Source: Allobosea robiniae
GTDB taxonomy: Bacteria; Pseudomonadota; Alphaproteobacteria; Rhizobiales; Beijerinckiaceae
NCBI RefSeq assembly: GCF_900102525.1
Contig: NZ_FNBZ01000001.1
Span: 62,001-126,000 of the forward strand
Length of the DNA: 64,000 bases
Direction of reading: 5' to 3'
Part shown: positions 1 through 64,000 of the stretch, one piece after another
Numbering within the stretch: the first letter of the stretch is position 1
Layout: each line of letters begins with the position of its first letter
The notes under the pieces: generated by a model
The model's input: only the letters and a program-made list of their open reading frames with translations
Databases searched by the model: none
Told to the model about the DNA's origin: nothing
Program-made: the position numbers and the translations under genes

Positions 1-1993
1 CCGCGTCGCCGATGCGGTGCAGGAGGAAGCCTCCCGGCTCCGGTGCAGCCGCCTCCGCGCTGCCGAGCATGAAGGCGATATCGGTCACTCCGTCATTGGC
101 GGAAAGATGCCGCAGGTCGTGGTAGATCTCGGCGGCCGGCAGCGTGCCGTATTCGACGACGACCTGGCTGGCCTCCACCCTGCTTTCGGCGCCGGTCAAC
201 TCGTTGCGGAACGTGGCCTGCAGCGCGTTGCCGCGGCGCTCGACCTTCTCCAGCCTGACATCGACGAGCGAGCGGATGCCGAGCTCGGCGAAGCGCTTCC
301 GGAAGCTCGACTTGTCGATATAGGACATCTCGACGGCAAGCGCGTCGTCGGGCGTCGCGATGCAGACGGCCTTGCCCTGCCGGGCGAGCTGCAGCGCACA
401 GGACGCCGCCGCCTGCCGGCCGGTGCCGTCATAGACGAGCACGTCGGCCTTGCCCGGCACCGTGCCGGTCAGCACATCCCAGACGCTGTCGCAGAGGTCC
501 GAACCTTCGAACCAGTCGGTATCGGGAATGCCGCCGGTGGCGACGATCACGAGGTCCGGCATCTCGGCACGGACGGTGTCAGCCTCGGCATAGCAATTCG
601 TCCGGACATCGACGCCAAGCCGTTCGAGTTCGGCGATGCGCCAATCGACGATGCCGATCAGGTCGCGGCGTTCCTCGGCAGCCGTAGCGACGAGCAACTG
701 CCCGCCGAGCTTCGCCGCAGCCTCGAACAGCACGACCGAATGCCCCCGCTCGGCGCAGACGCGGGCAGCTTCGAGCCCGGCCGGTCCGCCGCCGACCACC
801 ACGGCCTTCAGGCGGCGCGAGGCCGGCGCGACCTCATGGCCGAGCACGGTTTCGCGGCCGCTGGCGGCGTTATGGATACAGTTGACCTTCTTGTAGAGAC
901 AGTACGAGGCGCCAACGCAGGGCCTGATGCGCTCCTCCTCCCCGCGCCTGATCTTCTCGACCAGATGCGGGTCGGCGATATGAGCGCGCGTCATGCCGAC
1001 GAGGTCGACGACCCCCTCGCGGATCGTATGGCGCGCGGTCGCCACGTCGCGGATGCCGCCGGCATGGATCAAGGGCAGCTTCGTCTCGCGGCGGAACTGC
1101 GCCACCGAAGCGAGATAGGGCGCGTTGCGCTGGAATAGACCGGGCATGTTGTCCTCGGCCAGCGCGAGATCGGTATCCATGCGGCCATAGATGCAGTTGA
1201 AATAGTCGATATGGCCTTCGCGTTCGAAGATCCGGGCAAGCTCGAGGCAATCGTCGAAATCCGAACCATCTGCGACACCTTCGTCGATCACGAAGCGGAT
1301 GCCGACGATCGCCTCGTCGCCGACGCGCTTGCGGATCGCCTCGTGGACCATGAGCCCGAAGCGCGCCCGATTTTCCGCCGAGCCGCCGAAACCATCCGTG
1401 CGCTTGTTGGTGCGCGGCGAGAGGAACTGGCCGATCAGATGGCCTCCGGTCACGGTCTCGACGCCGTCGAGCCCGCCCTGCAGGCAGCGCAGCGCCGCAT
1501 CGGCATAGTCCCGGATGATCCGCGCGATATCCGCATCGTCCATCTCCTTGGGGAAATTGCGGTTGCGCGTTTCCCTGACGCGCGACGGCGCCAGCACCGG
1601 AAGCCAGTTCCAGCCATAGGAGGTGGCGCGGCGACCGAGATGCGACACCTGGCACATCACGGCGGCGCCATGGCCGTGAATGCACTCGGACAGCGCCGCC
1701 AGATGCGGAATGATGCGGTCACTGGAGAGATCGAGCTGGCCGCCACCCCAGCTGGAATCCGGCGAGGTCATGGCGGAGCCGCCGATCATCGTCATGGCGA
1801 GGCCGCCGCGGGCCTTTTCCTCGTGATAGCGCTGATAGCGTTCGAGCGGCAGGCCGCCTTCGTCCAGCATCGAGGCATGGCTGGTGCTGACGATGCGGTT
1901 GCGCAGCCGGAGGCTCTTGATCGCGAAGGGTTGAAGCAGGGGGTCGCCGGCGACAGCCGAACGACGATCTGCTGTGACGATGGCCTCGTTCAC
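1..1993 (-). CDS. NADH:flavin oxidoreductase, TMADH/N-methylproline demethylase-like (3' end outside window)
   Basis: The frame is open to the left edge, so the C-terminus is missing. The start is a GTG with AGAGGGA 7 bases upstream. The N-terminal ~350 residues are an old-yellow-enzyme TIM barrel (GGHLIGQFLSP and an HAGGIRD phosphate-binding loop). An iron-sulfur segment follows at residues 359-372, then a dinucleotide-binding domain beginning VVVGGGPAGLEAA. This layout fits trimethylamine/dimethylamine dehydrogenases, 2,4-dienoyl-CoA reductases and StcD-like N-methylproline demethylases; the CIHN-x-A-x-GRE signature fits the last group best, which is inference. The second cluster cysteine is Ala (C359, A362, C365, C372). 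The divergent LysR gene is the likely regulator. Confidence 0.85.
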   Translation of the reverse strand, partial: MNEAIVTADRRSAVAGDPLLQPFAIKSLRLRNRIVSTSHASMLDEGGLPLERYQRYHEEKARGGLAMTMIGGSAMTSPDSSWGGGQLDLSSDRIIPHLAALSECIHGHGAAVMCQVSHLGRRATSYGWNWLPVLAPSRVRETRNRNFPKEMDDADIARIIRDYADAALRCLQGGLDGVETVTGGHLIGQFLSPRTNKRTDGFGGSAENRARFGLMVHEAIRKRVGDEAIVGIRFVIDEGVADGSDFDDCLELARIFEREGHIDYFNCIYGRMDTDLALAEDNMPGLFQRNAPYLASVAQFRRETKLPLIHAGGIRDVATARHTIREGVVDLVGMTRAHIADPHLVEKIRRGEEERIRPCVGASYCLYKKVNCIHNAASGRETVLGHEVAPASRRLKAVVVGGGPAGLEAARVCAERGHSVVLFEAAAKLGGQLLVATAAEERRDLIGIVDWRIAELERLGVDVRTNCYAEADTVRAEMPDLVIVATGGIPDTDWFEGSDLCDSVWDVLTGTVPGKADVLVYDGTGRQAAASCALQLARQGKAVCIATPDDALAVEMSYIDKSSFRKRFAELGIRSLVDVRLEKVERRGNALQATFRNELTGAESRVEASQVVVEYGTLPAAEIYHDLRHLSANDGVTDIAFMLGSAEAAAPEPGGFLLHRIGDA

Positions 1994-2103
1994 CGAATGA
2001 TCCCTCTGTGGCCGAACCAGTATTGGTACAACGCCACCCCGCGGCCTCGACGATGCAGGAGGCGCCGGCCCGATCCCGGGCCCGTCGACGCCGATGATGA
2101 CGA

Positions 2104-2116
2104 TGTTCCTGGAACA
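2104..2116. promoter_or_regulatory. Inverted repeat in divergent promoter region
   Basis: TGTTCC-T-GGAACA is a perfect 6-bp inverted repeat with a 1-base centre. It lies in the 165-bp gap between the oxidoreductase and lysR genes, 43 bases before the lysR start. It is a candidate operator for the LysR protein or another dimeric regulator. Binding is inferred. Confidence 0.4.
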
Positions 2117-2144
2117 GGAACAGATTGAAAAAGCCTGGGAGAAG

Positions 2145-2161
2145 CATACGCTCAGCGTATG
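2145..2161. promoter_or_regulatory. 17-bp palindrome covering the lysR start codon
   Basis: CATACGCTCAGCGTATG is a perfect palindrome with 8-bp arms around one base. Its last three bases are the ATG of the LysR gene. It could be an autoregulatory operator or an RNA hairpin occluding the start; the purine-rich GGGAGAAG ends just before it, 14 bases from the ATG. Confidence 0.5.
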
Positions 2162-3100
2162 GCTCAACTGTCCCGTCTCGTCCCGTCCGCACGCGGGCTT
2201 CTGGTCTTCGAAGCCGCGGCCCGGACCGGCAGCTTCACCGCCGCGGCAGCGGAATTCAACGTCAGCCAGCCTTCCGCCAGCCGCAGCGTCGCGGAACTGG
2301 AAGCCGCCATCGGAGCGAGGCTATTCGAGCGGCGCGCCCGTGGTCTCGCATTGACCGTGGACGGCAGCGACCTCTACGCCGTCGTCGGCGATACCGTCGG
2401 ACGCATCGCGGAAACCATCGAGGCGATCCAGCGACGGCAGCACGGGACAAAGCCCATCGTCACGCTGTCGATGTCGAGCTCTTTCGTGGCCCATTGGCTG
2501 CTGCCACGCCTCGGCGAATTCCATGCCGCCTTCCCGCAGATCGATATCCGGTTCGATCTGATCCCGGGCGTCCTGCGCGGCGTGCCCGACAATGTCGACC
2601 TGGCGACACGCATCATCGCGGACGATGACCCGAACTACCATCGCTGGTCCTTTGCGCCCGAGATCGTCTTCCCGGTCTGCAGCCCCGCCTATCTCGACGC
2701 GCGCGGCAAGCTGGATCACCGGGGCGACGGCGCCGGGCATGTGTTTCTCTGGCTGAGCGACCACGCCACGCATGAATGGGCCAGGGAATGGGGCAATGTC
2801 GCCCATCGCAACGCCTCCAAAGGGGTCTGGCACGAGTTCACGGACTATTCCGTCATCCTCCAGGCGGCGCTGAACGGGGACGGCATCGCCCTGGGCTGGC
2901 TGAGCGTCGTGTCGAGCAGCCTGGTGAAGGGCACATTGGTGCCGGCTTCGGACCTCGTCATCCGGACCGGCCGGCACCACAGCCTGATCGCGCCCCGGTC
3001 GAGGCCCCTCAACCCGATCGTCGCCGAGGTCGCGCTCTGGCTTCGCAGCAATCTCGCCCGGGAACTCGCGGCGTTGGACGAGACCTTTCGCCCGCGCTGA
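2159..3100 (+). CDS. LysR-family transcriptional regulator
   Basis: A 313-residue protein of normal LTTR length. The N-terminal winged helix-turn-helix (about residues 10-70) contains the family signature FNVSQPSASRSVAELE followed by RLFERRARGLALT. Residues ~95-300 form the periplasmic-binding-like effector domain, in the GcvA-like style (YLDARGKLD, WHEFTDYSVIL). It is transcribed away from the flavin oxidoreductase, the usual arrangement for an LTTR controlling its neighbour in response to a substrate. That would make it a regulator of N-methyl amine or related catabolism (inference). Its ATG is buried in a palindrome. Confidence 0.93.
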   Translation: MAQLSRLVPSARGLLVFEAAARTGSFTAAAAEFNVSQPSASRSVAELEAAIGARLFERRARGLALTVDGSDLYAVVGDTVGRIAETIEAIQRRQHGTKPIVTLSMSSSFVAHWLLPRLGEFHAAFPQIDIRFDLIPGVLRGVPDNVDLATRIIADDDPNYHRWSFAPEIVFPVCSPAYLDARGKLDHRGDGAGHVFLWLSDHATHEWAREWGNVAHRNASKGVWHEFTDYSVILQAALNGDGIALGWLSVVSSSLVKGTLVPASDLVIRTGRHHSLIAPRSRPLNPIVAEVALWLRSNLARELAALDETFRPR

Positions 3101-3114
3101 GTTTGCCGGAATGC

Positions 3115-3267
3115 CGGGAGAACAACCTGCCTGTCGCCAGGGCGTGCGGCATCACGCCGATGGCCCAGCGCGGATGCAGGGCAACCTTGAGCCCGGCACG
3201 CCACGATGCCTTCAGAGGGATGCCGAAACCGTTGCGGGCGTTCTATTCGCGGCTGATCGAGGCGTAG
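3115..3267 (+). pseudogene. Remnant of an IS110/IS116-type transposase C-terminus
   Basis: In one plus frame a short stretch reads RGCRATLSPARH...PKPLRAFYSRLIEA and then stops. It resembles the end of the IS110-family catalytic domain, where a conserved helix has the form RHNP-x-LRAFYxRLxxxGK. There is no start, no upstream DEDD domain and no further homology after the stop. The most likely reading is a decayed insertion-sequence scar. The match was made by eye and is weak. Confidence 0.35.
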
Positions 3268-3548
3268 CTAGAGGGCCTGCCATACGAGCTGATGGACAAC
3301 GCCCCGATCTTCCGCACGAAGGGCTAGGCGCCGGCGCAGGAGGGCGGCAGGCCTCGCGCTCCTGCGGCATGCACGGAGAATCAGCTGCGCAAGAATTTCC
3401 GCGAGTTCCGTCCCATGGCGTTCGGCGAGGACGAAAGCTGCTCCTGACCGACCGAACGATGTGCGATCGCCGTCCTCCATCCCGGAAAGCGCAATGGAAT
3501 CAGCAACAAGAGCACCGTCTGCAGTCATGCATGTCGGAAATCGTCGTC
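3268..3548. other. Non-coding or decayed sequence
   Basis: No convincing gene. Short frames are broken by stops and have no ribosome-binding sites. One fragment (LPYELMDNAPIFRTKG) is protein-like but was not recognised. With the preceding transposase scar, this looks like eroded mobile DNA between the LysR gene and the secretion genes. Confidence 0.4.
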
Positions 3549-3776
3549 CTAAGAATCCAAACCAACCTGAAAGTGATGGTTGTTGCCGTTCATCCGACGT
3601 GGTTCTGCGGAGATGATTTGGTCTACCTCCTGCTTGAACTCTCCCCAGCGACCGTAATCGCGACCGCAGCCGCTGCACCGTACAAGAGCCGAGTCGATGA
3701 GCTCCGTAGGAAGAATGACGGAGATGCTGCCACAATCATCGCACGCGAACTTCGATAGGGTTGTCACACCTAGCAT
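3549..3776 (-). CDS. Small zinc-ribbon protein, function unknown
   Basis: A 75-residue protein with two cysteine pairs: CDDC at residues 12-15 and CSGC at about 34-37. Four cysteines in CxxC...CxxC spacing suggest a structural zinc site. A well-placed GGGAG lies 6 bases before the ATG, which supports real translation. The remainder is charged and soluble with no membrane segment. It lies downstream of the type I secretion genes on the same strand. No partner or role can be assigned. Confidence 0.65.
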   Translation of the reverse strand: MLGVTTLSKFACDDCGSISVILPTELIDSALVRCSGCGRDYGRWGEFKQEVDQIISAEPRRMNGNNHHFQVGLDS

Positions 3777-3985
3777 GTGCGTCTCCCAGTATGTCCCGAG
3801 GAAATTTCAGCACCCATTGCGACCAAGTCCGTAGTCGAGCCGATCTCAAGAAAAAATTCTTGATCGTTGGCAAGAACACGGATGACCGGTGCGATCGTGA
3901 ACCGGCCTGCCTTCGACGCCGGGTCGATGGCTGATGTGGGGTCGAGGACCCGGCAGGGGACGTTGGGGCGGAGGCTCCGAAGCAA
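3770..3985 (-). CDS. Possible short coding frame after the adaptor gene
   Basis: The frame between the PrsE-like gene and the zinc-ribbon gene reads like protein (LRPNVPCRVLDP, FTIAPVIRVLAND, FFLEIGSTTDLVAMG). It ends in a TAG that overlaps the next gene's ATG (ATGCTAG), suggesting coupling. No good start exists: the TTG used here abuts a GGGGAG with no spacing, and other starts lie inside prsE. No family was recognised. It may be a gene fragment. Confidence 0.22.
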   Translation of the reverse strand: MLRSLRPNVPCRVLDPTSAIDPASKAGRFTIAPVIRVLANDQEFFLEIGSTTDLVAMGAEISSGHTGRRTC

Positions 3986-4031
3986 CTCCCCGCCGATCAG
4001 AACGGCGCGTTCGCCTCTGAGGGCTCGGCGC

Positions 4032-5357
4032 CTATCTCTCCCGGAATGCTCGCGCGATCTGGTCCGCAAGCGGCTTGGCGAAATACGAGAAAACCGTCCT
4101 CTGCTGCGTGCGCACAAAAACCTCGACGGGCATGCCCGGCCCGACCTTGGCCCCCTGGAGCCGTGCGAGTTCGCCGTCCAGGATGGCGACGCGAAGGGTG
4201 TAGAAGTCTTGCCCAGTCCGCTGATCGACGGTGAGATCGGGAGATACGCGGGACACTTCGCCCTCGATCTCAGGCGTGGTCCGCTGGTTGAGGGCCGAGA
4301 AGCGCAACCCGGCGCGCTGTCCGGAGTATACCTGCTCGATATCCTGAGGTCGCACCCTCGCCTGCACCGTCAGACGATCAGAGGCGGGCACGATCAGCAT
4401 CAAGGTTTCGCCCGGAGAGGCGACGCCGCCAATTGTGTGAACCGCCATCTGGTGCACGGTGCCGGATTGGGGAGCCCGGATATCCACGCGCTTGAGCTGG
4501 TCCTCCGCTGTGACTTTCCGTTCAACCAGCTCGGAAATCTTGCCACGAAGATCGGCGAGCGTCTTGCCGACTTCGGTGCGAAGATCCTCATCGATCTGAA
4601 GGATCTGCAGCTCGGTCTCAGTGATCCTGCCTTTGGCCTGAGCCACTGATGAGACCAGGGTGCCTTTCTCGCCGGTGATACGTGCAGCATCCCGCTCCAG
4701 GGCGTTCAATCGGGTGATCGAAACGAGCTTCTTGCTGTGAAGGTCGCGCACGCCCTCGAGCTCCTGCGCGATGAGGCTGGCTTCGCGGTCCTTCGCGACG
4801 ATCTGCTCCGAAAAGGCCCGGATCTGATCCCGCATCTGGCCGATGCGTTCGAGGTGCTGGGCCTTCAAGCCCGATCGCGCTGCCCCTCGCAGCTCGAAGA
4901 GCCTGCGTTCTCCGCTCAGGAGTGCTGCGACATCCGGCGATTTTTCTGCTGCTGTCGACAGCTCGCGGGAAAAGGCGACTTCCGTAGCTCCGTCGCGCTC
5001 GGCTTCGAGTCGAGCTTGCTGCGCGAGGGCCTCGTTGAGAGCCTTGCTCACGACGGCGAGGTTGGCCTGCGTCACGGTTTCGTCGAGGCGGATAATGACG
5101 TCGCCTGCTTTGACGCGGTCACCGTCCCGGACGCGCAACTCGCTGATGACCCCGCCAGTGGGGTGCTGCACCTTCTTCACTTCCGACTCGACAACGAGCG
5201 AACCATGCGCGACCACCGCGCCTGAAAACTCGGTTGTCGCAGCCCATCCGCCCACGCCGATCAGCAGGGTTCCAAGGCTGATTCCGACCGCCAGAACATG
5301 GCGCTGGATCGAAAGCCGCGTGGGGTGAGAGACGTCGTCCAATATTCTAAGCTCCAT
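4032..5357 (-). CDS. prsE: Type I secretion periplasmic adaptor (HlyD/PrsE family)
   Basis: A 441-residue membrane-fusion protein. It has a short cytoplasmic start, one membrane segment at about residues 18-40 (HVLAVGISLGTLLIGVGGW), a lipoyl half-motif, a long coiled-coil hairpin (about 100-280), and the returning beta-barrel with the HlyD signature (RVDIRAPQSGTVHQM). It links the inner-membrane ABC exporter to a TolC-like outer-membrane channel, which is not encoded in this window. Its ATG shares one base with the upstream ABC gene's stop, so the two are cotranscribed. The RTX-tailed lyase next door is the obvious substrate. Confidence 0.92.
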   Translation of the reverse strand: MELRILDDVSHPTRLSIQRHVLAVGISLGTLLIGVGGWAATTEFSGAVVAHGSLVVESEVKKVQHPTGGVISELRVRDGDRVKAGDVIIRLDETVTQANLAVVSKALNEALAQQARLEAERDGATEVAFSRELSTAAEKSPDVAALLSGERRLFELRGAARSGLKAQHLERIGQMRDQIRAFSEQIVAKDREASLIAQELEGVRDLHSKKLVSITRLNALERDAARITGEKGTLVSSVAQAKGRITETELQILQIDEDLRTEVGKTLADLRGKISELVERKVTAEDQLKRVDIRAPQSGTVHQMAVHTIGGVASPGETLMLIVPASDRLTVQARVRPQDIEQVYSGQRAGLRFSALNQRTTPEIEGEVSRVSPDLTVDQRTGQDFYTLRVAILDGELARLQGAKVGPGMPVEVFVRTQQRTVFSYFAKPLADQIARAFRER

Positions 5358-7108
5358 CAGCTTCTGCTCGCTGCGCGATCGAAAATGCCAGCGGATTTCG
5401 GCACCGCCTTCAAGCTCGTGGAGAGCACCTCGTCCTTGGGACCGAAGGCCTGGACTCGTCCGTCCGCCATCACGAGGACCTGATCCAACGCTGTCAGGGC
5501 GCTCGGCCGGTGGGCGATGACCACCACGACGCCGCCCCTTCGGCGAACTTGGAAGATGGCGTCGGTCAGGGCCTGCTCGCCTTCGGCATCAAGGTTCGAG
5601 TTCGGCTCGTCGAGCACAACCAGAAAGGGATTCCCGTAGAGAGCTCGCGCAAGGGCGATGCGTTGCCGCTGCCCCGCCGAAAGAGCCGTTCCGCGCTCGC
5701 CGATCTGGGTCTGATAGCCTTCCGGCAGGCGCTGGATAAGCTCATGGACGCCCGACGCCTTGGCGGCTTCAATGATGCGCTCGGCCGTCGCGTCGCTGCG
5801 GAAACGTGCGATGTTGGCGGCAACGGTACCTGAAAAGAGTTCGACCTCTTGAGGGAGATAACCGACATGATGCCCCAGCTCCTCCGGCCGCCAATGACGC
5901 AGAGAAGAGCCATCCATGCGGACGGTGCCGGTCAGGGGCTGCCAAACGCCAACAAGCATGCGGGCAAGCGAGGACTTCCCGGACGCGCTCTGCCCGATGA
6001 CGCCGAGCCCCTGCCCCGCCCGAAGCGCGAAGCTGACATTGGACGCCGTCAGGCGCTGCCCGCCGGGCGGAGAGACGGACGCAGCCTCGACGGTGATCAG
6101 TTCCGTCGGAGCAGGCAACGCGAGCGCAGGCGCCTGAGACGGCTGGGCTTCGAACATCTCCTTCAGCCGGCCCCACCCTTGGCGCGCCCTGACAAATCCC
6201 TTCCAGTTGCCGATGGCAAGATCGACGGGAGCGAGCGCGCGCGAGGTCAGGATCGAGCTCGCGACGATGATGCCAGCCGTCGCTTCCTGCTGAATGACGA
6301 GATAGGCGCCGACGCCCAGCACGATCGATTGCAACAGCATGCGCAGCACTCGGGACGTTGAGGCAAAGCCCCCTGCAACTTCGGCGGCGCGCTGATGTTG
6401 AAGCCGATGCTCGTCGCTGACCACCTTCCAGAGCGCGCCCATCTCGCCGCCCATGCCCATCGCATGGACGGCCTCGGCGTTGCGCCGCCCGACTTCTGCG
6501 ATGGAAATCCGGTGGGCGGCAGCCCCGCTCGCCGCCGTCGACGGCTTTTGTGTGAGCCGCTCCGTAAGGACCGTTAGCGCGACCAGAACGATGGTGCCGA
6601 TGAGCGCCGTAGCGCCAATCCAGAAGTGGAATAGAAAGCACAGGCCCAGATAAAGCGGGATCCAGGGAAGATCGAACAGCGCTCCCGGCCCGCTGCCTGA
6701 GAGGAAGCCGCGAACCTGGTCAAGGTCGCGCATCGGCTGCAGGCCCTCGCCAGCATTCTTGGCCTGGAGCGGCCCCGAGAGGATCGCCTGGAAGACCTTT
6801 CCATTCAGCCCTTCGTCAAGAGCGCAGCCGATCCGCAACAGAAGGCGACCGCGCAGGATGTCAAAGAGCGCGTAGAACACGTACAGCATGACGATCAGCA
6901 GCGTGAGGCCCACGAGCGTCGGAATGCTGCGGCTCGGCAGGACCCGGTCGTAAATCTCCAGCATGTAAAGCGAGCTGGCGAGCGTCAGCAGGTTCAGGGC
7001 CCCACTCAGGACCGCGATCGCCACAAATGCTCCGCGCCATTGGGAGATAGCCGCGGTAAGCGGAGACCGCGCGAGCGTCTCTCCTAGACGGATGCCGAAA
7101 GCAACCAT
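5357..7108 (-). CDS. prsD: Type I secretion ABC exporter (PrsD/HlyB-like ATPase-permease)
   Basis: A fused membrane-plus-ATPase half-transporter. The membrane domain occupies about residues 15-320 (SGALNLLTLASSLYMLEIYDRVLPSRS is the PrsD/AprD-type first segment, seen here in part). The nucleotide-binding domain has Walker A GQSASGKSS, the signature LSAGQRQRIALARAL, Walker B FLVVLDEPNSNLD and the H-loop VIAHRPS. The ATG at 7108, with GAGAG upstream, gives 583 residues, the usual PrsD size. An in-frame TTG at 7273 would add 55 unconserved residues. It exports RTX proteins in one step, powered by ATP. Confidence 0.92.
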   Translation of the reverse strand: MVAFGIRLGETLARSPLTAAISQWRGAFVAIAVLSGALNLLTLASSLYMLEIYDRVLPSRSIPTLVGLTLLIVMLYVFYALFDILRGRLLLRIGCALDEGLNGKVFQAILSGPLQAKNAGEGLQPMRDLDQVRGFLSGSGPGALFDLPWIPLYLGLCFLFHFWIGATALIGTIVLVALTVLTERLTQKPSTAASGAAAHRISIAEVGRRNAEAVHAMGMGGEMGALWKVVSDEHRLQHQRAAEVAGGFASTSRVLRMLLQSIVLGVGAYLVIQQEATAGIIVASSILTSRALAPVDLAIGNWKGFVRARQGWGRLKEMFEAQPSQAPALALPAPTELITVEAASVSPPGGQRLTASNVSFALRAGQGLGVIGQSASGKSSLARMLVGVWQPLTGTVRMDGSSLRHWRPEELGHHVGYLPQEVELFSGTVAANIARFRSDATAERIIEAAKASGVHELIQRLPEGYQTQIGERGTALSAGQRQRIALARALYGNPFLVVLDEPNSNLDAEGEQALTDAIFQVRRRGGVVVVIAHRPSALTALDQVLVMADGRVQAFGPKDEVLSTSLKAVPKSAGIFDRAASRS

Positions 7109-7458
7109 CTTCTCTCGTCCTGCGTGCGCACGCGTCGCGCCCTGGGCGGAAGGCGAAAGGCTGGCAAGGCGCCTGAAAAGCGCACGTCCGTGTGCCCTCA
7201 GCGTGACGGCGCCCTGAACGAGAAAAGTTGAAGCGGTCTGCTGGAGATTGCGGGCCGGGAGGAGATGAAGCAATGGAGCCTCGTCGGTTCAAAGGAAAAG
7301 GTGCGCCGCTCAAGACCCGCGACTCCACCGAGAAAGATTCTTGGCGGTGGCACTCCGCACCAGCCATTCAGGCGCTTGGACGCTCCGGCTCGAGGCGGCG
7401 CGTCATCCTGGTCGTTTTCGCTATCCCGAGCCTGGAAGCCACGGGAGGCCGTTTTTGA

Positions 7459-7482
7459 CCGGCTCGCGCGGGCGCGAGCCGG
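7459..7482. terminator. Strong GC hairpin between secretion operon and lyase gene
   Basis: Eleven-base complementary arms (7459-7469 and 7472-7482) form a very stable stem just past the lyase gene's stop. On the lyase strand no U-tract follows, because the flanking Ts lie on the opposite side. It may stabilise a 3' end or act as a pause site rather than be a classical intrinsic terminator. Confidence 0.35.
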
Positions 7483-7505
7483 AATAATGGTGATGGTCAA
7501 TCCCG

Positions 7506-9347
7506 TCAGAGAATGAAGTGATCTCGGCTGAGGTTGATTGCCTGGTTGAGTTCGATCTGGAAGTCGGCGTGGCCGTCCCCATTCACATCGCCCTGGATGA
7601 TGGTGTGGTGGCCGCTATGGAAGTAGGACACCGAGTTTGCCTCAACCACGCTCGTCTTGCCGGCAAAGTGGAAGACTTGATCTCCCCTGACAGCAGTGTT
7701 GGCGTCGATCAGGCTGAGGTCGAGCTTGTCCGCGCCGCGTTGGAACCACTCGATCACGTCCCGGTTGCCGGCTCCCGGAAGGCTCTCTGACGGCGACCGG
7801 AAAATGAACGTGTCGGGCCCGGCGCCTCCCGACATCGTATCGGCTCCCAGGCCGCCGATCAGCTTGTCGGCTCCGCTGCCGCCGAGAAGCGTATCGTTTC
7901 CTGCACCGCCGTCGATGACGTCCGCACCGGCATTCCCGTGGATCCAGTCATTCCCGCTCGTGCCGACCATCTTGTCGGCCTTGTCGGTTCCGAAAACCTT
8001 GGCTGTCTCGACAGGATTGTCCGGCTTGGTTGCAGGATTGTCCGGCTGGGTTACGGGGGTGTCAGGCTTGGTCACCGGATTGTCCGGCTGGGTCGCCGGA
8101 TTGTCCGGCTGGGTTCCCGTACCAGGATTATCGGGTAAGGGCTTGGAACCCGTCGCCATGCCACTCTCGAAGCTCCCGAGATCCGGAGCCTTCCCGGCAT
8201 AGGAGAGCCCGACATCCTTGCCCTTGTCGACCAGCGCGCTGCCGGATGAGAGGTGAAGGAAGTCCGTCGTGGGAAGCGAGCCGTCGGCAGCACGCGCGCC
8301 ACGCGCAGCCGCATCGTTGAGGGAGACGAAGTCGTTGCTCGTCGGGGCGGTATAGTTCCAGGAGTTGTTCGACGCGCTTCCGGCACCTGAGACCGCGACC
8401 TTGCCGCTGCCCGCCGAGAGGTTGTTGACGAAGCTGTTGTGGCCAGACCAGTAGGCGTAGTTATACGCCCCGTTATTGTAGGCCGAATTATTCTGGAGAA
8501 CGCTGTCGAGGGTGGCATCGTTCTGGTCGAAGCCGTTCGACAGATTCCCCCAGGAGACGTTGTTGATCACGGTGTGGCCGCCGGATTCGGCGCCGCCCCC
8601 CGGCCGCTGGCCACCGAGCTTGAAGCCGTTGCCATCGCCCTCGGCCTTGCCCGAGGCGTCGTAGCCGTTGTTGAAAGCCCAGTTGCCCTCGATGAGCACA
8701 CCGGCGCCCTTCGTGCCATCCTGGATATTGAAGAAATCGAAGCCGTCGTCAGAATTGTTCCAGGCGCGGTTGCCGCGCAAGACGTTGCCGGCGCCGCTCG
8801 TGCTGATCTGGAAACCGTCAGCGTTGTCGCCGCTCAGGTCGTGATTGTCGTGGGAATCGATATTCTGGAAGAGATTGTTCGAGCCCGGCCCGAAGAGCGA
8901 GACGCCCTTGCCTTCCCACTGGGACAGCCGGCCGTTGTCGTGCACGTCGAGCCGCTCGATGATGTTGTTGTGGGACTCGTCACGGATCACGATGCCGCCC
9001 ATCGGCCCGCCGCGAACCTCCAGCCCGGAAATGTTGTTCCAGGAAATGCTCGACCCATCGAGCACCCAGCCGCCGGCGCCGGAGCGCCCGTAGTACTCGC
9101 TCGACGTCATGTGCGAGCCGTCCAGGATCGGCTTCTCGCCGGGGTAGTTCGTGACCGTGATCGGCCGGCCGCTTTCCCCGTCATTCGTGAGCTGGATGCC
9201 TTCTTTCAGGCTATAGACGCCACCCCGCAGATAGATGGTGTCCCCCGGCTTTGCCAGATCGTGGGCATATTGCAGGGAGGCAAAAGGCCGGTCGAGAGTG
9301 CCGGCCTGGCTATCGGAGCCAGTGGGTGAAACGTAGAAGATAGTCAT
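7506..9347 (-). CDS. RTX-tailed polysaccharide lyase, PL9-like right-handed beta-helix
   Basis: A 613-residue protein. Residues 1-405 form a parallel beta-helix beginning FYVSPTGSD. It carries the residues expected of PL9 pectate-lyase-type enzymes: the calcium-site aspartates in NADGFQ and NSDDGFDFF (about residues 174 and 200-204), and the probable catalytic lysine in GNGFKLGG (about 243). A repetitive linker (about 410-444) leads to RTX nonapeptides (GGAGNDTLLGG, GGLGADTMSGG) and a serralysin-like C-terminal secretion region. There is no Sec signal. Export is presumably by the adjacent PrsDE-type system. The likely role is to cleave the polymer made by this island. The ATG at 9347 has AAGGG upstream. 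Confidence 0.85.
   Translation of the reverse strand: MTIFYVSPTGSDSQAGTLDRPFASLQYAHDLAKPGDTIYLRGGVYSLKEGIQLTNDGESGRPITVTNYPGEKPILDGSHMTSSEYYGRSGAGGWVLDGSSISWNNISGLEVRGGPMGGIVIRDESHNNIIERLDVHDNGRLSQWEGKGVSLFGPGSNNLFQNIDSHDNHDLSGDNADGFQISTSGAGNVLRGNRAWNNSDDGFDFFNIQDGTKGAGVLIEGNWAFNNGYDASGKAEGDGNGFKLGGQRPGGGAESGGHTVINNVSWGNLSNGFDQNDATLDSVLQNNSAYNNGAYNYAYWSGHNSFVNNLSAGSGKVAVSGAGSASNNSWNYTAPTSNDFVSLNDAAARGARAADGSLPTTDFLHLSSGSALVDKGKDVGLSYAGKAPDLGSFESGMATGSKPLPDNPGTGTQPDNPATQPDNPVTKPDTPVTQPDNPATKPDNPVETAKVFGTDKADKMVGTSGNDWIHGNAGADVIDGGAGNDTLLGGSGADKLIGGLGADTMSGGAGPDTFIFRSPSESLPGAGNRDVIEWFQRGADKLDLSLIDANTAVRGDQVFHFAGKTSVVEANSVSYFHSGHHTIIQGDVNGDGHADFQIELNQAINLSRDHFIL
8014..8118 (-). repeat. Five tandem 21-bp repeats encoding a PDNP linker
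   Basis: Units begin at 8014, 8035, 8056, 8077 and 8098. Each encodes a heptad of the form T-(Q/K)-P-D-(N/T)-P-(V/A). The third unit is most diverged. They link the beta-helix to the RTX domain. Such a repeat can change copy number by slippage without breaking the frame. Confidence 0.85.
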
Positions 9348-9833
9348 AGCGCCCTTTCTCAACAGGGGAACATCCGGCGCCACGTCGCTTCGACGTGCCT
9401 CCGGCCCCTGATCAGTAAAAAGCTCGCCGTCCCCGCGGATGCAGGGCCAGTGAGCCGCGTTATGGGATTGACTCCCGCTTAAGCGGACGAGGAGGCATCG
9501 GGTGATCAACGCTGCCCGACACCGAACATCAGCAAACTCACAAGCCATGCTTGCTGATTGTTGAATGCTTACGAGTCAGGCATGCGCCACGACGTCAAGC
9601 ATCCCTCGCATGGCGAAATAGCAGCCGCATCGTCGCGACTACGATTCCATTTATTGGGTAGCCATCGGCATGGGTTGCCCTGGATGTTTTCCAGGGAGCG
9701 GAGTTATGGCTGCCTCGATCTCCGGCAGCCGAATCAAACATAGGATATGAATGCGCGGCCGTCTTGGCCTGACCCGCCATATCCGTTGAGTTTCAAGCCA
9801 AGCACGATTTGGGACAATGCGCCGCATCGCCAT
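9348..9833. other. Intergenic region with two inverted repeats
   Basis: No supported gene in 486 bases. It should hold the promoter of the RTX lyase. A perfect 12-bp palindrome CCGCTTAAGCGG lies at 9475-9486. An inverted repeat ATCAGCAA / TTGCTGAT has arms at 9528-9535 and 9551-9558. Both are candidate regulator sites. Short frames here lack good starts and protein-like composition. Confidence 0.5.
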
Positions 9834-10895
9834 TCATCGGCCGGCGCCGCGCTTCAACTCCCGTCGAAACGCCGTCGGCGTCTTGCCTGTCCATCGTTTG
9901 AAGGCCCGCACGGAAGCACTCGGCTCGCGGTATCCGAGCAGCCAGGTCACCTGCGAAACCGTCGACGTTCCGTCCCGGAGATATTGCACCGCGAGCTGGT
10001 AGCGCAGTTCGTCGAGGACCTCACTGAAGCTGATGCCCAAATCAGCCAGTCGACGCGTCAGGGTGCGGGCGCTCGTACCGAGGTCTCGCGCGATGGCCTC
10101 GACCTTTGGCGTCCCATGTCGTAGCCGCGGCATGATCGCATTCTCGACCCTGGTGCGCAGGGAGCCGGCTTCCCCAGCAGAATACGGAAACGCCTTCCGA
10201 TGCAGCCCTGCCAGGAGCTCCTTCAGAAAGTGATCACCGGTCGTCAGAGGCAGTTCTTTGGTGTCCCGAGCGAAGGCCAGAAGGTCCAGCTCCGCGCCGA
10301 AGTCGATCTGAAGGCCAAAGTAGCGCTCCATCTCGGCGACCCGGCCCGGGCGTGAATGAACCATCGACGCCGAGGTCGGCACGAGTTCGCGGCCAGTGAA
10401 CAAGCGGCATTGTCGCAACGTGGTTGTCAGCCAGAACTCGGCCTGGTGGCGATCGAGGTGCCGCTCAACCCCGACATAGCTAAGCTCAAGGGATACCCCT
10501 TCCCCGCTGCCTTCGCGGATCTTCAAGGCCTCGTTCGCGAACACCCCATACAGTTCCTGATAAGCCAGAGCCTCCGCGAGGGTTTCGGCCGAGGCCATGA
10601 TGTAGTGAACGAAGCCGAGCGCCCGCAGATCAAAGCTCTGCGCGAGGTGAAAGCCGAGGAGATCGTCGCCCAGCTCGTCGGCCGCGATATTGAGGAACGC
10701 GATTTGCCGGCGCACGGGGACGCGCTCGTCGGGATTGTCCAAGAGCGAAGGAGATAGCCCGGCCTCGATCATCCGCGGCTCGGGATCGATGCCCTGAGCG
10801 GAAAGCTGAGCCGCCGCCAGTCTGGTGAGCACCGCGACGGCGGTCGGCGCCTGCTCACGCCCGCGCTCTGTCGAAGATCCGGGCGACGGAAACAT
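9834..10895 (-). CDS. AraC-family regulator with Arabinose_bd-type N-terminal domain (OruR/ArgR-like)
   Basis: A 353-residue protein. Residues ~20-230 match the ligand-binding domain of the OruR/ToxR-type AraC subfamily (FLNIAADELGDDLLGFHLA, ALGFVHYIMASAETLAEAL). The C-terminal ~100 residues are the double helix-turn-helix (LGTSARTLTRRLADLGISF, then WLLGYREPSASVRAFKRWTGKTPTAFR). It sits at the edge of the exopolysaccharide island on the same strand as the lyase and secretion genes, so it may control them (inference). An FNR/FixK-like box lies about 90 bases before its start. Confidence 0.9.
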   Translation of the reverse strand: MFPSPGSSTERGREQAPTAVAVLTRLAAAQLSAQGIDPEPRMIEAGLSPSLLDNPDERVPVRRQIAFLNIAADELGDDLLGFHLAQSFDLRALGFVHYIMASAETLAEALAYQELYGVFANEALKIREGSGEGVSLELSYVGVERHLDRHQAEFWLTTTLRQCRLFTGRELVPTSASMVHSRPGRVAEMERYFGLQIDFGAELDLLAFARDTKELPLTTGDHFLKELLAGLHRKAFPYSAGEAGSLRTRVENAIMPRLRHGTPKVEAIARDLGTSARTLTRRLADLGISFSEVLDELRYQLAVQYLRDGTSTVSQVTWLLGYREPSASVRAFKRWTGKTPTAFRRELKRGAGR

Positions 10896-10984
10896 GACTT
10901 TCTCGGTACAGGCGAATGACCGACATCTGGTTCTGCGGGTCTCGGTCCCGAGGTCGAGTTAACTAGAATGCCCCAGTGGAGCAC

Positions 10985-10998
10985 TTGACCGGTATCAA
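10985..10998. promoter_or_regulatory. FNR/FixK-type box
   Basis: TTGACCGGTATCAA matches the FNR/FixK consensus TTGAT-N4-ATCAA with one substitution, inside a longer dyad ACTTGA-N6-TCAAGT (10983-11000). It lies in the 291-bp gap upstream of the AraC gene. A TAGTTA reading on the minus strand about 27 bases from the centre could be the -10. No coding sequence was seen in the rest of this gap. Confidence 0.5.
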
Positions 10999-11186
10999 GT
11001 CGCGTGAGGCTCGGGGATGAAACGTTCGTCAAACAAAATGACGAACTGAGATTCTTGCCGCGTCCGGTTCACGCGGCGCAATTCTCCCTTCGGTCGCGAT
11101 TTTGCGCCTAATGGGAGGCAGGATCTGGTTCTCCTCCGGATGTTCTCGCGCCGAGCAATGGCTGGCTGTTGATGAGACACGCCTCA

Positions 11187-12026
11187 TCAATTCGCTATCA
11201 CGAGTTTCGCTTCGCTGGGCTTCGGTTCGGCACCAGGCCCCGGAAACAAAGCGCCGGTTCGACCACTCAGACGATATCCGATCAGACCTAACCATTCCCT
11301 CGCGGCGAGATCCAGACGCTCAAGGCCCTGACCGACGACGGTGAACGGCTGCTCAAGATCCCGAGTTCCATTTGTCTGAAAGTCGACGGGATAAGGGATC
11401 ACGCGGAAACCTACCTGCTCGAAGCTGCCCATCGCCCGCGGCATATGCCAGGCGGACGTCACGAGCAGCCAACGTTCGCCTGGGCTGGGCCGCACGAGAT
11501 TCCGTGTTTCGCGCGCATTCTCCCAAGTGTTATGGGACCGAGGCTCGATGGTCAGACGGTCCCCGGGCAGCCCGATTGTCTTCAGGTACTCGGTTGCCGT
11601 CCACGCTTCCGGCGGCAACCGCGATCCGATCCTGGAATTGCCACCGGAATAGACCAGCCGCGCAGCTGGATAACGCCGCGCGAGATCCATGAAGGCGAAA
11701 AGGCGCTCCGCAGCGCCGTTGACCGCGAACTGGCGTCGCGCTGCGGACCTCGTCAGCTCCAGCGCGCCCGACAGCACGATAATGCCGGTAATGGGGCGAC
11801 CGTCGTCGACGAAAGCAGGGAAACGTTGCTCCAGCGGAAAGATCGCCCAGTTGCCGAGGGGCAGGAGCCCAGCCGCCAGGATCCCGCAAATACCGCCCCC
11901 CGCCAGCGCCAGCCCCACGCGTCGCCAAGGGGTCGCCACCATGACGATCAAGCCGAGAAACCCCAGCATCGCGATTGCGTTTGAGGGTGCCAGCAGCTCG
12001 CCAATCTGGGACATGACATGAAACAT
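11187..12026 (-). CDS. YdcF/ElyC-like membrane protein (DUF218)
   Basis: A 279-residue protein with two N-terminal membrane segments (about residues 15-60) followed by a DUF218 domain: ITGIIVLSGALE, RLVYSGGNSRIGS, EPRSHNTWENA, LLVTSAWHMPRAMGSFEQVGF. This is the ElyC/SanA/YdcF group, linked in other bacteria to envelope polysaccharide and lipid-carrier homeostasis. It lies 36 bases after the chain-length gene on the same strand, so cotranscription is likely. The ribosome-binding site is poor, and a second ATG lies four codons downstream. Confidence 0.85.
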   Translation of the reverse strand: MFHVMSQIGELLAPSNAIAMLGFLGLIVMVATPWRRVGLALAGGGICGILAAGLLPLGNWAIFPLEQRFPAFVDDGRPITGIIVLSGALELTRSAARRQFAVNGAAERLFAFMDLARRYPAARLVYSGGNSRIGSRLPPEAWTATEYLKTIGLPGDRLTIEPRSHNTWENARETRNLVRPSPGERWLLVTSAWHMPRAMGSFEQVGFRVIPYPVDFQTNGTRDLEQPFTVVGQGLERLDLAAREWLGLIGYRLSGRTGALFPGPGAEPKPSEAKLVIAN

Positions 12027-12062
12027 GCGTTCACCAAGGCCGGCACATCACGAAGACCTCAT

Positions 12063-14294
12063 TCATGAGACGTGCAGGCCGGAGCCGCCGGAGCGCTGCG
12101 GGCGTTTCCCGAGGAACTCTCCTGTGTCGCCCCGGCGGTAGCCGGCATGAGCCTTCAGGTTCACACGCGTGAGTACAGCGAAGATTTTAGGTCTTGGCCC
12201 ACCGCTCAGCAGCGCGGGCTTCATCAGCAGTTCGATTGCGTTTGCAGCAACATCGCGGCGGGTGCTGCCCCAACGGACGGCAAAGAGAACGCCATCCACC
12301 CTTGCCGCGAGAATGCGGATACCAGCGGATTCAAAAACGCCCGGCGCGGCGATGATCATGTAGTCGTAGCGGTCACGCAGTTTGTCGAGGCTGTTTGCGA
12401 GCTGACTGCCGACAAGGGAAGCCGTGTTGGCATCTCCGATCTCATCGAGGGCGAGGCAGTCGAACCCGAGAGCGGAGTCGCGACGGATTTCCAACGAAGC
12501 GCGTTGGGCCGAGACGTCGCTATCCAGGTTCGTTTCGCTGCTGAGGCCGGTCAGTTTCACGTCCTGGCTCGGAGCGTCGGCACATATCAGCAGCACCCGT
12601 CGTTGAAAGCGGGCAGCGTACGCCGCGATGCCGACCGCCAACGCCGTTTTTCCCTCGCCCGGTCCGCTGGATGTGACTGCCAGGATCTTTCCATCGCCCC
12701 GATGCTGAATGACCTCGAGCGCCACCGCAGCGACAGCCTCGATCGCCTGGTCATAGGGCGGAGACGGACATTCGGGCAGCCGCCAGCGGCCATTGTACCG
12801 CCCCTCTTCGGGCTCCGGGACCAGGCCGATGCACCCGATTCCCAGGGTGGTCGCGAGCTCACGCTCGCTTCGTAAGCTGCGATCCATGCGCTCCAGAACG
12901 GAAGCAGCCCCCCCTCCGAGCGCCGCGAACGCGATCATCGCGGCCGAGATGTAGAGGTAAGGGCTGAGCGAACTCGGGCGCTGCGGTACCGAAGCTTGAG
13001 CCAGGATCTGAACTCCCGTCGAGCTCGGATCTTTCAGCTGCTGTTGCTGACGTAGGAGATCCCGGACGACATCGGCAGCCGTCGCAGCACGCCTTTCGAG
13101 AGTCTGCCGCTCGCGACGCTGAGCGAGGTCGGCGCCGGATGCAGCCTGCAGCGAAGCAATGCGCTCAGCGAGGGAGTGCTCCTGCAAGCGGAAGACGTCG
13201 ACATCGTGCTCCAGACGTTGCAGGCGCTGCTCGGAGTCCGCGCCAGACACTGTGGGCTTGGCTGCTATCGTTCCGGAGTTCACATCGGCTTGGCTTTCGG
13301 GCGCCGTGATCGGCGCGACGGCGCGCGCGAATTGAGTTCCAACCAGAGGTTCACGCAGAAGCGCATCGATCTTTTCCGGCGGTGCCCCCGAAAGCTGCAG
13401 CTTTCGAACCTGCTCGAGTCGCTCCTGCCGGCGCAACAGCTCGGATCTCACCAGCTCCAGCTGACGGGACGTCTCAGCGGTCAGCTCACCCGCTGCTGCG
13501 TCCGCGCTTGGCGTTCCGTGCGCCGAGACGTGCGCCCGGAGCGCCTCGTCCGCGGCTTCGAGCTCGGCCTGCGATTGGATCAGGCGATTGTCCAGCCCTG
13601 TTCGAAGCGCGTCCGCCTGCTGCTGCATCCTATCCGTCAAGCGATCGACATGCGTCTGTACGACCTGATTGACGATGATCGCTGCTCTTTCGGGGTCGAC
13701 ATCCCTGTAGCTGATCGAGATCACGTTGGAGCGCCGTTCCTGCCGGACAAGAAGGGAGTTCTTCATGGCGTCCAGGCTTGGCAGCCCGTTGGCAGCCTGC
13801 AAGGCCTCCGGAGGATTTGGACTCGGAAGAACGACGTTCTTGAGGCCTTTCCCGATTGCGACCAGCGATCCCCGCAGCCGATCCCCCAGCGTCGGGTTCG
13901 CCATCTGGGACACGGCACGCGCCGACACCGCCTTGTACTGCGGCAGGTCAGGCAATGCCTTCAGCACGTCGCGCAGGCGGGCGTCCGACATGAGCGTCGC
14001 GATGTGCGTGTCCACGACGGTCTCAAGCAGGCCGGCCGCCATCTGAGCCTGGGTGGGCTCAAACATGAACTGCGCGGTGGCCGTATAAGCGGGGGGAACA
14101 ACGAAGGCAGCGACGCCGGTCAGAAGCGTGCCGGCCAAAACAACCTTCGCGATGAAAAGCCTGCGTCGACGAACGAGATTGATGATCTCGTGGAACATCT
14201 GCTCTGGCGGCAGGGACGGCTGCGTGTCGGCCCCGAGGGCTGCGCGACTGGACAACCTCCCGATCGGGATGAACTCGCCTGGGTTCTGACTCAT
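12063..14294 (-). CDS. Chain-length/co-polymerase protein, ExoP/Wzc-like with degenerate BY-kinase domain
   Basis: A 743-residue inner-membrane protein. It has a Wzz domain with membrane segments near residues 47-68 and 455-475, a long periplasmic coiled coil between them, and a cytoplasmic P-loop domain. Walker A is intact (SSGPGEGKTAL, about 542-552). Walker A' reads LLICADAP. Walker B reads YDYMIIAAPG, where the family has an Asp followed by TPP. The C-terminus holds one Tyr rather than a tyrosine cluster. It likely sets polymer length without normal autokinase cycling (inference). It is divergent from the nucleotidyltransferase gene. Confidence 0.9.
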   Translation of the reverse strand: MSQNPGEFIPIGRLSSRAALGADTQPSLPPEQMFHEIINLVRRRRLFIAKVVLAGTLLTGVAAFVVPPAYTATAQFMFEPTQAQMAAGLLETVVDTHIATLMSDARLRDVLKALPDLPQYKAVSARAVSQMANPTLGDRLRGSLVAIGKGLKNVVLPSPNPPEALQAANGLPSLDAMKNSLLVRQERRSNVISISYRDVDPERAAIIVNQVVQTHVDRLTDRMQQQADALRTGLDNRLIQSQAELEAADEALRAHVSAHGTPSADAAAGELTAETSRQLELVRSELLRRQERLEQVRKLQLSGAPPEKIDALLREPLVGTQFARAVAPITAPESQADVNSGTIAAKPTVSGADSEQRLQRLEHDVDVFRLQEHSLAERIASLQAASGADLAQRRERQTLERRAATAADVVRDLLRQQQQLKDPSSTGVQILAQASVPQRPSSLSPYLYISAAMIAFAALGGGAASVLERMDRSLRSERELATTLGIGCIGLVPEPEEGRYNGRWRLPECPSPPYDQAIEAVAAVALEVIQHRGDGKILAVTSSGPGEGKTALAVGIAAYAARFQRRVLLICADAPSQDVKLTGLSSETNLDSDVSAQRASLEIRRDSALGFDCLALDEIGDANTASLVGSQLANSLDKLRDRYDYMIIAAPGVFESAGIRILAARVDGVLFAVRWGSTRRDVAANAIELLMKPALLSGGPRPKIFAVLTRVNLKAHAGYRRGDTGEFLGKRPQRSGGSGLHVS

Positions 14295-14384
14295 GCTGAT
14301 CGACTCTGCTTTCGTTCATCGAACTGGCGTCGCAAAGCGGGCTAGCTGTCGAGCGAATGCTATTGCGGCGCAGTCAGCTGCAAG

Positions 14385-14425
14385 TTGACCGAAATCAAGA
14401 CGAGTTGTGGCAGCGCGCCTAGCCT
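14385..14425 (+). promoter_or_regulatory. FNR/FixK-type box and -10 for the nucleotidyltransferase operon
   Basis: TTGACCGAAATCAA (14385-14398) is one base from the FNR/FixK consensus. TAGCCT (14420-14425) is a TAnnnT -10 placed 28.5 bases from the box centre, which fits class II activation near -41.5. The start codon lies at 14451. The same arrangement recurs at 20059-20099. The box lies between divergent operons and could also act on the chain-length gene. Confidence 0.5.
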
Positions 14426-14450
14426 TCATGCTCCATTGAAGGAGGCTGGC

Positions 14451-15167
14451 ATGAAGGCAGTCATTCAAGCAGGCGGCAAGGGCACGCGCTTGATGCCCTA
14501 CACATCCGTTCTTCCGAAGCCGCTCATGCCGATAGGGGCGCGGCCAGTTCTCGAGCTCCTGCTTCGATGGCTTCGCCGCAACAACATCGAGGACGTCTAC
14601 ATCACGACGGGCTACCTCGGTCACCTGATCCGCAGCTTCTGTGGCGACGGTCAGCAGTGGGGCCTCAAGATCACCTACTCACAAGAGGTCGAGCCGCTGG
14701 GCACCGTTGGGTCGCTGACGCTGCTGCGGGAGCATCTGGACGGCACCTTTCTGATGTTGAACGGTGACGTGCTGACCGACCTCAACCTTCCAGCCTTCGG
14801 GTTGGCGCACCGCAAGCATGGCGGCCCGCTGACGATCGCCACGACGGTCCGATCCACCCGTATGGATTTCGGTATCATCGAAGATCTGGAAAACCGCATC
14901 ACGAGTTTCACGGAGAAGCCCACGCTGTCCAACAGCGTGAGCATGGGCGTCTATTGCATGGAGCCCGATGTCATCAAGTACATCCCCGCGGGCATCCCCT
15001 TCGGCCTCGATGACCTGGCGCTTTGCTTGCTCGAGAAAGACGTTCCCATCCACGTCTTCAAGCATCAGGGGCTTTGGCTCGACATCGGACGCGTCGAGGA
15101 CTTCCACAACGCGCAGGACATCAAGTGGGAAGAGCGGGCGCCTTCGCTGCTCGCAGTGGCCAGCTAA
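14451..15167 (+). CDS. Sugar-phosphate nucleotidyltransferase
   Basis: A 238-residue enzyme of the NTP_transferase fold that makes an NDP-sugar from a sugar 1-phosphate. Visible motifs are the nucleotide loop QAGGKGTRLMPYT, the substrate motif PKPLMPIG, the metal-binding aspartate in LNGDVLTD, and the FTEKP motif. GGAGG lies 5 bases before the ATG. It is the first gene of the plus-strand polysaccharide operon. Substrate cannot be told from sequence. It resembles the short RmlA/ManC-like enzymes found with amino-sugar genes. A decayed partial copy lies at 20127. Confidence 0.88.
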   Translation: MKAVIQAGGKGTRLMPYTSVLPKPLMPIGARPVLELLLRWLRRNNIEDVYITTGYLGHLIRSFCGDGQQWGLKITYSQEVEPLGTVGSLTLLREHLDGTFLMLNGDVLTDLNLPAFGLAHRKHGGPLTIATTVRSTRMDFGIIEDLENRITSFTEKPTLSNSVSMGVYCMEPDVIKYIPAGIPFGLDDLALCLLEKDVPIHVFKHQGLWLDIGRVEDFHNAQDIKWEERAPSLLAVAS

Positions 15168-15217
15168 CGCCACAACTCCGCACGACGCCCGAAACACTCG
15201 TCAGGAAAGCAGCGTAC

Positions 15218-16408
15218 ATGAAAGCAGAGCCCATGCTTCTCGTCTCGGAGCCCATCCTCGGATCGCAAGAAAAGGCCGCTCTCGCCGATGTCATCGACAG
15301 CGGCTGGATCACAATGGGCGAGCGGGTGAGCAGTTTCGAGCACGCTTTCGCCGAGGCGCACGCAGCCGACGATGCTGTTTCGGTGAGTTCCTGCACAGCC
15401 GGGCTGCATCTCATCCTGCATGCTCTTGGGATCGGCCCGGGCGACGAGGTTCTCGTGCCGGCCCTCACCTTCGTGGCGACGGCGAATTGCGTGCTCTATG
15501 TCGGCGGCACGCCGATCTTCGTGGACATCGAGTCTTCGGCGCAGCCGCTGATGTCCCTCCAGGACGCCGCCGCCAAATGCACGCCCCGGACGAAAGCCGT
15601 CATCCTCGTTCATTTCGCAGGATACATGGTCGATCCCGAGCCATGGCAGGCCTTCGCGCGTGAGCGGGGCCTGATGCTGATCGAGGACGCCGCTCATGCC
15701 TCCGGGCTCCCGGGCGCCGGTGCAATCGGCGACGCCGCGGCGTTCAGCTTCTACGGAAACAAGAACATGACGACGGCGGAAGGCGGGGTGGTCCTCGCCC
15801 GCGATGCCTCCCTGCTCGACACCATCCGGCGTGCGCGAGGGCATGGGCTGACGAGCGGCACCTTCCAGCGGCGCTCCAGCCGGACGCCGATCTACGATGT
15901 GACGATGCTCGGCTTCAACTATCGGCTCGACGAGTTGAGGGCCGCCATCGGCCTCGTCCAGCTCGGCCACCTTAAAGAGTGGAATGCGAAACGGAAGATC
16001 CTGGCGGAGTCCTATCGGCGGCGCATTGGTGAGAATTGCCCCAGCGTCGCCATCCCTTTCGAAGCGCGGCGACCTTCCGTCCATCACATCATGCCGGTGG
16101 TGCTGCCGGCTTCTTCCGACCGTCAGGACGTGATCGATCACTTACGTGCGAAGGGCATCCAGACCACGATCCACTATCCGGCAATCCATCGTCTTTCCTT
16201 CTATCGCGGCCTCTATCCAGACGTAAATCTTCCCCGGACCGAGGCCTTCACCGATCATGAGCTTACGCTGCCGTTGCACCCGCGCATGGGGCTCGATGAT
16301 GTCGAAAGAGTTACATCGGCACTTGCGGACGCGCTTGGCGAGCGCGTTCCGCCGGCTGCGTTCGTAATGCGAGACAAAAGCAAGCACGCCAACCTCGCAA
16401 GTGGCTGA
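15218..16408 (+). CDS. DegT/DnrJ/EryC1-type sugar aminotransferase
   Basis: A 396-residue PLP enzyme that aminates a keto-sugar nucleotide. Conserved features are SGWITMGERVSSFE near the N-terminus, the cofactor-binding LIEDAAHASG, and the Schiff-base lysine in FSFYGNKNMTTAEGG. Then comes the family's NYRLDELRAAIGLVQL block. The ATG with AGGAAAG 8 bases upstream gives the expected family length. With the LegB-like dehydratase downstream it probably makes a 4-amino-4,6-dideoxy-hexosamine (inference). Confidence 0.92.
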   Translation: MKAEPMLLVSEPILGSQEKAALADVIDSGWITMGERVSSFEHAFAEAHAADDAVSVSSCTAGLHLILHALGIGPGDEVLVPALTFVATANCVLYVGGTPIFVDIESSAQPLMSLQDAAAKCTPRTKAVILVHFAGYMVDPEPWQAFARERGLMLIEDAAHASGLPGAGAIGDAAAFSFYGNKNMTTAEGGVVLARDASLLDTIRRARGHGLTSGTFQRRSSRTPIYDVTMLGFNYRLDELRAAIGLVQLGHLKEWNAKRKILAESYRRRIGENCPSVAIPFEARRPSVHHIMPVVLPASSDRQDVIDHLRAKGIQTTIHYPAIHRLSFYRGLYPDVNLPRTEAFTDHELTLPLHPRMGLDDVERVTSALADALGERVPPAAFVMRDKSKHANLASG

Positions 16409-16421
16409 GGAGTTCTTTCAC

Positions 16422-17111
16422 ATGAACGGACAAGGCTTCTTGGGACTGCCGGTCGCCGAAACGGCGCAAACATGGCTCAGGCGAGCCGCCGATATTCTAC
16501 TAGCCGGCGCTGCGTTGTTTTTGCTGGCGCCGCTCATGCTGCTCATAACGATCGCCATATGGCTGGAATCCGGGCAGCCAACGCTGTTCTGTCAAACTCG
16601 ACTTGGACAGGGCGGCCGGCGTTTTCGTATGTACAAGTTCAGGAAGTTCCATGCAGACGCCGGCCAGGCAGGCTGCCCGTTGACGCTCGAGCAGGACCCC
16701 CGGATGACCCAGGTCGGGCGCCTGCTTATGAAGACGAAGCTCGACGAGTTGCCGCAGTTCTGGAACGTGATCAAGGGCGACATGGCGATCGTCGGACCAC
16801 GGCCGGAGAGCCTTGCTTTCGCGGATTGCTTCCATAACGGCTGGGAAGAGTTGCTCAGATACAAGCCCGGCCTCGTCGGCCCGTGCCAGATCATATTCCG
16901 GAACGAGGCCGCCGCCTTCCCGAAAGGTGCCGACGTCAACGAGTTCTATCGCACCGTCGTGTTTCCGCTGAAGGCGCGCATCGACCTCGACTACTTCCGC
17001 AGCAGAAGCCTGGCATCGGATGTCGTGATCATGATCAGGAGCTTCCTGGCGATCTGCGGCTGGGCCTCGGTCGCGAGCGCAGGCCTCAGGCAAGTCGAAC
17101 GCCGCGCCTGA
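16422..17111 (+). CDS. Undecaprenyl-phosphate phosphoglycosyltransferase (priming enzyme, PglC/WcaJ-C type)
   Basis: A 229-residue monotopic phosphoglycosyltransferase. It has one membrane segment (about residues 22-45), then RLGQGGRRFRMYKFRKF, the catalytic DE pair in TKLDELPQFWNVIKGDMAIVGPRP (seen in part), and a YKPGLVGP motif. It transfers sugar 1-phosphate to the lipid carrier and so starts each repeat unit. The start was chosen at 16422 because GAGGAG lies 8 bases before it, overlapping the previous gene's stop. It lacks the large N-terminal domain of full WcaJ proteins. Confidence 0.92.
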   Translation: MNGQGFLGLPVAETAQTWLRRAADILLAGAALFLLAPLMLLITIAIWLESGQPTLFCQTRLGQGGRRFRMYKFRKFHADAGQAGCPLTLEQDPRMTQVGRLLMKTKLDELPQFWNVIKGDMAIVGPRPESLAFADCFHNGWEELLRYKPGLVGPCQIIFRNEAAAFPKGADVNEFYRTVVFPLKARIDLDYFRSRSLASDVVIMIRSFLAICGWASVASAGLRQVERRA

Positions 17112-17152
17112 GCCGGTGCGAACCTAGAATGTCCAGTCCAGGAGGTCATGCC

Positions 17153-18160
17153 ATGTCCTATGATGGTGCAAAGGTGCTTGTGACGGGCGCCGACGGCTTC
17201 ATCGGCTCGCATCTCACCGAGGCGCTCGTGAATTGCGGCGCCAGGGTCACGGCTTTAACCCTCTACAACTCCTTCGACAGCCATGGCTGGCTGGACGAAA
17301 TCCCGGAGGCGACCAAAGGCCGGCTCGATCTCGTCCGCGGCGATGTCCGCGACGCGGCCTTCATCTCGCGCGTCGTGCCGGGTCAAGACATCATCTTCCA
17401 CCTCGCAGCGCTGATCGCCATCCCGCACTCCTACGCCGCCGCGCAGACTTATGTCGAAACGAACATCCTCGGAACCCTGAACATCCTCGAAGCTGCCCGC
17501 CAGAGTGGGACGGAGCGGATCGTCCATACCTCGACAAGCGAGGTGTATGGAACGGCGTTGAAGATGCCGATCTCGGAAGAGCACCCGTTGCAGGGCCAAT
17601 CTCCCTATTCGGCATCCAAGATCGGTGCCGACATGATGTCGGAAGCTTTTGCCCGGTCATTCGGTTTGCCTGTCGTGACGCTGCGTCCTTTCAATACATT
17701 TGGTCCACGGCAGAGCGAGCGGGCGATCATTCCGACGCTCATCCGACAGGCTCTGGATCCGAACTGCGCCGCCATACGGGTCGGCGACACGACGCCGGTG
17801 CGCGACCTCACCTTCGTGGAAGACACCGTAGCTGCCTTTTTGATGGCGGGATCATCCCCGGATCTGGAGTTCGGCCGAGCCTACAATGCTGGAAGCCAGC
17901 ACGGCGTGACAGTGGCCAACCTGATCGACCTGGTGCTCGAACTCTCCGGCACTTCCAAACCGGTGGTCCAAGAGGGCGTCCGGATGCGACCTGCCAACTC
18001 GGAAGTGCGTGCGCTTCTGGCCGACTGCAGCCGCTTCGCGGCGGTTACGGGCTGGCAGCCACGGACCGGCCTGCGCGAGGGCATCGGGCGTACCACCGAA
18101 TGGTGGCGGACCCGTCTCGCGATGGGCCGGGTGCGCTCGCAGAGCAATTTCATGACCTGA
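17153..18160 (+). CDS. NAD-dependent sugar 4,6-dehydratase, LegB-like (extended SDR)
   Basis: A 335-residue short-chain dehydrogenase. It has the Rossmann motif TGADGFIGSHL, the active-site TSTSEVYGTA and YSASK, and the LegB-type phrases YNSFDSHGWLD and LRPFNTFGPRQSERA. LegB enzymes convert UDP-GlcNAc to the 4-keto-6-deoxy sugar; the assignment of this substrate is inference. GGAGG lies 7 bases before the ATG. With the upstream aminotransferase it forms a plausible two-step route to an amino sugar for the repeat unit. Confidence 0.88.
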   Translation: MSYDGAKVLVTGADGFIGSHLTEALVNCGARVTALTLYNSFDSHGWLDEIPEATKGRLDLVRGDVRDAAFISRVVPGQDIIFHLAALIAIPHSYAAAQTYVETNILGTLNILEAARQSGTERIVHTSTSEVYGTALKMPISEEHPLQGQSPYSASKIGADMMSEAFARSFGLPVVTLRPFNTFGPRQSERAIIPTLIRQALDPNCAAIRVGDTTPVRDLTFVEDTVAAFLMAGSSPDLEFGRAYNAGSQHGVTVANLIDLVLELSGTSKPVVQEGVRMRPANSEVRALLADCSRFAAVTGWQPRTGLREGIGRTTEWWRTRLAMGRVRSQSNFMT

Positions 18161-18221
18161 TCTCACCGCCCTGCCTGGACCGCCGCGCGGCGCCGGCTCC
18201 AGAACCGATACGAGGCTCTCG

Positions 18222-19490
18222 ATGGGACATCCATCTGCGCGCAAGGGCTGGGCAGCGACACTGCTCATGGCCGGCATAGCTTTGCTCTGGACGCATGGAG
18301 CTTGCCGCGCTGAATATCTGCTCTCTCCCGGCGACGTGGTGGAAATCGCCGTCGCGCCAATGCCGGAGCTGCGGCAGCGTATGCCGGTGCAGCCCGACGG
18401 AACCATCATCATCCCAATGCTAGGGGCAGTGATGGCGGCAGGATCGGCCCCGCAGGTGCTGCAGGACCGGGTCGAGACAGCCTTCGCAGCGAAAATCCTC
18501 CGCCAGCGAATGCCCGACGGGCGCGAGCGGATCGTGTTGCTTCAGCCTGGCGATGTCACCACGGCAGTCGTCGAGTACCGGCCCATCTATGTGAGCGGCG
18601 ACGTGCTCAACCCGGGGCAGTACGCCTACCGGCCACAGATGACGGCGCGCCATGCCATTGCTCTCTCAGGCGGCCCGAGCACAGTACGGGGCCGTCCCGG
18701 GCAGTCAGGCGTCGAGATCGCGGAGGCGGAGCGCGAATACCGAACTGCGACAAGCGCGCTTGCCAAGGAGCATGTTGTCTCCTGGCGGCTTGCCGCGGAA
18801 CTCGATGGATCCGAAACGATCAAGGAACAGCCCCTCGGGTACCTGTCCATATCGGCCGCTTCGCTTGCCGACTTTCTGCGCGTCGAGACCCGTTACCTGC
18901 AGGTTCGCCTCAAGGAAACCAAGAGCGAGCGGGCCTATCTGGAGAGTATGGTGCGACAGGCCGGCGAGCAGATCGAGACTCTCACCACGCAAGTGCAGGG
19001 GGAGCAGAGCGGCCTCCAAGCCGACATGGCAGAGCTTGATCGCGTGAACAAACTCTTCGGCACCGGCAGCTTGCCGAGCCCGCGCGTCACGGATAGTCGC
19101 CGGGCCGTCCTGCTGTCGTCGACCCGGCGCCTTCAGACGATTGCGAACCTGACCCAGGTCAAGCAACAGCGGGATGAACTGCTTTGGCGCCTGGACAAGG
19201 TCGACACCCAAAGGCGCATCGACGTGCTACGCGAAAGCAGGGAATCGCAGCTGCGTATGACCGAGCTGAGAGCGCGGCTCGATGGCGCGACAGAGAAGCT
19301 GCGTGTGCTTGGGCAGATGGTCGTCCTCGAAACGGGCGCCAACGTCGCGCGGCTGGGCGTCACGATCATCCGTAAAGCTCGAACGAACTGGGATCGCATT
19401 CCCGCGTCCGAGGACACCGAGCTGATGCCGGGCGACACCGTCGAAGTCGTGTTCCGGCGTGAGGATGCTTCGACGGCAGCGGTGCAGTGA
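18222..19490 (+). CDS. Polysaccharide export periplasmic/outer-membrane protein, ExoF-like (OPX)
   Basis: A 422-residue protein with a signal peptide (cleavage likely after GACRA, residue ~30). It has a Poly_export domain starting EYLLSPGDVVEI, an SLBB-type segment (PIYVSGDVLNPGQYAYRP) and a long coiled coil at about residues 215-370. This is the ExoF arrangement of rhizobial succinoglycan export rather than lipoprotein Wza; no lipobox is present. It should connect the chain-length protein to the outer membrane. GAGG lies 6 bases before the ATG. Confidence 0.9.
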   Translation: MGHPSARKGWAATLLMAGIALLWTHGACRAEYLLSPGDVVEIAVAPMPELRQRMPVQPDGTIIIPMLGAVMAAGSAPQVLQDRVETAFAAKILRQRMPDGRERIVLLQPGDVTTAVVEYRPIYVSGDVLNPGQYAYRPQMTARHAIALSGGPSTVRGRPGQSGVEIAEAEREYRTATSALAKEHVVSWRLAAELDGSETIKEQPLGYLSISAASLADFLRVETRYLQVRLKETKSERAYLESMVRQAGEQIETLTTQVQGEQSGLQADMAELDRVNKLFGTGSLPSPRVTDSRRAVLLSSTRRLQTIANLTQVKQQRDELLWRLDKVDTQRRIDVLRESRESQLRMTELRARLDGATEKLRVLGQMVVLETGANVARLGVTIIRKARTNWDRIPASEDTELMPGDTVEVVFRREDASTAAVQ

Positions 19491-19704
19491 ACCCGCTCCG
19501 GAGACCTTTTCTTCACGCGAACCGGTGTCCGCTGCGCTCGAAAATGCTCTCGCGATGACATGGCTTCGGTCGCACTGATCCACCGGTGCGACAAAGCAAA
19601 GCCGGCGTCAGTCGCTGTGAACCGCCTCCGGGAAACCCGGCGCGGTTCAGATCTCCTCTCAGAGCATGCTTGGCTGCCGGCCGCACGCACATGGGCGCCT
19701 GCCT

Positions 19705-19926
19705 TTACTGGATCGGGCGCTCCCTGGTGCGAGCCTCGTTCGCTATGTCAAGCATTGCCTCAAGCTGGGCGAGCGTCGCTGGCGAGAAGATCAAATTCAT
19801 GATCTGGCCGCCGGACATCTCAAGGCTGATCATCGTTTCGCCTCGAGGGGTGGCCGTTATCGCGACCGCCTGGACATCGACGACATCAAGGTCGATCTCC
19901 GGCAACAAGATCTGCTTCTGCCCCAT
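19705..19926 (-). CDS. Small conserved-looking protein, function unknown
   Basis: A 73-residue acidic protein on the strand opposite the polysaccharide operon. It contains VDVQAVAITATPRGETMISLEMSGG (seen in part) and a C-terminal helix LAQLEAMLDIANEA. AGGGG lies 4 bases before the ATG, and the composition is protein-like with no membrane segment. No family was recognised. A 13-bp inverted repeat GTGGGGGCCCCAC lies just upstream at 19942-19954. The flanking bases 19491-19704 show nothing. Confidence 0.55.
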   Translation of the reverse strand: MGQKQILLPEIDLDVVDVQAVAITATPRGETMISLEMSGGQIMNLIFSPATLAQLEAMLDIANEARTRERPIQ

Positions 19927-20058
19927 TAGTCCCCTACCGTCGTGGGGGCCCCACTGCGTCAGAGATGCGCTTTCCGATCTCGTGCTTTTCGGCCGTGCCG
20001 TCGGCTTCGAGTTGTGCTTCCCGACTTCCGGACACTATTGGCAGAACCTTTCAGCGAA

Positions 20059-20099
20059 TTGATCCTCATCAAGACTGCGAAGCCCGGCCGACGTAGGGT
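20059..20099 (+). promoter_or_regulatory. Perfect FNR/FixK box with -10 before the polymerase operon
   Basis: TTGATCCTCATCAA (20059-20072) is an exact TTGAT-N4-ATCAA match. TAGGGT (20094-20099) starts 35 bases after the box start, exactly the offset seen at 14385/14420. It would drive the remnant gene and the polymerase-flippase-ligase genes. This gives the second half of the plus-strand cluster its own promoter. Confidence 0.55.
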
Positions 20100-20126
20100 T
20101 TCGATCGCAGCGAGAGGAGGCCGGCG

Positions 20127-20390
20127 ATGAAAGCTGTCATCCAAGCAGGTGCCCGGCGCAAGCGGCTGATGCCCATCAGCGCCAAGCCTGTGCTGGAGTT
20201 CCTGCTGCGCTGGCTACGACGATACAACGTCGACGCCATGAACCGGGAAGCGGGCAAGAGCGCGCGCGTCTTTGTGGCCCGCCACCATGACTTGGCGGCT
20301 CACCTCGGCTACCTGCCCGTCGCCGTGGACATGCCCCGCCGCCGTGCATCGCGCGGAACCAGCGGGCCGCCTCGGGAGGTTACGCGGTGA
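20127..20390 (+). pseudogene. Decayed 5' copy of the nucleotidyltransferase gene
   Basis: The first ~38 codons match the start of the gene at 14451: MKAVIQAG, RLMP, then KPVLEFLLRWLRRYNV against RPVLELLLRWLRRNNI. The glycine-rich nucleotide loop is changed (GGKGT to ARRKR). Eleven residues (YTSVLPKPLMP) are missing exactly between two LMP repeats. The remaining ~49 codons are unrelated. GGAGG lies 6 bases upstream. The frame ends in a GTGA overlap with the polymerase gene, so it may survive as a leader for coupled translation. It cannot be an active enzyme. Confidence 0.75.
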
Positions 20391-21802
20391 CGGCCCGAAC
20401 GGCGCGGCAATCGCTCGTGCATGTCGCGTCCTGGGTCGGCGGTGCCGGTCTCCTGTCGCTCGTTGCCCTCGCGCTCCTGATCTTGAGGAACCCATCCGTC
20501 CCCGTAATGCTCATCGGCTTGGCCGTCGTGGCGACGATCGGCCTGCTGCTGCTGCGAAACCCGCTTGCCGCGCTCCTGCTCGCCGCGTTCGTGCTCCTGC
20601 TGCCGCCAGGGGACCTTCGGGTGGAGGGGATCTACATGCTCGCCAGCAACGGCACGGTCGTCGCAGCTCTTGGGATCTGGCTCGTCCGGGCGCTGAGCGG
20701 GAACGAGACGGTCAAATGGAACCCCACTTGCCTTCTCCTCGCGCTGTACATCGCATGGGGGCTCGTGACGCTGCTCTGGGCGCCGGATCTCGTCGAAGGT
20801 CGCCGCAAGCTGATCGCCTGGACGTTCAGCTTTATCCTGCTGTTTTTGATCTGCAACGAGGTGAGATCGCTGCCGGCAGTAGACCGCTTCATGCGGATGC
20901 TGAGCTTGATGGGCTGGCTCATGATTCTTTGCGGGATTTATACGGCCCTGTTCACCGATTTCGTGTTTGGAACCAGACTGAAAAGTTTCAACATGAATGA
21001 GAATACCTTGGGCGTCATGCTGATCATGGCACTTCCCGGGGTCATCTGGCCGGTGATGCGAAGTGACGGGCCTCGCCGGAGGTCCATGCTCATCCTGGCA
21101 ATAACCTACATGCTTTGCGCCGTGGCGTTGATCGCACTCAGCGGATCGCGAGGAGGCGCGATTTCGGTCGGCCTCCTGTTGCTGATGCTGCTGTTCTTCA
21201 GACCCGCGCGGAAATGGGCCGTCGGCGGCGTCGCGCTCATTCTTTGTCTGTTCCTCTTCGCCCCGTTCCTCTTCGACACCCTCATTCAAAGGGCTGTCGA
21301 AGGAGATGGCGGCGAGCTCGGCGGACGGTCTGTCTTGTGGGAAGCAAGCCTTCTGTTCATGCGCGACCATCTGCTGACGGGAGCCGGCATCGGCAACGGC
21401 CCCTTCAGGCTGCACCCCTACATCGCGTCGCTGACCAGCGAGGTCAACCACCGCACGGATCTGCCCAGCCACCAGCCGTTTCTCGAGGTCGGTGTGGACA
21501 CGGGTCTGGTCGGGCTGATCATCTACGTCTGCATGATCGGATCCGCGATACGGAGTTTCGTGCGCTCCCGCTCCTGCTGGTTGCTCTCTCCTTCCTGTCC
21601 GGACGGATACTACTTGACCGTGATCGGAGCCACGGCGGCGTACGGGTCCACATGGCTCAAGGCGGGAGGGTTGGAAAACCACGCCAGCCTCATCGTGATA
21701 CTCGCCCTGCTCCTGATCCCGTCCTTAGTGCAGGAGGCCGACGATCGAAGCGCACAGGAGGGCGGCCCCTGGCTGTCGAAGCGTCGCCATGACCGCGGCT
21801 AG
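20387..21802 (+). CDS. O-antigen ligase/Wzy-type polysaccharide polymerase
   Basis: A 471-residue integral membrane protein with about ten to twelve hydrophobic segments and the Wzy_C-type motif ALSGSRGGAISVGLLLLM. A larger periplasmic loop follows (GRSVLWEAS, HLLTGAGIGNGPF, HQPFLEVGVDTGLVGL). It is expected to polymerise lipid-linked repeat units at the periplasmic face. The GTG start overlaps the remnant gene's stop (GTGA). The last 14 bases overlap an upstream in-frame ATG of the flippase gene. Confidence 0.88.
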   Translation: MTARTARQSLVHVASWVGGAGLLSLVALALLILRNPSVPVMLIGLAVVATIGLLLLRNPLAALLLAAFVLLLPPGDLRVEGIYMLASNGTVVAALGIWLVRALSGNETVKWNPTCLLLALYIAWGLVTLLWAPDLVEGRRKLIAWTFSFILLFLICNEVRSLPAVDRFMRMLSLMGWLMILCGIYTALFTDFVFGTRLKSFNMNENTLGVMLIMALPGVIWPVMRSDGPRRRSMLILAITYMLCAVALIALSGSRGGAISVGLLLLMLLFFRPARKWAVGGVALILCLFLFAPFLFDTLIQRAVEGDGGELGGRSVLWEASLLFMRDHLLTGAGIGNGPFRLHPYIASLTSEVNHRTDLPSHQPFLEVGVDTGLVGLIIYVCMIGSAIRSFVRSRSCWLLSPSCPDGYYLTVIGATAAYGSTWLKAGGLENHASLIVILALLLIPSLVQEADDRSAQEGGPWLSKRRHDRG

Positions 21803-21812
21803 CGAGGGGGCG

Positions 21813-23363
21813 ATGAACGCGCACGCAGCCGCCCCGCCGCGTGACGAGGCCAGCGGGCGGTTCGTCGTCAACGTCGGCAGCAGCCTCGTTTACGTCGTGC
21901 TGAACACCGGCATCATGTTCTGGTACATCCCTTTCCTGCTGAAGCATCTCGGGGTTGCGGCCTACGGGATGGTTCCCCTGTCGTCCTCCTTGGTCATGTT
22001 CGCGATGATCGTATGCGAGGGGGTGAACGGTGCGATCTACCGCAACCTGGCGATCGATCTGAACCGGGGAAATCTGCCCGCCGCGCAAAGGACGTTCAAC
22101 AGTGCCGTGATGCTGACGATCGCGGTCAGTTGCTTCCTGCTGGTTCCGATGGCCCCGGCGGTTTGGCTCTTTCCCCAACTCTTCGAGGTGCCGCCGGGCC
22201 TCGAGGGCGCGGCGCGGTTCCTGCTCGCGGGCTCCTTCTTCACCGCCCTGACATTCCTTGTCGGAAGCCCTTTCGACGCATCGAGCCTGATCACTCACCG
22301 GTTCGACGTCCGCAACGCCATTCGGTCCGCGGTTGCCTTGAGCAGGGTCGGGATCGTGGCCCTGTGCTTCCTTGTCTGGCCGGCGAGCCTCCTGCACGTC
22401 GGCCTCGGCCTGATCGCCTCCGCCCTCCTCGGCCTGGGCAGTTGCGTGATCGCGTGGCGACGGCTGACCCCGCAGTTGCGCCTGCATCGCGCAGATGTGG
22501 ACCCCCACCACTTCCGGCCGCTGTTGAATTTCGGCGCCTGGTCGGCGGTGAACACGGCCGGAATGCTGCTGCTCATGCAGGTCGACCTCCTCATCGTGAA
22601 CGCATTGTTCGGTTCAACCATGACCGGTCGTTACGGCGCATTGCTTGCTTTCGCGGTGCTCATGCACACGCTGGCCGAGGTGGTCATACCGATTTTCAGC
22701 CCGATGATCATGGCCCGCTACGCCATCGGCGATGTCACGGGTGTGCGCAGACTGCTGGAATCCGCCGTCGGCTTTCTCGCCTTCGGGCTGGCCCTGCCGG
22801 TCGGGCTCCTCTGCGGGCTCGGCCGCCCACTCCTGTCGCTGTGGCTCGGGCCCGATTTCGCCGAGTTCGACATGCTCCTGGCAGTCCTCGTGGCTCATCT
22901 GGCGGTGAATCTGGCGGGCCGGCCGATCGGTTACCTCCTCACCGCGCACAACAAGGTGAAGCAGCAGGGTTTGGTGACGCTGGTGCTCGGCGTCGTGAAC
23001 ATTGGGCTGGCAGTCGCGCTCGCCCTCTGGGCCAATTGGGGCGTGCTCGGCATCGCGGCGGCGGCCGCGATCGTTTGGACCTTGAAGAACACGCTCATCC
23101 TTCCGGTATACGCCGCACGCGTGCTCGGCTTGGACTGGTGGGCGTTCCTGCCCCGGCTCGCGGGTGGAGCTGCGGCGGTGCTCGGGATAGCGCTGGCTGG
23201 CAGGGCACTTGCCGCCGAATGGCCACCGCTCGATTGGATCAGTCTCGCGGCGATGGCCGGTGCGATATCGGCACTATACTTGATCATACTCATAGGTTTC
23301 ATCATCCGCCCCGACGATCGCAAGCTGATCTCGCGGCTCATACTTCGGAGGGCACATGATTAA
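21813..23363 (+). CDS. Wzx-type polysaccharide flippase (MATE/MOP superfamily)
   Basis: A 516-residue protein with about 12-14 membrane segments in two halves. It begins with the charged-hydrophobic pattern GSSLVYVVLNTGIMFWYIPFLLKHLG typical of polysaccharide_synt proteins (seen in part). It moves lipid-linked repeat units across the inner membrane for the neighbouring polymerase. GAGGGG lies directly before the chosen ATG; an in-frame ATG at 21789 would add eight residues but has no ribosome-binding site. The gene ends eight bases into the next one. Confidence 0.9.
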   Translation: MNAHAAAPPRDEASGRFVVNVGSSLVYVVLNTGIMFWYIPFLLKHLGVAAYGMVPLSSSLVMFAMIVCEGVNGAIYRNLAIDLNRGNLPAAQRTFNSAVMLTIAVSCFLLVPMAPAVWLFPQLFEVPPGLEGAARFLLAGSFFTALTFLVGSPFDASSLITHRFDVRNAIRSAVALSRVGIVALCFLVWPASLLHVGLGLIASALLGLGSCVIAWRRLTPQLRLHRADVDPHHFRPLLNFGAWSAVNTAGMLLLMQVDLLIVNALFGSTMTGRYGALLAFAVLMHTLAEVVIPIFSPMIMARYAIGDVTGVRRLLESAVGFLAFGLALPVGLLCGLGRPLLSLWLGPDFAEFDMLLAVLVAHLAVNLAGRPIGYLLTAHNKVKQQGLVTLVLGVVNIGLAVALALWANWGVLGIAAAAAIVWTLKNTLILPVYAARVLGLDWWAFLPRLAGGAAAVLGIALAGRALAAEWPPLDWISLAAMAGAISALYLIILIGFIIRPDDRKLISRLILRRAHD

Positions 23364-24717
23364 CTGGCGCCGCCCCATGCTGAAGTTCTACGACGAGCGC
23401 GTCATGAACCGCCCGATCCCGCGATGCCGCACCTTGATCTCGGACTTTTATGCCCTGCCCCGCGAAGCGCGGCGAAACCTGCGGGATCAGCGTCTGACGC
23501 AACTGCTCAGGCACGCAGCGCGACACGTGCCGCACTACCGAAAGCTGCTGGCCGATCGAGAGATCGCGCGTGGTGACGTCATTGATCTCGTCAGCTTCGG
23601 GAAGGTGCCACCGCTAACGAGGAGCTTCCTGCAGAACTCCCCTGAGAGTTTGAAGAGCGACGACTTGAGCTCGAGACATTCGTACAAGAACAGTTCCGGG
23701 GGAAGTTCGGGAGAGCCCGTCGCCGTGATCCAGGACCAGGATTACAACGCGATGGGTATCGCCATGACCGAGACGTATCACGGCTGGGTCGGAAGGGACG
23801 CCGGCGAGTCTCTGGTCAAGCTTTGGGGGTCCGATCGGGACGTGGTGTCCGGTACTCTGGGGTGGCGCAACAAGCTCAGCGGCTTCGTTCGCAATCAGAA
23901 ATGGGCGAACTCGTTCAAGATGAGCGAGACGGCGATGTTGCGCTATCTGGATTGGATTCGGCAATACCGTCCCGTTCTCATCGAGGCCTACGCGGACAGC
24001 GCCTTCGAACTTGCTCGCTTCGCAAATGCCCGCGAGACCAGGGTCTCCGGCGTGAGACACGTCATTACCAGCGCGGGCACGCTGCACCCGTTCATGAGGA
24101 AGGAGATTTCGCGCGCGTTCGGCTGTCCGACGCTGAACAGATACGGATGTCGCGAAGTTGGCGACATTGCCGGTGAGCGGACAGAGAACGGTGGCCTGGA
24201 GGTGTTTGACTACTGCAACCTCGTCGAGGTCGTGAAGCCTGACGGTCAGCCCTGCCAGGAAGGGGAAGAGGGCGAGATCCTCGTCACCAATCTCACGAAT
24301 TTCGCGATGCCGCTCATCAGGTACAGACTCGGGGATCGCGCCGTGGTCGGCAAATTCTCCGACGGTCCCTTGCCGTTCGTCGAACGATTGCAGACGGTGT
24401 CGGGACGCCAGACGGACGCGTTTATCTTGAGGGATGGAACGGCCGTATCGGGAATCTTCTTCGTTTATTTTCTCACAGTCTTTCACGAGGCCGGTTGGCT
24501 TCTCAAGACGCAGATCGTCCAGCGCGACTACGACGACGTCGTCGTCAAGATGGTCGTGAAGACGGCTCCGGCGCAATCCGCTTTGGACGAGATCGTCACC
24601 TCGCTTCGGATTTTGCTGGGCCAGTCGTGCAACATCAGTTTCGAGACGCTGCAGGAAATTCCCCCTCTGAAATCCGGAAAGCACAGCTACGTCGTTTCAC
24701 TCGTAAAGCGACCATAG
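23356..24717 (+). CDS. CapK/PaaK-like AMP-dependent ligase of polysaccharide clusters
   Basis: A 453-residue member of the phenylacetate-CoA-ligase-like branch of adenylating enzymes. The ATP loop reads YKNSSGGSSGEPVAV (about 111-125). Further motifs are ITSAGTLHP, the GCREVGDIAGE core and RYRLGDRAVV. Proteins of this type (CapK family) occur in capsule clusters and probably activate a carboxylate for transfer to a sugar, but their chemistry is poorly known. GGAGG lies before the ATG, which overlaps the flippase gene by eight bases. It is the last gene of this transcription unit. Confidence 0.85.
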   Translation: MINWRRPMLKFYDERVMNRPIPRCRTLISDFYALPREARRNLRDQRLTQLLRHAARHVPHYRKLLADREIARGDVIDLVSFGKVPPLTRSFLQNSPESLKSDDLSSRHSYKNSSGGSSGEPVAVIQDQDYNAMGIAMTETYHGWVGRDAGESLVKLWGSDRDVVSGTLGWRNKLSGFVRNQKWANSFKMSETAMLRYLDWIRQYRPVLIEAYADSAFELARFANARETRVSGVRHVITSAGTLHPFMRKEISRAFGCPTLNRYGCREVGDIAGERTENGGLEVFDYCNLVEVVKPDGQPCQEGEEGEILVTNLTNFAMPLIRYRLGDRAVVGKFSDGPLPFVERLQTVSGRQTDAFILRDGTAVSGIFFVYFLTVFHEAGWLLKTQIVQRDYDDVVVKMVVKTAPAQSALDEIVTSLRILLGQSCNISFETLQEIPPLKSGKHSYVVSLVKRP

Positions 24718-24960
24718 AAGGTGATCGCCCGGACAACCCAGATCATGCAGATCTGTATCTGGAGCCATTGAAAAAGGCTGCCTTCGCGCGGTTCTCTTGA
24801 TCCTGGTCGCGATTGGGGATCGGCCAGCTGGACACCGGCAAGACCCCACCGCGGCCAGCGACATCGTGTTTCACTCGCCCGGCAGCGCACTGGGCAGGCG
24901 GACTCATGGAACAGCGGTCGGTTTTTGAGATGTCACAGCACAGGTGACGCCCTGACGCAC

Positions 24961-26880
24961 TTACGCGAGAGCGCCCTGTAAAGGAGACTGCGCTCGGGAG
25001 TGCTGAACCGGACCTGCCGCATAATGGCGGCACCAGGCTTCCAGCATCAGCAGGCGCCACAGCAGCAGGCCGAAATCCCGGCTCCGCCCCGAGCTGTGTA
25101 GATCAAGGATCCGCTCCACCCCATTCAGGTTCCAGAACCCCCGCTCTCTGCTGTCGCGGTCGAGAAGCCTTTCCCTGACCATGGCGCGGCCGGCCGGCTC
25201 GCGAAACCAATCGCCCAGAGGAACCCCGAAGCCTCGCTTCGGGCTTTGGCCAGTAACCTCCGGGAGAAATCGAGCGGCCAGAGCCCTTAGAGGCAGTTTC
25301 CCCTGGGCGTGATCCAGCAGGCATGCACGGGGCAGGCGCGCGGCCCACTCGACGATGCGGACATCGAGCAGCGGCGACCGAACTTCGATCGAATGGGCCA
25401 TCGACGCCCGATCGACCTTCACCAGCACATCGTCGGGGAGATAGAGGCTATAGTCGAGCTTCTGCTGGCGCGCCGTCAGCGGAGCGCCGCGGCTCATCCG
25501 CCATCTCTCCCATACCGCGCTGCTGGCGTTCCGCAGAAACGGCCGCAGATCCGGGTGAATGCAATCGTCCATCACCGGATCATCAGGCAGCTCGTCGAAA
25601 ACCGCCGCCGCTCCCCAATCCGGCAAGCTGAGCTTGGAAAGCTGGTAGCGGGCGAGCGACGCCTGCGGCAAAAGCCGGCTCGCCGCACCCAGCGCGAGGC
25701 CGAAACGGCCGGCTGCCCGGATCAAACCTTCCCGGCGGGCGCTCTCGACATAGCGGCGATAGCCGCCGAACGCCTCGTCGCCGCCGTCTCCGGAGAGAAA
25801 CACCGTCGCATGGCTCGCCGCCGCCTCGCAGAGCGTGAAGCTCGGCAAGGCGGACGGGTCGCCGAAGGGTTCGTCGAAGAGCCAGGCCAGCCGGTCGATA
25901 TCGCTGAGCCCGCCGGCGCGTTGCGGGATCACGCGGTGCTCAAGCCCGGCATGGGCCGCGGTTGTGCGAGCGAGCGCACTTTCGTCCCATTGCTCTTCCG
26001 CGAAGCCGACGGTCAGCGCGAGCGGGGCTTGTCCCGTCTTCGCCGCCATGGCTGCGACCAGGCCGCTATCGATTCCGCCCGACAGGAAAACACCGACGGG
26101 AACGTCGCTCCGGAGCCGAATGCGGACCGCGTCGAAGAGCAAACTCTCGAGTTCATCCAGTTCGGCGGGAGTGGCGCTTCGCCGAGCGGGATCGTCGTTG
26201 AGAGTCAGGTCCCAATATGGCGCCGGCGACGCCGCATGGGGCCGGTCGAGCGAGCCTGCGAGGACATGGCCCGGCGGCAGCTTCCGGTATCCCTCGAAAA
26301 TGCAGGTTTCGCCCGGCAGGTAGCCGAGCGCCAGGTACTGCGCCACCGCGGAACGGTCGATCTCCCGGGGGGCGTCAGGACAAGCCAGCAAGCCCTTCAG
26401 TTCCGAGGCGAACCGCAGGTGACCTTCCTGATCCCAGTAGTAGAGGGGTTTTACGCCCAGCCGGTCACGGGCAAGCATGAAGCTCCGCCGCTTCGTGTCG
26501 ACGAAGGCCAGTGCGAACATGCCGTTCAGAAGCGGCAACGCGCCCGCCCCGAGGCGCATGAGCAGCCGCAGCAGCACCTCCGTGTCGGATCCGCTCTGGA
26601 ACGCCTCGCCTGCACGTTCGAGCTCGCGGCGCAGCTCGAGATAGTTGTAGATTTCGCCGTTGAACGCCAGCCAGCAGCTCCCGTCAGGGCTTCGCATCGG
26701 CTGATGCCCAAGGGGGCTGAGATCCAGGATGCTGAGGCGGCGGAAGCCGAGGCTCCAGCCGTCTCCCCCCTCGATTCCAAGATCGTCAGGACCGCGATGT
26801 TGCAGGGGCACAGTCATTGCGGCGGTCAGCTCGGGGCCTGCCGCTTGTGCCGGTCCGAACCAGCCGCAAATGCCGCACAT
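24961..26880 (-). CDS. asnB: Asparagine synthase (glutamine-hydrolysing), AsnB-type
   Basis: A 639-residue enzyme. The start was set so that Cys2 (MCGICGWFG) is the N-terminal nucleophile of the glutaminase domain, with FNGEIYNYLELR and SDTEVLL motifs. The synthetase domain has the PP-loop VFLSGGIDSGLVAA, VFLSGDGGDEAFGGYRRY and KRGFGVPLGDWFR. Genes of this type inside polysaccharide clusters often amidate uronic acids or amino-sugar acids rather than supply asparagine (inference). It is convergent with the CapK-like gene and divergent from the first glycosyltransferase. The 243-bp gap after its stop shows nothing. Confidence 0.92.
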   Translation of the reverse strand: MCGICGWFGPAQAAGPELTAAMTVPLQHRGPDDLGIEGGDGWSLGFRRLSILDLSPLGHQPMRSPDGSCWLAFNGEIYNYLELRRELERAGEAFQSGSDTEVLLRLLMRLGAGALPLLNGMFALAFVDTKRRSFMLARDRLGVKPLYYWDQEGHLRFASELKGLLACPDAPREIDRSAVAQYLALGYLPGETCIFEGYRKLPPGHVLAGSLDRPHAASPAPYWDLTLNDDPARRSATPAELDELESLLFDAVRIRLRSDVPVGVFLSGGIDSGLVAAMAAKTGQAPLALTVGFAEEQWDESALARTTAAHAGLEHRVIPQRAGGLSDIDRLAWLFDEPFGDPSALPSFTLCEAAASHATVFLSGDGGDEAFGGYRRYVESARREGLIRAAGRFGLALGAASRLLPQASLARYQLSKLSLPDWGAAAVFDELPDDPVMDDCIHPDLRPFLRNASSAVWERWRMSRGAPLTARQQKLDYSLYLPDDVLVKVDRASMAHSIEVRSPLLDVRIVEWAARLPRACLLDHAQGKLPLRALAARFLPEVTGQSPKRGFGVPLGDWFREPAGRAMVRERLLDRDSRERGFWNLNGVERILDLHSSGRSRDFGLLLWRLLMLEAWCRHYAAGPVQHSRAQSPLQGALA

Positions 26881-27211
26881 CGTTTCTGTTTCGCCTTGCT
26901 CGCCTGCACGCCGCCGGGATGGAAGCGCATCGACGCCAGCCATGGACCTGAGCCGGTCAAGCCTGTCTGGCGTCAACCGAGTAGGCGCTATCGGCAGCAA
27001 ACTGAATATGACGCGCGTCAACTCGGCTCGGAGGTCATTCGTTTATCAACTGACCCGCGCAGATAGCCGCCTCGCAATCACGGAGCCGAGTGTTCCGATG
27101 CAGAGGACAGCGGGAGCGTATGAAGATGCAGGCTTCGGCCAGAGGGCGACTTCCCGCATGGCGCCGGGGGAAGCGGGCCCGGGTCCGGGACGTGGTCGGG
27201 AGACGTGCTCG
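26881..27211. other. Divergent promoter region, asnB / glycosyltransferases
   Basis: 331 bases without a supported gene. Open frames run through it but lack ribosome-binding sites and family similarity. It must hold promoters for asnB and the glycosyltransferase operon. No FNR-type box or clear dyad was found. Confidence 0.4.
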
Positions 27212-28393
27212 ATGCAACCTTCGCTCAAGGGGCAGAGTCTGCGGTGGTGCTTTTTCTCGCCTGGCCGCCGTTCGATCGACGTGCTTGGTGGCGATTCACG
27301 GACCTCTGGCGGGGCCGAGGCCCAGGTGGCCCATCTCGCAGCTGCGATGGCAGAGCTCGGCCATAAGGTGAGCTTGATCTACGGCGACGGAAGCCAACGT
27401 TGTCCGCCAACGGAACTTGCCTCCGTCACCTGCATCGACGCCGCGCCGCGATGGCTGAAACCTTCGAGCATCGCAGCGTTCTGGCGCGCCCTGAAGGACG
27501 CTTCGCCAGATGTGATCTATGCGCGGCTGCCAAGCGATTTTCTGGCGCTGCAAGGGCTGCTTGGCCGTTTCGACGGGCGAGCGCGCTTCATTTACGCGCT
27601 CGCTCACGACGACCACTGCCGACCTTGGCAGGCCTATTCCTACAGGCGTTGGCTGCACGCTCCGCTTTACGCCCTAGGCCTTCACAGTGCTGAGGCGATC
27701 CTGGCGCAGCATGAGGGGCAGCGAGCTCGACTTGCCCACGGTTTGCAGGGCCGGACGATTTGCGTGCCGAATCTGGTGCGGTCCTTCGCCTCTGTCCCGA
27801 GAGATTTCGAGGGCACGTCGATCGACGCCATCTGGGTCGCTCAGATCCGCCCGGAGAAACGTCTCGAGAGATTCCTCGACCTCGCGGCATCGGCGCCGGA
27901 TCTCTCATGCAGCGTCGTCGGCGGGTTCGATCCGACGTTGCCCGCAGCCTCCCGTGTCGAGCTCGAGCAACGGATTCAGTCGTTGAGCAACGTCACCTAT
28001 TGGGGGCCGCAGCCGGCGGATGTCGTGATGTCGCTGCTCGCTCGCAGCAAGGTCCTCGTGAACACCTCGAGCGGAGAAGGCTTTCCGAATTCGATGCTGG
28101 AGGCGTGGAGTCTGGGAGTGCCAGTCGTTTCGCTTGCAGTGGATCCTGGCGGCATCATTGAGCAGCAAGATATCGGCCTTCTCAGCGGAGGCGATGTCGA
28201 ACTGCGCAACGACGTGCGGTTGCTGACGCGGCGCGGGTCGCTGAATGATCGGATCGGCGTCCGCGCATTGGCCTATGTAAGGGGCCGGCACAGCCTCGAA
28301 GCTGTCTGCGCCGCTCTCTCGCCGGCGATCTTCGGGTCTCCCGTCACAGCCGGCGCCCATCGCGCTGAACATTCCAGAGAAGCCCTGTCATGA
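27212..28393 (+). CDS. Glycosyltransferase, GT4-like
   Basis: A 393-residue GT-B fold enzyme. The N-terminal acceptor domain has TSGGAEAQVAHLAAAMAELGH (seen in part). The C-terminal donor domain has AIWVAQIRPEKRLERFLDLA, NVTYWGP and VNTSSGEGFPNSMLEAWSLG with the EX7E-like pattern. It is cytosolic or membrane-associated and would add one sugar to the lipid-linked repeat. The start at 27212 has GGGAG 9 bases upstream. Its TGA overlaps the next ATG (ATGA). Confidence 0.88.
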   Translation: MQPSLKGQSLRWCFFSPGRRSIDVLGGDSRTSGGAEAQVAHLAAAMAELGHKVSLIYGDGSQRCPPTELASVTCIDAAPRWLKPSSIAAFWRALKDASPDVIYARLPSDFLALQGLLGRFDGRARFIYALAHDDHCRPWQAYSYRRWLHAPLYALGLHSAEAILAQHEGQRARLAHGLQGRTICVPNLVRSFASVPRDFEGTSIDAIWVAQIRPEKRLERFLDLAASAPDLSCSVVGGFDPTLPAASRVELEQRIQSLSNVTYWGPQPADVVMSLLARSKVLVNTSSGEGFPNSMLEAWSLGVPVVSLAVDPGGIIEQQDIGLLSGGDVELRNDVRLLTRRGSLNDRIGVRALAYVRGRHSLEAVCAALSPAIFGSPVTAGAHRAEHSREALS

Positions 28394-29547
28394 TGCTGGG
28401 AAGCCTTCTCAGCGCGGCAGGCCGTCCCGGCACCGCTGCTGACGCACGCCCCGGTGCCCCGAGGGCGGTCGCAGTCCTTATCGGGCAGCTTTCGCAAGGC
28501 GGCAGCGAAAGGCAGCTCTACATGTTCCTGGCCCACTGCGACCGCACGCGCTGGACGCCTACCGTCTACGTCTCCGGACAACTGGGTTTCTGGGAAGCTC
28601 CCATCCGGGCCCTGGGCATTCCCGTCGTACTGCTGGCCGGGGGTCGAATAGCCAAAATGGCGCAATTGCGCGCCGCCTGCGTGGCGCAGGGCGCGACATG
28701 CTTTTTCTCCTGGTCTTCGTACACCAACGCCTTCGGTCTGGCCCTCGCTGGGACCGGCATTCAGCGTGTCGGATCCTTCCGCAATGCGCTATTCGCCGAT
28801 CTGCCCACGCGTCTCCGATCGGTCTGGGCTTGGGCCAGCCTCGCTGGCGTCTCCACCGCCATCTGCAATTCGCGCGACACCTTCGAGCAGCTTTCGAGCC
28901 GCGGAACTTCGAAACCCAAAGCAGCTTACGTGCCGAACGGGGTCGAGACCCCAAGCCCGAGCGAGGTTGCTGCGTTGCGCGCGCAATGGCGGGGCCGGCT
29001 TGGCCTTCAAGAGGACACCGTCCTCATCGTGGGGGTCGGTCGGCTCGTGAGCCAGAAGCGTTTCGACCGCTTTCTCGACATCATCGGCAAAGTCAAAACG
29101 GATGGTCCGGTGCAGGCTGTCATCGCCGGCGAGAACCTCGGCTGCCGTGGCGATCTCGAACGCCAGATCGAAGCTCTGGGCCTTCAGAACATCGTACGCC
29201 TCGTCGGCGCGGTGCCGGATGCCCGCGAACTGATCTGCGCCGCCGACATCTTTCTTCTCACGTCCGATTACGAGGGCACGCCGAATGTCGTCCTAGAGGC
29301 GATGGCAGCCGGAAAGCCCTGCGTGGCGACCCGCGTCAATGGAGTCGGCGAGTTGATCGAGGATGGCGCAACCGGGTTCACAGCGACGCAGGATACGACG
29401 GAGCTGGCGCAGCACGTTTCCCGTCTCGTTGCCGATCCGGAGCTGCGCCGACGCGTGGGTCAGGCAGCCTGCGCAGCCGTCGAGGAGGCGCGAAGTCCAG
29501 TCGAAATCGCACGCGAGCTTTGGTCATTCTGTGAGCAACCCACCTGA
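28390..29547 (+). CDS. Glycosyltransferase, GT4-like
   Basis: A 385-residue GT-B enzyme. It has the N-terminal LIGQLSQGGSERQLYMFLA motif and a C-terminal GT1/GT4 donor domain: LIVGVGRLVSQKRFDRFLDI, IVRLVGAVPDARELICAADIFLLTS (seen in part), and YEGTPNVVLEAMAAGKPCVATRVNG (seen in part). The EGTPNVVLE motif binds the nucleotide sugar. It is coupled by ATGA to the preceding transferase. Donor and acceptor cannot be assigned. Confidence 0.92.
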   Translation: MMLGSLLSAAGRPGTAADARPGAPRAVAVLIGQLSQGGSERQLYMFLAHCDRTRWTPTVYVSGQLGFWEAPIRALGIPVVLLAGGRIAKMAQLRAACVAQGATCFFSWSSYTNAFGLALAGTGIQRVGSFRNALFADLPTRLRSVWAWASLAGVSTAICNSRDTFEQLSSRGTSKPKAAYVPNGVETPSPSEVAALRAQWRGRLGLQEDTVLIVGVGRLVSQKRFDRFLDIIGKVKTDGPVQAVIAGENLGCRGDLERQIEALGLQNIVRLVGAVPDARELICAADIFLLTSDYEGTPNVVLEAMAAGKPCVATRVNGVGELIEDGATGFTATQDTTELAQHVSRLVADPELRRRVGQAACAAVEEARSPVEIARELWSFCEQPT

Positions 29548-29560
29548 GACCTTGAAGCCA

Positions 29561-30736
29561 ATGCATGTCGCCTTCTTTGTCGACCAAGTATTCTGGCGCG
29601 AGGGGCCCGTCCTCTCGACCGAGGAGTCGTTCATCCTCTTCCCGGCGAGCTTCGCTGGCTTCGTCGACCAGATCACGTTCATTGGGCGCGAGGCGCCGAC
29701 CCCTGGGCGGGCTCCTTACGTTCTGGACGGCTCCACCTTCTCTCTATGCGCGCTGCCGTTCTATCCCAACCTGTACAAGCTCTGGCGAGCCGACCCCCGC
29801 ATGTATCGTCGGATTCGCGAATCCGTGCGTGAGCAGTCCAAGAACTGGGATGTGCTCGTCATCTGCGGGCCCCACCCTATTGGCCAGCTCGTCGCCCGAA
29901 TGTGCATTGCTCAAGGCATCCCAGTTGTCCTGATGGTGCGCCAGAACCTCATCGAGCAAATGAGCGCCCACCGCGGGTTGGAGCGTCACGCCGCGATGCT
30001 CGCCGCCCACCTTCTCGAATGGGATTTCAAGCGGTTGGCCCGCGACCGGACGGTCTTTGCGGTCGGCGAGGAGATGACGAAGGTCTACAGCCGCTTCTGC
30101 AACCGCGCGCACAATCACTTTCCCTGCCTCGTCGACCGTGCACAGTTCGAGATGTTCTCGCAGATGTCCGCGGGATCCGATCCCAGGCGCCTCATCAAGG
30201 TCTGCCGGTTGGCTCCGGAGAAGGGACATCGTTTCCTGTTCGAGGCCATGGCGCAGCTCAACCAGCGCGGCCTGCACTGTCATGTCGATCTCGTCGGCAC
30301 CGGCGCGATGGACCAGGAGCTCCGGGAGTTGGCTTCAAAACTCGGCGTTGCGTCGCAGGTGACGTTTCACGGCTATGTTCCTTACGGTCGGCCGCTCTTC
30401 GACCTCTACGAGAAGGCGGGAGCTATGGTCCTGTCCTCCACAACCGAGGGTTTCCCGCAGGTCATCAACGAGGCCTTGTCCATCGGCCTTCCAACGGTCG
30501 CGACGACAGTGGGGGGAATTCCCTCGTTTCTCACGGACGGAGAAACCGCTCTGCTGGTGCCTCCGCGGGACGTCCGTGCGTTGGCCGGGGCGATCGAGAA
30601 GATGGTGCGCGCGCCAGAGCTTCGTGAGCGCCTGCGACGAAACGGGCGTGCGCTGATGCAAGACAACATCCTTGAAGTGAATCGGGCCCGTGTTCTCGGG
30701 GGTGTTCATGACGAGATCGCTCGCCGCCGAGCATAA
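29561..30736 (+). CDS. Glycosyltransferase, GT4-like
   Basis: A 391-residue protein beginning MHVAFFVDQVFWREG. The donor domain has KVCRLAPEKGHRFLFEAMAQL, VTFHGYVPYG, and SSTTEGFPQVINEALSIGLPTVAT (seen in part). The ribosome-binding site is weak; an in-frame GTG at 29531 is an alternative that would overlap the previous gene. It ends inside the next gene's start region. It is the third of four consecutive transferases, so a repeat of about four or five sugars is plausible (inference). Confidence 0.88.
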   Translation: MHVAFFVDQVFWREGPVLSTEESFILFPASFAGFVDQITFIGREAPTPGRAPYVLDGSTFSLCALPFYPNLYKLWRADPRMYRRIRESVREQSKNWDVLVICGPHPIGQLVARMCIAQGIPVVLMVRQNLIEQMSAHRGLERHAAMLAAHLLEWDFKRLARDRTVFAVGEEMTKVYSRFCNRAHNHFPCLVDRAQFEMFSQMSAGSDPRRLIKVCRLAPEKGHRFLFEAMAQLNQRGLHCHVDLVGTGAMDQELRELASKLGVASQVTFHGYVPYGRPLFDLYEKAGAMVLSSTTEGFPQVINEALSIGLPTVATTVGGIPSFLTDGETALLVPPRDVRALAGAIEKMVRAPELRERLRRNGRALMQDNILEVNRARVLGGVHDEIARRRA

Positions 30737-31784
30737 CTATCGCTGCGCCATCGGTGACCACCCGAACACAGCTCCACCGTGTCGCCCGACGGTCAGCGTT
30801 ATCGTGCCCGTCTACAACGAGATCGATTGCCTTGACCGGCTCGTGACGGATTTGCTCGCCCAAGATTACAAGCGGATTGTCGAATTCTGGTTCGCGGATG
30901 GTTGCTCGCAGGACGGGACCTACGAAACGCTGCTACGGCTCAGCGAGGTGGATGACAGGGTCCGTGTGATCCGGAACCCGAAACGCGGACCGGCCGCCGG
31001 CATAAACCTGGCCCTCGAGCTGGCGACGGGAGACATCGTAAACCGGCTCGATGCGCATGCGCGCTATGACCCCGATGTCGTGACAAACAGCGTCGAGGCG
31101 CTGCTGGCAACGGGCGCCGGAGGCGTGGGCGCCATCGCACGCCCTTCTGCCGGCAAGACGCTTATCGGCCGTGCCATCGTCGCCGCGCATAAGAGCCCGT
31201 TCGGAGTAGGCGTCGCGAAATTCCGCCGGGACGGCGCGGAAGGCTGGACCGATGCGATTTGGAACGGCTGCTATTGGAAGCACATCGTGGATCGCGTGGG
31301 GCTGCTGCGGGAAGATCTGCATCGCGCGGAGGATAACGACTTCAACGCGCGCATTCAGGGTTTGGGGTATGGCCTCTACCTGTCGCCCGCAATACGGGCC
31401 TGGTACCTGCCGCGGCAAACTCTGAGGTCGCTCTGGAGGCAGTATTTCGCCAACGGCATCGGGGTGGTCAGAGCTGCCCGGGAGAGGCCAGATGCCGTTA
31501 GCTGGCGGCATTTCGCTCCGCTGGCGCTGGTCCTCACATTGAGCTGTGCCGCCCTGATCACAATTGCGTGGTCGGAGGGGCTTCTTGGTCTGATTGCTTT
31601 GCTGGCTTACCTGGGCGTTCTGGCTTTCGCCACCCTTCTCGCGGCGGCACGAGAACGCGGCGCGCATCTGCTCCTCCTCCCTGTAGCGCTGGCTACGCTT
31701 CACTTCAGTTATGGATTTGGGTCCCTCTGGGCCCTTGTGGTGGACCCCTTGGCCGCGCTCTTTAAGCGATCTCGCCTCGTTTAA
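30708..31784 (+). CDS. Glycosyltransferase family 2, ExoA-like
   Basis: A 358-residue GT-A enzyme. It has SVIVPVYNEIDCLDRLV at the start, WFADGCSQDGT, and the metal-binding region LDAHARYDPDVV. The acceptor-side motif reads EDNDFNARIQGLGYG, followed by a QTLRSLWRQY helix. Two or three membrane segments lie at about 270-345. The layout matches ExoA of succinoglycan synthesis. The ATG at 30708 has GGGGGT upstream, and its start overlaps the previous gene by 29 bases. It closes the transferase operon; a dyad sits on its stop codon. Confidence 0.9.
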   Translation: MTRSLAAEHNYRCAIGDHPNTAPPCRPTVSVIVPVYNEIDCLDRLVTDLLAQDYKRIVEFWFADGCSQDGTYETLLRLSEVDDRVRVIRNPKRGPAAGINLALELATGDIVNRLDAHARYDPDVVTNSVEALLATGAGGVGAIARPSAGKTLIGRAIVAAHKSPFGVGVAKFRRDGAEGWTDAIWNGCYWKHIVDRVGLLREDLHRAEDNDFNARIQGLGYGLYLSPAIRAWYLPRQTLRSLWRQYFANGIGVVRAARERPDAVSWRHFAPLALVLTLSCAALITIAWSEGLLGLIALLAYLGVLAFATLLAAARERGAHLLLLPVALATLHFSYGFGSLWALVVDPLAALFKRSRLV

Positions 31785-31795
31785 CACTGTGTTAA
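31781..31795. promoter_or_regulatory. 15-bp perfect dyad over the glycosyltransferase stop codon
   Basis: TTAACAC-T-GTGTTAA includes the TAA stop. It is AT-rich in a GC-rich region. It could be a regulator site or a weak hairpin at the operon end; no T-run follows. Confidence 0.35.
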
Positions 31796-31887
31796 GATCT
31801 CACATGCATGATTCGCGGTAGCGATCGGGCAGTGACCCCTTCATCGTCGCGCACTGACGAACTACGACGTTCGCCTTAGTCCGAGGG

Positions 31888-31906
31888 CTTACGCCTCGAG
31901 CGTAAG
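31888..31906. promoter_or_regulatory. Dyad upstream of the Crp/Fnr regulator gene
   Basis: CTTACGC-N5-GCGTAAG is a perfect 7-bp inverted repeat lying 70 bases before the regulator's ATG. It is a candidate operator. It does not match the FNR consensus, so it would not be a simple autoregulatory site. Confidence 0.4.
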
Positions 31907-31976
31907 GTCTAATCCTTCTGCGTGATTGGCAGGGTTGAGAGAACGAATACCTTGGTTGCGATCAAGGGATCGCAAC

Positions 31977-32624
31977 ATGCTTCAGATCGCTACAGCTTCT
32001 CATTCGCTGCTGGAGGAACGCTCGCCAAGCGCGAGGGATATCCGCCACAGAGTGCTTGCTCGCAACGCCGTCCTCTTCTGGCAGGACGAACGACAGCCGC
32101 AAGCCATCGAGATTGTCGAGGGCACCGTTCGGGCCGCGCGTCTCTGGAGCGATGGTTCGCGCCAAATCCTGGCATTCTTTTGGCCTGGCGACATTATCCA
32201 GGCTGCGGCTCTGCAACGCTATACTGCGGAGGCCGTCACGCGCTGCGTGCTGAGGCCGCGCAGTCATGAGGACGTCGGCACGTTCGAGTCGTCCGGCACG
32301 GACCAGGCGCTTCAGGCGTCCATCTGCCTCCTGGCAGCCACGGGCAAGAAGAGCGCCACGAGCCGAATGGCGTGGTTCCTGCTTCAGATCTACGAACACC
32401 TTCCGCAGGATCCGAGGCGCGCGCACGCGCTCCGTTTCACAATTCCCCGCAATGACGTCGCTGATTACTTGGGGATGTCGATGGAAACCGCGTGCCGAAC
32501 ACTAGCGGCATTCCGGGCGCGCGGTTTGATCGACCTCCCGACCCGGAAAACCATTTGCTACCGAGACATGGCGCAGCTCGCTCGGGTCGCTCAGTCACCC
32601 AAATGGGAAGATGCCGAAGCCTGA
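31977..32624 (+). CDS. Crp/Fnr-family transcriptional regulator (FixK-like DNA-binding domain)
   Basis: A 215-residue protein. The N-terminal half is a cyclic-nucleotide-binding-like beta-barrel (IEIVEGTVRAARLWSDGSRQI, FFWPGDIIQ, seen in parts). The C-terminal winged helix has IPRNDVADYLGMSMETACRTL. Relative to FNR/FixK the recognition helix keeps Glu and Arg (E-T-A-C-R against E-T-V-S-R), consistent with TTGA half-sites. No N-terminal cysteine cluster is present, so it is not an Fe-S oxygen sensor itself. AAGGGAT lies 8 bases before the ATG. It may bind the FNR-type boxes in this island (inference). Confidence 0.92.
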   Translation: MLQIATASHSLLEERSPSARDIRHRVLARNAVLFWQDERQPQAIEIVEGTVRAARLWSDGSRQILAFFWPGDIIQAAALQRYTAEAVTRCVLRPRSHEDVGTFESSGTDQALQASICLLAATGKKSATSRMAWFLLQIYEHLPQDPRRAHALRFTIPRNDVADYLGMSMETACRTLAAFRARGLIDLPTRKTICYRDMAQLARVAQSPKWEDAEA

Positions 32625-32743
32625 AGGCAATGGCCGTCTGCTTGCGACAGTTCCCAGAATTTGTGGTATATGGGCGTCATAATAAGTCGAGGGGCATGTG
32701 CTGATCCGACGGCGCGGCAGACGCCAGGGAGCCAGGCACGACA

Positions 32744-33400
32744 ATGTGGCGCATCCTGTTAGCCGACGACCATGGGATTTATCGCAAGGGCCTTCACTTG
32801 GTCCTTCAGCGCGCATTCCCCGATGCCGATCTCCTGACAGCGGACTCGCTTCCCACAATCCTGTCCACAGTCGAGAAAAATCCAGATCTCGATCTTCTTA
32901 TCATTGACCTGCATATGCCGCGCCGCATTCCGATCGAGGGTCTCAGCGACCTGAGCGCAAACTGCCGTAACATCCATCTGGTCGCGCTGTCCGCGTCCGA
33001 AGCAGCTACTGACATTCTGGAATGCCTTGCTTGCGGATTTCACGGCTATATTTCGAAACTTCAGACTGACGAAGAAATTGTTGCCGGCATAGAGGACGTT
33101 CTTGCCGGGAAAATCTATGTCACGCCGCGCCTGGCCCTCACGAAGGGACTCGCTTCCTGGCGCGAGATGGTAAAGGTAACCGAGTCCAGCCGCTCGCAAC
33201 TCATCCGCCTGACAAACCGCCAACGGGACGTCCTTGCCCTACTGGCGCAGGGCAAGTCCAACAAGGAGATTGCACGCGAGCTCGCCATTGCGGAGGCGAC
33301 TGTCAAGATTCATGCGGCGGCGGTCATCCGTGTGCTTGGAGCCACGAACAGGGCCTCCGCGGCGCTGTTTGCTCAACAATGGCTTGAAAGGAAGGAGTGA
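32744..33400 (+). CDS. Response regulator, NarL/FixJ family
   Basis: A 218-residue protein. The receiver domain has the acidic pair D8-D9 (LLADDHG), the phospho-acceptor D55 (LIIDLHMP), a conserved Ser (ALSAS) and the lysine in YISK. A LuxR-type helix-turn-helix follows (LTNRQRDVLALLAQGKSNKEIARELAIAEATVKIHAAAV, seen in part). It is 120 bases after the Crp/Fnr gene and convergent with an HWE histidine kinase, its most likely partner. Targets are unknown but the setting suggests polysaccharide control. Confidence 0.93.
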   Translation: MWRILLADDHGIYRKGLHLVLQRAFPDADLLTADSLPTILSTVEKNPDLDLLIIDLHMPRRIPIEGLSDLSANCRNIHLVALSASEAATDILECLACGFHGYISKLQTDEEIVAGIEDVLAGKIYVTPRLALTKGLASWREMVKVTESSRSQLIRLTNRQRDVLALLAQGKSNKEIARELAIAEATVKIHAAAVIRVLGATNRASAALFAQQWLERKE

Positions 33401-33442
33401 GGGCCGTGATCGGGAGCCTCCGATTCCGGCGGAGTGCCGAGC

Positions 33443-34252
33443 CTACAAGTCCAGAGCTGTGGTGAGGACATATTCCAGGCCTTCTGGCGAGAGTCCCAGC
33501 GTCGAGGTTCCGCCGGTGATCGCTTTGCCGTCATCACACAAAATTGAAGTCCCGAACCCGCGTTTGCAGCTCCCCGTCGCTTGAGGCCCGTCCCGTTCAA
33601 GCCATTGCAGGCAGAGGCTCGCGCGGGTGCTGTCGATGGGTTGAATGCTCCAACGGACCAGCACCTTCCCTGTCGGGCAGCTCAATGCTCCATGTTTGAC
33701 TGCATTTGTCGTGAGTTCGTGAATGATGATCGAGAACGACTGCGCAAGCCCACTACGGAGTCCAACCGTCGGCCCGATCACGTCGAACTGATTGGAGCGG
33801 CAATACGGAGAAAGCTCGAGGCGGACGAGCTCCTCCAGCGAGCAATGATCCACGCCCTTTCGCGTGGATACATCAGCGTTTGCGATAGCGCGAAGGCGCC
33901 CTTCCAACGCATCACATAATTCCGTCACCGTAGTACTACTCTCGGCCGTCAACTTAATGACGGACAAAACTAGCGGTACGAAATTGTCGAGCCTATGCCG
34001 AAGCTCTTTGTTATCGAGACTAAGAAAATAGAATTTATCAAATAAATCTTCTGCAGAACCAGGCATGCTAGGATTAATTAATTCTCCATTACAATTAGAG
34101 ATTAGCTGATATAGAACAGAAAAATAATTATATAGCCCCTTTGACCGCATTAAACTTGTATTCAAGCTCGATAATTTCAAAGCATTTCTAGCAGGTATCT
34201 GCCTTTTTCTTATTATGAACTTCGACTTATCTCTATATGGACTGGAGCCCAT
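33443..34252 (-). CDS. HWE/HisKA_2-type histidine kinase without recognisable sensor
   Basis: A 269-residue protein. The dimerisation/phosphotransfer box ELRHRLDN puts the phospho-acceptor at about H86. The ATPase domain has HELTTNAVKHGALS (N-box) and the HWE-style tail WLERDGPQATG...KRGFGTSIL. The first ~85 residues have no membrane segment and no known domain, and are encoded by strikingly AT-rich DNA. The start at 34252 was chosen for GAGGA 6 bases upstream; an ATG at 34285 has none. It is convergent with the response regulator, 42 bases apart. Confidence 0.88.
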   Translation of the reverse strand: MGSSPYRDKSKFIIRKRQIPARNALKLSSLNTSLMRSKGLYNYFSVLYQLISNCNGELINPSMPGSAEDLFDKFYFLSLDNKELRHRLDNFVPLVLSVIKLTAESSTTVTELCDALEGRLRAIANADVSTRKGVDHCSLEELVRLELSPYCRSNQFDVIGPTVGLRSGLAQSFSIIIHELTTNAVKHGALSCPTGKVLVRWSIQPIDSTRASLCLQWLERDGPQATGSCKRGFGTSILCDDGKAITGGTSTLGLSPEGLEYVLTTALDL

Positions 34253-34421
34253 GCGAGATCCTCGATTGATCGATACCCCCAACATCAATAATAGCTGATT
34301 TCTGTCAATAAAACAATTCTAGGGTGCAGTTAGGTTAACTCGCCGCTGCGCCGTTGGTTTCACTCATGACCTGACGCGCCGACGCCGGTGGATCCCGGCC
34401 TTGGACCCTGGAGGATTTCCA

Positions 34422-35897
34422 ATGGAGTCTCGCCGCAGTTTTCTCCTCAACGCTGGCAGCCTCGCGGCCGCAGGGCTTCATGGATTAGAGGCATTCGGCC
34501 AAGCTTCGGCAGTGAGCCATGAGGCTGCAAGTGCGTCGCCCCCGAGCCGGGCGAACGGAACCGGCCGGACGTTCTACGTCGCGCCCATGGGCGAGGACGG
34601 CGACTATCCGGAGCGGGGCACGGTCGAGCGCCCGTTCGCCACGCTTCCTCATGCCTTCGCCCACGCCTATGGCGGCGATACGATCCTGCTGCGAGGGGGA
34701 GAATACGGCTTCGACGGTGCCGCCGAAGGATGGCTTCTCGCTGGCCACGACGGAGCGCCGGGCCGTCCGATCGTCATCGAGAACTATCCCGGCGAGTCTC
34801 CCGTGATCGACGGAGCCGCAATGAGGCCCCCGACGCAACGGTATCAGGCGTGGCCTTCGCGCACATCAGCCGGCGGGTTTGCGCTCGTTATCATGGATGC
34901 TTCCCACCTGACACTGCGCGGACTCACCGTTCGCCATGGCCCGATGGGCGGGTGCTTCGTCAACGGCACCCATCACGATTTATTGATTGAGCGCTGCGTC
35001 TTCCGCGACAATGGCTGGCTCAACGACGAATATGGCACCGGCCTGGGAATCCTGGGGCAAGGCAATCACAACATCGTGCGCAACTGCGACTCCTTTGGCA
35101 ATCACGGCGGAGGACCGGGCGCAACTGGCGGAAATGCCGATGGGATCTCGGTTTCGCTCGCCGACAGCACCGGAACCGTCATTACCGGTAACCGCGTTTG
35201 GCGCAACACGGACGACGGCTTCGACTTCTTCAACCCCTCGAGGGCCAAGGACAGCCTCAACGGTTCGCCATGCCTTATCGATCAGAACTGGGCCTTCGAG
35301 AACGGATACAACTCCGACGGCTCGATCAACCGTAACGAGAGTGGCGACGGCTGCGGTTTCAAGCTGGGAGGGCGGCGCCCAGGCGCCACCGGCATCTATG
35401 GCGGCCATACAGTGACCCGGTGCCTTGCCTGGAGCAACAAGACAAACGGTTTTGATGACAACGGCTACAATGGCGGGCTGCAGCCGCTGGCCGTCTTCAA
35501 CAATGTCTCCTTCAACAATGCGCGCGGTGGGGTGGGTTACGCCTTCATCATTCAGCATAATGCGAGCACGGTGCTTCAGAACAATATAGCCCTCACACAA
35601 AGCGGAAGGCACGACTTCGACATCTCGCTTCTGTCTCAGTCGCACAATGCAAGCAACGGCGCGGCCTTAAGGTCCCTCTCGCCAACGAATTTCAACGTGT
35701 CCTTGGACGACTTTCAGTCCATCGACGATACGATTGCGCGCGGTCCCCGCCAGGCGGACGGCTCCCTGCCAATCTCGGGCTTTTTGAGACTGGCGAAGGG
35801 GAGCAGGCTGATTGGCGCTGGAAGCCCACTCGGGCTGCCACCCAACATGCCTTCGAACGGGGACGTTGTGAGTCTCGGGGCCTTCGAGGCGCCATAG
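34422..35897 (+). CDS. Tat-exported polysaccharide lyase, PL9-like right-handed beta-helix
   Basis: A 491-residue paralogue of the RTX-tailed lyase at 7506-9347. It starts with a twin-arginine signal (RRSFLLNAGSLAAAGLHG). The helix domain begins FYVAPMGEDGD. It keeps the calcium-site aspartates (NADGIS, NTDDGFDFF, about residues 239 and 263-267), the likely catalytic lysine (CGFKLGGRRPG, about 313) and TNGFDDN. There is no RTX tail, so it should be periplasmic. GGAGG lies 7 bases before the ATG. A role in trimming or clearing the island's polymer is inferred. Confidence 0.87.
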   Translation: MESRRSFLLNAGSLAAAGLHGLEAFGQASAVSHEAASASPPSRANGTGRTFYVAPMGEDGDYPERGTVERPFATLPHAFAHAYGGDTILLRGGEYGFDGAAEGWLLAGHDGAPGRPIVIENYPGESPVIDGAAMRPPTQRYQAWPSRTSAGGFALVIMDASHLTLRGLTVRHGPMGGCFVNGTHHDLLIERCVFRDNGWLNDEYGTGLGILGQGNHNIVRNCDSFGNHGGGPGATGGNADGISVSLADSTGTVITGNRVWRNTDDGFDFFNPSRAKDSLNGSPCLIDQNWAFENGYNSDGSINRNESGDGCGFKLGGRRPGATGIYGGHTVTRCLAWSNKTNGFDDNGYNGGLQPLAVFNNVSFNNARGGVGYAFIIQHNASTVLQNNIALTQSGRHDFDISLLSQSHNASNGAALRSLSPTNFNVSLDDFQSIDDTIARGPRQADGSLPISGFLRLAKGSRLIGAGSPLGLPPNMPSNGDVVSLGAFEAP

Positions 35898-36650
35898 CAA
35901 CGGCCCAGCGCTTCCTGCTCTGCGCGGCTCGCGCCGCGAAGGGCGAGAAGCACAGTAGGGATCAGGAAAGCCACGACGACTGGCTGCGCGCCTGGAAGGG
36001 GCTCGGCCTCGCGTTCGGCGACGTCAACCTGAGGACAAAGAACAACCTCGCCGAAGACTTCCGCGACATTCGAAATCTCGTTTGCCCGGGGGGACAACGA
36101 GCGAACCCCCTGCCCTGTTGACCTTCGATCACCCGCACGCGACGGCCGATGACACCCTGTCATCGCATGTCCTGTCCAGGTTGGTGGGCCGGGCCGGATC
36201 AATTTGCGAACGCCTATACGATTGAAATACTGACCTAATTCTCAGTTACCCATCCTTGGCTATCTGATCCTTAAGCGGCTTGATGATGGACTGGAGCGCC
36301 GCCTGCACTTTGCTGACCAATGAGGACGTGCTGGCAGCCAAGGTTTTCCTCTTCTCGCTAAACCCGCTAGGCAGCAAAACAAGCCGAACGCCTTCGCCCT
36401 CCCGTATGCCGAGCGCGTGTTGCAGGTGAAAGCCGCCCGTTAACGGCCAAGCGCGACCGCTTCCCACGACGGTCATCGCCCACGCGCTGTGACTGTATTT
36501 CCGCTTCTCCTTTCATAAATCGCCCCGAAACGCTGGTATCTCAAAGTCGTTCGTATCGAGATAATGAGCAGGGCACCGCTATGGGGGTTGCCCTGCATCG
36601 TTGCCTGTCGCTCCTATGCATGTACTCTTGGCACACTGAGGATCGTAACG
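35898..36650. other. 753-bp region without a firm gene
   Basis: Only one weak frame (36246-36476) is found. A protein-like stretch at about 35940-36118 (DDWLRAWKGLGLAFGDVN, NNLAEDFRDIRNL) has no start codon and may be a gene fragment. The last ~150 bases should hold the promoter of the Tat-exported desuccinylase-like gene. No clear dyad or terminator was seen. Confidence 0.4.
36246..36476 (-). CDS. Doubtful small protein
   Basis: A 76-residue frame with an ATG but no good ribosome-binding site. The second half (LAASTSSLVSKVQAALQSIIKPLKDQIAKDG, seen in part) looks like an amphipathic helix. No family was recognised. It may be spurious. Confidence 0.25.
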   Translation of the reverse strand: MTVVGSGRAWPLTGGFHLQHALGIREGEGVRLVLLPSGFSEKRKTLAASTSSLVSKVQAALQSIIKPLKDQIAKDG

Positions 36651-37838
36651 ATGACGATTGAACGAGCCGAAAGCCTCGACCGTCGCGATTTTATGATCGC
36701 GGCAACGGTCGGCGCGGCCGTGGCGCTGAAGGCGGAGCAGGCACAGGCGCAATCCGCCGCGGTAGCGCCGACGGCTTCTCCCAGCGCAGGATCGGGCACC
36801 GTCTATACGGGCGATATCATCGACGGCAAGCGCGTGATCAGCGCCCTCGATGTCGCGGACCTCGCGCCCGGCAAGCACAGCTTCTACTTCCAGGGCGTGC
36901 AGATGCCGACGGGCCAGCATTGGTACGTGTCGGTGATGGTGGCCAAGGGCGCCGCCCCCGGCAAGCGGCTCGGGCTGATCAGCGGCATTCACGGCGATGA
37001 GATGAGCCCGATGCACACTGTCCAGTCCGTGATGAGGCAGCTCGAACCGGCCGGGATGTCCGGAACGGTGCTGGCCGTGTTCGACGTTTCGCGCCCCGCG
37101 ATCGAAGGGATGGAGCGGCGCTGGCCGAGTTCCGGGCGCGGGATCGACCTCATCGATATCAACCGGCTGTTTCCCGGCAACGAAAACGCCCCCGACGCAC
37201 CGAGCCGTCATGCGGGCCTGGTGTTCAATCGGTTGCTGCGCGCGAATCTCGATTACGGCATCGACTTCCATACCGCCGCTACGGGAATGGACATGACGGC
37301 GTTCCATCTCGCGCGCATGGATCTGCCCGAAGTCAAGGCGATGGCCGAGCTCTATCCGATCGAGCAGATTTTCGACAATCCCGCCTATCCCGGACTCCTG
37401 GCAAATGCGCTGATCGCGGCGGGCATTCCGGCCTTCACGCCCGAGATCGGCCGGCCGCGCGTGTTCGATCACGAGATGATCGCGCTCTTCGTCGAAGGGA
37501 CGATGAATGTCCTCAAGCATCACGGCGTCGTCGCCGGGGCCATCGGCAGGACGGGCAAGGATTCGAACGTCTTCGTCGCCGACGGCATGCTGCCGATCGT
37601 CACGAACAGAGGCGGTTTCGTAGAGCTTCTGGTCAAGCTCAACGAGACGGTCGAAGCCGGGCAGAAGGTCGCGGTCCAGCGCAACACCTTCGGGGAGGTG
37701 GTCGCGGAATATACGGCACCGCGCAGCGGCAAGGTCGGCGCCCGCAGGACCGACGCCACGGCCGAGGCCGGTACGCCGATCGTATTCATGCTGTTCGATA
37801 GTGCTCAAGCGGTCGGCGGCGACGTGGTCGTCGAATGA
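36651..37838 (+). CDS. Tat-exported succinylglutamate desuccinylase/aspartoacylase-family protein
   Basis: A 395-residue zinc-carboxypeptidase-like protein. A twin-arginine signal (LDRRDFMIAATVG) precedes the catalytic domain. The zinc ligands are visible in SGIHGDEMS (HxxE) and in DFHTA. The likely catalytic glutamate lies in TPEIGRPR. A C-terminal lipoyl-like beta domain (GGFVELLVKLNETVEAGQKVAV, seen in part) is typical of the group. Substrate is unknown: family members deacylate small N-acyl compounds. GAGGATC lies 9 bases upstream of the ATG. It is followed after 37 bases by a second exported hydrolase, probably one operon. Confidence 0.88.
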   Translation: MTIERAESLDRRDFMIAATVGAAVALKAEQAQAQSAAVAPTASPSAGSGTVYTGDIIDGKRVISALDVADLAPGKHSFYFQGVQMPTGQHWYVSVMVAKGAAPGKRLGLISGIHGDEMSPMHTVQSVMRQLEPAGMSGTVLAVFDVSRPAIEGMERRWPSSGRGIDLIDINRLFPGNENAPDAPSRHAGLVFNRLLRANLDYGIDFHTAATGMDMTAFHLARMDLPEVKAMAELYPIEQIFDNPAYPGLLANALIAAGIPAFTPEIGRPRVFDHEMIALFVEGTMNVLKHHGVVAGAIGRTGKDSNVFVADGMLPIVTNRGGFVELLVKLNETVEAGQKVAVQRNTFGEVVAEYTAPRSGKVGARRTDATAEAGTPIVFMLFDSAQAVGGDVVVE

Positions 37839-37875
37839 ATCGCCACATGCCAGGTCGACGAGCAGGAGGAAGCCA

Positions 37876-39318
37876 ATGCTGAGACTGGGCGAGAAATACG
37901 GCCACCTGGCGCGTCGTGCCGGCTGCGGCTGCTGCAATCCCGACCTTCACAAGGCCTCCCGCCGCCTCGCGGCGTTCTCGCGGCGTGGCCTGCTCGGCGG
38001 CGCGGCCGCCGCCACGGTCGCCGGCTTGCTGCCCCGCTCCGCCGGGGCGCAGACCTCCGCGCCGCCCAGCCGGATTCTGTTCCGCGAAGCCCGGCTCTTC
38101 GACAGCGTCTCGGGCCAGGTGAAAGAGCGCGCGCAGCTCCTGGTCGAGAACAATCGAATCGCGTCCGTCGATTTCAGCAATGCTCCGCCCCCCGGCGACG
38201 CCACCGTCATCGCCTGCCGCAACGGGGTTCTCCTTCCCGGCCTCATCGACGCACACTGGCATGCGATCTTCGCCGCCGTGCCGCTGAACATCCTGCTCAA
38301 CGGCGATCCGGGCATTATCTTCGCCGCCTCGACCGCCGAGGCCAACCGCACCTTGCTGCGCGGCTTCACCACGATCCGCGACCTGGGCGGCCCGGTCTTC
38401 TCCTTCAAGCAGGCGATCGACAGCGGCGTCATTCCCGGCCCGCGCATCTTCCCCTCCGGGGCGCTGATCACCACCTCCGGCGGCCATGGCGACCTGCGCT
38501 TGCCGAGCGAGATCCCGCGTGACGGCGGCCGGCTGAGCAAGGGCGAGCTGATAGGCGGGGCCGCGATCGTCGACAGCCTCGGCGATCTCAAGATGCGGGT
38601 GCGCGAGCAGCTTCTCCAGGGCGCCTCGCAGATCAAGCTCATGGGCGGCGGCGGCGTCTCCTCGCCGCGCAGCCCGCTGGACATCCTGACCTTCAGCGAG
38701 GACGAGCTTCGCACGGCCGTCGCCGTGGCGCAGGACTGGAACACCTATGTGACTGTGCATGCCTACACCTCCCGCGCCATCCAGCGCTCGCTGGCGGCCG
38801 GCGTGACCTCGATCGAGCATGCGCATCTCATGGACGAGGGCACGGCGAGGATGATCGCGGAGAAGGGCGCGTGGCTGAGCACGCAGCCCTTCCTCAGCAT
38901 GGAAGACGCGGACTCGCAGAGCGGGCCGGGCGTCGAGCGCGCCCAGCAGATCTTTGTGGGAACGCCCAAGATCTACAAATTCGCTCGTAGCCTCGGCATC
39001 AAGACCGCCTGGGGCTCCGATGTCCTGTTCTCGCCGGCCCTGACCCAGCGCCAGAACATCATGCTCACCCATCTGAGCAACTGGTACACCAACGCAGAAG
39101 CCCTGCAGATGGCGACCTCGGGAAACGCTGCGCTGCTGCAGCTCTCCGGCCCCCGCAATCCTTACCCGGCGCCGATCGGCGTCCTCGCGGAGGGCGCCCT
39201 CGCCGACATCCTCGTCGTCAACGGCAACCCGCTCGACGACTTCAAGCTGCTCGAAGACCCGCACCGGAATTTCACCGTGATCATGAAGGACGGCCGGCTC
39301 CACAAGAACCTGTTGTGA
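37876..39318 (+). CDS. Tat-exported amidohydrolase (prolidase-like) with Cys-rich leader
   Basis: A 480-residue metal-dependent hydrolase. Metal-site motifs are DAHWHA (HxH), the probable carbamylated lysine in IKLMGGGG, VHAYT, IEHAHL and the aspartate in WGSDVLFS. This is the pattern of Xaa-Pro dipeptidase-like amidohydrolases. The Tat motif SRRGLLGG is preceded by an unusually long ~35-residue n-region containing GCGCCNPDLHKASRRLA. AGGAGGA lies 6 bases before the ATG. Together with the preceding gene it may degrade an N-acyl amino compound in the periplasm (inference). Confidence 0.9.
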   Translation: MLRLGEKYGHLARRAGCGCCNPDLHKASRRLAAFSRRGLLGGAAAATVAGLLPRSAGAQTSAPPSRILFREARLFDSVSGQVKERAQLLVENNRIASVDFSNAPPPGDATVIACRNGVLLPGLIDAHWHAIFAAVPLNILLNGDPGIIFAASTAEANRTLLRGFTTIRDLGGPVFSFKQAIDSGVIPGPRIFPSGALITTSGGHGDLRLPSEIPRDGGRLSKGELIGGAAIVDSLGDLKMRVREQLLQGASQIKLMGGGGVSSPRSPLDILTFSEDELRTAVAVAQDWNTYVTVHAYTSRAIQRSLAAGVTSIEHAHLMDEGTARMIAEKGAWLSTQPFLSMEDADSQSGPGVERAQQIFVGTPKIYKFARSLGIKTAWGSDVLFSPALTQRQNIMLTHLSNWYTNAEALQMATSGNAALLQLSGPRNPYPAPIGVLAEGALADILVVNGNPLDDFKLLEDPHRNFTVIMKDGRLHKNLL

Positions 39319-39609
39319 CGCAATCGAGTCGGCTCCGGAGCATGCGCTGTTGTGGTTTTCTCACAGGGTAGAGCCAAGACGCGCGAGCGCCATGGCGGGT
39401 TCAAACCACGCCGCTTCGAAAGGCAATGGAGGATGGGGCCGCGTGAATGAGCATGGAGCATGTTCAAGGCCCGGTTCGCACCGCCATCTTCGGCAAGCGC
39501 TCCACCAGAGCCATGGCGGCCTGATGTTCAACCCGCCGGCCCCGGGCACGGTGAAACGGAGAGCCGGGAGCGAGCCCGAGTGTCCGACACGGTGCGAAAC
39601 GCGAAGCAA

Positions 39610-40317
39610 ATGACGAGAGAATCCGAAACAGTCATCCTGCTTCATGGTCTCGCACGAAGCAGATCGTCACTTCTGCTCATCGAAAAGCTGCTTTCGGCCG
39701 TTGGCTACAACGTCATCAACGAAACCTACGATTCAACGGACCACGCGATAGAAGGCCTGCTGAGCCACGTCGAGAACGCCGCCCGAAGCTGCAACGGCGA
39801 GCGGATGCATTTCGTAACCCATTCGATGGGAGGCATCCTCCTGCGTGCCTGGCTACGGCAGAACCGTCCGCGCGAGCTCGGGCGCGTCGTGATGCTGGCC
39901 CCGCCCAATCACGGCTCGGAACTGGTGGATGGGCTCGGTCGCCTGCCGGCTTTCGAGCTGATCAACGGACCCGCCGGCCGACAACTCGGAACGGACCCAG
40001 ACAGCCTGCCCAACATCCTGCCCAAGGCAGATTACGAGCTGGGCATCATCGCCGGAACACTCTCGCTCAACCCGCTCCTGTCGCATTTCTTCGCCGGCCC
40101 GAACGACGGCAAGGTCTCCGTGGAGAGCACGAAGCTCGATGGCATGACCGATCACATCGTCCTGCCGGTGACCCATACCTTCATGATGAACAACCCGCTG
40201 GTCGTCGCCCAGGCGGTGACCTTCATCAGGACCGGGCGCTTCAACCACGATCTGACGATGTCGGAGCTCGCCCGAAACGTCGCAGCCTATCTCCAGGGCG
40301 AGAAAAGCAGCTTCTGA
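39610..40317 (+). CDS. Alpha/beta-hydrolase, triacylglycerol-lipase-like
   Basis: A 235-residue hydrolase. It opens with [13 protein letters not shown] (oxyanion region), has the nucleophile elbow THSMGG (GxSxG-like, with Ser as nucleophile), APPNHGSE, and a late VTHTFMM histidine. There is no signal peptide in the chosen frame. The ribosome-binding site is weak and an upstream start is possible. It is an esterase of unknown substrate. The 291-bp gap before it shows no gene, and the gene converges on the membrane hydrolase at 40366. Confidence 0.85.
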
Positions 40318-40365
40318 AGCTTTCGCTCGACGCGCTCGGGCGCGACACTCTTGCCGCCCCGGCGG

Positions 40366-42090
40366 TCAGCCCCCGCGATTGTCGTAGGGGCCCTCCTCTC
40401 CGTCCCCATCGTCGGTCCTGCGCTGAGCTTTTTCCAAGAGATGCCGCTTCAACGAAGCCAGACTCTCCTGCGACCAGTTCCGGATACCGGCAACCGCGAC
40501 CCAGGCATCGACATAGTGCTGGGGGGCATAGACGTGTCCGTAGCCCATCGGCGTCCGCGTCGCGAAAGCCATGTCGAGCGCGAGCTGCAGACCCGTCACG
40601 ATCGGATACCAGCGGAACTCCGGGGAAACATCCGGGCCGCGCACCGGCTCGAGCCAGGCGGGCCGCCGGAAAAAGGAGTTCCTGTCGAAGAAGGTGACCG
40701 CGTCGCTGGCATATTGGAGATAGACGATGCGCAGGACACCCCAAGGCGTCTCGGGGGTCACGCGCGGACCCTCCTGGTTCATGAAGCGGACGAAGCGACC
40801 GTCACGATATTCAGGAAGCCAGGCGGGGGAGCCGGGATTGCGCCGATCCGTGATGCTGCGCCAGAAGCGGCTGCCGAAGGGAGGGCCGCTCCACAAGGCT
40901 CCGTCGACCGGGTCGCCGATCATGTCGAGCAGCTCGACCGAACGCTCCGAATTCATCGAGCCAAGGCTCAGCCCGTGCAGATAGAGCCGTGGCCTGCGGT
41001 CCTTGGGCAAGCCCGTCCAATAGCCGTACACCTCGGCGAACAATGCCTGCGCCGCCTCCGAGCCATAATCAGGCTGGGCCAGCAGCGACAGCGGGCTCGA
41101 CAAATAGGAATACTGCAGTGCCACGCTGGCGACGTTGCCGTCGCCGAGATATTCGATCGGGGCGATGGCGGAGGGGTCGACCCAGCCGGTGCCGGTCGGC
41201 GTGATCACGACGAGGATCGCGCGCTCGAAGGCGCCGGCGCGCTTTAGCTCCTCCAACGCCAACCGTGCCCGCGCCTGCGCAGATCCGGCGGCCCGCAGCC
41301 CGACATAGAGCCTGATGGGCTGCGAGGCGGGCCTCCCTGTCATCGCCGCAATCTCGGCCGTGCTCGGCCGCGAGGCTACGAATTCCCGGCCCGCACGCCC
41401 CAATTCCTGCCATTTCACAAGCGAGGCGGCACTTCCCGACTGGAGCGGGTCGATCGGTTGCGGGCTGGTCGGCTCGATCAGGGCGTCGCGCTCGCGGAAG
41501 GAGGAATCGAGCATGCGAAAGCTGATGCGGACCAGGAAACCATTCGCCAGCGTCCACAGCAGCAGCGTCGTGATCGTGAGGCCAGCGGCGAAGGCGACGC
41601 GCCGCGGCATGAAGCGCAGCGGTCGCCGCGCCAGGAACAGGGCGACAAGCCTGAACAGCCGCCCAAGAGCCAGCAGCACGGCGAAGGTCGCGAGCGCGAT
41701 CAGGCTGACCTGAAGCGGATGGGCGCTGTCGATCGGCTCCATCGCCATCACCTTGCGGATGGAATTCTGCCACCCCGCAGCGTTGGCCAGAAAGATCACG
41801 GCCACCGGCAGGCAGACGCAGGCGATGACGATATTGCCGATGCGCCGCATGCGCTCGTTCGGCTCCGGCATCTCCAGATACGCCCAAAACCAGCGCCAGG
41901 CGGTGCCGAGACCGTAGCCGACGGCAAAGCAGACTCCTCCAAGAACCCCTTGGGTCAGAGCCGTGCGCGGAACGAGCGTCGGGGTCAGCGAAGCCGCAAA
42001 CAGGAACGTGCCCAGAGCCAGTCCGATGCCGGACAGGTTACGGCTCCAGCGCAGCGGAAGGAGAAGCATTCTCGTGCGATAGCCTGTCAT
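40366..42090 (-). CDS. Membrane alpha/beta-hydrolase (Abhydrolase_9 family)
   Basis: A 574-residue protein with about five N-terminal membrane segments (residues ~15-200) and a C-terminal hydrolase domain: VVITPTGTGWVDPSAIAPIEYLGDG (seen in part), the nucleophile region YLHGLSLGSMNSE, and VRFMNQEGPRVTPETPWG. This matches the two-part family of large membrane hydrolases that includes actinobacterial lipases. Substrate is unknown. It lies 92 bases after the SLC13 gene on the same strand. Confidence 0.85.
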   Translation of the reverse strand: MTGYRTRMLLLPLRWSRNLSGIGLALGTFLFAASLTPTLVPRTALTQGVLGGVCFAVGYGLGTAWRWFWAYLEMPEPNERMRRIGNIVIACVCLPVAVIFLANAAGWQNSIRKVMAMEPIDSAHPLQVSLIALATFAVLLALGRLFRLVALFLARRPLRFMPRRVAFAAGLTITTLLLWTLANGFLVRISFRMLDSSFRERDALIEPTSPQPIDPLQSGSAASLVKWQELGRAGREFVASRPSTAEIAAMTGRPASQPIRLYVGLRAAGSAQARARLALEELKRAGAFERAILVVITPTGTGWVDPSAIAPIEYLGDGNVASVALQYSYLSSPLSLLAQPDYGSEAAQALFAEVYGYWTGLPKDRRPRLYLHGLSLGSMNSERSVELLDMIGDPVDGALWSGPPFGSRFWRSITDRRNPGSPAWLPEYRDGRFVRFMNQEGPRVTPETPWGVLRIVYLQYASDAVTFFDRNSFFRRPAWLEPVRGPDVSPEFRWYPIVTGLQLALDMAFATRTPMGYGHVYAPQHYVDAWVAVAGIRNWSQESLASLKRHLLEKAQRRTDDGDGEEGPYDNRGG

Positions 42091-42182
42091 CTTACCTGCC
42101 GAAAACGGGATTTGCTGCGTTCAACCAGCCGGTTGGGGTCCATAGCCGGCCTCGGAAAGCAAGTAGGCGAAGGCGGCGACAT

Positions 42183-43982
42183 TCAGAAGCGCCAGACCAG
42201 CGGCACATAGAATACGGCCATGACGAAGAACCAGAGCATCAGCGGCGCTCCGAGCTTCCAGTAGCTGGTGAAGCTGTAGCCGCCCGGCCCCATCACCATC
42301 ATGTTGGTCGCGGTCGCGATCGGCGTCAGGAACGAGGCCGAGCCGGCAATGCACAGGCTCATCAGCACCGGGCGCGGCGAGACGCCCAGGCCCGCGGCGG
42401 CCGCCATGGCGATCGGAATGACCAGCATCGTCGTCGCCGTGTTGCTCATGACCTGGCCGAGGCTCGCGGTCAGCACGAAGAGGCCGCCGAGGAAGACGAA
42501 GGGGCCTGCTCCACCCGTCAGCGTCACCAGTTGGTCGGCCACCACCTTGGCCGCCCCCGACTGCACCATTGCCGTGGAGAGCGGCATCATCGCCGCGATC
42601 AGGATCACCGTCGTCCAGTTGATCGCGCGGTAGGCCTGTTCCACGGTCATGATGCCGGCGAGGATCAGGGCACCGGCGCAGATGAGTCCGGCCACCGCAG
42701 GCGGCAGGATGCCCGTCGCGAGCATCGCGACGAGGCTGGCCAGCACGGCGAGCGTCACCCCGGCGCCGGCCCCCATCGGCACCGCCTGGCGCCGGACCAG
42801 ATCGGGCGAGTTGACGACGAGCACGTCGGGGTCGTCGAGGCGCAAATCCAGCGCCTCCCAGGTCCCTTCGAGGAGCATGGTGTCGCCGGCAAGCAAGGTC
42901 TCGCCCGGCTCGACGTCGACGCCGGCTCGCTGCACGGCCAGCACGACGAGATCACCGCTATCGGTCACCATGCCCGGGAACAGCGCGCGGCCGATCAAGG
43001 CCGAGCGCGGCGGGATCACCACCTCGGCGAGGCCGGAACGGCGACTGAACAACCCCGGCTGCGCACCCTCCTCGCGCAAGGCCAGATGCTTGTCGGCAGC
43101 CAGCGTCGCGATCGCCTCTGCATCGCCGCGTACGAGCAGGTAATCGCCCTCGGAAACCGCCGGGGCCCGCAGCGGCGTCCGCGTTTCCCCCGCCTGCACG
43201 GCCATGAGGTTGAGCCGCCCGGCCGACCCGACATCGATCTCGTCGGGTGGGATGCCGACATAGGTGGAGGTCGACCGCACGCGCAGCCGGAAGACGCCGT
43301 CGCTCAGCCCGTAATGCTCGACGAGGGTCTGGGCGTGCCGGCTGAAATCGGCCGGCAGCCGCGCGCTGCTCTGCTGCGGCAACAGGCGCTTGCCCAGCAG
43401 CAGGATGATCGCGATGGTCCCGACCAGAAGCGGCAACCCGACCAACGCGAACTCCGCGAAGGCGAAGCCGGGGAGCCCCGCATCCTCCAGCGCCTCCGAC
43501 ACCAGGATGTTCTTCGGCGCCCCGGTCAGCAGCAGGTTCGCGCCGGCATGGGAGGCGAAGGCGAGCGGCATCAGGAGCTGCGCCGGCGATTGGCGCAGGC
43601 GGACCGCCGCCATGACCGCGACCGGCATCAGCGCCGCGACCGCGCCGCTGCCGCTGATGAGAGCACTCAGACAACCGGCCGCGACCATGATGATGACCAG
43701 CAGCCGTGTCAGCCCTTCAGTTCCCGCCTTCGCGATCAGGTATTGTCCGGCCCAGGCGGTGATGCCCGTTCTTTCGAGCGCAGCGCTGACAATGAAGAGA
43801 CTAGCAACGAAGAGGGCGGCGCGGTCGCCGAAGCCGGCGAAGGCCTGGTCGAGCGTGACCACGCCCGTCGCCCACAGCGCCAGCGCCGCGCCGATCGCGA
43901 CCACGACGACCGGCAGCCTGTTCCAGGTGAACAGCACGATCGCGGCCACGGTGACGAGGGCGGTGCTCTGGATCGGTGTCAC
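42183..43982 (-). CDS. SLC13-type anion transporter with two RCK_C domains
   Basis: A 599-residue permease of the CitMHS/SLC13 group, with about 11-12 membrane segments. Two TrkA_C-like cytosolic domains lie at about residues 215-310 and 315-400 (TPLRAPAVSEGDYLLVRGD, GETLLAGDTMLLEGTWEAL). Symmetric motifs SGSGAVAALMPVAV and SNTATTMLVIPIA are typical. Family substrates are dicarboxylates or sulfate; none can be assigned. The GTG start has a perfect AGGAGG 7 bases upstream. It lies 22 bases after the antiporter operon's last subunit and is probably cotranscribed. Confidence 0.9.
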   Translation of the reverse strand: MTPIQSTALVTVAAIVLFTWNRLPVVVVAIGAALALWATGVVTLDQAFAGFGDRAALFVASLFIVSAALERTGITAWAGQYLIAKAGTEGLTRLLVIIMVAAGCLSALISGSGAVAALMPVAVMAAVRLRQSPAQLLMPLAFASHAGANLLLTGAPKNILVSEALEDAGLPGFAFAEFALVGLPLLVGTIAIILLLGKRLLPQQSSARLPADFSRHAQTLVEHYGLSDGVFRLRVRSTSTYVGIPPDEIDVGSAGRLNLMAVQAGETRTPLRAPAVSEGDYLLVRGDAEAIATLAADKHLALREEGAQPGLFSRRSGLAEVVIPPRSALIGRALFPGMVTDSGDLVVLAVQRAGVDVEPGETLLAGDTMLLEGTWEALDLRLDDPDVLVVNSPDLVRRQAVPMGAGAGVTLAVLASLVAMLATGILPPAVAGLICAGALILAGIMTVEQAYRAINWTTVILIAAMMPLSTAMVQSGAAKVVADQLVTLTGGAGPFVFLGGLFVLTASLGQVMSNTATTMLVIPIAMAAAAGLGVSPRPVLMSLCIAGSASFLTPIATATNMMVMGPGGYSFTSYWKLGAPLMLWFFVMAVFYVPLVWRF

Positions 43983-44004
43983 GTCGAGGCCTCCTGCCGC
44001 CCTT

Positions 44005-45636
44005 TCAGGCCTGCAACATCAAAACGCCGCCCAGCAGGATGGCAAGAGCGATCAGGACGAACCCGGCAACGGGCCAGCGGCGAAAATGGGCGTCGATACC
44101 CCCGATCCGATCCGAAAAGCGGCGGGCAACCGGTTGTGCGGCTTGTGCGAGGACGATGATGTCGCCTTCCGGAATCGCACCGAGCCGTTGCGGCAATCGA
44201 TGGACGAACAGCATCGCGACCGCGCCGAGCAGCATCGGCCAGGTCACCTTCCAGAGCGCCTCCGGGTGGAGCAAGCCGGAAACCGTTTCGCCGGAAACCG
44301 CCGGATAGAGCGACCACGGGATGAGGAAGGCGGCAGCCGCCACGACCAGCCAGGGCAAGAGCTGCCAGAGCGCCGGCGATCCCGCCGTATTGCCCGCCGT
44401 GTCGCGGCGCAGGATCAGCAGGAAATGCAGCATCAGCGCGGTGCTGCCGGCGCCGGCCAGCGTCATCGCGCCAGCGAGCCAGCCATAGCCGAACAATGGC
44501 TTGGTCGCGAGCTTGGCCAGCGCACCGCTGGTCAGCGGCATGCCGCCGAGGCTCAGCGCGAGCACCGCGGTGAGCAGCAGCGCGAGCCTGAGGCGGCGCC
44601 CTCCTGTCGTGGCGAGGATGCCGACGCCTAGGAACAGCGCGCCCTTCACCAGCATGTGGTGAACGGCGTAATAGGCCGTCAGGTTTGTGACGGCAGGATC
44701 GGCGGTGTCGAGGCCGACACCGAGCAGCACGGCCAGCAGCCCCATCTGGCTCATGGTGGAATAGGCCAGCACCGTCTTCGCCCGCGGCTGGGTGATGCCG
44801 ACGATGACGCCGGAATAGGCCGTGACGAGGCCGACCCCGATCAGCACGGAGCCCCAGAGCGGCGCCCCGGCCTCGAAGGGCAGGAAGCGGATCAGCCCGA
44901 TCACGCCGGCCTTGACCACCACGCCGCTCAGCACCGCCGAAGCCGGTGTCGGCGCCGCCGGATGCGCCAGGGGCAGCCAGACATGCAGCGGCACCAGCCC
45001 CATCTTCAGCGCGAAGCCGATGATGAACAGCGCAAGGGTGCCGTCACGCATCGGCGAGGCCGGCAATTCGGCGACGACGCTGCGGATCTGCGGATTGGCG
45101 TCGGGATGCATGGCCGACAGCATCACCAGCGCGATCAGCAGGAAGGCCTCTCCCAGCAGAGCGAGCCCGACATAGATGACACCGGCCCGGTGTGCGGAGG
45201 CGCTCTGCTCGTGGACGATCAGCCCATAGGCGGCAAGGCTCGCCAGCGTGAACAGCAGGTAGAAATTCACAACGTCGCCGACGATGAAGAGGCCGAGGCT
45301 GCCGGTGAGGGTCAACAGCCACCAGATTGCGAAGCGCGGCGCAGCCGGGTCGCGCGCCATGAGCGAGGCCGCGTAAGCGCCGGCAGCGCTCCACAGCAGC
45401 GCGGCGCCCCCGAGCAGGATCGCGCCCGGCTGGTCGAGCACCAGCGTCAGCCGGAACGGCGCCGGGAAGAAGGCGAAGCGACCTTCCGGTACGAGGACTG
45501 CCGCCGCGAGGGCCGGCAGCGGCGCGATGACGACCACGGCCAGGACCCTCGCCCGGAACCGCGCGGACAGGCAGCAGATCGCGAGCACGAGCGGGAAGAA
45601 CAGCGCTGCGGCGAGAAGCAGGCCGGCGCTGCTCAT
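44005..45636 (-). CDS. Second proton-translocating antiporter-like subunit (NuoM/NuoN/MrpD superfamily)
   Basis: A 543-residue membrane protein with about 14 segments and the proton-pumping core: GFALKMGLVPLHVWLPLAHPAAPTPASAVLSG (seen in part), which includes the channel lysine and histidine. YSTMSQMGLLAVLLG and a broken-helix HHMLVKGALFLGVGI follow. It is distinct from the MrpD-like gene just upstream. The start is the ATG of an ATGA overlap at 45636. It takes the place where the NuoL-like MrpA would be expected. Confidence 0.88.
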   Translation of the reverse strand: MSSAGLLLAAALFFPLVLAICCLSARFRARVLAVVVIAPLPALAAAVLVPEGRFAFFPAPFRLTLVLDQPGAILLGGAALLWSAAGAYAASLMARDPAAPRFAIWWLLTLTGSLGLFIVGDVVNFYLLFTLASLAAYGLIVHEQSASAHRAGVIYVGLALLGEAFLLIALVMLSAMHPDANPQIRSVVAELPASPMRDGTLALFIIGFALKMGLVPLHVWLPLAHPAAPTPASAVLSGVVVKAGVIGLIRFLPFEAGAPLWGSVLIGVGLVTAYSGVIVGITQPRAKTVLAYSTMSQMGLLAVLLGVGLDTADPAVTNLTAYYAVHHMLVKGALFLGVGILATTGGRRLRLALLLTAVLALSLGGMPLTSGALAKLATKPLFGYGWLAGAMTLAGAGSTALMLHFLLILRRDTAGNTAGSPALWQLLPWLVVAAAAFLIPWSLYPAVSGETVSGLLHPEALWKVTWPMLLGAVAMLFVHRLPQRLGAIPEGDIIVLAQAAQPVARRFSDRIGGIDAHFRRWPVAGFVLIALAILLGGVLMLQA

Positions 45637-47156
45637 GGCGCCCATGCCAGGTTGAGGCCATCGCGGCCGATCTGCAGGAAGCCGAAGGGCCGCAGCGGCA
45701 CGAAACCGATCAGCACGGCTGCAATGGCCAAGGCGAGCGCCGCGCATTCGAGCCGGCGCGGCACGGCACGGCGCGCCACGATCGGAACGGTGGGGACGGC
45801 CAGCGCCTTGTCGATCACGCGGAAGACGTAGGCACCGGCCAGAACCCCGCCGGCCAGGATGGTTGCTGCCAGCCAGGGATTTCCCTGGATCACTGCGGCC
45901 GTCAGCAGCAGGCATTTGGCGACGAAGCCGCCGCTCGGCGGAATACCCATCAGCGACAGACCCGCGAGGCCAAAGGCGGCCGCGCTGATCGGCAGCACCC
46001 GGCCGAAGCCGCCGAGATCGGCGATGCGATCATGACCGAAGGCCTCGGCAATGACGCCCGCCGCCAGGAACATCGCCGCCTTCGCCAGCGCATGGGAGAC
46101 GAGCTGGAGAGCGCCGCCTGTCCAGGCGATCGTGCCCCATGGCGGCAGGTCGGCGCTGCCGGCGGCCAACGGGAAGACGATGAAGAGATAGCCGATCTGC
46201 GCCACGGTCGAATAGGCGATCATCAGCTTCAGCCGCGCCTGCCGGAGCGCCATGACGCTGCAGAACAGGATCGAGGCGGCGCCGAGGACGGCGAGCATCT
46301 GGCCTGCGATCGCGGCCGCCTGCGGGGGCGCGACGTCGAGCACCAACCGCAGGATCAGGAAAACCGGCGCCTTGATCACCAGCGCCGACAGGACGGCGCT
46401 CGCCGGAGCCGGCGCCCCGGCATGGGCCGGCGGCAGCCAGAGATGCAACGGAAACAGCGCCGCCTTGGCCAGAAGCCCGACGATCATCAGCGCCAGCGCA
46501 ACCGCGAGCGCCGGGTCCTGCCGAGCAAGCTGCGCCAGCGCCAGCAGGTCGAGCGTGCCGTACTGGCCGTAGATCAGGCCGGCCCCAAGCAGATAGAGCA
46601 GCGAGCCGATCAGCGCGAACAGCAGATAGCGCAACGCCGCCGTGACGGTCTCAGCCCGGCCGTCGAGGCAGACCAGCGGCACCGCGGCGAAGGTCAGCAG
46701 CTCCAGCGCGACATAGAGGTTGAACAGATCCTCGCCGACGAAGACGGCATTCAGCGCGCTCCAAAGCGCCAGCAGCATCACCCAGAAGGTCGTCTGCGCC
46801 CGTCCGCCGCCAGCGTCCGTCTGGAGCCCGTGCTGGATATGCGCGAACAGCCCGACCGCGACCACGACCAGCGCCGTCATGACCAGCATCGCCCCCGATA
46901 GCCCGTCGGCCCGCAGAGCGATGCCAAGCGGCGGCTGCCAGGCGCCGACGACATAGGAAAGCGCTTTCCCGCTCGATATCAGCTCGGTGGCGATGGCGAT
47001 GGCGACGGCGAGCCCGGCGGCGAAGGTCGCCAGCGCGATCCGGGCCGCGCTGCGCGGCCCGGAGGCGAGGATGGCGAGCACGGCGCAGACCGGCAGGATC
47101 GTGGCCAGGACCAGCAGAAAACCGCCCGGCGTGGTGGCATGGACGAGCGGCGTCAC
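45633..47156 (-). CDS. mnhD: Mrp-type Na+/H+ antiporter subunit D
   Basis: A 507-residue membrane protein of the NuoM/NuoN superfamily. It has LSGAMLVMTALV, the glutamate-containing FNLYVALELLTFAAVPLV, KAALFPLHLWLPPAHAGAPAPASAVLSA (seen in part), and YSTVAQIGYL. It would form one of the proton channels of the antiporter. The GTG start overlaps the preceding subunit's stop (GTGA). The gene ends in an ATGA overlap with the next. Confidence 0.92.
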   Translation of the reverse strand: MTPLVHATTPGGFLLVLATILPVCAVLAILASGPRSAARIALATFAAGLAVAIAIATELISSGKALSYVVGAWQPPLGIALRADGLSGAMLVMTALVVVAVGLFAHIQHGLQTDAGGGRAQTTFWVMLLALWSALNAVFVGEDLFNLYVALELLTFAAVPLVCLDGRAETVTAALRYLLFALIGSLLYLLGAGLIYGQYGTLDLLALAQLARQDPALAVALALMIVGLLAKAALFPLHLWLPPAHAGAPAPASAVLSALVIKAPVFLILRLVLDVAPPQAAAIAGQMLAVLGAASILFCSVMALRQARLKLMIAYSTVAQIGYLFIVFPLAAGSADLPPWGTIAWTGGALQLVSHALAKAAMFLAAGVIAEAFGHDRIADLGGFGRVLPISAAAFGLAGLSLMGIPPSGGFVAKCLLLTAAVIQGNPWLAATILAGGVLAGAYVFRVIDKALAVPTVPIVARRAVPRRLECAALALAIAAVLIGFVPLRPFGFLQIGRDGLNLAWAP

Positions 47157-47488
47157 AAGCCACTCCGCGATTCATCAGGGGCCGCTCGGTCGTCGACAGT
47201 CAGTTCGGCGAGCCGCTTCAGCAAGGCGACGGCCAGTGCGCTGGCAGAGAAGGCGACGACGATGCCGGTGATCACCAGGGCCTGCGGCACCGGGTCGGCG
47301 TCGAAGCCCGGGCCGGCGCCGCGCCGCGCGACGGCGCCGAAAACGAGGAAGATGCCCGCGCCGAGGATGTTGCAGCCGACGATCCGCCGCAGCAGCCCGG
47401 GATGGGTGATGACGGCGAACAGGCCGATGCCGACGAGCGCTGCCCCGCACAGGCCGAACAGGACGCCGGGCTGAAGCACCGCCATCAT
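47153..47488 (-). CDS. mnhC: Mrp-type antiporter subunit C (NuoK-like)
   Basis: A 111-residue protein with three membrane segments. It has the NuoK-type pattern LVGIGLFAVITHPGLLRRIVGCNILGAGIFLVFG (seen in part) and DPVPQALVITGIVVAFSASALAVAL (seen in part). The charge-bearing position within the second segment is as expected for the family. The ATG overlaps the previous stop (ATGATG/TGA), so it is translated by coupling. Confidence 0.92.
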   Translation of the reverse strand: MMAVLQPGVLFGLCGAALVGIGLFAVITHPGLLRRIVGCNILGAGIFLVFGAVARRGAGPGFDADPVPQALVITGIVVAFSASALAVALLKRLAELTVDDRAAPDESRSGL

Positions 47489-48417
47489 CGCGCCGGCGCC
47501 TTGCGGGCCGGCCCCGCGACCAGCATGGCGAGCGCCGCAGCGACGGAGAGTGTCAACGCCGCCTCGATCGCCAGGATCAGGGGTTTCGCCAGTGCCTTCG
47601 GATAGGCGAGGAAGCCGTCGGCGAAGGCGAAGCCGAGGAAGGCGATCGCCAGGAACAGGATCGGCCCGCCGGCCAGCACCAGCCGTAGCAACCACCGGGT
47701 CGTGTCGGGGGGCGGATGAAGCCCTGCCATCATCACCAGCAGCCACATCGCCGCGAGCACTGTCCCGGCCTGGAAGGTGCCGCCCGGCGCATCCGCCCCG
47801 ACCCAGAACATGTAGACGCCGATGACGACGCCGAAAGGCGGCAGGACACGCCCGAGATAGGCGAGCGGCCCCGGAACAGCGGCGGGCTTCAAATCGGGAG
47901 CGCCGCCCCAGAGCGCATCGGGCGCCAGCGACCAGACCCCGATCAGGGCGAGCAGCACCACGACCTTCTCCAGCAGCGTATCGAGCGCGCGAAAGGCCAG
48001 CAGCACGGCGGTGACGGGATTGCCCAGCCCCGTCGCGGGAAGCGCCTGCGCGGCGGCCGGCGCGAGCGTCGGTGCCGGTGTGGAGAAGGTCAGCACGGCG
48101 AAGCCGAGCCCGGCGGAGATTGCGGCGCTGCCCGCAGCGACGGCGAGCTTGCCCGTGCGCGTCGCCGGCTCCGCCTGCTTGCCGCGGCCGCGCAGGGCAG
48201 CTTCCGCCCGCAACAGCAGGATCCCGGTCACGCCGCCACCGATCGCGATCTCCGTCAAGGCGACGTCGGGCGCCGCCAGCCGGACCCAGGCCAGCCCGAG
48301 CAGCAGGCCGAAGGCGAGGAAGGTGATGATCGCGCTGCGCTCGTCCGGCTCGACGACGACGCGAAGCGCGAGCATCAGCAGCAAGGCGACGAGCGCAAGG
48401 TCGAACAGCGCCATCAT
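47485..48417 (-). CDS. Fused MbhD/MbhE (MrpA C-terminal) and MnhB antiporter subunit
   Basis: A 310-residue membrane protein. Residues 1-75 match DUF4040/MbhD (AFGLLLGLAWVRLAAPDVALTEIAIGGG, seen in part). Residues ~135-175 match the MbhE segment that ends MrpA (LLAFRALDTLLEKVVVLLALIGVWSL, seen in part). Residues ~185-290 are the MnhB domain (YLGRVLPPFGVVIGVY, GADAPGGTFQAGTVLAA). In classical Mrp the first two parts belong to the end of the large MrpA protein. Here they are fused to MrpB. ATGA overlaps link it on both sides. Confidence 0.88.
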   Translation of the reverse strand: MMALFDLALVALLLMLALRVVVEPDERSAIITFLAFGLLLGLAWVRLAAPDVALTEIAIGGGVTGILLLRAEAALRGRGKQAEPATRTGKLAVAAGSAAISAGLGFAVLTFSTPAPTLAPAAAQALPATGLGNPVTAVLLAFRALDTLLEKVVVLLALIGVWSLAPDALWGGAPDLKPAAVPGPLAYLGRVLPPFGVVIGVYMFWVGADAPGGTFQAGTVLAAMWLLVMMAGLHPPPDTTRWLLRLVLAGGPILFLAIAFLGFAFADGFLAYPKALAKPLILAIEAALTLSVAAALAMLVAGPARKAPAR

Positions 48418-48707
48418 CGCTCGGTTCGGTCGCGATGGACCGCACGGGCGAGCAACTGGCTCGCCGTTGCGGCCGAAAGCTGCGCGAGCAGCCAGATGCA
48501 GACGAGCTTCAAGCCGCCCGCGATACTCGCCGATTGCGGCAGGAGACCGAGCAGGATCAGCCCGAGCCCGAGATTGTCGGCCTTGCTGATCGCATGCAAC
48601 CGGCTCAGCGTGTCGGGAAACCGCAGCAGGCCGAGCGCGCCGGCCAGGAAGAGCAATGCCCCCACGCTCACCAGGACGACGGTGGCGGTGTCGAGAAGGG
48701 CGCTCAT
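48414..48707 (-). CDS. mnhG: Mrp-type antiporter subunit G
   Basis: A 97-residue protein with three membrane segments and the PhaG_MnhG_YufB motif GALGLLRFPDTLSRLHAISKADNLGLGL (seen in part). GGGAGAG lies before the ATG, which overlaps the preceding subunit's stop. It is an accessory subunit of the cation/proton antiporter. Confidence 0.93.
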   Translation of the reverse strand: MSALLDTATVVLVSVGALLFLAGALGLLRFPDTLSRLHAISKADNLGLGLILLGLLPQSASIAGGLKLVCIWLLAQLSAATASQLLARAVHRDRTER

Positions 48708-48991
48708 GGCTGCTCTCCCGACGAAGTGCGGTCCGCGTCCTGCCCAGCGGAGCCCAGGACGAAAGCCACGCAGGAGAACGCCGCGAACAAAGTGAGCAGC
48801 AGCGCGACATCGCTCGCAGCCGCAGAGCCGGATGCCGCCCCCAGCAGCAGAAGAACCGCCGCTCCGCCGGTCCCGAGCAATTGCACCGCCATCATGCGTT
48901 CGGCCGTGATCCGGGAGCGTAGCACGCGCAACAGTGCGATGGCCGTGACCGCCAGGATGAACAACGCCGCAGTGGTCAGAAAATCAGCCAT
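48704..48991 (-). CDS. mnhF: Mrp-type antiporter subunit F
   Basis: A 95-residue protein with three membrane segments. It matches MrpF/PhaF (LRVLRSRITAERMMAVQLLGTGG, seen in part; and a C-terminal DVALLLTLFAAFSCVAFV). The ATG lies eight bases inside the previous gene (ATGGCTGA). Family MrpF proteins normally have an Asp in the first loop region; the R-x-x-AERMMA segment is in that place here. Confidence 0.9.
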   Translation of the reverse strand: MADFLTTAALFILAVTAIALLRVLRSRITAERMMAVQLLGTGGAAVLLLLGAASGSAAASDVALLLTLFAAFSCVAFVLGSAGQDADRTSSGEQP

Positions 48992-49565
48992 CGCGCCGAT
49001 CCCGTTCGAGGATTCGGCGGAAAGCGACCTCGTCGGCCGCAACCTGCTCGGCCACGGCCTCACGCAGATCGAGGCAATGGATATGCAGGGTCCCGTCGCT
49101 CTCAACGGCAACGGGCAGCTTGCCCGGCTGCAGGCTCATCACGGCGCAGGCGGAATCGCGCGCCATGCCGTCGGGAATGCTGGAACGGCAGGTCGCGAAG
49201 CCCGGCCGCAAGTCGGGTTCGCGTGCAAAGGCGCGCCGCGCCACGTCGAGCCCGGCGGCCACCGATTGCGGCAGGAAGCGGATCAGGAACCGCGCGAGGC
49301 CCGCTGGCGAAAGCTTACCGCCGGGGGGCCACAACGCCTTACTGGCCCAGACTCCGGCGGCGCTGGCGACGAGCCCGACAGGCAAGTCCTTCAGCGCGGG
49401 GCCGATCAGGGTCACCCACAGCAACAGCAGGCAAAGCCCTCGGATCCAGAGCACCGAGAGCCGCACGTCGTCGGCCGCGGCCGCTCCACCCATCGTCTCG
49501 CCCGCCTCCGGTCGATACTCTGCCCAGTTCAGCATGAGGGTAGCGCCCACCTCCCCGGGCAACAT
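48984..49565 (-). CDS. mnhE: Mrp-type antiporter subunit E
   Basis: A 193-residue protein with two N-terminal membrane segments (WIRGLCLLLLWVTLIGPALKDLPVG, seen in part) and a soluble C-terminus with the MnhE features PLxLQPGKLPV and LHIHCLDLRE. It is the first gene of the operon. The start is uncertain: ATGs at 49565, 49535 and 49493 are all in frame and none has a strong ribosome-binding site. Confidence 0.88.
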   Translation of the reverse strand: MLPGEVGATLMLNWAEYRPEAGETMGGAAAADDVRLSVLWIRGLCLLLLWVTLIGPALKDLPVGLVASAAGVWASKALWPPGGKLSPAGLARFLIRFLPQSVAAGLDVARRAFAREPDLRPGFATCRSSIPDGMARDSACAVMSLQPGKLPVAVESDGTLHIHCLDLREAVAEQVAADEVAFRRILERDRRDG

Positions 49566-49725
49566 CAGCCCGATGTCTCATGACTGTGCGCCACGTCCCA
49601 TTCTCGGCGCGATGGCTGGCAGGCGGGCACCCGATCTGCGCAGGATGGCGGCTCGCTCTGTCCGGGGACCGCATGCCGCAGCTCAAGTTTCCTTCGCCGC
49701 CGCCCGCCCGGCCGGCCGCATCATC

Positions 49726-51471
49726 ATGCCGATGATCATCGAACCGCGGCACGGCGACGCGGAAGACGACGCGAGCAGCACCAAGAAGCACTCGCTGATC
49801 GCCATCGCAGGCAGCCTGCTTGGCGAGATCAGCCTGCCCAAGCTGGCGCTCGCCTGGGTTCTGGGTGCCCTGCTGCCGAGCCTCCTGCTGGGCGCGGCCC
49901 CCCTCGTCATGTCGGCCTGGGTCGCGTCCGTGTCAGGCCGCGTGACGGCACTCGCCGGGGTCGGCTCGCTGGTGCTCCTCGCTTTGGTCGGCGCCGTCGG
50001 CTGGTACGGTTTCCGGCCGCTGTTCCGCCTGGCGGAGAAGAGCTTCTGGTCGCTGAACGCGCTTGTGGTGCAGCCGGGCTACGCCATCTGTCGCGAGGGG
50101 CTGCAGCATCTCGCCGAGCGCTTCATCCCCGCCGCCGCCGCTCCGGACAGGCGGGCGACCTGGCGCGCGGGCAGCGCGATCGGCGCGGGGCTGGTCGGTT
50201 GCCTCGTTGCCGGCGCGGTTGCCGCCATCGTCTGGCCGGCCACGCGCTGGTCAGGCGGCTTCGCCGACTTCGTCGATCCGGTCCGGCTCGTCCTTCCCGC
50301 CCTCGCCAATGCCGTCGTGCTGATGTCGCTCTATCTGGCAGCGGCCTCGCTGCTCTGGGGTATCGCCGACGGGTTCATGGACCAGCCGCAGGATCTCGAC
50401 GGCTTCGACACCGTGCCGCCCGCGGCCCGCCGGTGGCGCGTCGCGCATCTCTCCGACGTCCATGTCGTCGGCGAGCGCTACGGCTTCAGGATCGAGAGCG
50501 GGCGCGCCGGCCCGCGCGGCAACGAACGCTTTCGCCAGGCGCTCGAGCGGCTGGCTGAAATCCATGAGGCCGAGCCGCTCGACCTGCTGCTCATCACCGG
50601 CGACATGACAGACGCCGGGCGCTCGGCCGAATGGGCCGAGTTCCTCGACGCCATGCTGCGCCACCCCGCTCTCGCCGAGCGCAGCCTGATCCTGCCCGGC
50701 AACCACGACGTCAACATCGTCGACCGCGCCAATCCTGCCCGGCTCGAATTACCGGGCAGCCCGGGCAAGCGCCTGCGCCAGATGCGCACGCTCTCGGCCA
50801 TGGCGGCTCTCCAGGGCGAGCGCGTGCGGCTTTTCGACGACAGCCGAAGCCACCTCGCCGGCAGTCTCGCCGCCACGCTGGAACCGCATCGCGACAGGAT
50901 CGCCGCTTTCGCCGATTCGGGGGGCTTGCGCCTCTCAATCGGCCTCGCCGCGATCTGGGAGGATGCCTTCCCGATGGTGCTGCCACCGGCCGAGCCGGAC
51001 GGACTCGGCGTCATCCTGCTGAACTCCAACGTGGAAGCGCATTTCTCCTTCACCAACGCGCTCGGCCTCGTCGCCGAGGAGGATATGCAGGCGTTGCTCG
51101 CCGCGACCCGCGCCTTCCCGCAGGCGCGCTGGATCCTGGCGCTCCATCACCATCCGGTCGAATATCCGCGGCCGGCAAAAGCGTTTTCGGAGCGCATCGG
51201 CACGGCCCTGATCAATGGCAGCCGGCTCCTGCGGCTGCTGCGACCGGTCGCTTCCCGAATGGTCGCGATGCATGGGCACCGCCATATCGACTGGATCGGC
51301 CGTTGCGGCGCGCTGAAGATCGTCTCCGCGCCGTCGCCGGTGATGGAGGCGACGGATGACGAACCGACCTGCTTCTACATCCACACGCTGGCGGCGGCGC
51401 CCGGCGGGATTGCGCTGCTGGAACCGCAGCGCATCGTGATCGAACCCGCGCCGCCCGCCGTCATAGCGTGA
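49726..51471 (+). CDS. Membrane-anchored metallophosphoesterase
   Basis: A 581-residue protein. Three or four membrane segments lie at about residues 30-230. The C-terminal calcineurin-like domain has all five metal motifs: HLSDVHVVG, ITGDMTD, GNHDVN, LHHHPVE and HGHRHID. The active site faces the cytosol if the N-terminus is inside. Substrate may be a nucleotide or a lipid-linked phosphate; this is not resolved. The start is not firmly set because the ribosome-binding site is poor. Its last 11 bases overlap the end of the convergent AI-2E-type gene. Confidence 0.85.
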   Translation: MPMIIEPRHGDAEDDASSTKKHSLIAIAGSLLGEISLPKLALAWVLGALLPSLLLGAAPLVMSAWVASVSGRVTALAGVGSLVLLALVGAVGWYGFRPLFRLAEKSFWSLNALVVQPGYAICREGLQHLAERFIPAAAAPDRRATWRAGSAIGAGLVGCLVAGAVAAIVWPATRWSGGFADFVDPVRLVLPALANAVVLMSLYLAAASLLWGIADGFMDQPQDLDGFDTVPPAARRWRVAHLSDVHVVGERYGFRIESGRAGPRGNERFRQALERLAEIHEAEPLDLLLITGDMTDAGRSAEWAEFLDAMLRHPALAERSLILPGNHDVNIVDRANPARLELPGSPGKRLRQMRTLSAMAALQGERVRLFDDSRSHLAGSLAATLEPHRDRIAAFADSGGLRLSIGLAAIWEDAFPMVLPPAEPDGLGVILLNSNVEAHFSFTNALGLVAEEDMQALLAATRAFPQARWILALHHHPVEYPRPAKAFSERIGTALINGSRLLRLLRPVASRMVAMHGHRHIDWIGRCGALKIVSAPSPVMEATDDEPTCFYIHTLAAAPGGIALLEPQRIVIEPAPPAVIA

Positions 51472-52519
51472 CGGACGAGCCTTCCGCGATCTTCTCGTCC
51501 TTCTGTGGCGAGCCGAAGATTTCGGCCAGCCACAGCGTCGACGGATGCAGGGCGCAGAAGGTGAGCAGGGCGATGGTGATCGGCACGCCGATGAAGGCGC
51601 CGAAGACCCCCCAGAGATAACTCCAGAAGAACACCGAGAACAGCACGGTCGCCGGCGAGATCGAAAGGGCGCTGCCGGCGACCCGCGGCTCGACATAGCT
51701 CCCGACCACGAACTGGATCAGGTTGAGGCAGGCGAAGACCGCGATCACCGCTTGCCAGGAGCCGAACTGCGTCATGGCGAACAGGGTCGGGAAGACCGTC
51801 GCGACCAGCGGGCCCAGGAACGGGATGTAGTTCAGCAAGAAGGCGATGAAGCCCCATTCCTCGGCCAGTTGCAGGCCGACAGATTTGGCGAAGACCCAGA
51901 CCAGCACGCCGGTGATCACGCTCATCGCCGTCCGGACCAGCATGTAGCGGCGGATCTTGACCGCCGTCGCGATGCTGCCGCGCAGCAGCAGGTCGCCGGT
52001 GGCGCGATTGCGCATGCTCCTGAGCTTGCGGCCGAACTCATCGACTTCGAGCAGGCCGAGGAAGACATAGACCAGCACCACCAGCCAGAAGCTCATCGTG
52101 CTGTTGAGGCGCCCCGTGACGGTCTGGGCGGTGCGCAGCATCCAGCTGACGCTGAACGCCTCGGACCAGGCCCCGGCGACTGCGATCCCGTGCCCTTCGA
52201 GCCAAACCGTGACCTGGTCGTAGAAGGTCTGGAAACGGGCGGCATCGCTGACGATCCAGCGGCCGACACGGCCAAAGGCCCAAGCGATCAGGGAGCCGAA
52301 GCCGACGAAGGCGACAACCATGACCACGACGCAGACCGCCAGCGCCAGAAGGCGCGGCAGGACGCCCTGCAGGGCCTTCTGCAACGGCCAGACCAGCGCG
52401 ATGATGAACAGTGCGAAGGCGACCGGCGCAAAGACCGAGCTCGCGATCGACAACGCCGCCACCACGATGATGGTGGCGACCACGACCAGACCGGCCTGAT
52501 GGATATTGCCGCTCGTCAT
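51461..52519 (-). CDS. AI-2E family (UPF0118/TqsA-like) transporter
   Basis: A 352-residue protein with seven to eight membrane segments. Family features are the N-terminal FAPVAFALFIIALVWPLQKALQ (seen in part), a large periplasmic loop, and the conserved C-terminal block AFLLNYIPFLGPLVATVFPTLFA (seen in part) with VEPRVAGSALSISP and FFWSYLWGVFGAFIGVPI. Members export autoinducer-2, siderophore or act as Na+/H+ antiporters; the substrate here is unknown. The ATG at 52519 was chosen to match the family's N-terminus. Confidence 0.9.
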   Translation of the reverse strand: MTSGNIHQAGLVVVATIIVVAALSIASSVFAPVAFALFIIALVWPLQKALQGVLPRLLALAVCVVVMVVAFVGFGSLIAWAFGRVGRWIVSDAARFQTFYDQVTVWLEGHGIAVAGAWSEAFSVSWMLRTAQTVTGRLNSTMSFWLVVLVYVFLGLLEVDEFGRKLRSMRNRATGDLLLRGSIATAVKIRRYMLVRTAMSVITGVLVWVFAKSVGLQLAEEWGFIAFLLNYIPFLGPLVATVFPTLFAMTQFGSWQAVIAVFACLNLIQFVVGSYVEPRVAGSALSISPATVLFSVFFWSYLWGVFGAFIGVPITIALLTFCALHPSTLWLAEIFGSPQKDEKIAEGSSVTL

Positions 52520-52584
52520 GATCCTGTCCGTCCTCGCATCGGCGGCAATATCGAGGTTGTGCGGCCGTTCAGCATGAGCACCGG

Positions 52585-53652
52585 TCAGACCCCCTTGGTG
52601 AGTTCGGCGAGATCGAGCGTCGAGCGCTTGCCGATCTCGTTGCGATTTGCCTGGTAGAAGGCCTCTGCCGAACGCCTGCCCTCGTCGTGCAGCATCGTCA
52701 GGAACTCCCATTCGGCATTGAGCTTCGAAGAGTAGCCGAGCTCGGTCATGGCGTCGCTGGTGATGCGGTGGACCCGCATCCGCGCCCAGCGCGCACCCTC
52801 GCCGCCCCCGGAAAGCGCCTCGCGTTGCAGGAGCGCCATCATGCGGAGCTCCTTCAACAGAACCGCGTTGAAGGAGACCTCGTTGAGACGGTTCAGAATG
52901 TCACGCGCCGTCCGCGGCGTTCCCGGCCGCTCCACCGGATTGATCTGGACGAGGATCGTATCGCTGGCATTGCTCTCCTCGATCAGCGGCGTCATGGTCG
53001 GGTTGCCGGAATAGCCACCGTCCCAATAGCTCTCGCCGTCGATCTCGACCGCCTGGAACAGGGTCGGCAGGCAAGCCGAGGCGAGCAGCACTTCGGGCGT
53101 GATCTCGGCGTTGCGGAAGACGCGATTGCGGCCGGTGCGGACATTCGTCGCGGAGATGAACAGCTTGATCGGGCTTTTCGCGATGGCGTCGAAATCGATC
53201 ACCTCGGCAAGGATCTCGGTCAGCGGGTTCGTGCCCGCCGGATTGAGGCTGTAGGGCGAGACGACCCGGGACATCATGTCCATCGCGACGAAAAGCGGCG
53301 AGGTGTCGAGCGTCCAGCGCCCGAGCAGCACGTCCAGCGGCGAACGCTGGAACGGGCTGAACTTCGCCGCCTCGGAGACCTTCCGCCAGAACTGGTTCAG
53401 TGCCTCTCGCGCGCCACCCCGTCCGCCGGTGACATAGCCGGAGGCCAGGACCGCCGCATTCATCGCCCCGGCCGAGGTGCCCGAGATCGCCTCGATCGTC
53501 AGCCAGTCCTCCTCGAGGATCCGGTTCAGCACGCCCCAGGTGAAGGCACCATGCGCGCCCCCACCCTGCAAAGCGAGATCGATATCGAGCGGCTTGCGCG
53601 GCGGGGCGCTCGCGCCGCCGGCTTGGCTGGAGGAAGCAGGCGTCTTGCTCAC
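52585..53652 (-). CDS. Patatin-like phospholipase
   Basis: A 355-residue lipolytic acyl hydrolase. The oxyanion loop is GGGAHGAFTWG, the nucleophile elbow is GTSAG, and the catalytic aspartate sits in WDGGYSGNP, the full Ser-Asp dyad pattern. There is no signal peptide or membrane segment, so it is probably cytosolic or peripheral. The GTG start has GGTGA 5 bases upstream. It lies 31 bases after the pentapeptide-like gene and 65 bases before the AI-2E-type gene on the same strand. Confidence 0.9.
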   Translation of the reverse strand: MSKTPASSSQAGGASAPPRKPLDIDLALQGGGAHGAFTWGVLNRILEEDWLTIEAISGTSAGAMNAAVLASGYVTGGRGGAREALNQFWRKVSEAAKFSPFQRSPLDVLLGRWTLDTSPLFVAMDMMSRVVSPYSLNPAGTNPLTEILAEVIDFDAIAKSPIKLFISATNVRTGRNRVFRNAEITPEVLLASACLPTLFQAVEIDGESYWDGGYSGNPTMTPLIEESNASDTILVQINPVERPGTPRTARDILNRLNEVSFNAVLLKELRMMALLQREALSGGGEGARWARMRVHRITSDAMTELGYSSKLNAEWEFLTMLHDEGRRSAEAFYQANRNEIGKRSTLDLAELTKGV

Positions 53653-53683
53653 AACATCACCGTTGTTGGCGGAACCGGCCGCG

Positions 53684-55414
53684 TCATGACGACTTCACCA
53701 GCCCCGAGAAACCCGCGACCGCGAGCAGGCTCAAGGCCCAGCCGACGATCGATTGGAAGTAGAAATAGCTGATGGCGACGCGCCCTCCGGGCTTCGCCGG
53801 ATTCGGTCGCCAGAAACTGCGCTGGCCCATGTCCAGCACCGGCAGCAACGTGTCGAGCGAATACATCCACGGGCTGAAGGCGGGGTAGCTCGAGGCTTCC
53901 CAGCGCTGCCGGAAGCAGTCGAGCTGGGTCTGGCCCGGCATGGCCAGCCCCTGTGACGGACCGCTGGCGACCAGCGGTCTCTGCTCCCCATGCGCGATGC
54001 CGCACAAGGTCCATTCCGGCGCGCGCAGCACGACGGCACTGTTGGGCATCACCGCGCCCTGGCCCTCCGCATAGGCGAAGATCCCGACGCCTGCGAGCCA
54101 GAAGAACACAAGCCAGACGAGCGCGAAGAGCGGCCTGCGGCCATAGCCGAGCGTGATCCCGAGGATACCGTCGGCGACGAAGAGAAGCGCCCGCCAGACC
54201 GGACTTTCCGTCCGCGCCCGGCGGGCCCGGCGCTGCAGCCTTTCCTTGATGACGAGCACCGAGCTGGCATCCTCGCCATGCCCCATCTCGCGGAAGACCG
54301 CCGCGAGCTGCTCGTAGGGTTGCGGCCAGAAATCCTCGCCCCAGCGTGCGGGTGTCTGGCGGGCGAGCCAATCAAGGCGGCTGTCCGCATCGACCGGTCC
54401 ATCGATGAAGGCGCCGTAGCGGCAGCGGTTGAGCAGCAGCTCGCCTGGCTTCGGCCAGGAGGCCGCCTCGTCATGGATCGTGCCGATCGAGGCACCGGTC
54501 AGCGCCAGCGTGCCGTCCAACCGAGCGTCGCGGCGCAAGAAGAAGGCGCCCTTGATAGCCGCCCGGCTGGCGTCGAGGGCGGTATCCCCGGCATGATCGA
54601 CAAGCGTACCGGAACAATCGAGATCACCAGCGATAGCGGACCCGGTCAGTCGCACCTCGCCGGTGACGTGTGCGTTTCTCAGCACGATGCTGCCATGGCA
54701 GGTGATCTCGGTCGCGTCGATTGCGGTTCGCTCGAAGGCCGGAACGGTCGCGCCCGCGGCGTCGAGATCGGCCGCCAGGACCGCGCCGGCCAGATTCACG
54801 CCGCCGCGCAGGGTCGCGCCGCGCAGGAGCACGTTGCGCACCTCCAGGCTGCGGCCCAGCAGGGCATAACCGCTGCGATTGCGGATCGTCGCTCCGTCGC
54901 ATTCGAGGTTGCCGCCGAGGCGCGCCTGGTCAAGGTTGATTCCGCCCTCGACATCCGCCCCCCGAAGGTAGATGCCGCCGCGCGCCTCGAGTCGCTCGGC
55001 CTGCAGGCCGGGTAGCCGAGAGCCGTCCAGAAAGAGCCGGTTGATGATGGCGGCGCGCAGGATCGGCGCTGCCTCGAAATGGCAATCGTTCAGGCCGATG
55101 TCGCGAAAGATGCGACAGGCCTCAAGGTCAAGAACCTCGGAAATCCAGGCGCCATGAACGAGTACGCCCTTCTCGTGCGGCCGGCAGCCTGCCTCGCCGC
55201 CGAGCATCAGGAAGCGCAGGAACGAGGCGCGCACGATACGCGCCGGATCAGGCTCGGCGGGCAGGACCCCGTTGCCGAGCCTGTCGAAGCTGCCGGACTG
55301 GAGCTTGGCGACGATCTCCTCCTCCGCCGGAAGCAGCGGCCGGAAATCGTCGAGGCGCACGGTCGAGGCTGCCCAGACGGTGGCCTCTGCACCCAGGCTC
55401 CAGTCGAGGGTCAC
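53684..55414 (-). CDS. Pentapeptide-like beta-helix membrane protein, function unknown
   Basis: A 576-residue protein. Residues ~85-330 show repeated five-residue-like patterns (LRGADVEGGINLDQARLGGNLECDGA, seen in part; LRGATLRGGVNLAGAVLAADLDAAGA, seen in part) that suggest a right-handed quadrilateral beta-helix. After a linker come two membrane segments (FALVWLVFFWLAGVGIFAY; IVGWALSLLAVAGFSGL). Similar proteins are found in other alphaproteobacteria without a known role. The GTG start overlaps the DUF1269 gene's stop (GTGA), so it is the tail of the RND operon. Confidence 0.75.
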   Translation of the reverse strand: MTLDWSLGAEATVWAASTVRLDDFRPLLPAEEEIVAKLQSGSFDRLGNGVLPAEPDPARIVRASFLRFLMLGGEAGCRPHEKGVLVHGAWISEVLDLEACRIFRDIGLNDCHFEAAPILRAAIINRLFLDGSRLPGLQAERLEARGGIYLRGADVEGGINLDQARLGGNLECDGATIRNRSGYALLGRSLEVRNVLLRGATLRGGVNLAGAVLAADLDAAGATVPAFERTAIDATEITCHGSIVLRNAHVTGEVRLTGSAIAGDLDCSGTLVDHAGDTALDASRAAIKGAFFLRRDARLDGTLALTGASIGTIHDEAASWPKPGELLLNRCRYGAFIDGPVDADSRLDWLARQTPARWGEDFWPQPYEQLAAVFREMGHGEDASSVLVIKERLQRRARRARTESPVWRALLFVADGILGITLGYGRRPLFALVWLVFFWLAGVGIFAYAEGQGAVMPNSAVVLRAPEWTLCGIAHGEQRPLVASGPSQGLAMPGQTQLDCFRQRWEASSYPAFSPWMYSLDTLLPVLDMGQRSFWRPNPAKPGGRVAISYFYFQSIVGWALSLLAVAGFSGLVKSS

Positions 55415-55920
55415 GCCGGCGATGCCTCGGCGCTCGCCGCGGCCGAGAGGGCTTCGCGCAGCTGGGCTTCCTTCGTTTCGTCGAAGGAGGTGCTGATCAA
55501 GGTGCCGCCGACGCCCTTGAGATCGGCCAGAACCTTGTCCGTCGTCATCTTGCGGATCAGCAGGAAGAGGCCAGCCGTGTTCGGCTGCAGCGCCGAGGCG
55601 GCATCTTTCATGAACTTGTCGTTGATGCCGATATCGGTGAACTTGCCGCTCAGCGCGCCCGAGGCGGCACCCAACGCCGTGCCGACCAGCGGCGCCAGGA
55701 AGATGAAGCCGATCAGCGTGCCCCAGAGCGCGCCCGAGGCAGCGCCCGTCGCGGTCAGGTTGATCATCTGGTTGAGCTTCACCTGGCCCTTCTCGTCCTT
55801 GACCACGACGACCGCGTCGCCGAGCTCGATCAGATACTCGCGCTGGAGCGAAAGGACCTTCTGGCGAACTTCCTCAGCCTTCTGTTCCGTCGGGAAGGCG
55901 ATGAAAACGAGATCACTCAT
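55411..55920 (-). CDS. DUF1269-family membrane protein
   Basis: A 169-residue protein. It has a ferredoxin-like N-terminal half (VFIAFPTEQKAEEVRQKV, VVVVKDEKGQVKL). A glycine-rich membrane hairpin is at about residues 60-95 (GALWGTLIGFIFLAPLVGTALGA, seen in part), and a second soluble part follows. This is the usual DUF1269 plan. Function is not established for the family. The gene overlaps the M17-like gene by eight bases (ATGAGTGA) and the next gene by GTGA. Confidence 0.9.
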   Translation of the reverse strand: MSDLVFIAFPTEQKAEEVRQKVLSLQREYLIELGDAVVVVKDEKGQVKLNQMINLTATGAASGALWGTLIGFIFLAPLVGTALGAASGALSGKFTDIGINDKFMKDAASALQPNTAGLFLLIRKMTTDKVLADLKGVGGTLISTSFDETKEAQLREALSAAASAEASPA

Positions 55921-57457
55921 GAATGGAGTTCCTGCTTGAGCGGGGAGAAAAGATCGCGTGCCCCGGCACCGCTCGTGCCCGGCCGACCAGGAATTCCGCC
56001 AATAACGGCACCGGACGCCCTGTCGATCTCCTCCGCTGTGCCGTCGATGCGGTTCCGGCGATGTCCAGATGCGCCCAGGGATAGGCGGTGGCGAAGCGGG
56101 CCAGATTGGAGGCGGCCGCGATCGCATCGGCGGGACATTCGATCTCTTGATCGGCCTCAGCGTCCTGGCCCGCGGGTAATGGCGGGTCATTTTCCCACAA
56201 CGGAAGCTGCCATACACCGTCGCCCGATATCCCACCGCATTTCGACAGTTCCGATGCCAAGCCTTCGTCATTGGCGAACAAGCCGCTGGCATGGCTGCCC
56301 AGCGCGATGAAGCTTGCGCGGCTCAGCGCAGCGACGGTGATGACACAGCTCGGCGAAAAATGAGCGGCGTAGCCGAGCACGTCCCCCAGGAGCGAGGGTT
56401 CCCGCGCTCGGTGGCCGTCATCCCTGTCGATACATGATGCTCCACGCTGGCTGGCGACGATGAGACCCACGACATTCAAGGCGAGCCCCAGCCGCTCGAC
56501 CGTCCGCATCGCGCCCAGCACGCTCCCGATGCCGTGCATGTCGCAGGCTGAAGGAGGCGCGAACGGCTTGTGCTTGGCAGGCGCCTGGAGCGCCGCGACA
56601 TCGTCACCGATCAGGACGATCGGGCGGCCAGCCGCCTTCCGATGATCGCTCCTCACGACGAAGAGCTTGCAGGCGCCGGCCACAGCGTTCTCTCTTGCCA
56701 GAAAGTGCGTCATGCCATGCCTCTCGAATTCGTGCCTCCCCAGCACATCGAGGCTGAAGCCGAATTGGTTCGACATCGCCTGCAGCGTCCGCGCGATGAA
56801 AGCCGGCGTGCACAGGTCCGGTGAGAGATCCCCCAGCTCCTTGGCGAAGGAAACGCCCTCGCCGATCGCCACGCCCTGCCGCAGCGCTCCGACCAACTCC
56901 GAAGTCAGGGCCTGTGGCACGAGCAGCGTAATGGTGCATTTTTCGCCCCGGATGTTTCGATCGGGCAGCCCGAAGTCGAAGCGGCCGTCGGCGAGAATCC
57001 GCGCGGCCTGCTGCATCCGCCAGCTGAGCGCCCGGCGGGGCACCTCGTTCTCCGCGAGCGTGACGACCACCTCCGCAACCGGATCGTCGTTCAGGACCAC
57101 GGCCACCGCCGCGAGCGCCTGCCGATAGGCCCTGTCGGAAAACCGTCCGGCTTTGCCAAGGCCGACCAGCAGAAGGCGATGCGCCGCGACACCGGGCAAC
57201 TTTCCGATCAGGCAGGTCGCGCCGACGGTTTCCCCAAGGCCAGCCTGGTCGAGGATGGCGGCGAGCCGGCCGGCCGACCGATTGTTCACCGCCCGCGCCG
57301 AACCCATCAGCGGACCGTCGCAGAAAACCCCCAGGACGAGAAATTCCGTCCCGAGTTTCTCCGCTTCTCCGGCTGCCGGAACGATCTCCATGGATGCCCT
57401 CTGCCAAGGAAACTGCAATGTCGGTGGGCCAAATTCTGGAATGCCGCTGTTCGCCAT
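55913..57457 (-). CDS. M17 leucyl-aminopeptidase homologue lacking catalytic residues
   Basis: A 514-residue protein with the M17 two-domain plan: an N-terminal macro-like domain (HRLLLVGLGKAGRFSDRAYRQA) and a C-terminal domain ending WAHLDIAGTAS and GRPVPLLAEFL. The metal and catalytic motifs are degraded. LVGKG reads LIGDD, the FDTGG block is absent, NTDAEGRLVLAD reads RDDGHRAREPSLLGD, and the ENM motif reads ASQRG. Only the aspartate of CDMHG is recognisable. It is probably a pseudo-enzyme, perhaps a hexameric scaffold or regulator (inference). GGAGG lies 9 bases before the ATG. The gene sits between an RND adaptor and DUF1269. Confidence 0.82.
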   Translation of the reverse strand: MANSGIPEFGPPTLQFPWQRASMEIVPAAGEAEKLGTEFLVLGVFCDGPLMGSARAVNNRSAGRLAAILDQAGLGETVGATCLIGKLPGVAAHRLLLVGLGKAGRFSDRAYRQALAAVAVVLNDDPVAEVVVTLAENEVPRRALSWRMQQAARILADGRFDFGLPDRNIRGEKCTITLLVPQALTSELVGALRQGVAIGEGVSFAKELGDLSPDLCTPAFIARTLQAMSNQFGFSLDVLGRHEFERHGMTHFLARENAVAGACKLFVVRSDHRKAAGRPIVLIGDDVAALQAPAKHKPFAPPSACDMHGIGSVLGAMRTVERLGLALNVVGLIVASQRGASCIDRDDGHRAREPSLLGDVLGYAAHFSPSCVITVAALSRASFIALGSHASGLFANDEGLASELSKCGGISGDGVWQLPLWENDPPLPAGQDAEADQEIECPADAIAAASNLARFATAYPWAHLDIAGTASTAQRRRSTGRPVPLLAEFLVGRARAVPGHAIFSPRSSRNSIHE

Positions 57458-57482
57458 CCGTATCGGCCTCCGCCCGCGACGG

Positions 57483-58622
57483 TCACGGCGACACGGCCGC
57501 CTGCTGCCGCGACGAAGGCAATTGCCCAGGCAACAGCCTGACGCGCTGGCCGGGATGCAGGGCTTGAGCGCCAGCCGATACGATGATTTCGCCGGGCGCC
57601 AGCCCCTGGGAGAGGATGATCGTGCCGGCATCGAACCGCAACACATCGATATCGCGCAGGGAAACGGTCGATTTGGCGGGGTCGACGACCCATACGGCGG
57701 GCGAACGGCCTTGCTGGGTCAGTGCGCTCGCCGGAATGGAAACGATCGCCGCGGTGGTGAGTTCGATCGTGCCGACGACCGTCGAGCCGAGGCGCATCGC
57801 CTCCGGCGGGTCTTGCAGCCCGACCCGAACGGCAAAGGTACGCGTCACCGGATCGGCCTGCGGCGCGACTTCGCGCACCGAGCCATATGCCGTCACAGCA
57901 GGAGCATCAGCCAGCGCGACACGGATTCGGGCATCGCTGAGATGGGTGTCGAGCACCGCTGCCGGCACGTTGAACACCGCGTCGCGGCTGTCGTCGCGGG
58001 CAATTTGGACGACGACCTGACCCGGCTGGATCACCTCGCCGGGCTCGATCCGGCGCGCGGTCACGACGCCCGCAACATCCGTGCGCAACGCAGTGAACCC
58101 AAGGCGATCTTGCGCCAACTCGACCTGCGCCTCGGCATTTTCGAGCGTGGCCTGTGCCGTTTCCTGCGCCCGCCGGGCTTGATCGTAGCGCGGCCGGGTC
58201 GTGAAGCCTTGCGCCATCAGGCGTTCCTGGCGCTCGAAGGTGCTGCGCGCCGTGCTGACCTCGCCGCGCGCGGCTTCCAGTGCCGCCTTGGCAGCCGCCA
58301 GCGCATTCTGTTCGAGAGCGGGGTCAAGTCGGGCGATGACCTGCCCCGCCTTCACCTGGTCGCCGACATTGACCGGGCGTTCAAGGACACGCCCTCCGAT
58401 CCGGAAGGCGAGCGAAACGTCCTTCTTGGCCTGAATCTCGCCACTGAGCTGGACGTCGTCGGAGAACTGCCCCGCCTCCACCGTGACGACGCCGACCGGC
58501 CGCCCCTCCGCCTGCGGTGCCTTCTCATCGCCGCAGGAGACGAGGACCGCCCCCAGCAACGTGACGGCGGCAATGCGTCCGATACCTCTTGCAAGCATCC
58601 GCCTCGTGATGATCGCGCTCAT
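57483..58622 (-). CDS. RND efflux periplasmic adaptor (lipoprotein), second in operon
   Basis: A 379-residue membrane-fusion protein. The lipobox LLGAVLVSC makes it a lipoprotein. The lipoyl halves are SLAFRIGGRVLERPVNVGDQVKAGQVIARL (seen in part) and DVAGVVTARRIEPGEVIQPG (seen in part), with an alpha-hairpin between them at about 95-170. The beta-barrel and membrane-proximal domains include VREVAPQADPVTRTF. It is similar to the adaptor at 61699 and is linked by ATGA to the permease gene. It lies 25 bases before the M17-like gene. Confidence 0.92.
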   Translation of the reverse strand: MSAIITRRMLARGIGRIAAVTLLGAVLVSCGDEKAPQAEGRPVGVVTVEAGQFSDDVQLSGEIQAKKDVSLAFRIGGRVLERPVNVGDQVKAGQVIARLDPALEQNALAAAKAALEAARGEVSTARSTFERQERLMAQGFTTRPRYDQARRAQETAQATLENAEAQVELAQDRLGFTALRTDVAGVVTARRIEPGEVIQPGQVVVQIARDDSRDAVFNVPAAVLDTHLSDARIRVALADAPAVTAYGSVREVAPQADPVTRTFAVRVGLQDPPEAMRLGSTVVGTIELTTAAIVSIPASALTQQGRSPAVWVVDPAKSTVSLRDIDVLRFDAGTIILSQGLAPGEIIVSAGAQALHPGQRVRLLPGQLPSSRQQAAVSP

Positions 58623-61600
58623 GATCGGGAGGCTCCCGCATTGGCCATCCGCTTCGTCTTGCCGTTGCGCGCGGTCGCCGCGCCGAAGACGGTGACGTAA
58701 AGGACGGGGAGGAGGACGAGGGTCAGCACCGTCGCGACCAGCAGGCCGCCCATGATCGCGAAGGCCATCGGCCCCCAGAACACGGTCGGCGCGATCGGGA
58801 TCATGCCGAGCACCGTCGAGATCGCGGTCAGCACGATCGGCCGGAAGCGCGTGCCGGCGGCGTCGACCGCGGCCTCGACCACGCCCTTGCCGGTCGCGCG
58901 CTCATCCTCGATCTGCCCGACCAGGATCACCGCGTTCTTGGTGATGATGCCGATCAAGGCGAGGATGCCAAGCAGCGCGACGAAGCCCAGCGGTTTGCCG
59001 GAGAGCAGCAGCGCGGCGACCACGCCGATCAGGCCGAGCGGCGCGATGCTCAGCACGATCGCGAAGAGCCGGAAGCTCCTGAGCTGCGCCATCAGCACCG
59101 TGAACATGATCAGCAGCATCACCGGGATCACCGCGATGACCGAGGCTTGCGACTTGGCGCTTTCCTCGACCGTGCCGCCGACGGCAATGTCGTACCCTGC
59201 GGGCAGTGTTTTCCTGAGCCCGTCCACCGAGGATTGCAGCGCGCCGACCACCGCGTCCGGCAATATCCCGGGCGGCACATCGGCCGAGACGGTCAGATTG
59301 GGCACGCGATCACGGCGCCAGATCAACGGCGTGTCGAGGCCGTAGCTGAAGCTCACGAACTGCGAGACCGGTACCGAACGGCCGCTCGGCAGCGCGACCT
59401 GCATGCTGCGCAACGTGTCGAGCGAGGCCCGCTCCGCATCCTGCGCCCGCACGACGACATCGACGAGATAGATGGAATCCCGCACCTGCGTCACAACCGT
59501 CCCGGAGACCACCGTGTTGACGATGGCGGCGACCGCCGCAGAGCTGAGGCCGAGCCGGCGCGCCTCGTCCTGGTCGACGCGCAGGCGCAGTTCGCGGGCG
59601 GGCTCGATCCAGTCGAAATTGATCTGCTGCGCCTTGGGATTTGCCGCGACCACCTGCGCCAGCTTCATCGCGATGGTGCGGACCTCGGCGATATCGGGGC
59701 CGCTGACGCGGTACTGCACCGGCCAGCCGACCGGCGGGCCGAGTTCGAGCGGCGAGACACGCCCGACCACATTGGGGAAGTCCTTGGCGAGAAGGGCCTC
59801 GAGCTTCTTCTGCAACCGCTCGCGCGCCGCCACATCCTTGGCGACGATCACGGCCTGGCTGAAGAAGTCGTTCGGCAATTGCGCATTCAGCGGCAGGTAG
59901 AAGCGGATAGCGCCGCGGCCGACATAGGTGCTCCAGCGCTCGACATCGGGATCGCCCTTCAACGAAGCCTCGAAGCGGTTGACCATGTCCTCGCTCGCAT
60001 AGATCGAGGCGTTCTGCGGCAATGTGAGATCGACGAGCAGCTCCGGCCGGTCCGACGCCGGGAAGAACTGCCGCGGCACCAGCGGCAGCGCCAGGAGCGA
60101 GGCAGCGAACAGGCCGAGCGTGACCGCGATCGTGACCCAGCGCAGCTTGATCGCGCTTGAGAGAAAGCTTCGGAAGCCGCGCTCGACACGCCCCGGCTCC
60201 TTCTGCTGTGCGGAGGCGTCGGGTGCTTTCAGCATGGCGACGCCGAGCACGGGTGCGAACAGCACGGCCACGAACCAGGAGACGACCAGCGCGATCGTCA
60301 CCACCGCGAAGAGCGAGAAGGTATATTCGCCGGCCGAGCTTGCGGCGAAGCCGATCGGCACGAAGCCGGCGATCGTCACCAGCGTGCCGGCCAGCATCGC
60401 GGTGGCGTATTTCTCGAAGGCAAAGGTCGCCGCCTTCATCTTCTCCTCGCCGGCGGCGAGTCGCGTGACCATGGCGTCTGTCGTGGTCATCGCATCGTCG
60501 ACGAGCAGCGCGAGCGCGATGATCAGCGCACCGAGCGAGATGCGCTGCATGTCGATGCCGGCGACCAGCATGCAAGCGAAGACGATGGCGAGCGTCAGCG
60601 GTATCGCGAGAGCCACGACGAGGCCCGGCCGCACGCCGAGGCTGATGAAGCTGACGACCAGGATGATGCCGACGGCCTGCCAGAGCGACATCATGAAATC
60701 GTCGATCGCGTGCGAGACCGTCACCGCCTGGTCGGCGACGAGATAGGGCTCGATGCCGAGAGGCAGGCCGGCAGTGACCTCGGCCATCGCCTTCTTGATG
60801 TTGTTGCCGAGCGCCAGGATGTCGCCGCCGTCGCGCATGGCGATGCCCAGCCCGATTGCGTCACGCCCGTTCACCCGGAACATCGGCGTCGGCGGATCGG
60901 CATGGCCGCGCCTGATAGTCGCGATATCGGCCAGCCGCACCATACGGTCGCCCACCGGGAAATTGATGCCGAGCAGGTCCGCCTCCGATTGGAAGGCGCC
61001 GGAGACGCGCACCGAGAACTTCTCGTCCTGCGTCTGCACCTCACCGGCCGGTCGCACGACATTTTGGGCCTGCAGAGCCCCGAGCAGCGCCGAGCGATCG
61101 AGGCCGAGATTCGCCAGTTCCCTGACCGAGAACTCGATGAAGATGCGCTCGTCCTGCGCGCCGACGATCTCGATCTTCGAGACGTCTGGCACGAGCAGCA
61201 GCCGCGAACGGATCGCCTCGACATGGTCGCGCAGGTCGCGGCTGGTGAAGCCGTCCGAGGTGAAGCCGTAAATGATGCCGAAAGTGTCGCCGAAGCGGTC
61301 GTTGAAGAACGGCCCGAGCGTGCCAGCCGGCAACGTGTGCCGCATGTCGGCAATCAGATTGCGCACCCGGTACCAGGTGTCCTGGACCTGGCGGCCGGGA
61401 ACGTCGCCCTTGAGGTTGACGAAGATCGTCGTCACGCCCGGCCTGGTGAAGCTGCGCACGCTATCGAGCCCGGGGGTTTCCTCGAGCTGCCGTTCGAGGC
61501 GTTCGGTCACCTGGCTCAGCGTGTCTTCCATCGTGGCGCCGGGCCAGATCGCGGAGACCACCATTGTCTTGATGACGAAGGCCGGATCCTCGTTGCGGCC

Positions 61601-61702
61601 GAGCTTGACGAAGGCGAAGACCCCGGCAGCGACCGCGATGATCATGAGGTAGATCACGACCGAGCGGCTCTTCAGCGCCCATTCCGAGAGGTTGAAGCTC
61701 AT
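58619..61702 (-). CDS. RND efflux permease (AcrB/TriC-like)
   Basis: A 1027-residue inner-membrane proton-driven pump of normal RND length with 12 membrane segments and two large periplasmic loops. It starts at the usual MSFNLSEWALKSRSVVIYLM region (seen in part). The TM4 proton relay is in LIIALALLVDDAMTTTDAM. VPIGFAASSAGEYTFSLF and the second-half LLGILALIGIITKNAVILVGQ follow. It is flanked on both sides by adaptor genes with ATGA overlaps, as in pumps needing two different adaptors. No outer-membrane factor is encoded in the window. Confidence 0.95.
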   Translation of the reverse strand: MSFNLSEWALKSRSVVIYLMIIAVAAGVFAFVKLGRNEDPAFVIKTMVVSAIWPGATMEDTLSQVTERLERQLEETPGLDSVRSFTRPGVTTIFVNLKGDVPGRQVQDTWYRVRNLIADMRHTLPAGTLGPFFNDRFGDTFGIIYGFTSDGFTSRDLRDHVEAIRSRLLLVPDVSKIEIVGAQDERIFIEFSVRELANLGLDRSALLGALQAQNVVRPAGEVQTQDEKFSVRVSGAFQSEADLLGINFPVGDRMVRLADIATIRRGHADPPTPMFRVNGRDAIGLGIAMRDGGDILALGNNIKKAMAEVTAGLPLGIEPYLVADQAVTVSHAIDDFMMSLWQAVGIILVVSFISLGVRPGLVVALAIPLTLAIVFACMLVAGIDMQRISLGALIIALALLVDDAMTTTDAMVTRLAAGEEKMKAATFAFEKYATAMLAGTLVTIAGFVPIGFAASSAGEYTFSLFAVVTIALVVSWFVAVLFAPVLGVAMLKAPDASAQQKEPGRVERGFRSFLSSAIKLRWVTIAVTLGLFAASLLALPLVPRQFFPASDRPELLVDLTLPQNASIYASEDMVNRFEASLKGDPDVERWSTYVGRGAIRFYLPLNAQLPNDFFSQAVIVAKDVAARERLQKKLEALLAKDFPNVVGRVSPLELGPPVGWPVQYRVSGPDIAEVRTIAMKLAQVVAANPKAQQINFDWIEPARELRLRVDQDEARRLGLSSAAVAAIVNTVVSGTVVTQVRDSIYLVDVVVRAQDAERASLDTLRSMQVALPSGRSVPVSQFVSFSYGLDTPLIWRRDRVPNLTVSADVPPGILPDAVVGALQSSVDGLRKTLPAGYDIAVGGTVEESAKSQASVIAVIPVMLLIMFTVLMAQLRSFRLFAIVLSIAPLGLIGVVAALLLSGKPLGFVALLGILALIGIITKNAVILVGQIEDERATGKGVVEAAVDAAGTRFRPIVLTAISTVLGMIPIAPTVFWGPMAFAIMGGLLVATVLTLVLLPVLYVTVFGAATARNGKTKRMANAGASRS

Positions 61703-62799
61703 CGCGGCTCCGCTCCGATCAAGCGTACGCGCTGGCCTTCACGTAGAAGCCCGGCACCAGCGGTGACGACGATGTCGCCTATGTCCAATCCCTTAGAGAT
61801 CTTGGCGGCCGCCGGGTCCGCGCTCGCGACCTCGAGCTTGCGCAGCGAAACGGTCAGGTTCTTAGGGTCGACCACCCATACGCCGGTGGCCTGGTCGCGC
61901 CGCGCCAGCGCCGTCGCGGGGATGGTGATGGCTCCGCCTTCGGCGCCACGGATCGAGCCCGAGACGGCCGCTCCGAGACGGAAGGCCGGGGACGGGTCGG
62001 TCAGGCCGACCCTGATCCGGAAGGTCCGAGTCACGGGATCGGCCTGCGGCGCGATCTCGCGCACCCGACCGGTCGCCTCCGCACCGGCCTCCCCGGCCAG
62101 GGCGACGCGCACCTGCATATCGGGCGTGAGCTGTCGCACCAGATCAGCCGGAATCTCGAAGACGGCGTCGCGGCCCTCCCGCCGCGCCAGCTGGACGATC
62201 ATGCGGCCGGCTGAAACGACTTCCGAAGGTTCCGCGCCGACGCGCGTGACGACGCCCGGCGCATCGGCCTTCAGCGTTGTGAAGCCGACGACGTCCTCCG
62301 CAGACCGGACCCGTGCCTGGGCCGCGTCGACTTGGGCGCGCGCGGCGGTGAGTGCCTGTTGCGCGCTCTCGAAATCCGCCTGCGTCGTGATGTGGCGTTC
62401 GAGCAGATGGCTCTGCCGCTGGAACTGGTTTTCCGCCTTGCGCAGATTGCCCTGCGCCGCAGTCAACGCGGCCTGAACGGAGCGGAGATCGTTCAGCTCG
62501 TTCTCGGGGTCGAGCCGCGCGACGGTCTCCCCCTCGCGGACGGTCGCGCCAAGACCGACCAGGCGTTCCGCCAGGCGACCGCCGATGCGGAAGGCCAGCG
62601 ACGCCTGGTCCTGCGCCTCGATATGACCGGTGAAGGCGAGATCGGGCGCCTGGTGTGGCGGCTCGACGGTCACGGTCCGGACGAAGCGAACCGGCGCCGG
62701 AGCCTCCTTCTCCTCACGGTTGCAGGAGGCGACGGCGAGCGCGATGGCGGTCACGACCGCAAGACGGCCCAGCCGCGATGAAGCTTCGCTGTGCCTCAT
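61699..62799 (-). CDS. RND efflux periplasmic adaptor (lipoprotein), first in operon
   Basis: A 366-residue membrane-fusion protein. The start at 62799 has GGGGGAG 5 bases upstream and gives a clean lipoprotein signal (LAVVTAIALAVASC). Lipoyl halves (SLAFRIGGRLAERLVGLGATV, seen in part; DAPGVVTRVGAEPSEVVSAG) flank an alpha-hairpin. The barrel region VREIAPQADPVTRTFRIRVGL (seen in part) is nearly the same as in its partner at 57483, showing recent common descent. It heads the six-gene RND operon. The 242-bp gap before it shows no other gene. Confidence 0.92.
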   Translation of the reverse strand: MRHSEASSRLGRLAVVTAIALAVASCNREEKEAPAPVRFVRTVTVEPPHQAPDLAFTGHIEAQDQASLAFRIGGRLAERLVGLGATVREGETVARLDPENELNDLRSVQAALTAAQGNLRKAENQFQRQSHLLERHITTQADFESAQQALTAARAQVDAAQARVRSAEDVVGFTTLKADAPGVVTRVGAEPSEVVSAGRMIVQLARREGRDAVFEIPADLVRQLTPDMQVRVALAGEAGAEATGRVREIAPQADPVTRTFRIRVGLTDPSPAFRLGAAVSGSIRGAEGGAITIPATALARRDQATGVWVVDPKNLTVSLRKLEVASADPAAAKISKGLDIGDIVVTAGAGLLREGQRVRLIGAEPR

Positions 62800-63041
62800 G
62801 CCCGCTCCCCCGCAGCCTCCTGCCGCTGCAGCGGCGCACCCGGGCACCCCAAGCCTTGCCTCTGCATCGAACCCTTCCCCTGACGGCCGCCCCCCGCATG
62901 CCAACGGGCGCGTTTACGGCCCGCAAAGCCCTTTCAGGACGGCACAGAGAGGCTAGCAACCCCGAAGAAAAGGCGGATCAGCTCAGAATCCCAACTCTGG
63001 GCTGGTCATCCCATTGTTGGAAAAGGCCGAGTTCCCTGGGG

Positions 63042-64000
63042 TCAGGGCAGGCGGTTCTCGAGCCGCGGTGCGCGCAGGGCGAAAGCGACAGGCAGCAGCA
63101 GCAGTAATCCAACGGCAGCAACCGCGGCCATCACCAGGTAGATCTGCTCCCCCCAGCTTTCGTAGAGCCGGCCGGACAGCGTCGTCAGAACGGCCATCAC
63201 GCCGGCCCACCCGCCGGCGAGCCAGGCCTGGGCGCGCGCCTGCATGCTGCCCGGCGCCAGTCTCGTCAGCAGGAAGATGCTGGCAAGATGAGTGGCCCCG
63301 AACGTCAGGCCCTGCGTCACCTGAAGGCACATCAGGGTGGAGAGGTCGGGATCCCGCGACATCGCTCCCCAGCGCAGGATCGCCGTCGCGGCCGACGCCA
63401 CCAACAAGCCGGCTGCGCTCGCGGCTCCGTTCATGCGGTAGCCCAGGCATGAAAACACGACGACCTCAGACAGGACGCCGAGAGCCCAGAGCCCGCCCAT
63501 CGCGGCGCCGGAAGTCCCGATCGCCTGCCAGTGCAGCGTGCCGAAACCGTAGAACGCCGCGTGGCTCGCCTGCACGAACGCGGCACCGGCAATCGTGCAG
63601 ACGAGAAGCAGCGGATGCGCCGGCCATGCGGCGCTTTGCGCATCGTCTCGCGGGCGGTTCACGGTACCCGTTATGCAACGGGCGGCGGCAACGGCGGTGA
63701 GAATCGCCGAGACCAGCAACAGCACAACGATCGCGTCGGTCGAGAACCATTCGAGCGACCAGCCGGCCGCGAGATTGGCGGCGGCGAAGCCGAGCGATCC
63801 CCACAAACGGATACGGCCATAGGCGAGTTCCGACCGCGCCCCCCCGGCGAGGCGGCCGAGAGTCATGACATCGGCCAGCGCGATCAACGGTCCCTGCGCG
63901 AGGGCGATGGCGATGACGACGAGGAGGATCGGCCAGAAGCCGCGCGCGACGGTCAGGAGACCGGTGCCAGCCGCAACCAGCATGGCGCACAGCGTGAGCG
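63042..64000 (-). CDS. MFS transporter, HcaT/MFS_1-like (5' end outside window)
   Basis: The frame stays open to the right edge, so the first membrane segments are missing. About 318 residues are visible, with roughly eight to nine hydrophobic segments. MFS_1-like features are SELAYGRIRLWGSLGFAAANL (seen in part; the conserved YGRIRLWGSLGF of the PPP/HcaT type) and QGLTFGATHLASIFLL. It belongs to the proton-linked symporter group that includes 3-phenylpropionate transporters. The substrate is unknown. Confidence 0.85.
   Translation of the reverse strand, partial: LTLCAMLVAAGTGLLTVARGFWPILLVVIAIALAQGPLIALADVMTLGRLAGGARSELAYGRIRLWGSLGFAAANLAAGWSLEWFSTDAIVVLLLVSAILTAVAAARCITGTVNRPRDDAQSAAWPAHPLLLVCTIAGAAFVQASHAAFYGFGTLHWQAIGTSGAAMGGLWALGVLSEVVVFSCLGYRMNGAASAAGLLVASAATAILRWGAMSRDPDLSTLMCLQVTQGLTFGATHLASIFLLTRLAPGSMQARAQAWLAGGWAGVMAVLTTLSGRLYESWGEQIYLVMAAVAAVGLLLLLPVAFALRAPRLENRLP

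Follow-up and report, generated by a model that had tools for sequence, protein, structure and literature searches.

Exopolysaccharide clusters vary greatly among strains, and the control of a newly gained cluster is usually unknown. The locus analyzed here raises this question in a concrete form: its exopolysaccharide island contains palindromes of the FNR/FixK type together with a gene for a Crp/Fnr-superfamily protein, and we asked whether these elements form a local regulon and which protein reads the palindromes. We assign a probability of roughly 80% to the reading that the protein encoded at position 31977, a member of a FixK-like clade, is a cluster-situated activator of the island that would act through class II boxes of the form TTGAY-N4-RTCAA.

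The window (the whole 64-kb stretch of DNA that was analyzed, G000:C17:62001-126000) belongs to a 5.28-Mb genome designated G000, and the island spans ~4 to 36 kb of it. Regulation and secretion are represented by an AraC-type regulator (9834-10895, minus strand), an RTX β-helix lyase-like protein (7506-9548, minus strand), an ABC transporter with a HlyD-type adaptor resembling type I secretion systems (4032-7273, minus strand), and a Wzz-type protein. The synthesis genes encode a nucleotidyltransferase, a DegT aminotransferase, a sugar transferase, an export protein, and Wzy; an asparagine-synthase-type amidotransferase, four glycosyltransferases, and a flippase-like protein (weak match) are also present. 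A second β-helix lyase-like protein is encoded at 34401-35897 on the plus strand, so that two such proteins, one of them with an RTX tail, share the island with type I secretion genes; they are perhaps polymer-trimming lyases. At 16883-18279 two ORFs overlap in different frames, and codon-position GC favors that at 16883-18160, while that at 17233-18279 also gives tblastn matches in relatives.

The preliminary description had named three boxes lying within one base of TTGAT-N4-ATCAA, and a pattern scan of the window confirmed them as TTGACCGGTATCAA at 10985-10998 (one mismatch), TTGACCGAAATCAA at 14385-14398 on the plus strand (one mismatch), and TTGATCCTCATCAA at 20059-20072 on the plus strand (no mismatch). 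The first is located 90 bp before the start of the AraC-type gene, which is the first minus-strand gene after it. The second precedes a sugar nucleotidyltransferase gene (14451-15167, plus strand, PF00483), the first gene after the box, and the -10-like element TAGCCT (14420-14425, plus strand) begins 35 nt from the box start. The third overlaps the stop codon of an ORF without a Pfam match (19586-20062) and precedes, on the plus strand, an ORF holding a truncated nucleotidyltransferase copy (20127-20390) and the gene for a Wzy-type polymerase/ligase (20387-21802), followed by the flippase-like gene (21789-23363) and a further gene (23356-24717); here, too, a -10-like element, TAGGGT (20094-20099, plus strand), lies 35 nt from the box start. 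Two weaker plus-strand sites were found beyond these three. CTGATTTCTGTCAA at 34295-34308 precedes the second lyase-like gene, with TAGGTT (34331-34336) 36 nt from its start; a scan of four same-genus islands for boxes with one or two mismatches plus a -10 element gave five matches, of which only this one seemed meaningful. TTGGTTGCGATCAA at 31952-31965 lies just before the crp gene and overlaps a perfect 9-bp inverted repeat (31955-31976, GTTGCGATC-AAGG-GATCGCAAC) that ends right at the crp start codon and whose transcript may form a hairpin looped by AAGG (z -1.5). At 1.4 kb past the window end, a perfect, seemingly intergenic TTGATCTAAATCAA was observed at G000:C17:127372-127385 (locus L006), with TTATCT 35 nt from its start.

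The frequency of these sites was evaluated by a pattern count over the whole genome and by sampling 400 kb in 20 stretches. With up to one mismatch to TTGAT-N4-ATCAA, five sites occur in the window as compared to 0.73 expected, and none of 100 shuffled sequences contained five or more. Genome-wide, however, there are 114 matches to the same loose pattern in 5,279,103 bases, so that ~1.4 sites are expected per 64 kb; the excess in the window is modest by itself, and clustering of the loose pattern was rejected as a stand-alone proof. The strict pattern TTGAY-N4-RTCAA was more discriminating, with three sites in the window, all intergenic according to a rough gene caller, versus a single, intragenic site in the 400 kb sampled elsewhere in the genome. 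Enrichment thus holds for the strict sites and is modest for the loose ones.

The protein encoded at 31977-32624 (plus strand) was assigned to the Crp/Fnr superfamily, and described as FixK-like, by profile, sequence, and helix comparisons. Its scores exceed the cut-offs for PF00027 (30.5 versus 27.5 bits), PF13545 (50 versus 27), and PF00325 (31 versus 21), whereas the NCBIfam FixK equivalog model NF050806 gives 87.2 bits against a cut-off of 300. In agreement with the preliminary description, the recognition helix reads E-T-A-C-R, with the Glu and Arg of proteins that bind this type of box, and the first cysteine is residue 90, so the N-terminal cysteines of the FNR [4Fe-4S] cluster are absent. 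The low-oxygen or redox-linked signal that had been proposed on the same occasion is supported by none of our results. A predicted structure was weak (mean pLDDT 66.6, four sequences) and was used for the overall fold only. Positions F68 and D72 align by eye with His86 and Asp90, which are described as pocket residues of FixK2 in the accessible text of PMC12937710, and are occupied in the island proteins by F or Y and by D, S, or T, respectively, making a cyclic-nucleotide ligand look unlikely. Redox control through C90 or C173, prompted by Cys183 of FixK2, is a guess from analogy. Downstream of crp are genes for a NarL/FixJ-type response regulator (32744-33400, plus strand), which adjoins it, and an HWE kinase.

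To define the occurrence of this regulator, named genomes and genome samples were searched. Three loci in named genomes encode relatives: Rhizobiales bacterium 2SD (69% identity), Bosea sp. BK604 (70%), and Methylobacterium dankookense (45%). By profile, an orthologue was found in 4 of 67 genomes of the genus, in 3 of 397 genomes sampled from the order (G000 counted), and in 7 of 248 genomes of one family (f36), two of which were already among the three of the order sample. Among the 15 of 20 matches listed from plasmid records there was no close regulator, the best identity being 34.5%. A total of 12 regulator-bearing islands was obtained, chosen by presence of the regulator and not of the box; they are not independent, as the regulators of G673 and G768 are identical and those of G166 and 2SD nearly so. 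Residues E170, T171, and R174 are invariant in all 12 proteins, as is C90, whose position holds no cysteine in the four FNR/FixK-like proteins used for comparison; where these four have a Ser in the helix, 11 of the 12 have Cys (C173 in the 31977 protein). In a tree that held no reference FixK and left out loci L021 and L026, the 12 island proteins grouped together with moderate support (88/99), apart from the FNR and FixK-like proteins of the order and from the eight included relatives of 31-38% identity. In 8 of the 12 islands, crp has a response-regulator gene no more than 2.8 kb away, an arrangement that recalls FixJ-FixK pairs by analogy only.

Across 753,431 bases, the 12 islands contain 51 TTGAY-N4-RTCAA sites, of which 48 lie no more than 25 kb from crp. 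The 800 kb of background yielded a single strict site, located in the 400 kb from G000; the 160 kb from G166 and the 240 kb from four f36 genomes had none. The background stretches followed a grid of round coordinates, set after the whole-genome site list was known, and excluded BK604, 2SD, G440, G660, G768, and M. dankookense. Over 60 permutations of the half-site, TTGAY (51 in islands, 1 in background) stood well apart from the next patterns, TYGAT (14 and 9) and YTGAT (13 and 2). No strict site was found in 40 kb each of the exopolysaccharide regions of G160 and G196, which are without the regulator, or in the 2.7-3.6-kb loci of ten relatives of 31-38% identity from the family sample. Each of the seven f36 islands carries strict boxes in the 450 bp preceding its RfbF-like gene, a methyltransferase gene, and a GT4 gene (estimated start codons), and TAnnnT stands at an offset of 35 in three, seven, and six of these cases, respectively; a strict box precedes the secretion ABC gene in only one of the seven. 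By box type, the four same-genus islands have 8 TT, 5 mixed, and 0 CC sites, and the other eight have 2 TT, 12 mixed, and 24 CC sites.

Within the genus, many of the window's exopolysaccharide genes surround the regulator in BK604, 2SD, and G166. All three relatives keep the nucleotidyltransferase box, each time as a perfect TTGAT-N4-ATCAA. In the four orthologous promoters the distance from the start of this box to the start codon is 63-66 nt, and that to the first base of TAGCCT or TAACCT is 35 nt. Perfect boxes also occupy the place matching 10985 before the AraC-type gene in BK604 (8797, TAATCT at offset 34) and G166 (2961, TACCCT at the same offset), the corresponding place of 2SD being outside the stretch compared; the window box at 10985 has no TAnnnT at offsets 34-36. 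TTGATGYTCGTCAA precedes a gene related to the second lyase-like gene in BK604, 2SD, and G166. Upstream of the RfbF-like gene (three same-genus genomes) and the methyltransferase gene (two) no strict site was found; a one-mismatch box precedes the RfbF-like gene in same-genus relatives. The boxes are thus conserved in related strains at matching promoters.

The box at 20059 appears to have a different history. Two nucleotidyltransferase pieces lie beyond it (78% identity over 60 columns and 73% over 74), within a truncated gene, and the blastn match of this copy sets in at the ribosome-binding site; of the DNA ahead of that site, only the box and the -10 element, at the same 35-nt spacing, are recognizably shared. 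The Wzy genes that follow are arranged differently in relatives. These sequences are most simply explained by a duplicated promoter that has come to drive the Wzy genes behind it, and box 20059 is apparently a captured promoter.

Spacing between box and -10 element indicates how the boxes may work. TAnnnT at offset 35 from the box start was found 27 times, at 24 of the 51 strict sites when both directions were considered, as compared to 3 each at offsets 34 and 36 and a mean of 0.43 (maximum 4) elsewhere between offsets 14 and 99. The 51 sites are not independent of each other, so that the Poisson probability calculated for them exaggerates the significance, but the spike recurs in several genera and upstream of several genes. 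Class II activators bind with the box centered ~41 bp before the transcription start and overlapping the -35 region, and the spike at offset 35 places the box center at that distance from the predicted start. By their TAnnnT spacing, the sites are therefore predicted class II activator-dependent promoters. TTGACC was considered as a σ70 -35 element and was ruled out, as the -10 sits 29 bases beyond it. Together, conservation, enrichment, and promoter geometry provide good support for the local regulon of the preliminary description and extend it to other islands. In the mechanism that we propose, the 31977 protein, belonging to a FixK-like clade found within exopolysaccharide islands, would bind TTGAY-N4-RTCAA boxes, presumably as a dimer, ~41 bp before the transcription starts and would then help RNA polymerase at the island promoters. 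It would act on the nucleotidyltransferase genes through box 14385, on the Wzy genes through box 20059, on the AraC-lyase-secretion group through box 10985, and, perhaps, on the second lyase-like gene through box 34295.

The reader of the boxes had been left as either the island's own protein or an FNR or FixK protein encoded elsewhere, and the distribution across genomes favors the former. If the genome's FNR or FixK read the boxes, the island would belong to a low-oxygen regulon and the local protein would have a minor role or none. G000 does encode an FNR orthologue with cysteines (G000:C5:1920-2621), and a perfect TTGATCCAGATCAA at G000:C5:2704-2717 (locus L001), ~80 bp before that gene, suggests FNR autoregulation on the basis of its sequence and position. 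FnrL sites of all three box types are in print (accessible text of PMC2908626), including one identical to box 14385 that is listed there as a predicted rather than a bound site, as are FixK2 sites of mixed type (in the part of PMC9104804 consulted), so the box sequence alone cannot decide the reader. Against general FNR control, the boxes concentrate near crp orthologues, and box type differs between the island sets although G560 and G440 have FNR orthologues (60-61%). G160 and G196 have a strong FNR orthologue, as do G000 and 2SD (71-100% in these four), and have neither an orthologue of the island regulator nor the box. Conversely, G166 keeps perfect boxes and yielded no FNR orthologue at 1e-25. 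At least seven HTH_Crp_2 matches at 1e-6 were obtained in G166 (150 of 184 candidates scored); judged by eye, one has a Crp-type helix (R-E-T-V-N-R), five lack E-x-x-x-R, and the sole FNR/FixK-type helix among these seven is that of the island protein (L-E-T-A-C-R). G166 is rated 100% complete, yet neither an FNR nor a FixK orthologue was found among the candidates scored, unlike the situation in G000, G160, G169, and G196 of the same genus; FNR may have been lost recently. Of 21 nucleotidyltransferase orthologues, the box is present in the four with the regulator in their island, and the other 17 have no box, allowing two mismatches, in 300 bp; one of the 17, in G440, has the regulator on another contig. 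These 17 genes, with identities of 65-70%, constitute a separate group, so the 4-versus-17 contrast may reflect one evolutionary event. Overall, sole reading by FNR or FixK from elsewhere appears unlikely. Joint use, in which the local protein would add an island signal to general FNR control, deserves more credence, though we consider it on the doubtful side. Besides the shared box forms, it draws on the FNR orthologues of G000 and 2SD and on a second FixK-like protein with the same helix type in BK604, where the FNR match is only 38%; each of these genomes thus has a second possible reader, only G166 separates the two candidates, and there joint use is not needed.

That the local protein acts as a repressor rather than an activator is decidedly improbable. 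The box-like sequence at 31952 overlaps the crp start region, as a repressor site might; no one-mismatch box precedes crp in BK604, 2SD, or G166, however, and a role of this site in crp autoregulation is doubtful. The class II spacing and the lack of a good -35 element at these promoters favor activation. Chance matches in AT-richer intergenic DNA, to which the abundance of the loose pattern in the genome would lend some color, are scarcely credible given the enrichment of the boxes and their conserved place and spacing; this argument holds for 14385, while 10985 and 34295 rest on less.

A bolder reading, which we advance tentatively and at rather less than even odds, goes further: a portable, self-contained FixK-type regulon may travel with islands between families of one order, the oxygen-sensing Fe-S cluster of FNR swapped for another signal (perhaps thiol redox at C90/C173) and its boxes shifted from TTGAT-N4-ATCAA to TTGAC-N4-GTCAA, with a duplicated promoter captured by a rearranged polymerase operon in the present island. 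The island apparently comes equipped with a FixK-type activator of its own and with matching promoters. The case also calls for caution, since TTGAT-N4-ATCAA boxes can be read by several regulators and are not proof of oxygen control; in the present case, comparing which genomes have and which lack each element helps to tell the candidate readers apart. No account of this regulator or box set appeared in the titles and abstract beginnings searched, a body of literature that leaves most subscription journals outside.

Several known systems bear comparison. The closest solved sequence to the 31977 protein is FixK2 of Bradyrhizobium (PDB 4i2o; E value 1.2e-14, low identity). The two share the helix residues E, T, and R and, according to the accessible portions of PMC9104804 and PMC12937710, the lack of an Fe-S cluster and the box type. 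They differ in that the 31977 protein sits in an exopolysaccharide island and scores 87 bits against the 300 of the NCBIfam FixK model, and in alignments read by eye neither C90 nor C173 coincides with Cys183 of FixK2. FNR, FnrL, and FnrN recognize the same box type as that of the island, whereas the 31977 protein lacks their N-terminal cysteines, has Cys for the helix Ser, and reaches 47-48 bits with their models (cut-offs 300 and 228). By role, the protein can be likened to Bcam1349 (BerA) of Burkholderia cenocepacia, a CRP/FNR-family activator that binds exopolysaccharide-cluster promoters and responds to c-di-GMP (as presented in the available text of PMC3584217). A similar likeness of role applies to CRP/FNRKx of Komagataeibacter, a CRP/FNR protein tied to the cellulose operon, for which the accessible main text of PMC4686702 gives no TTGA-form box.
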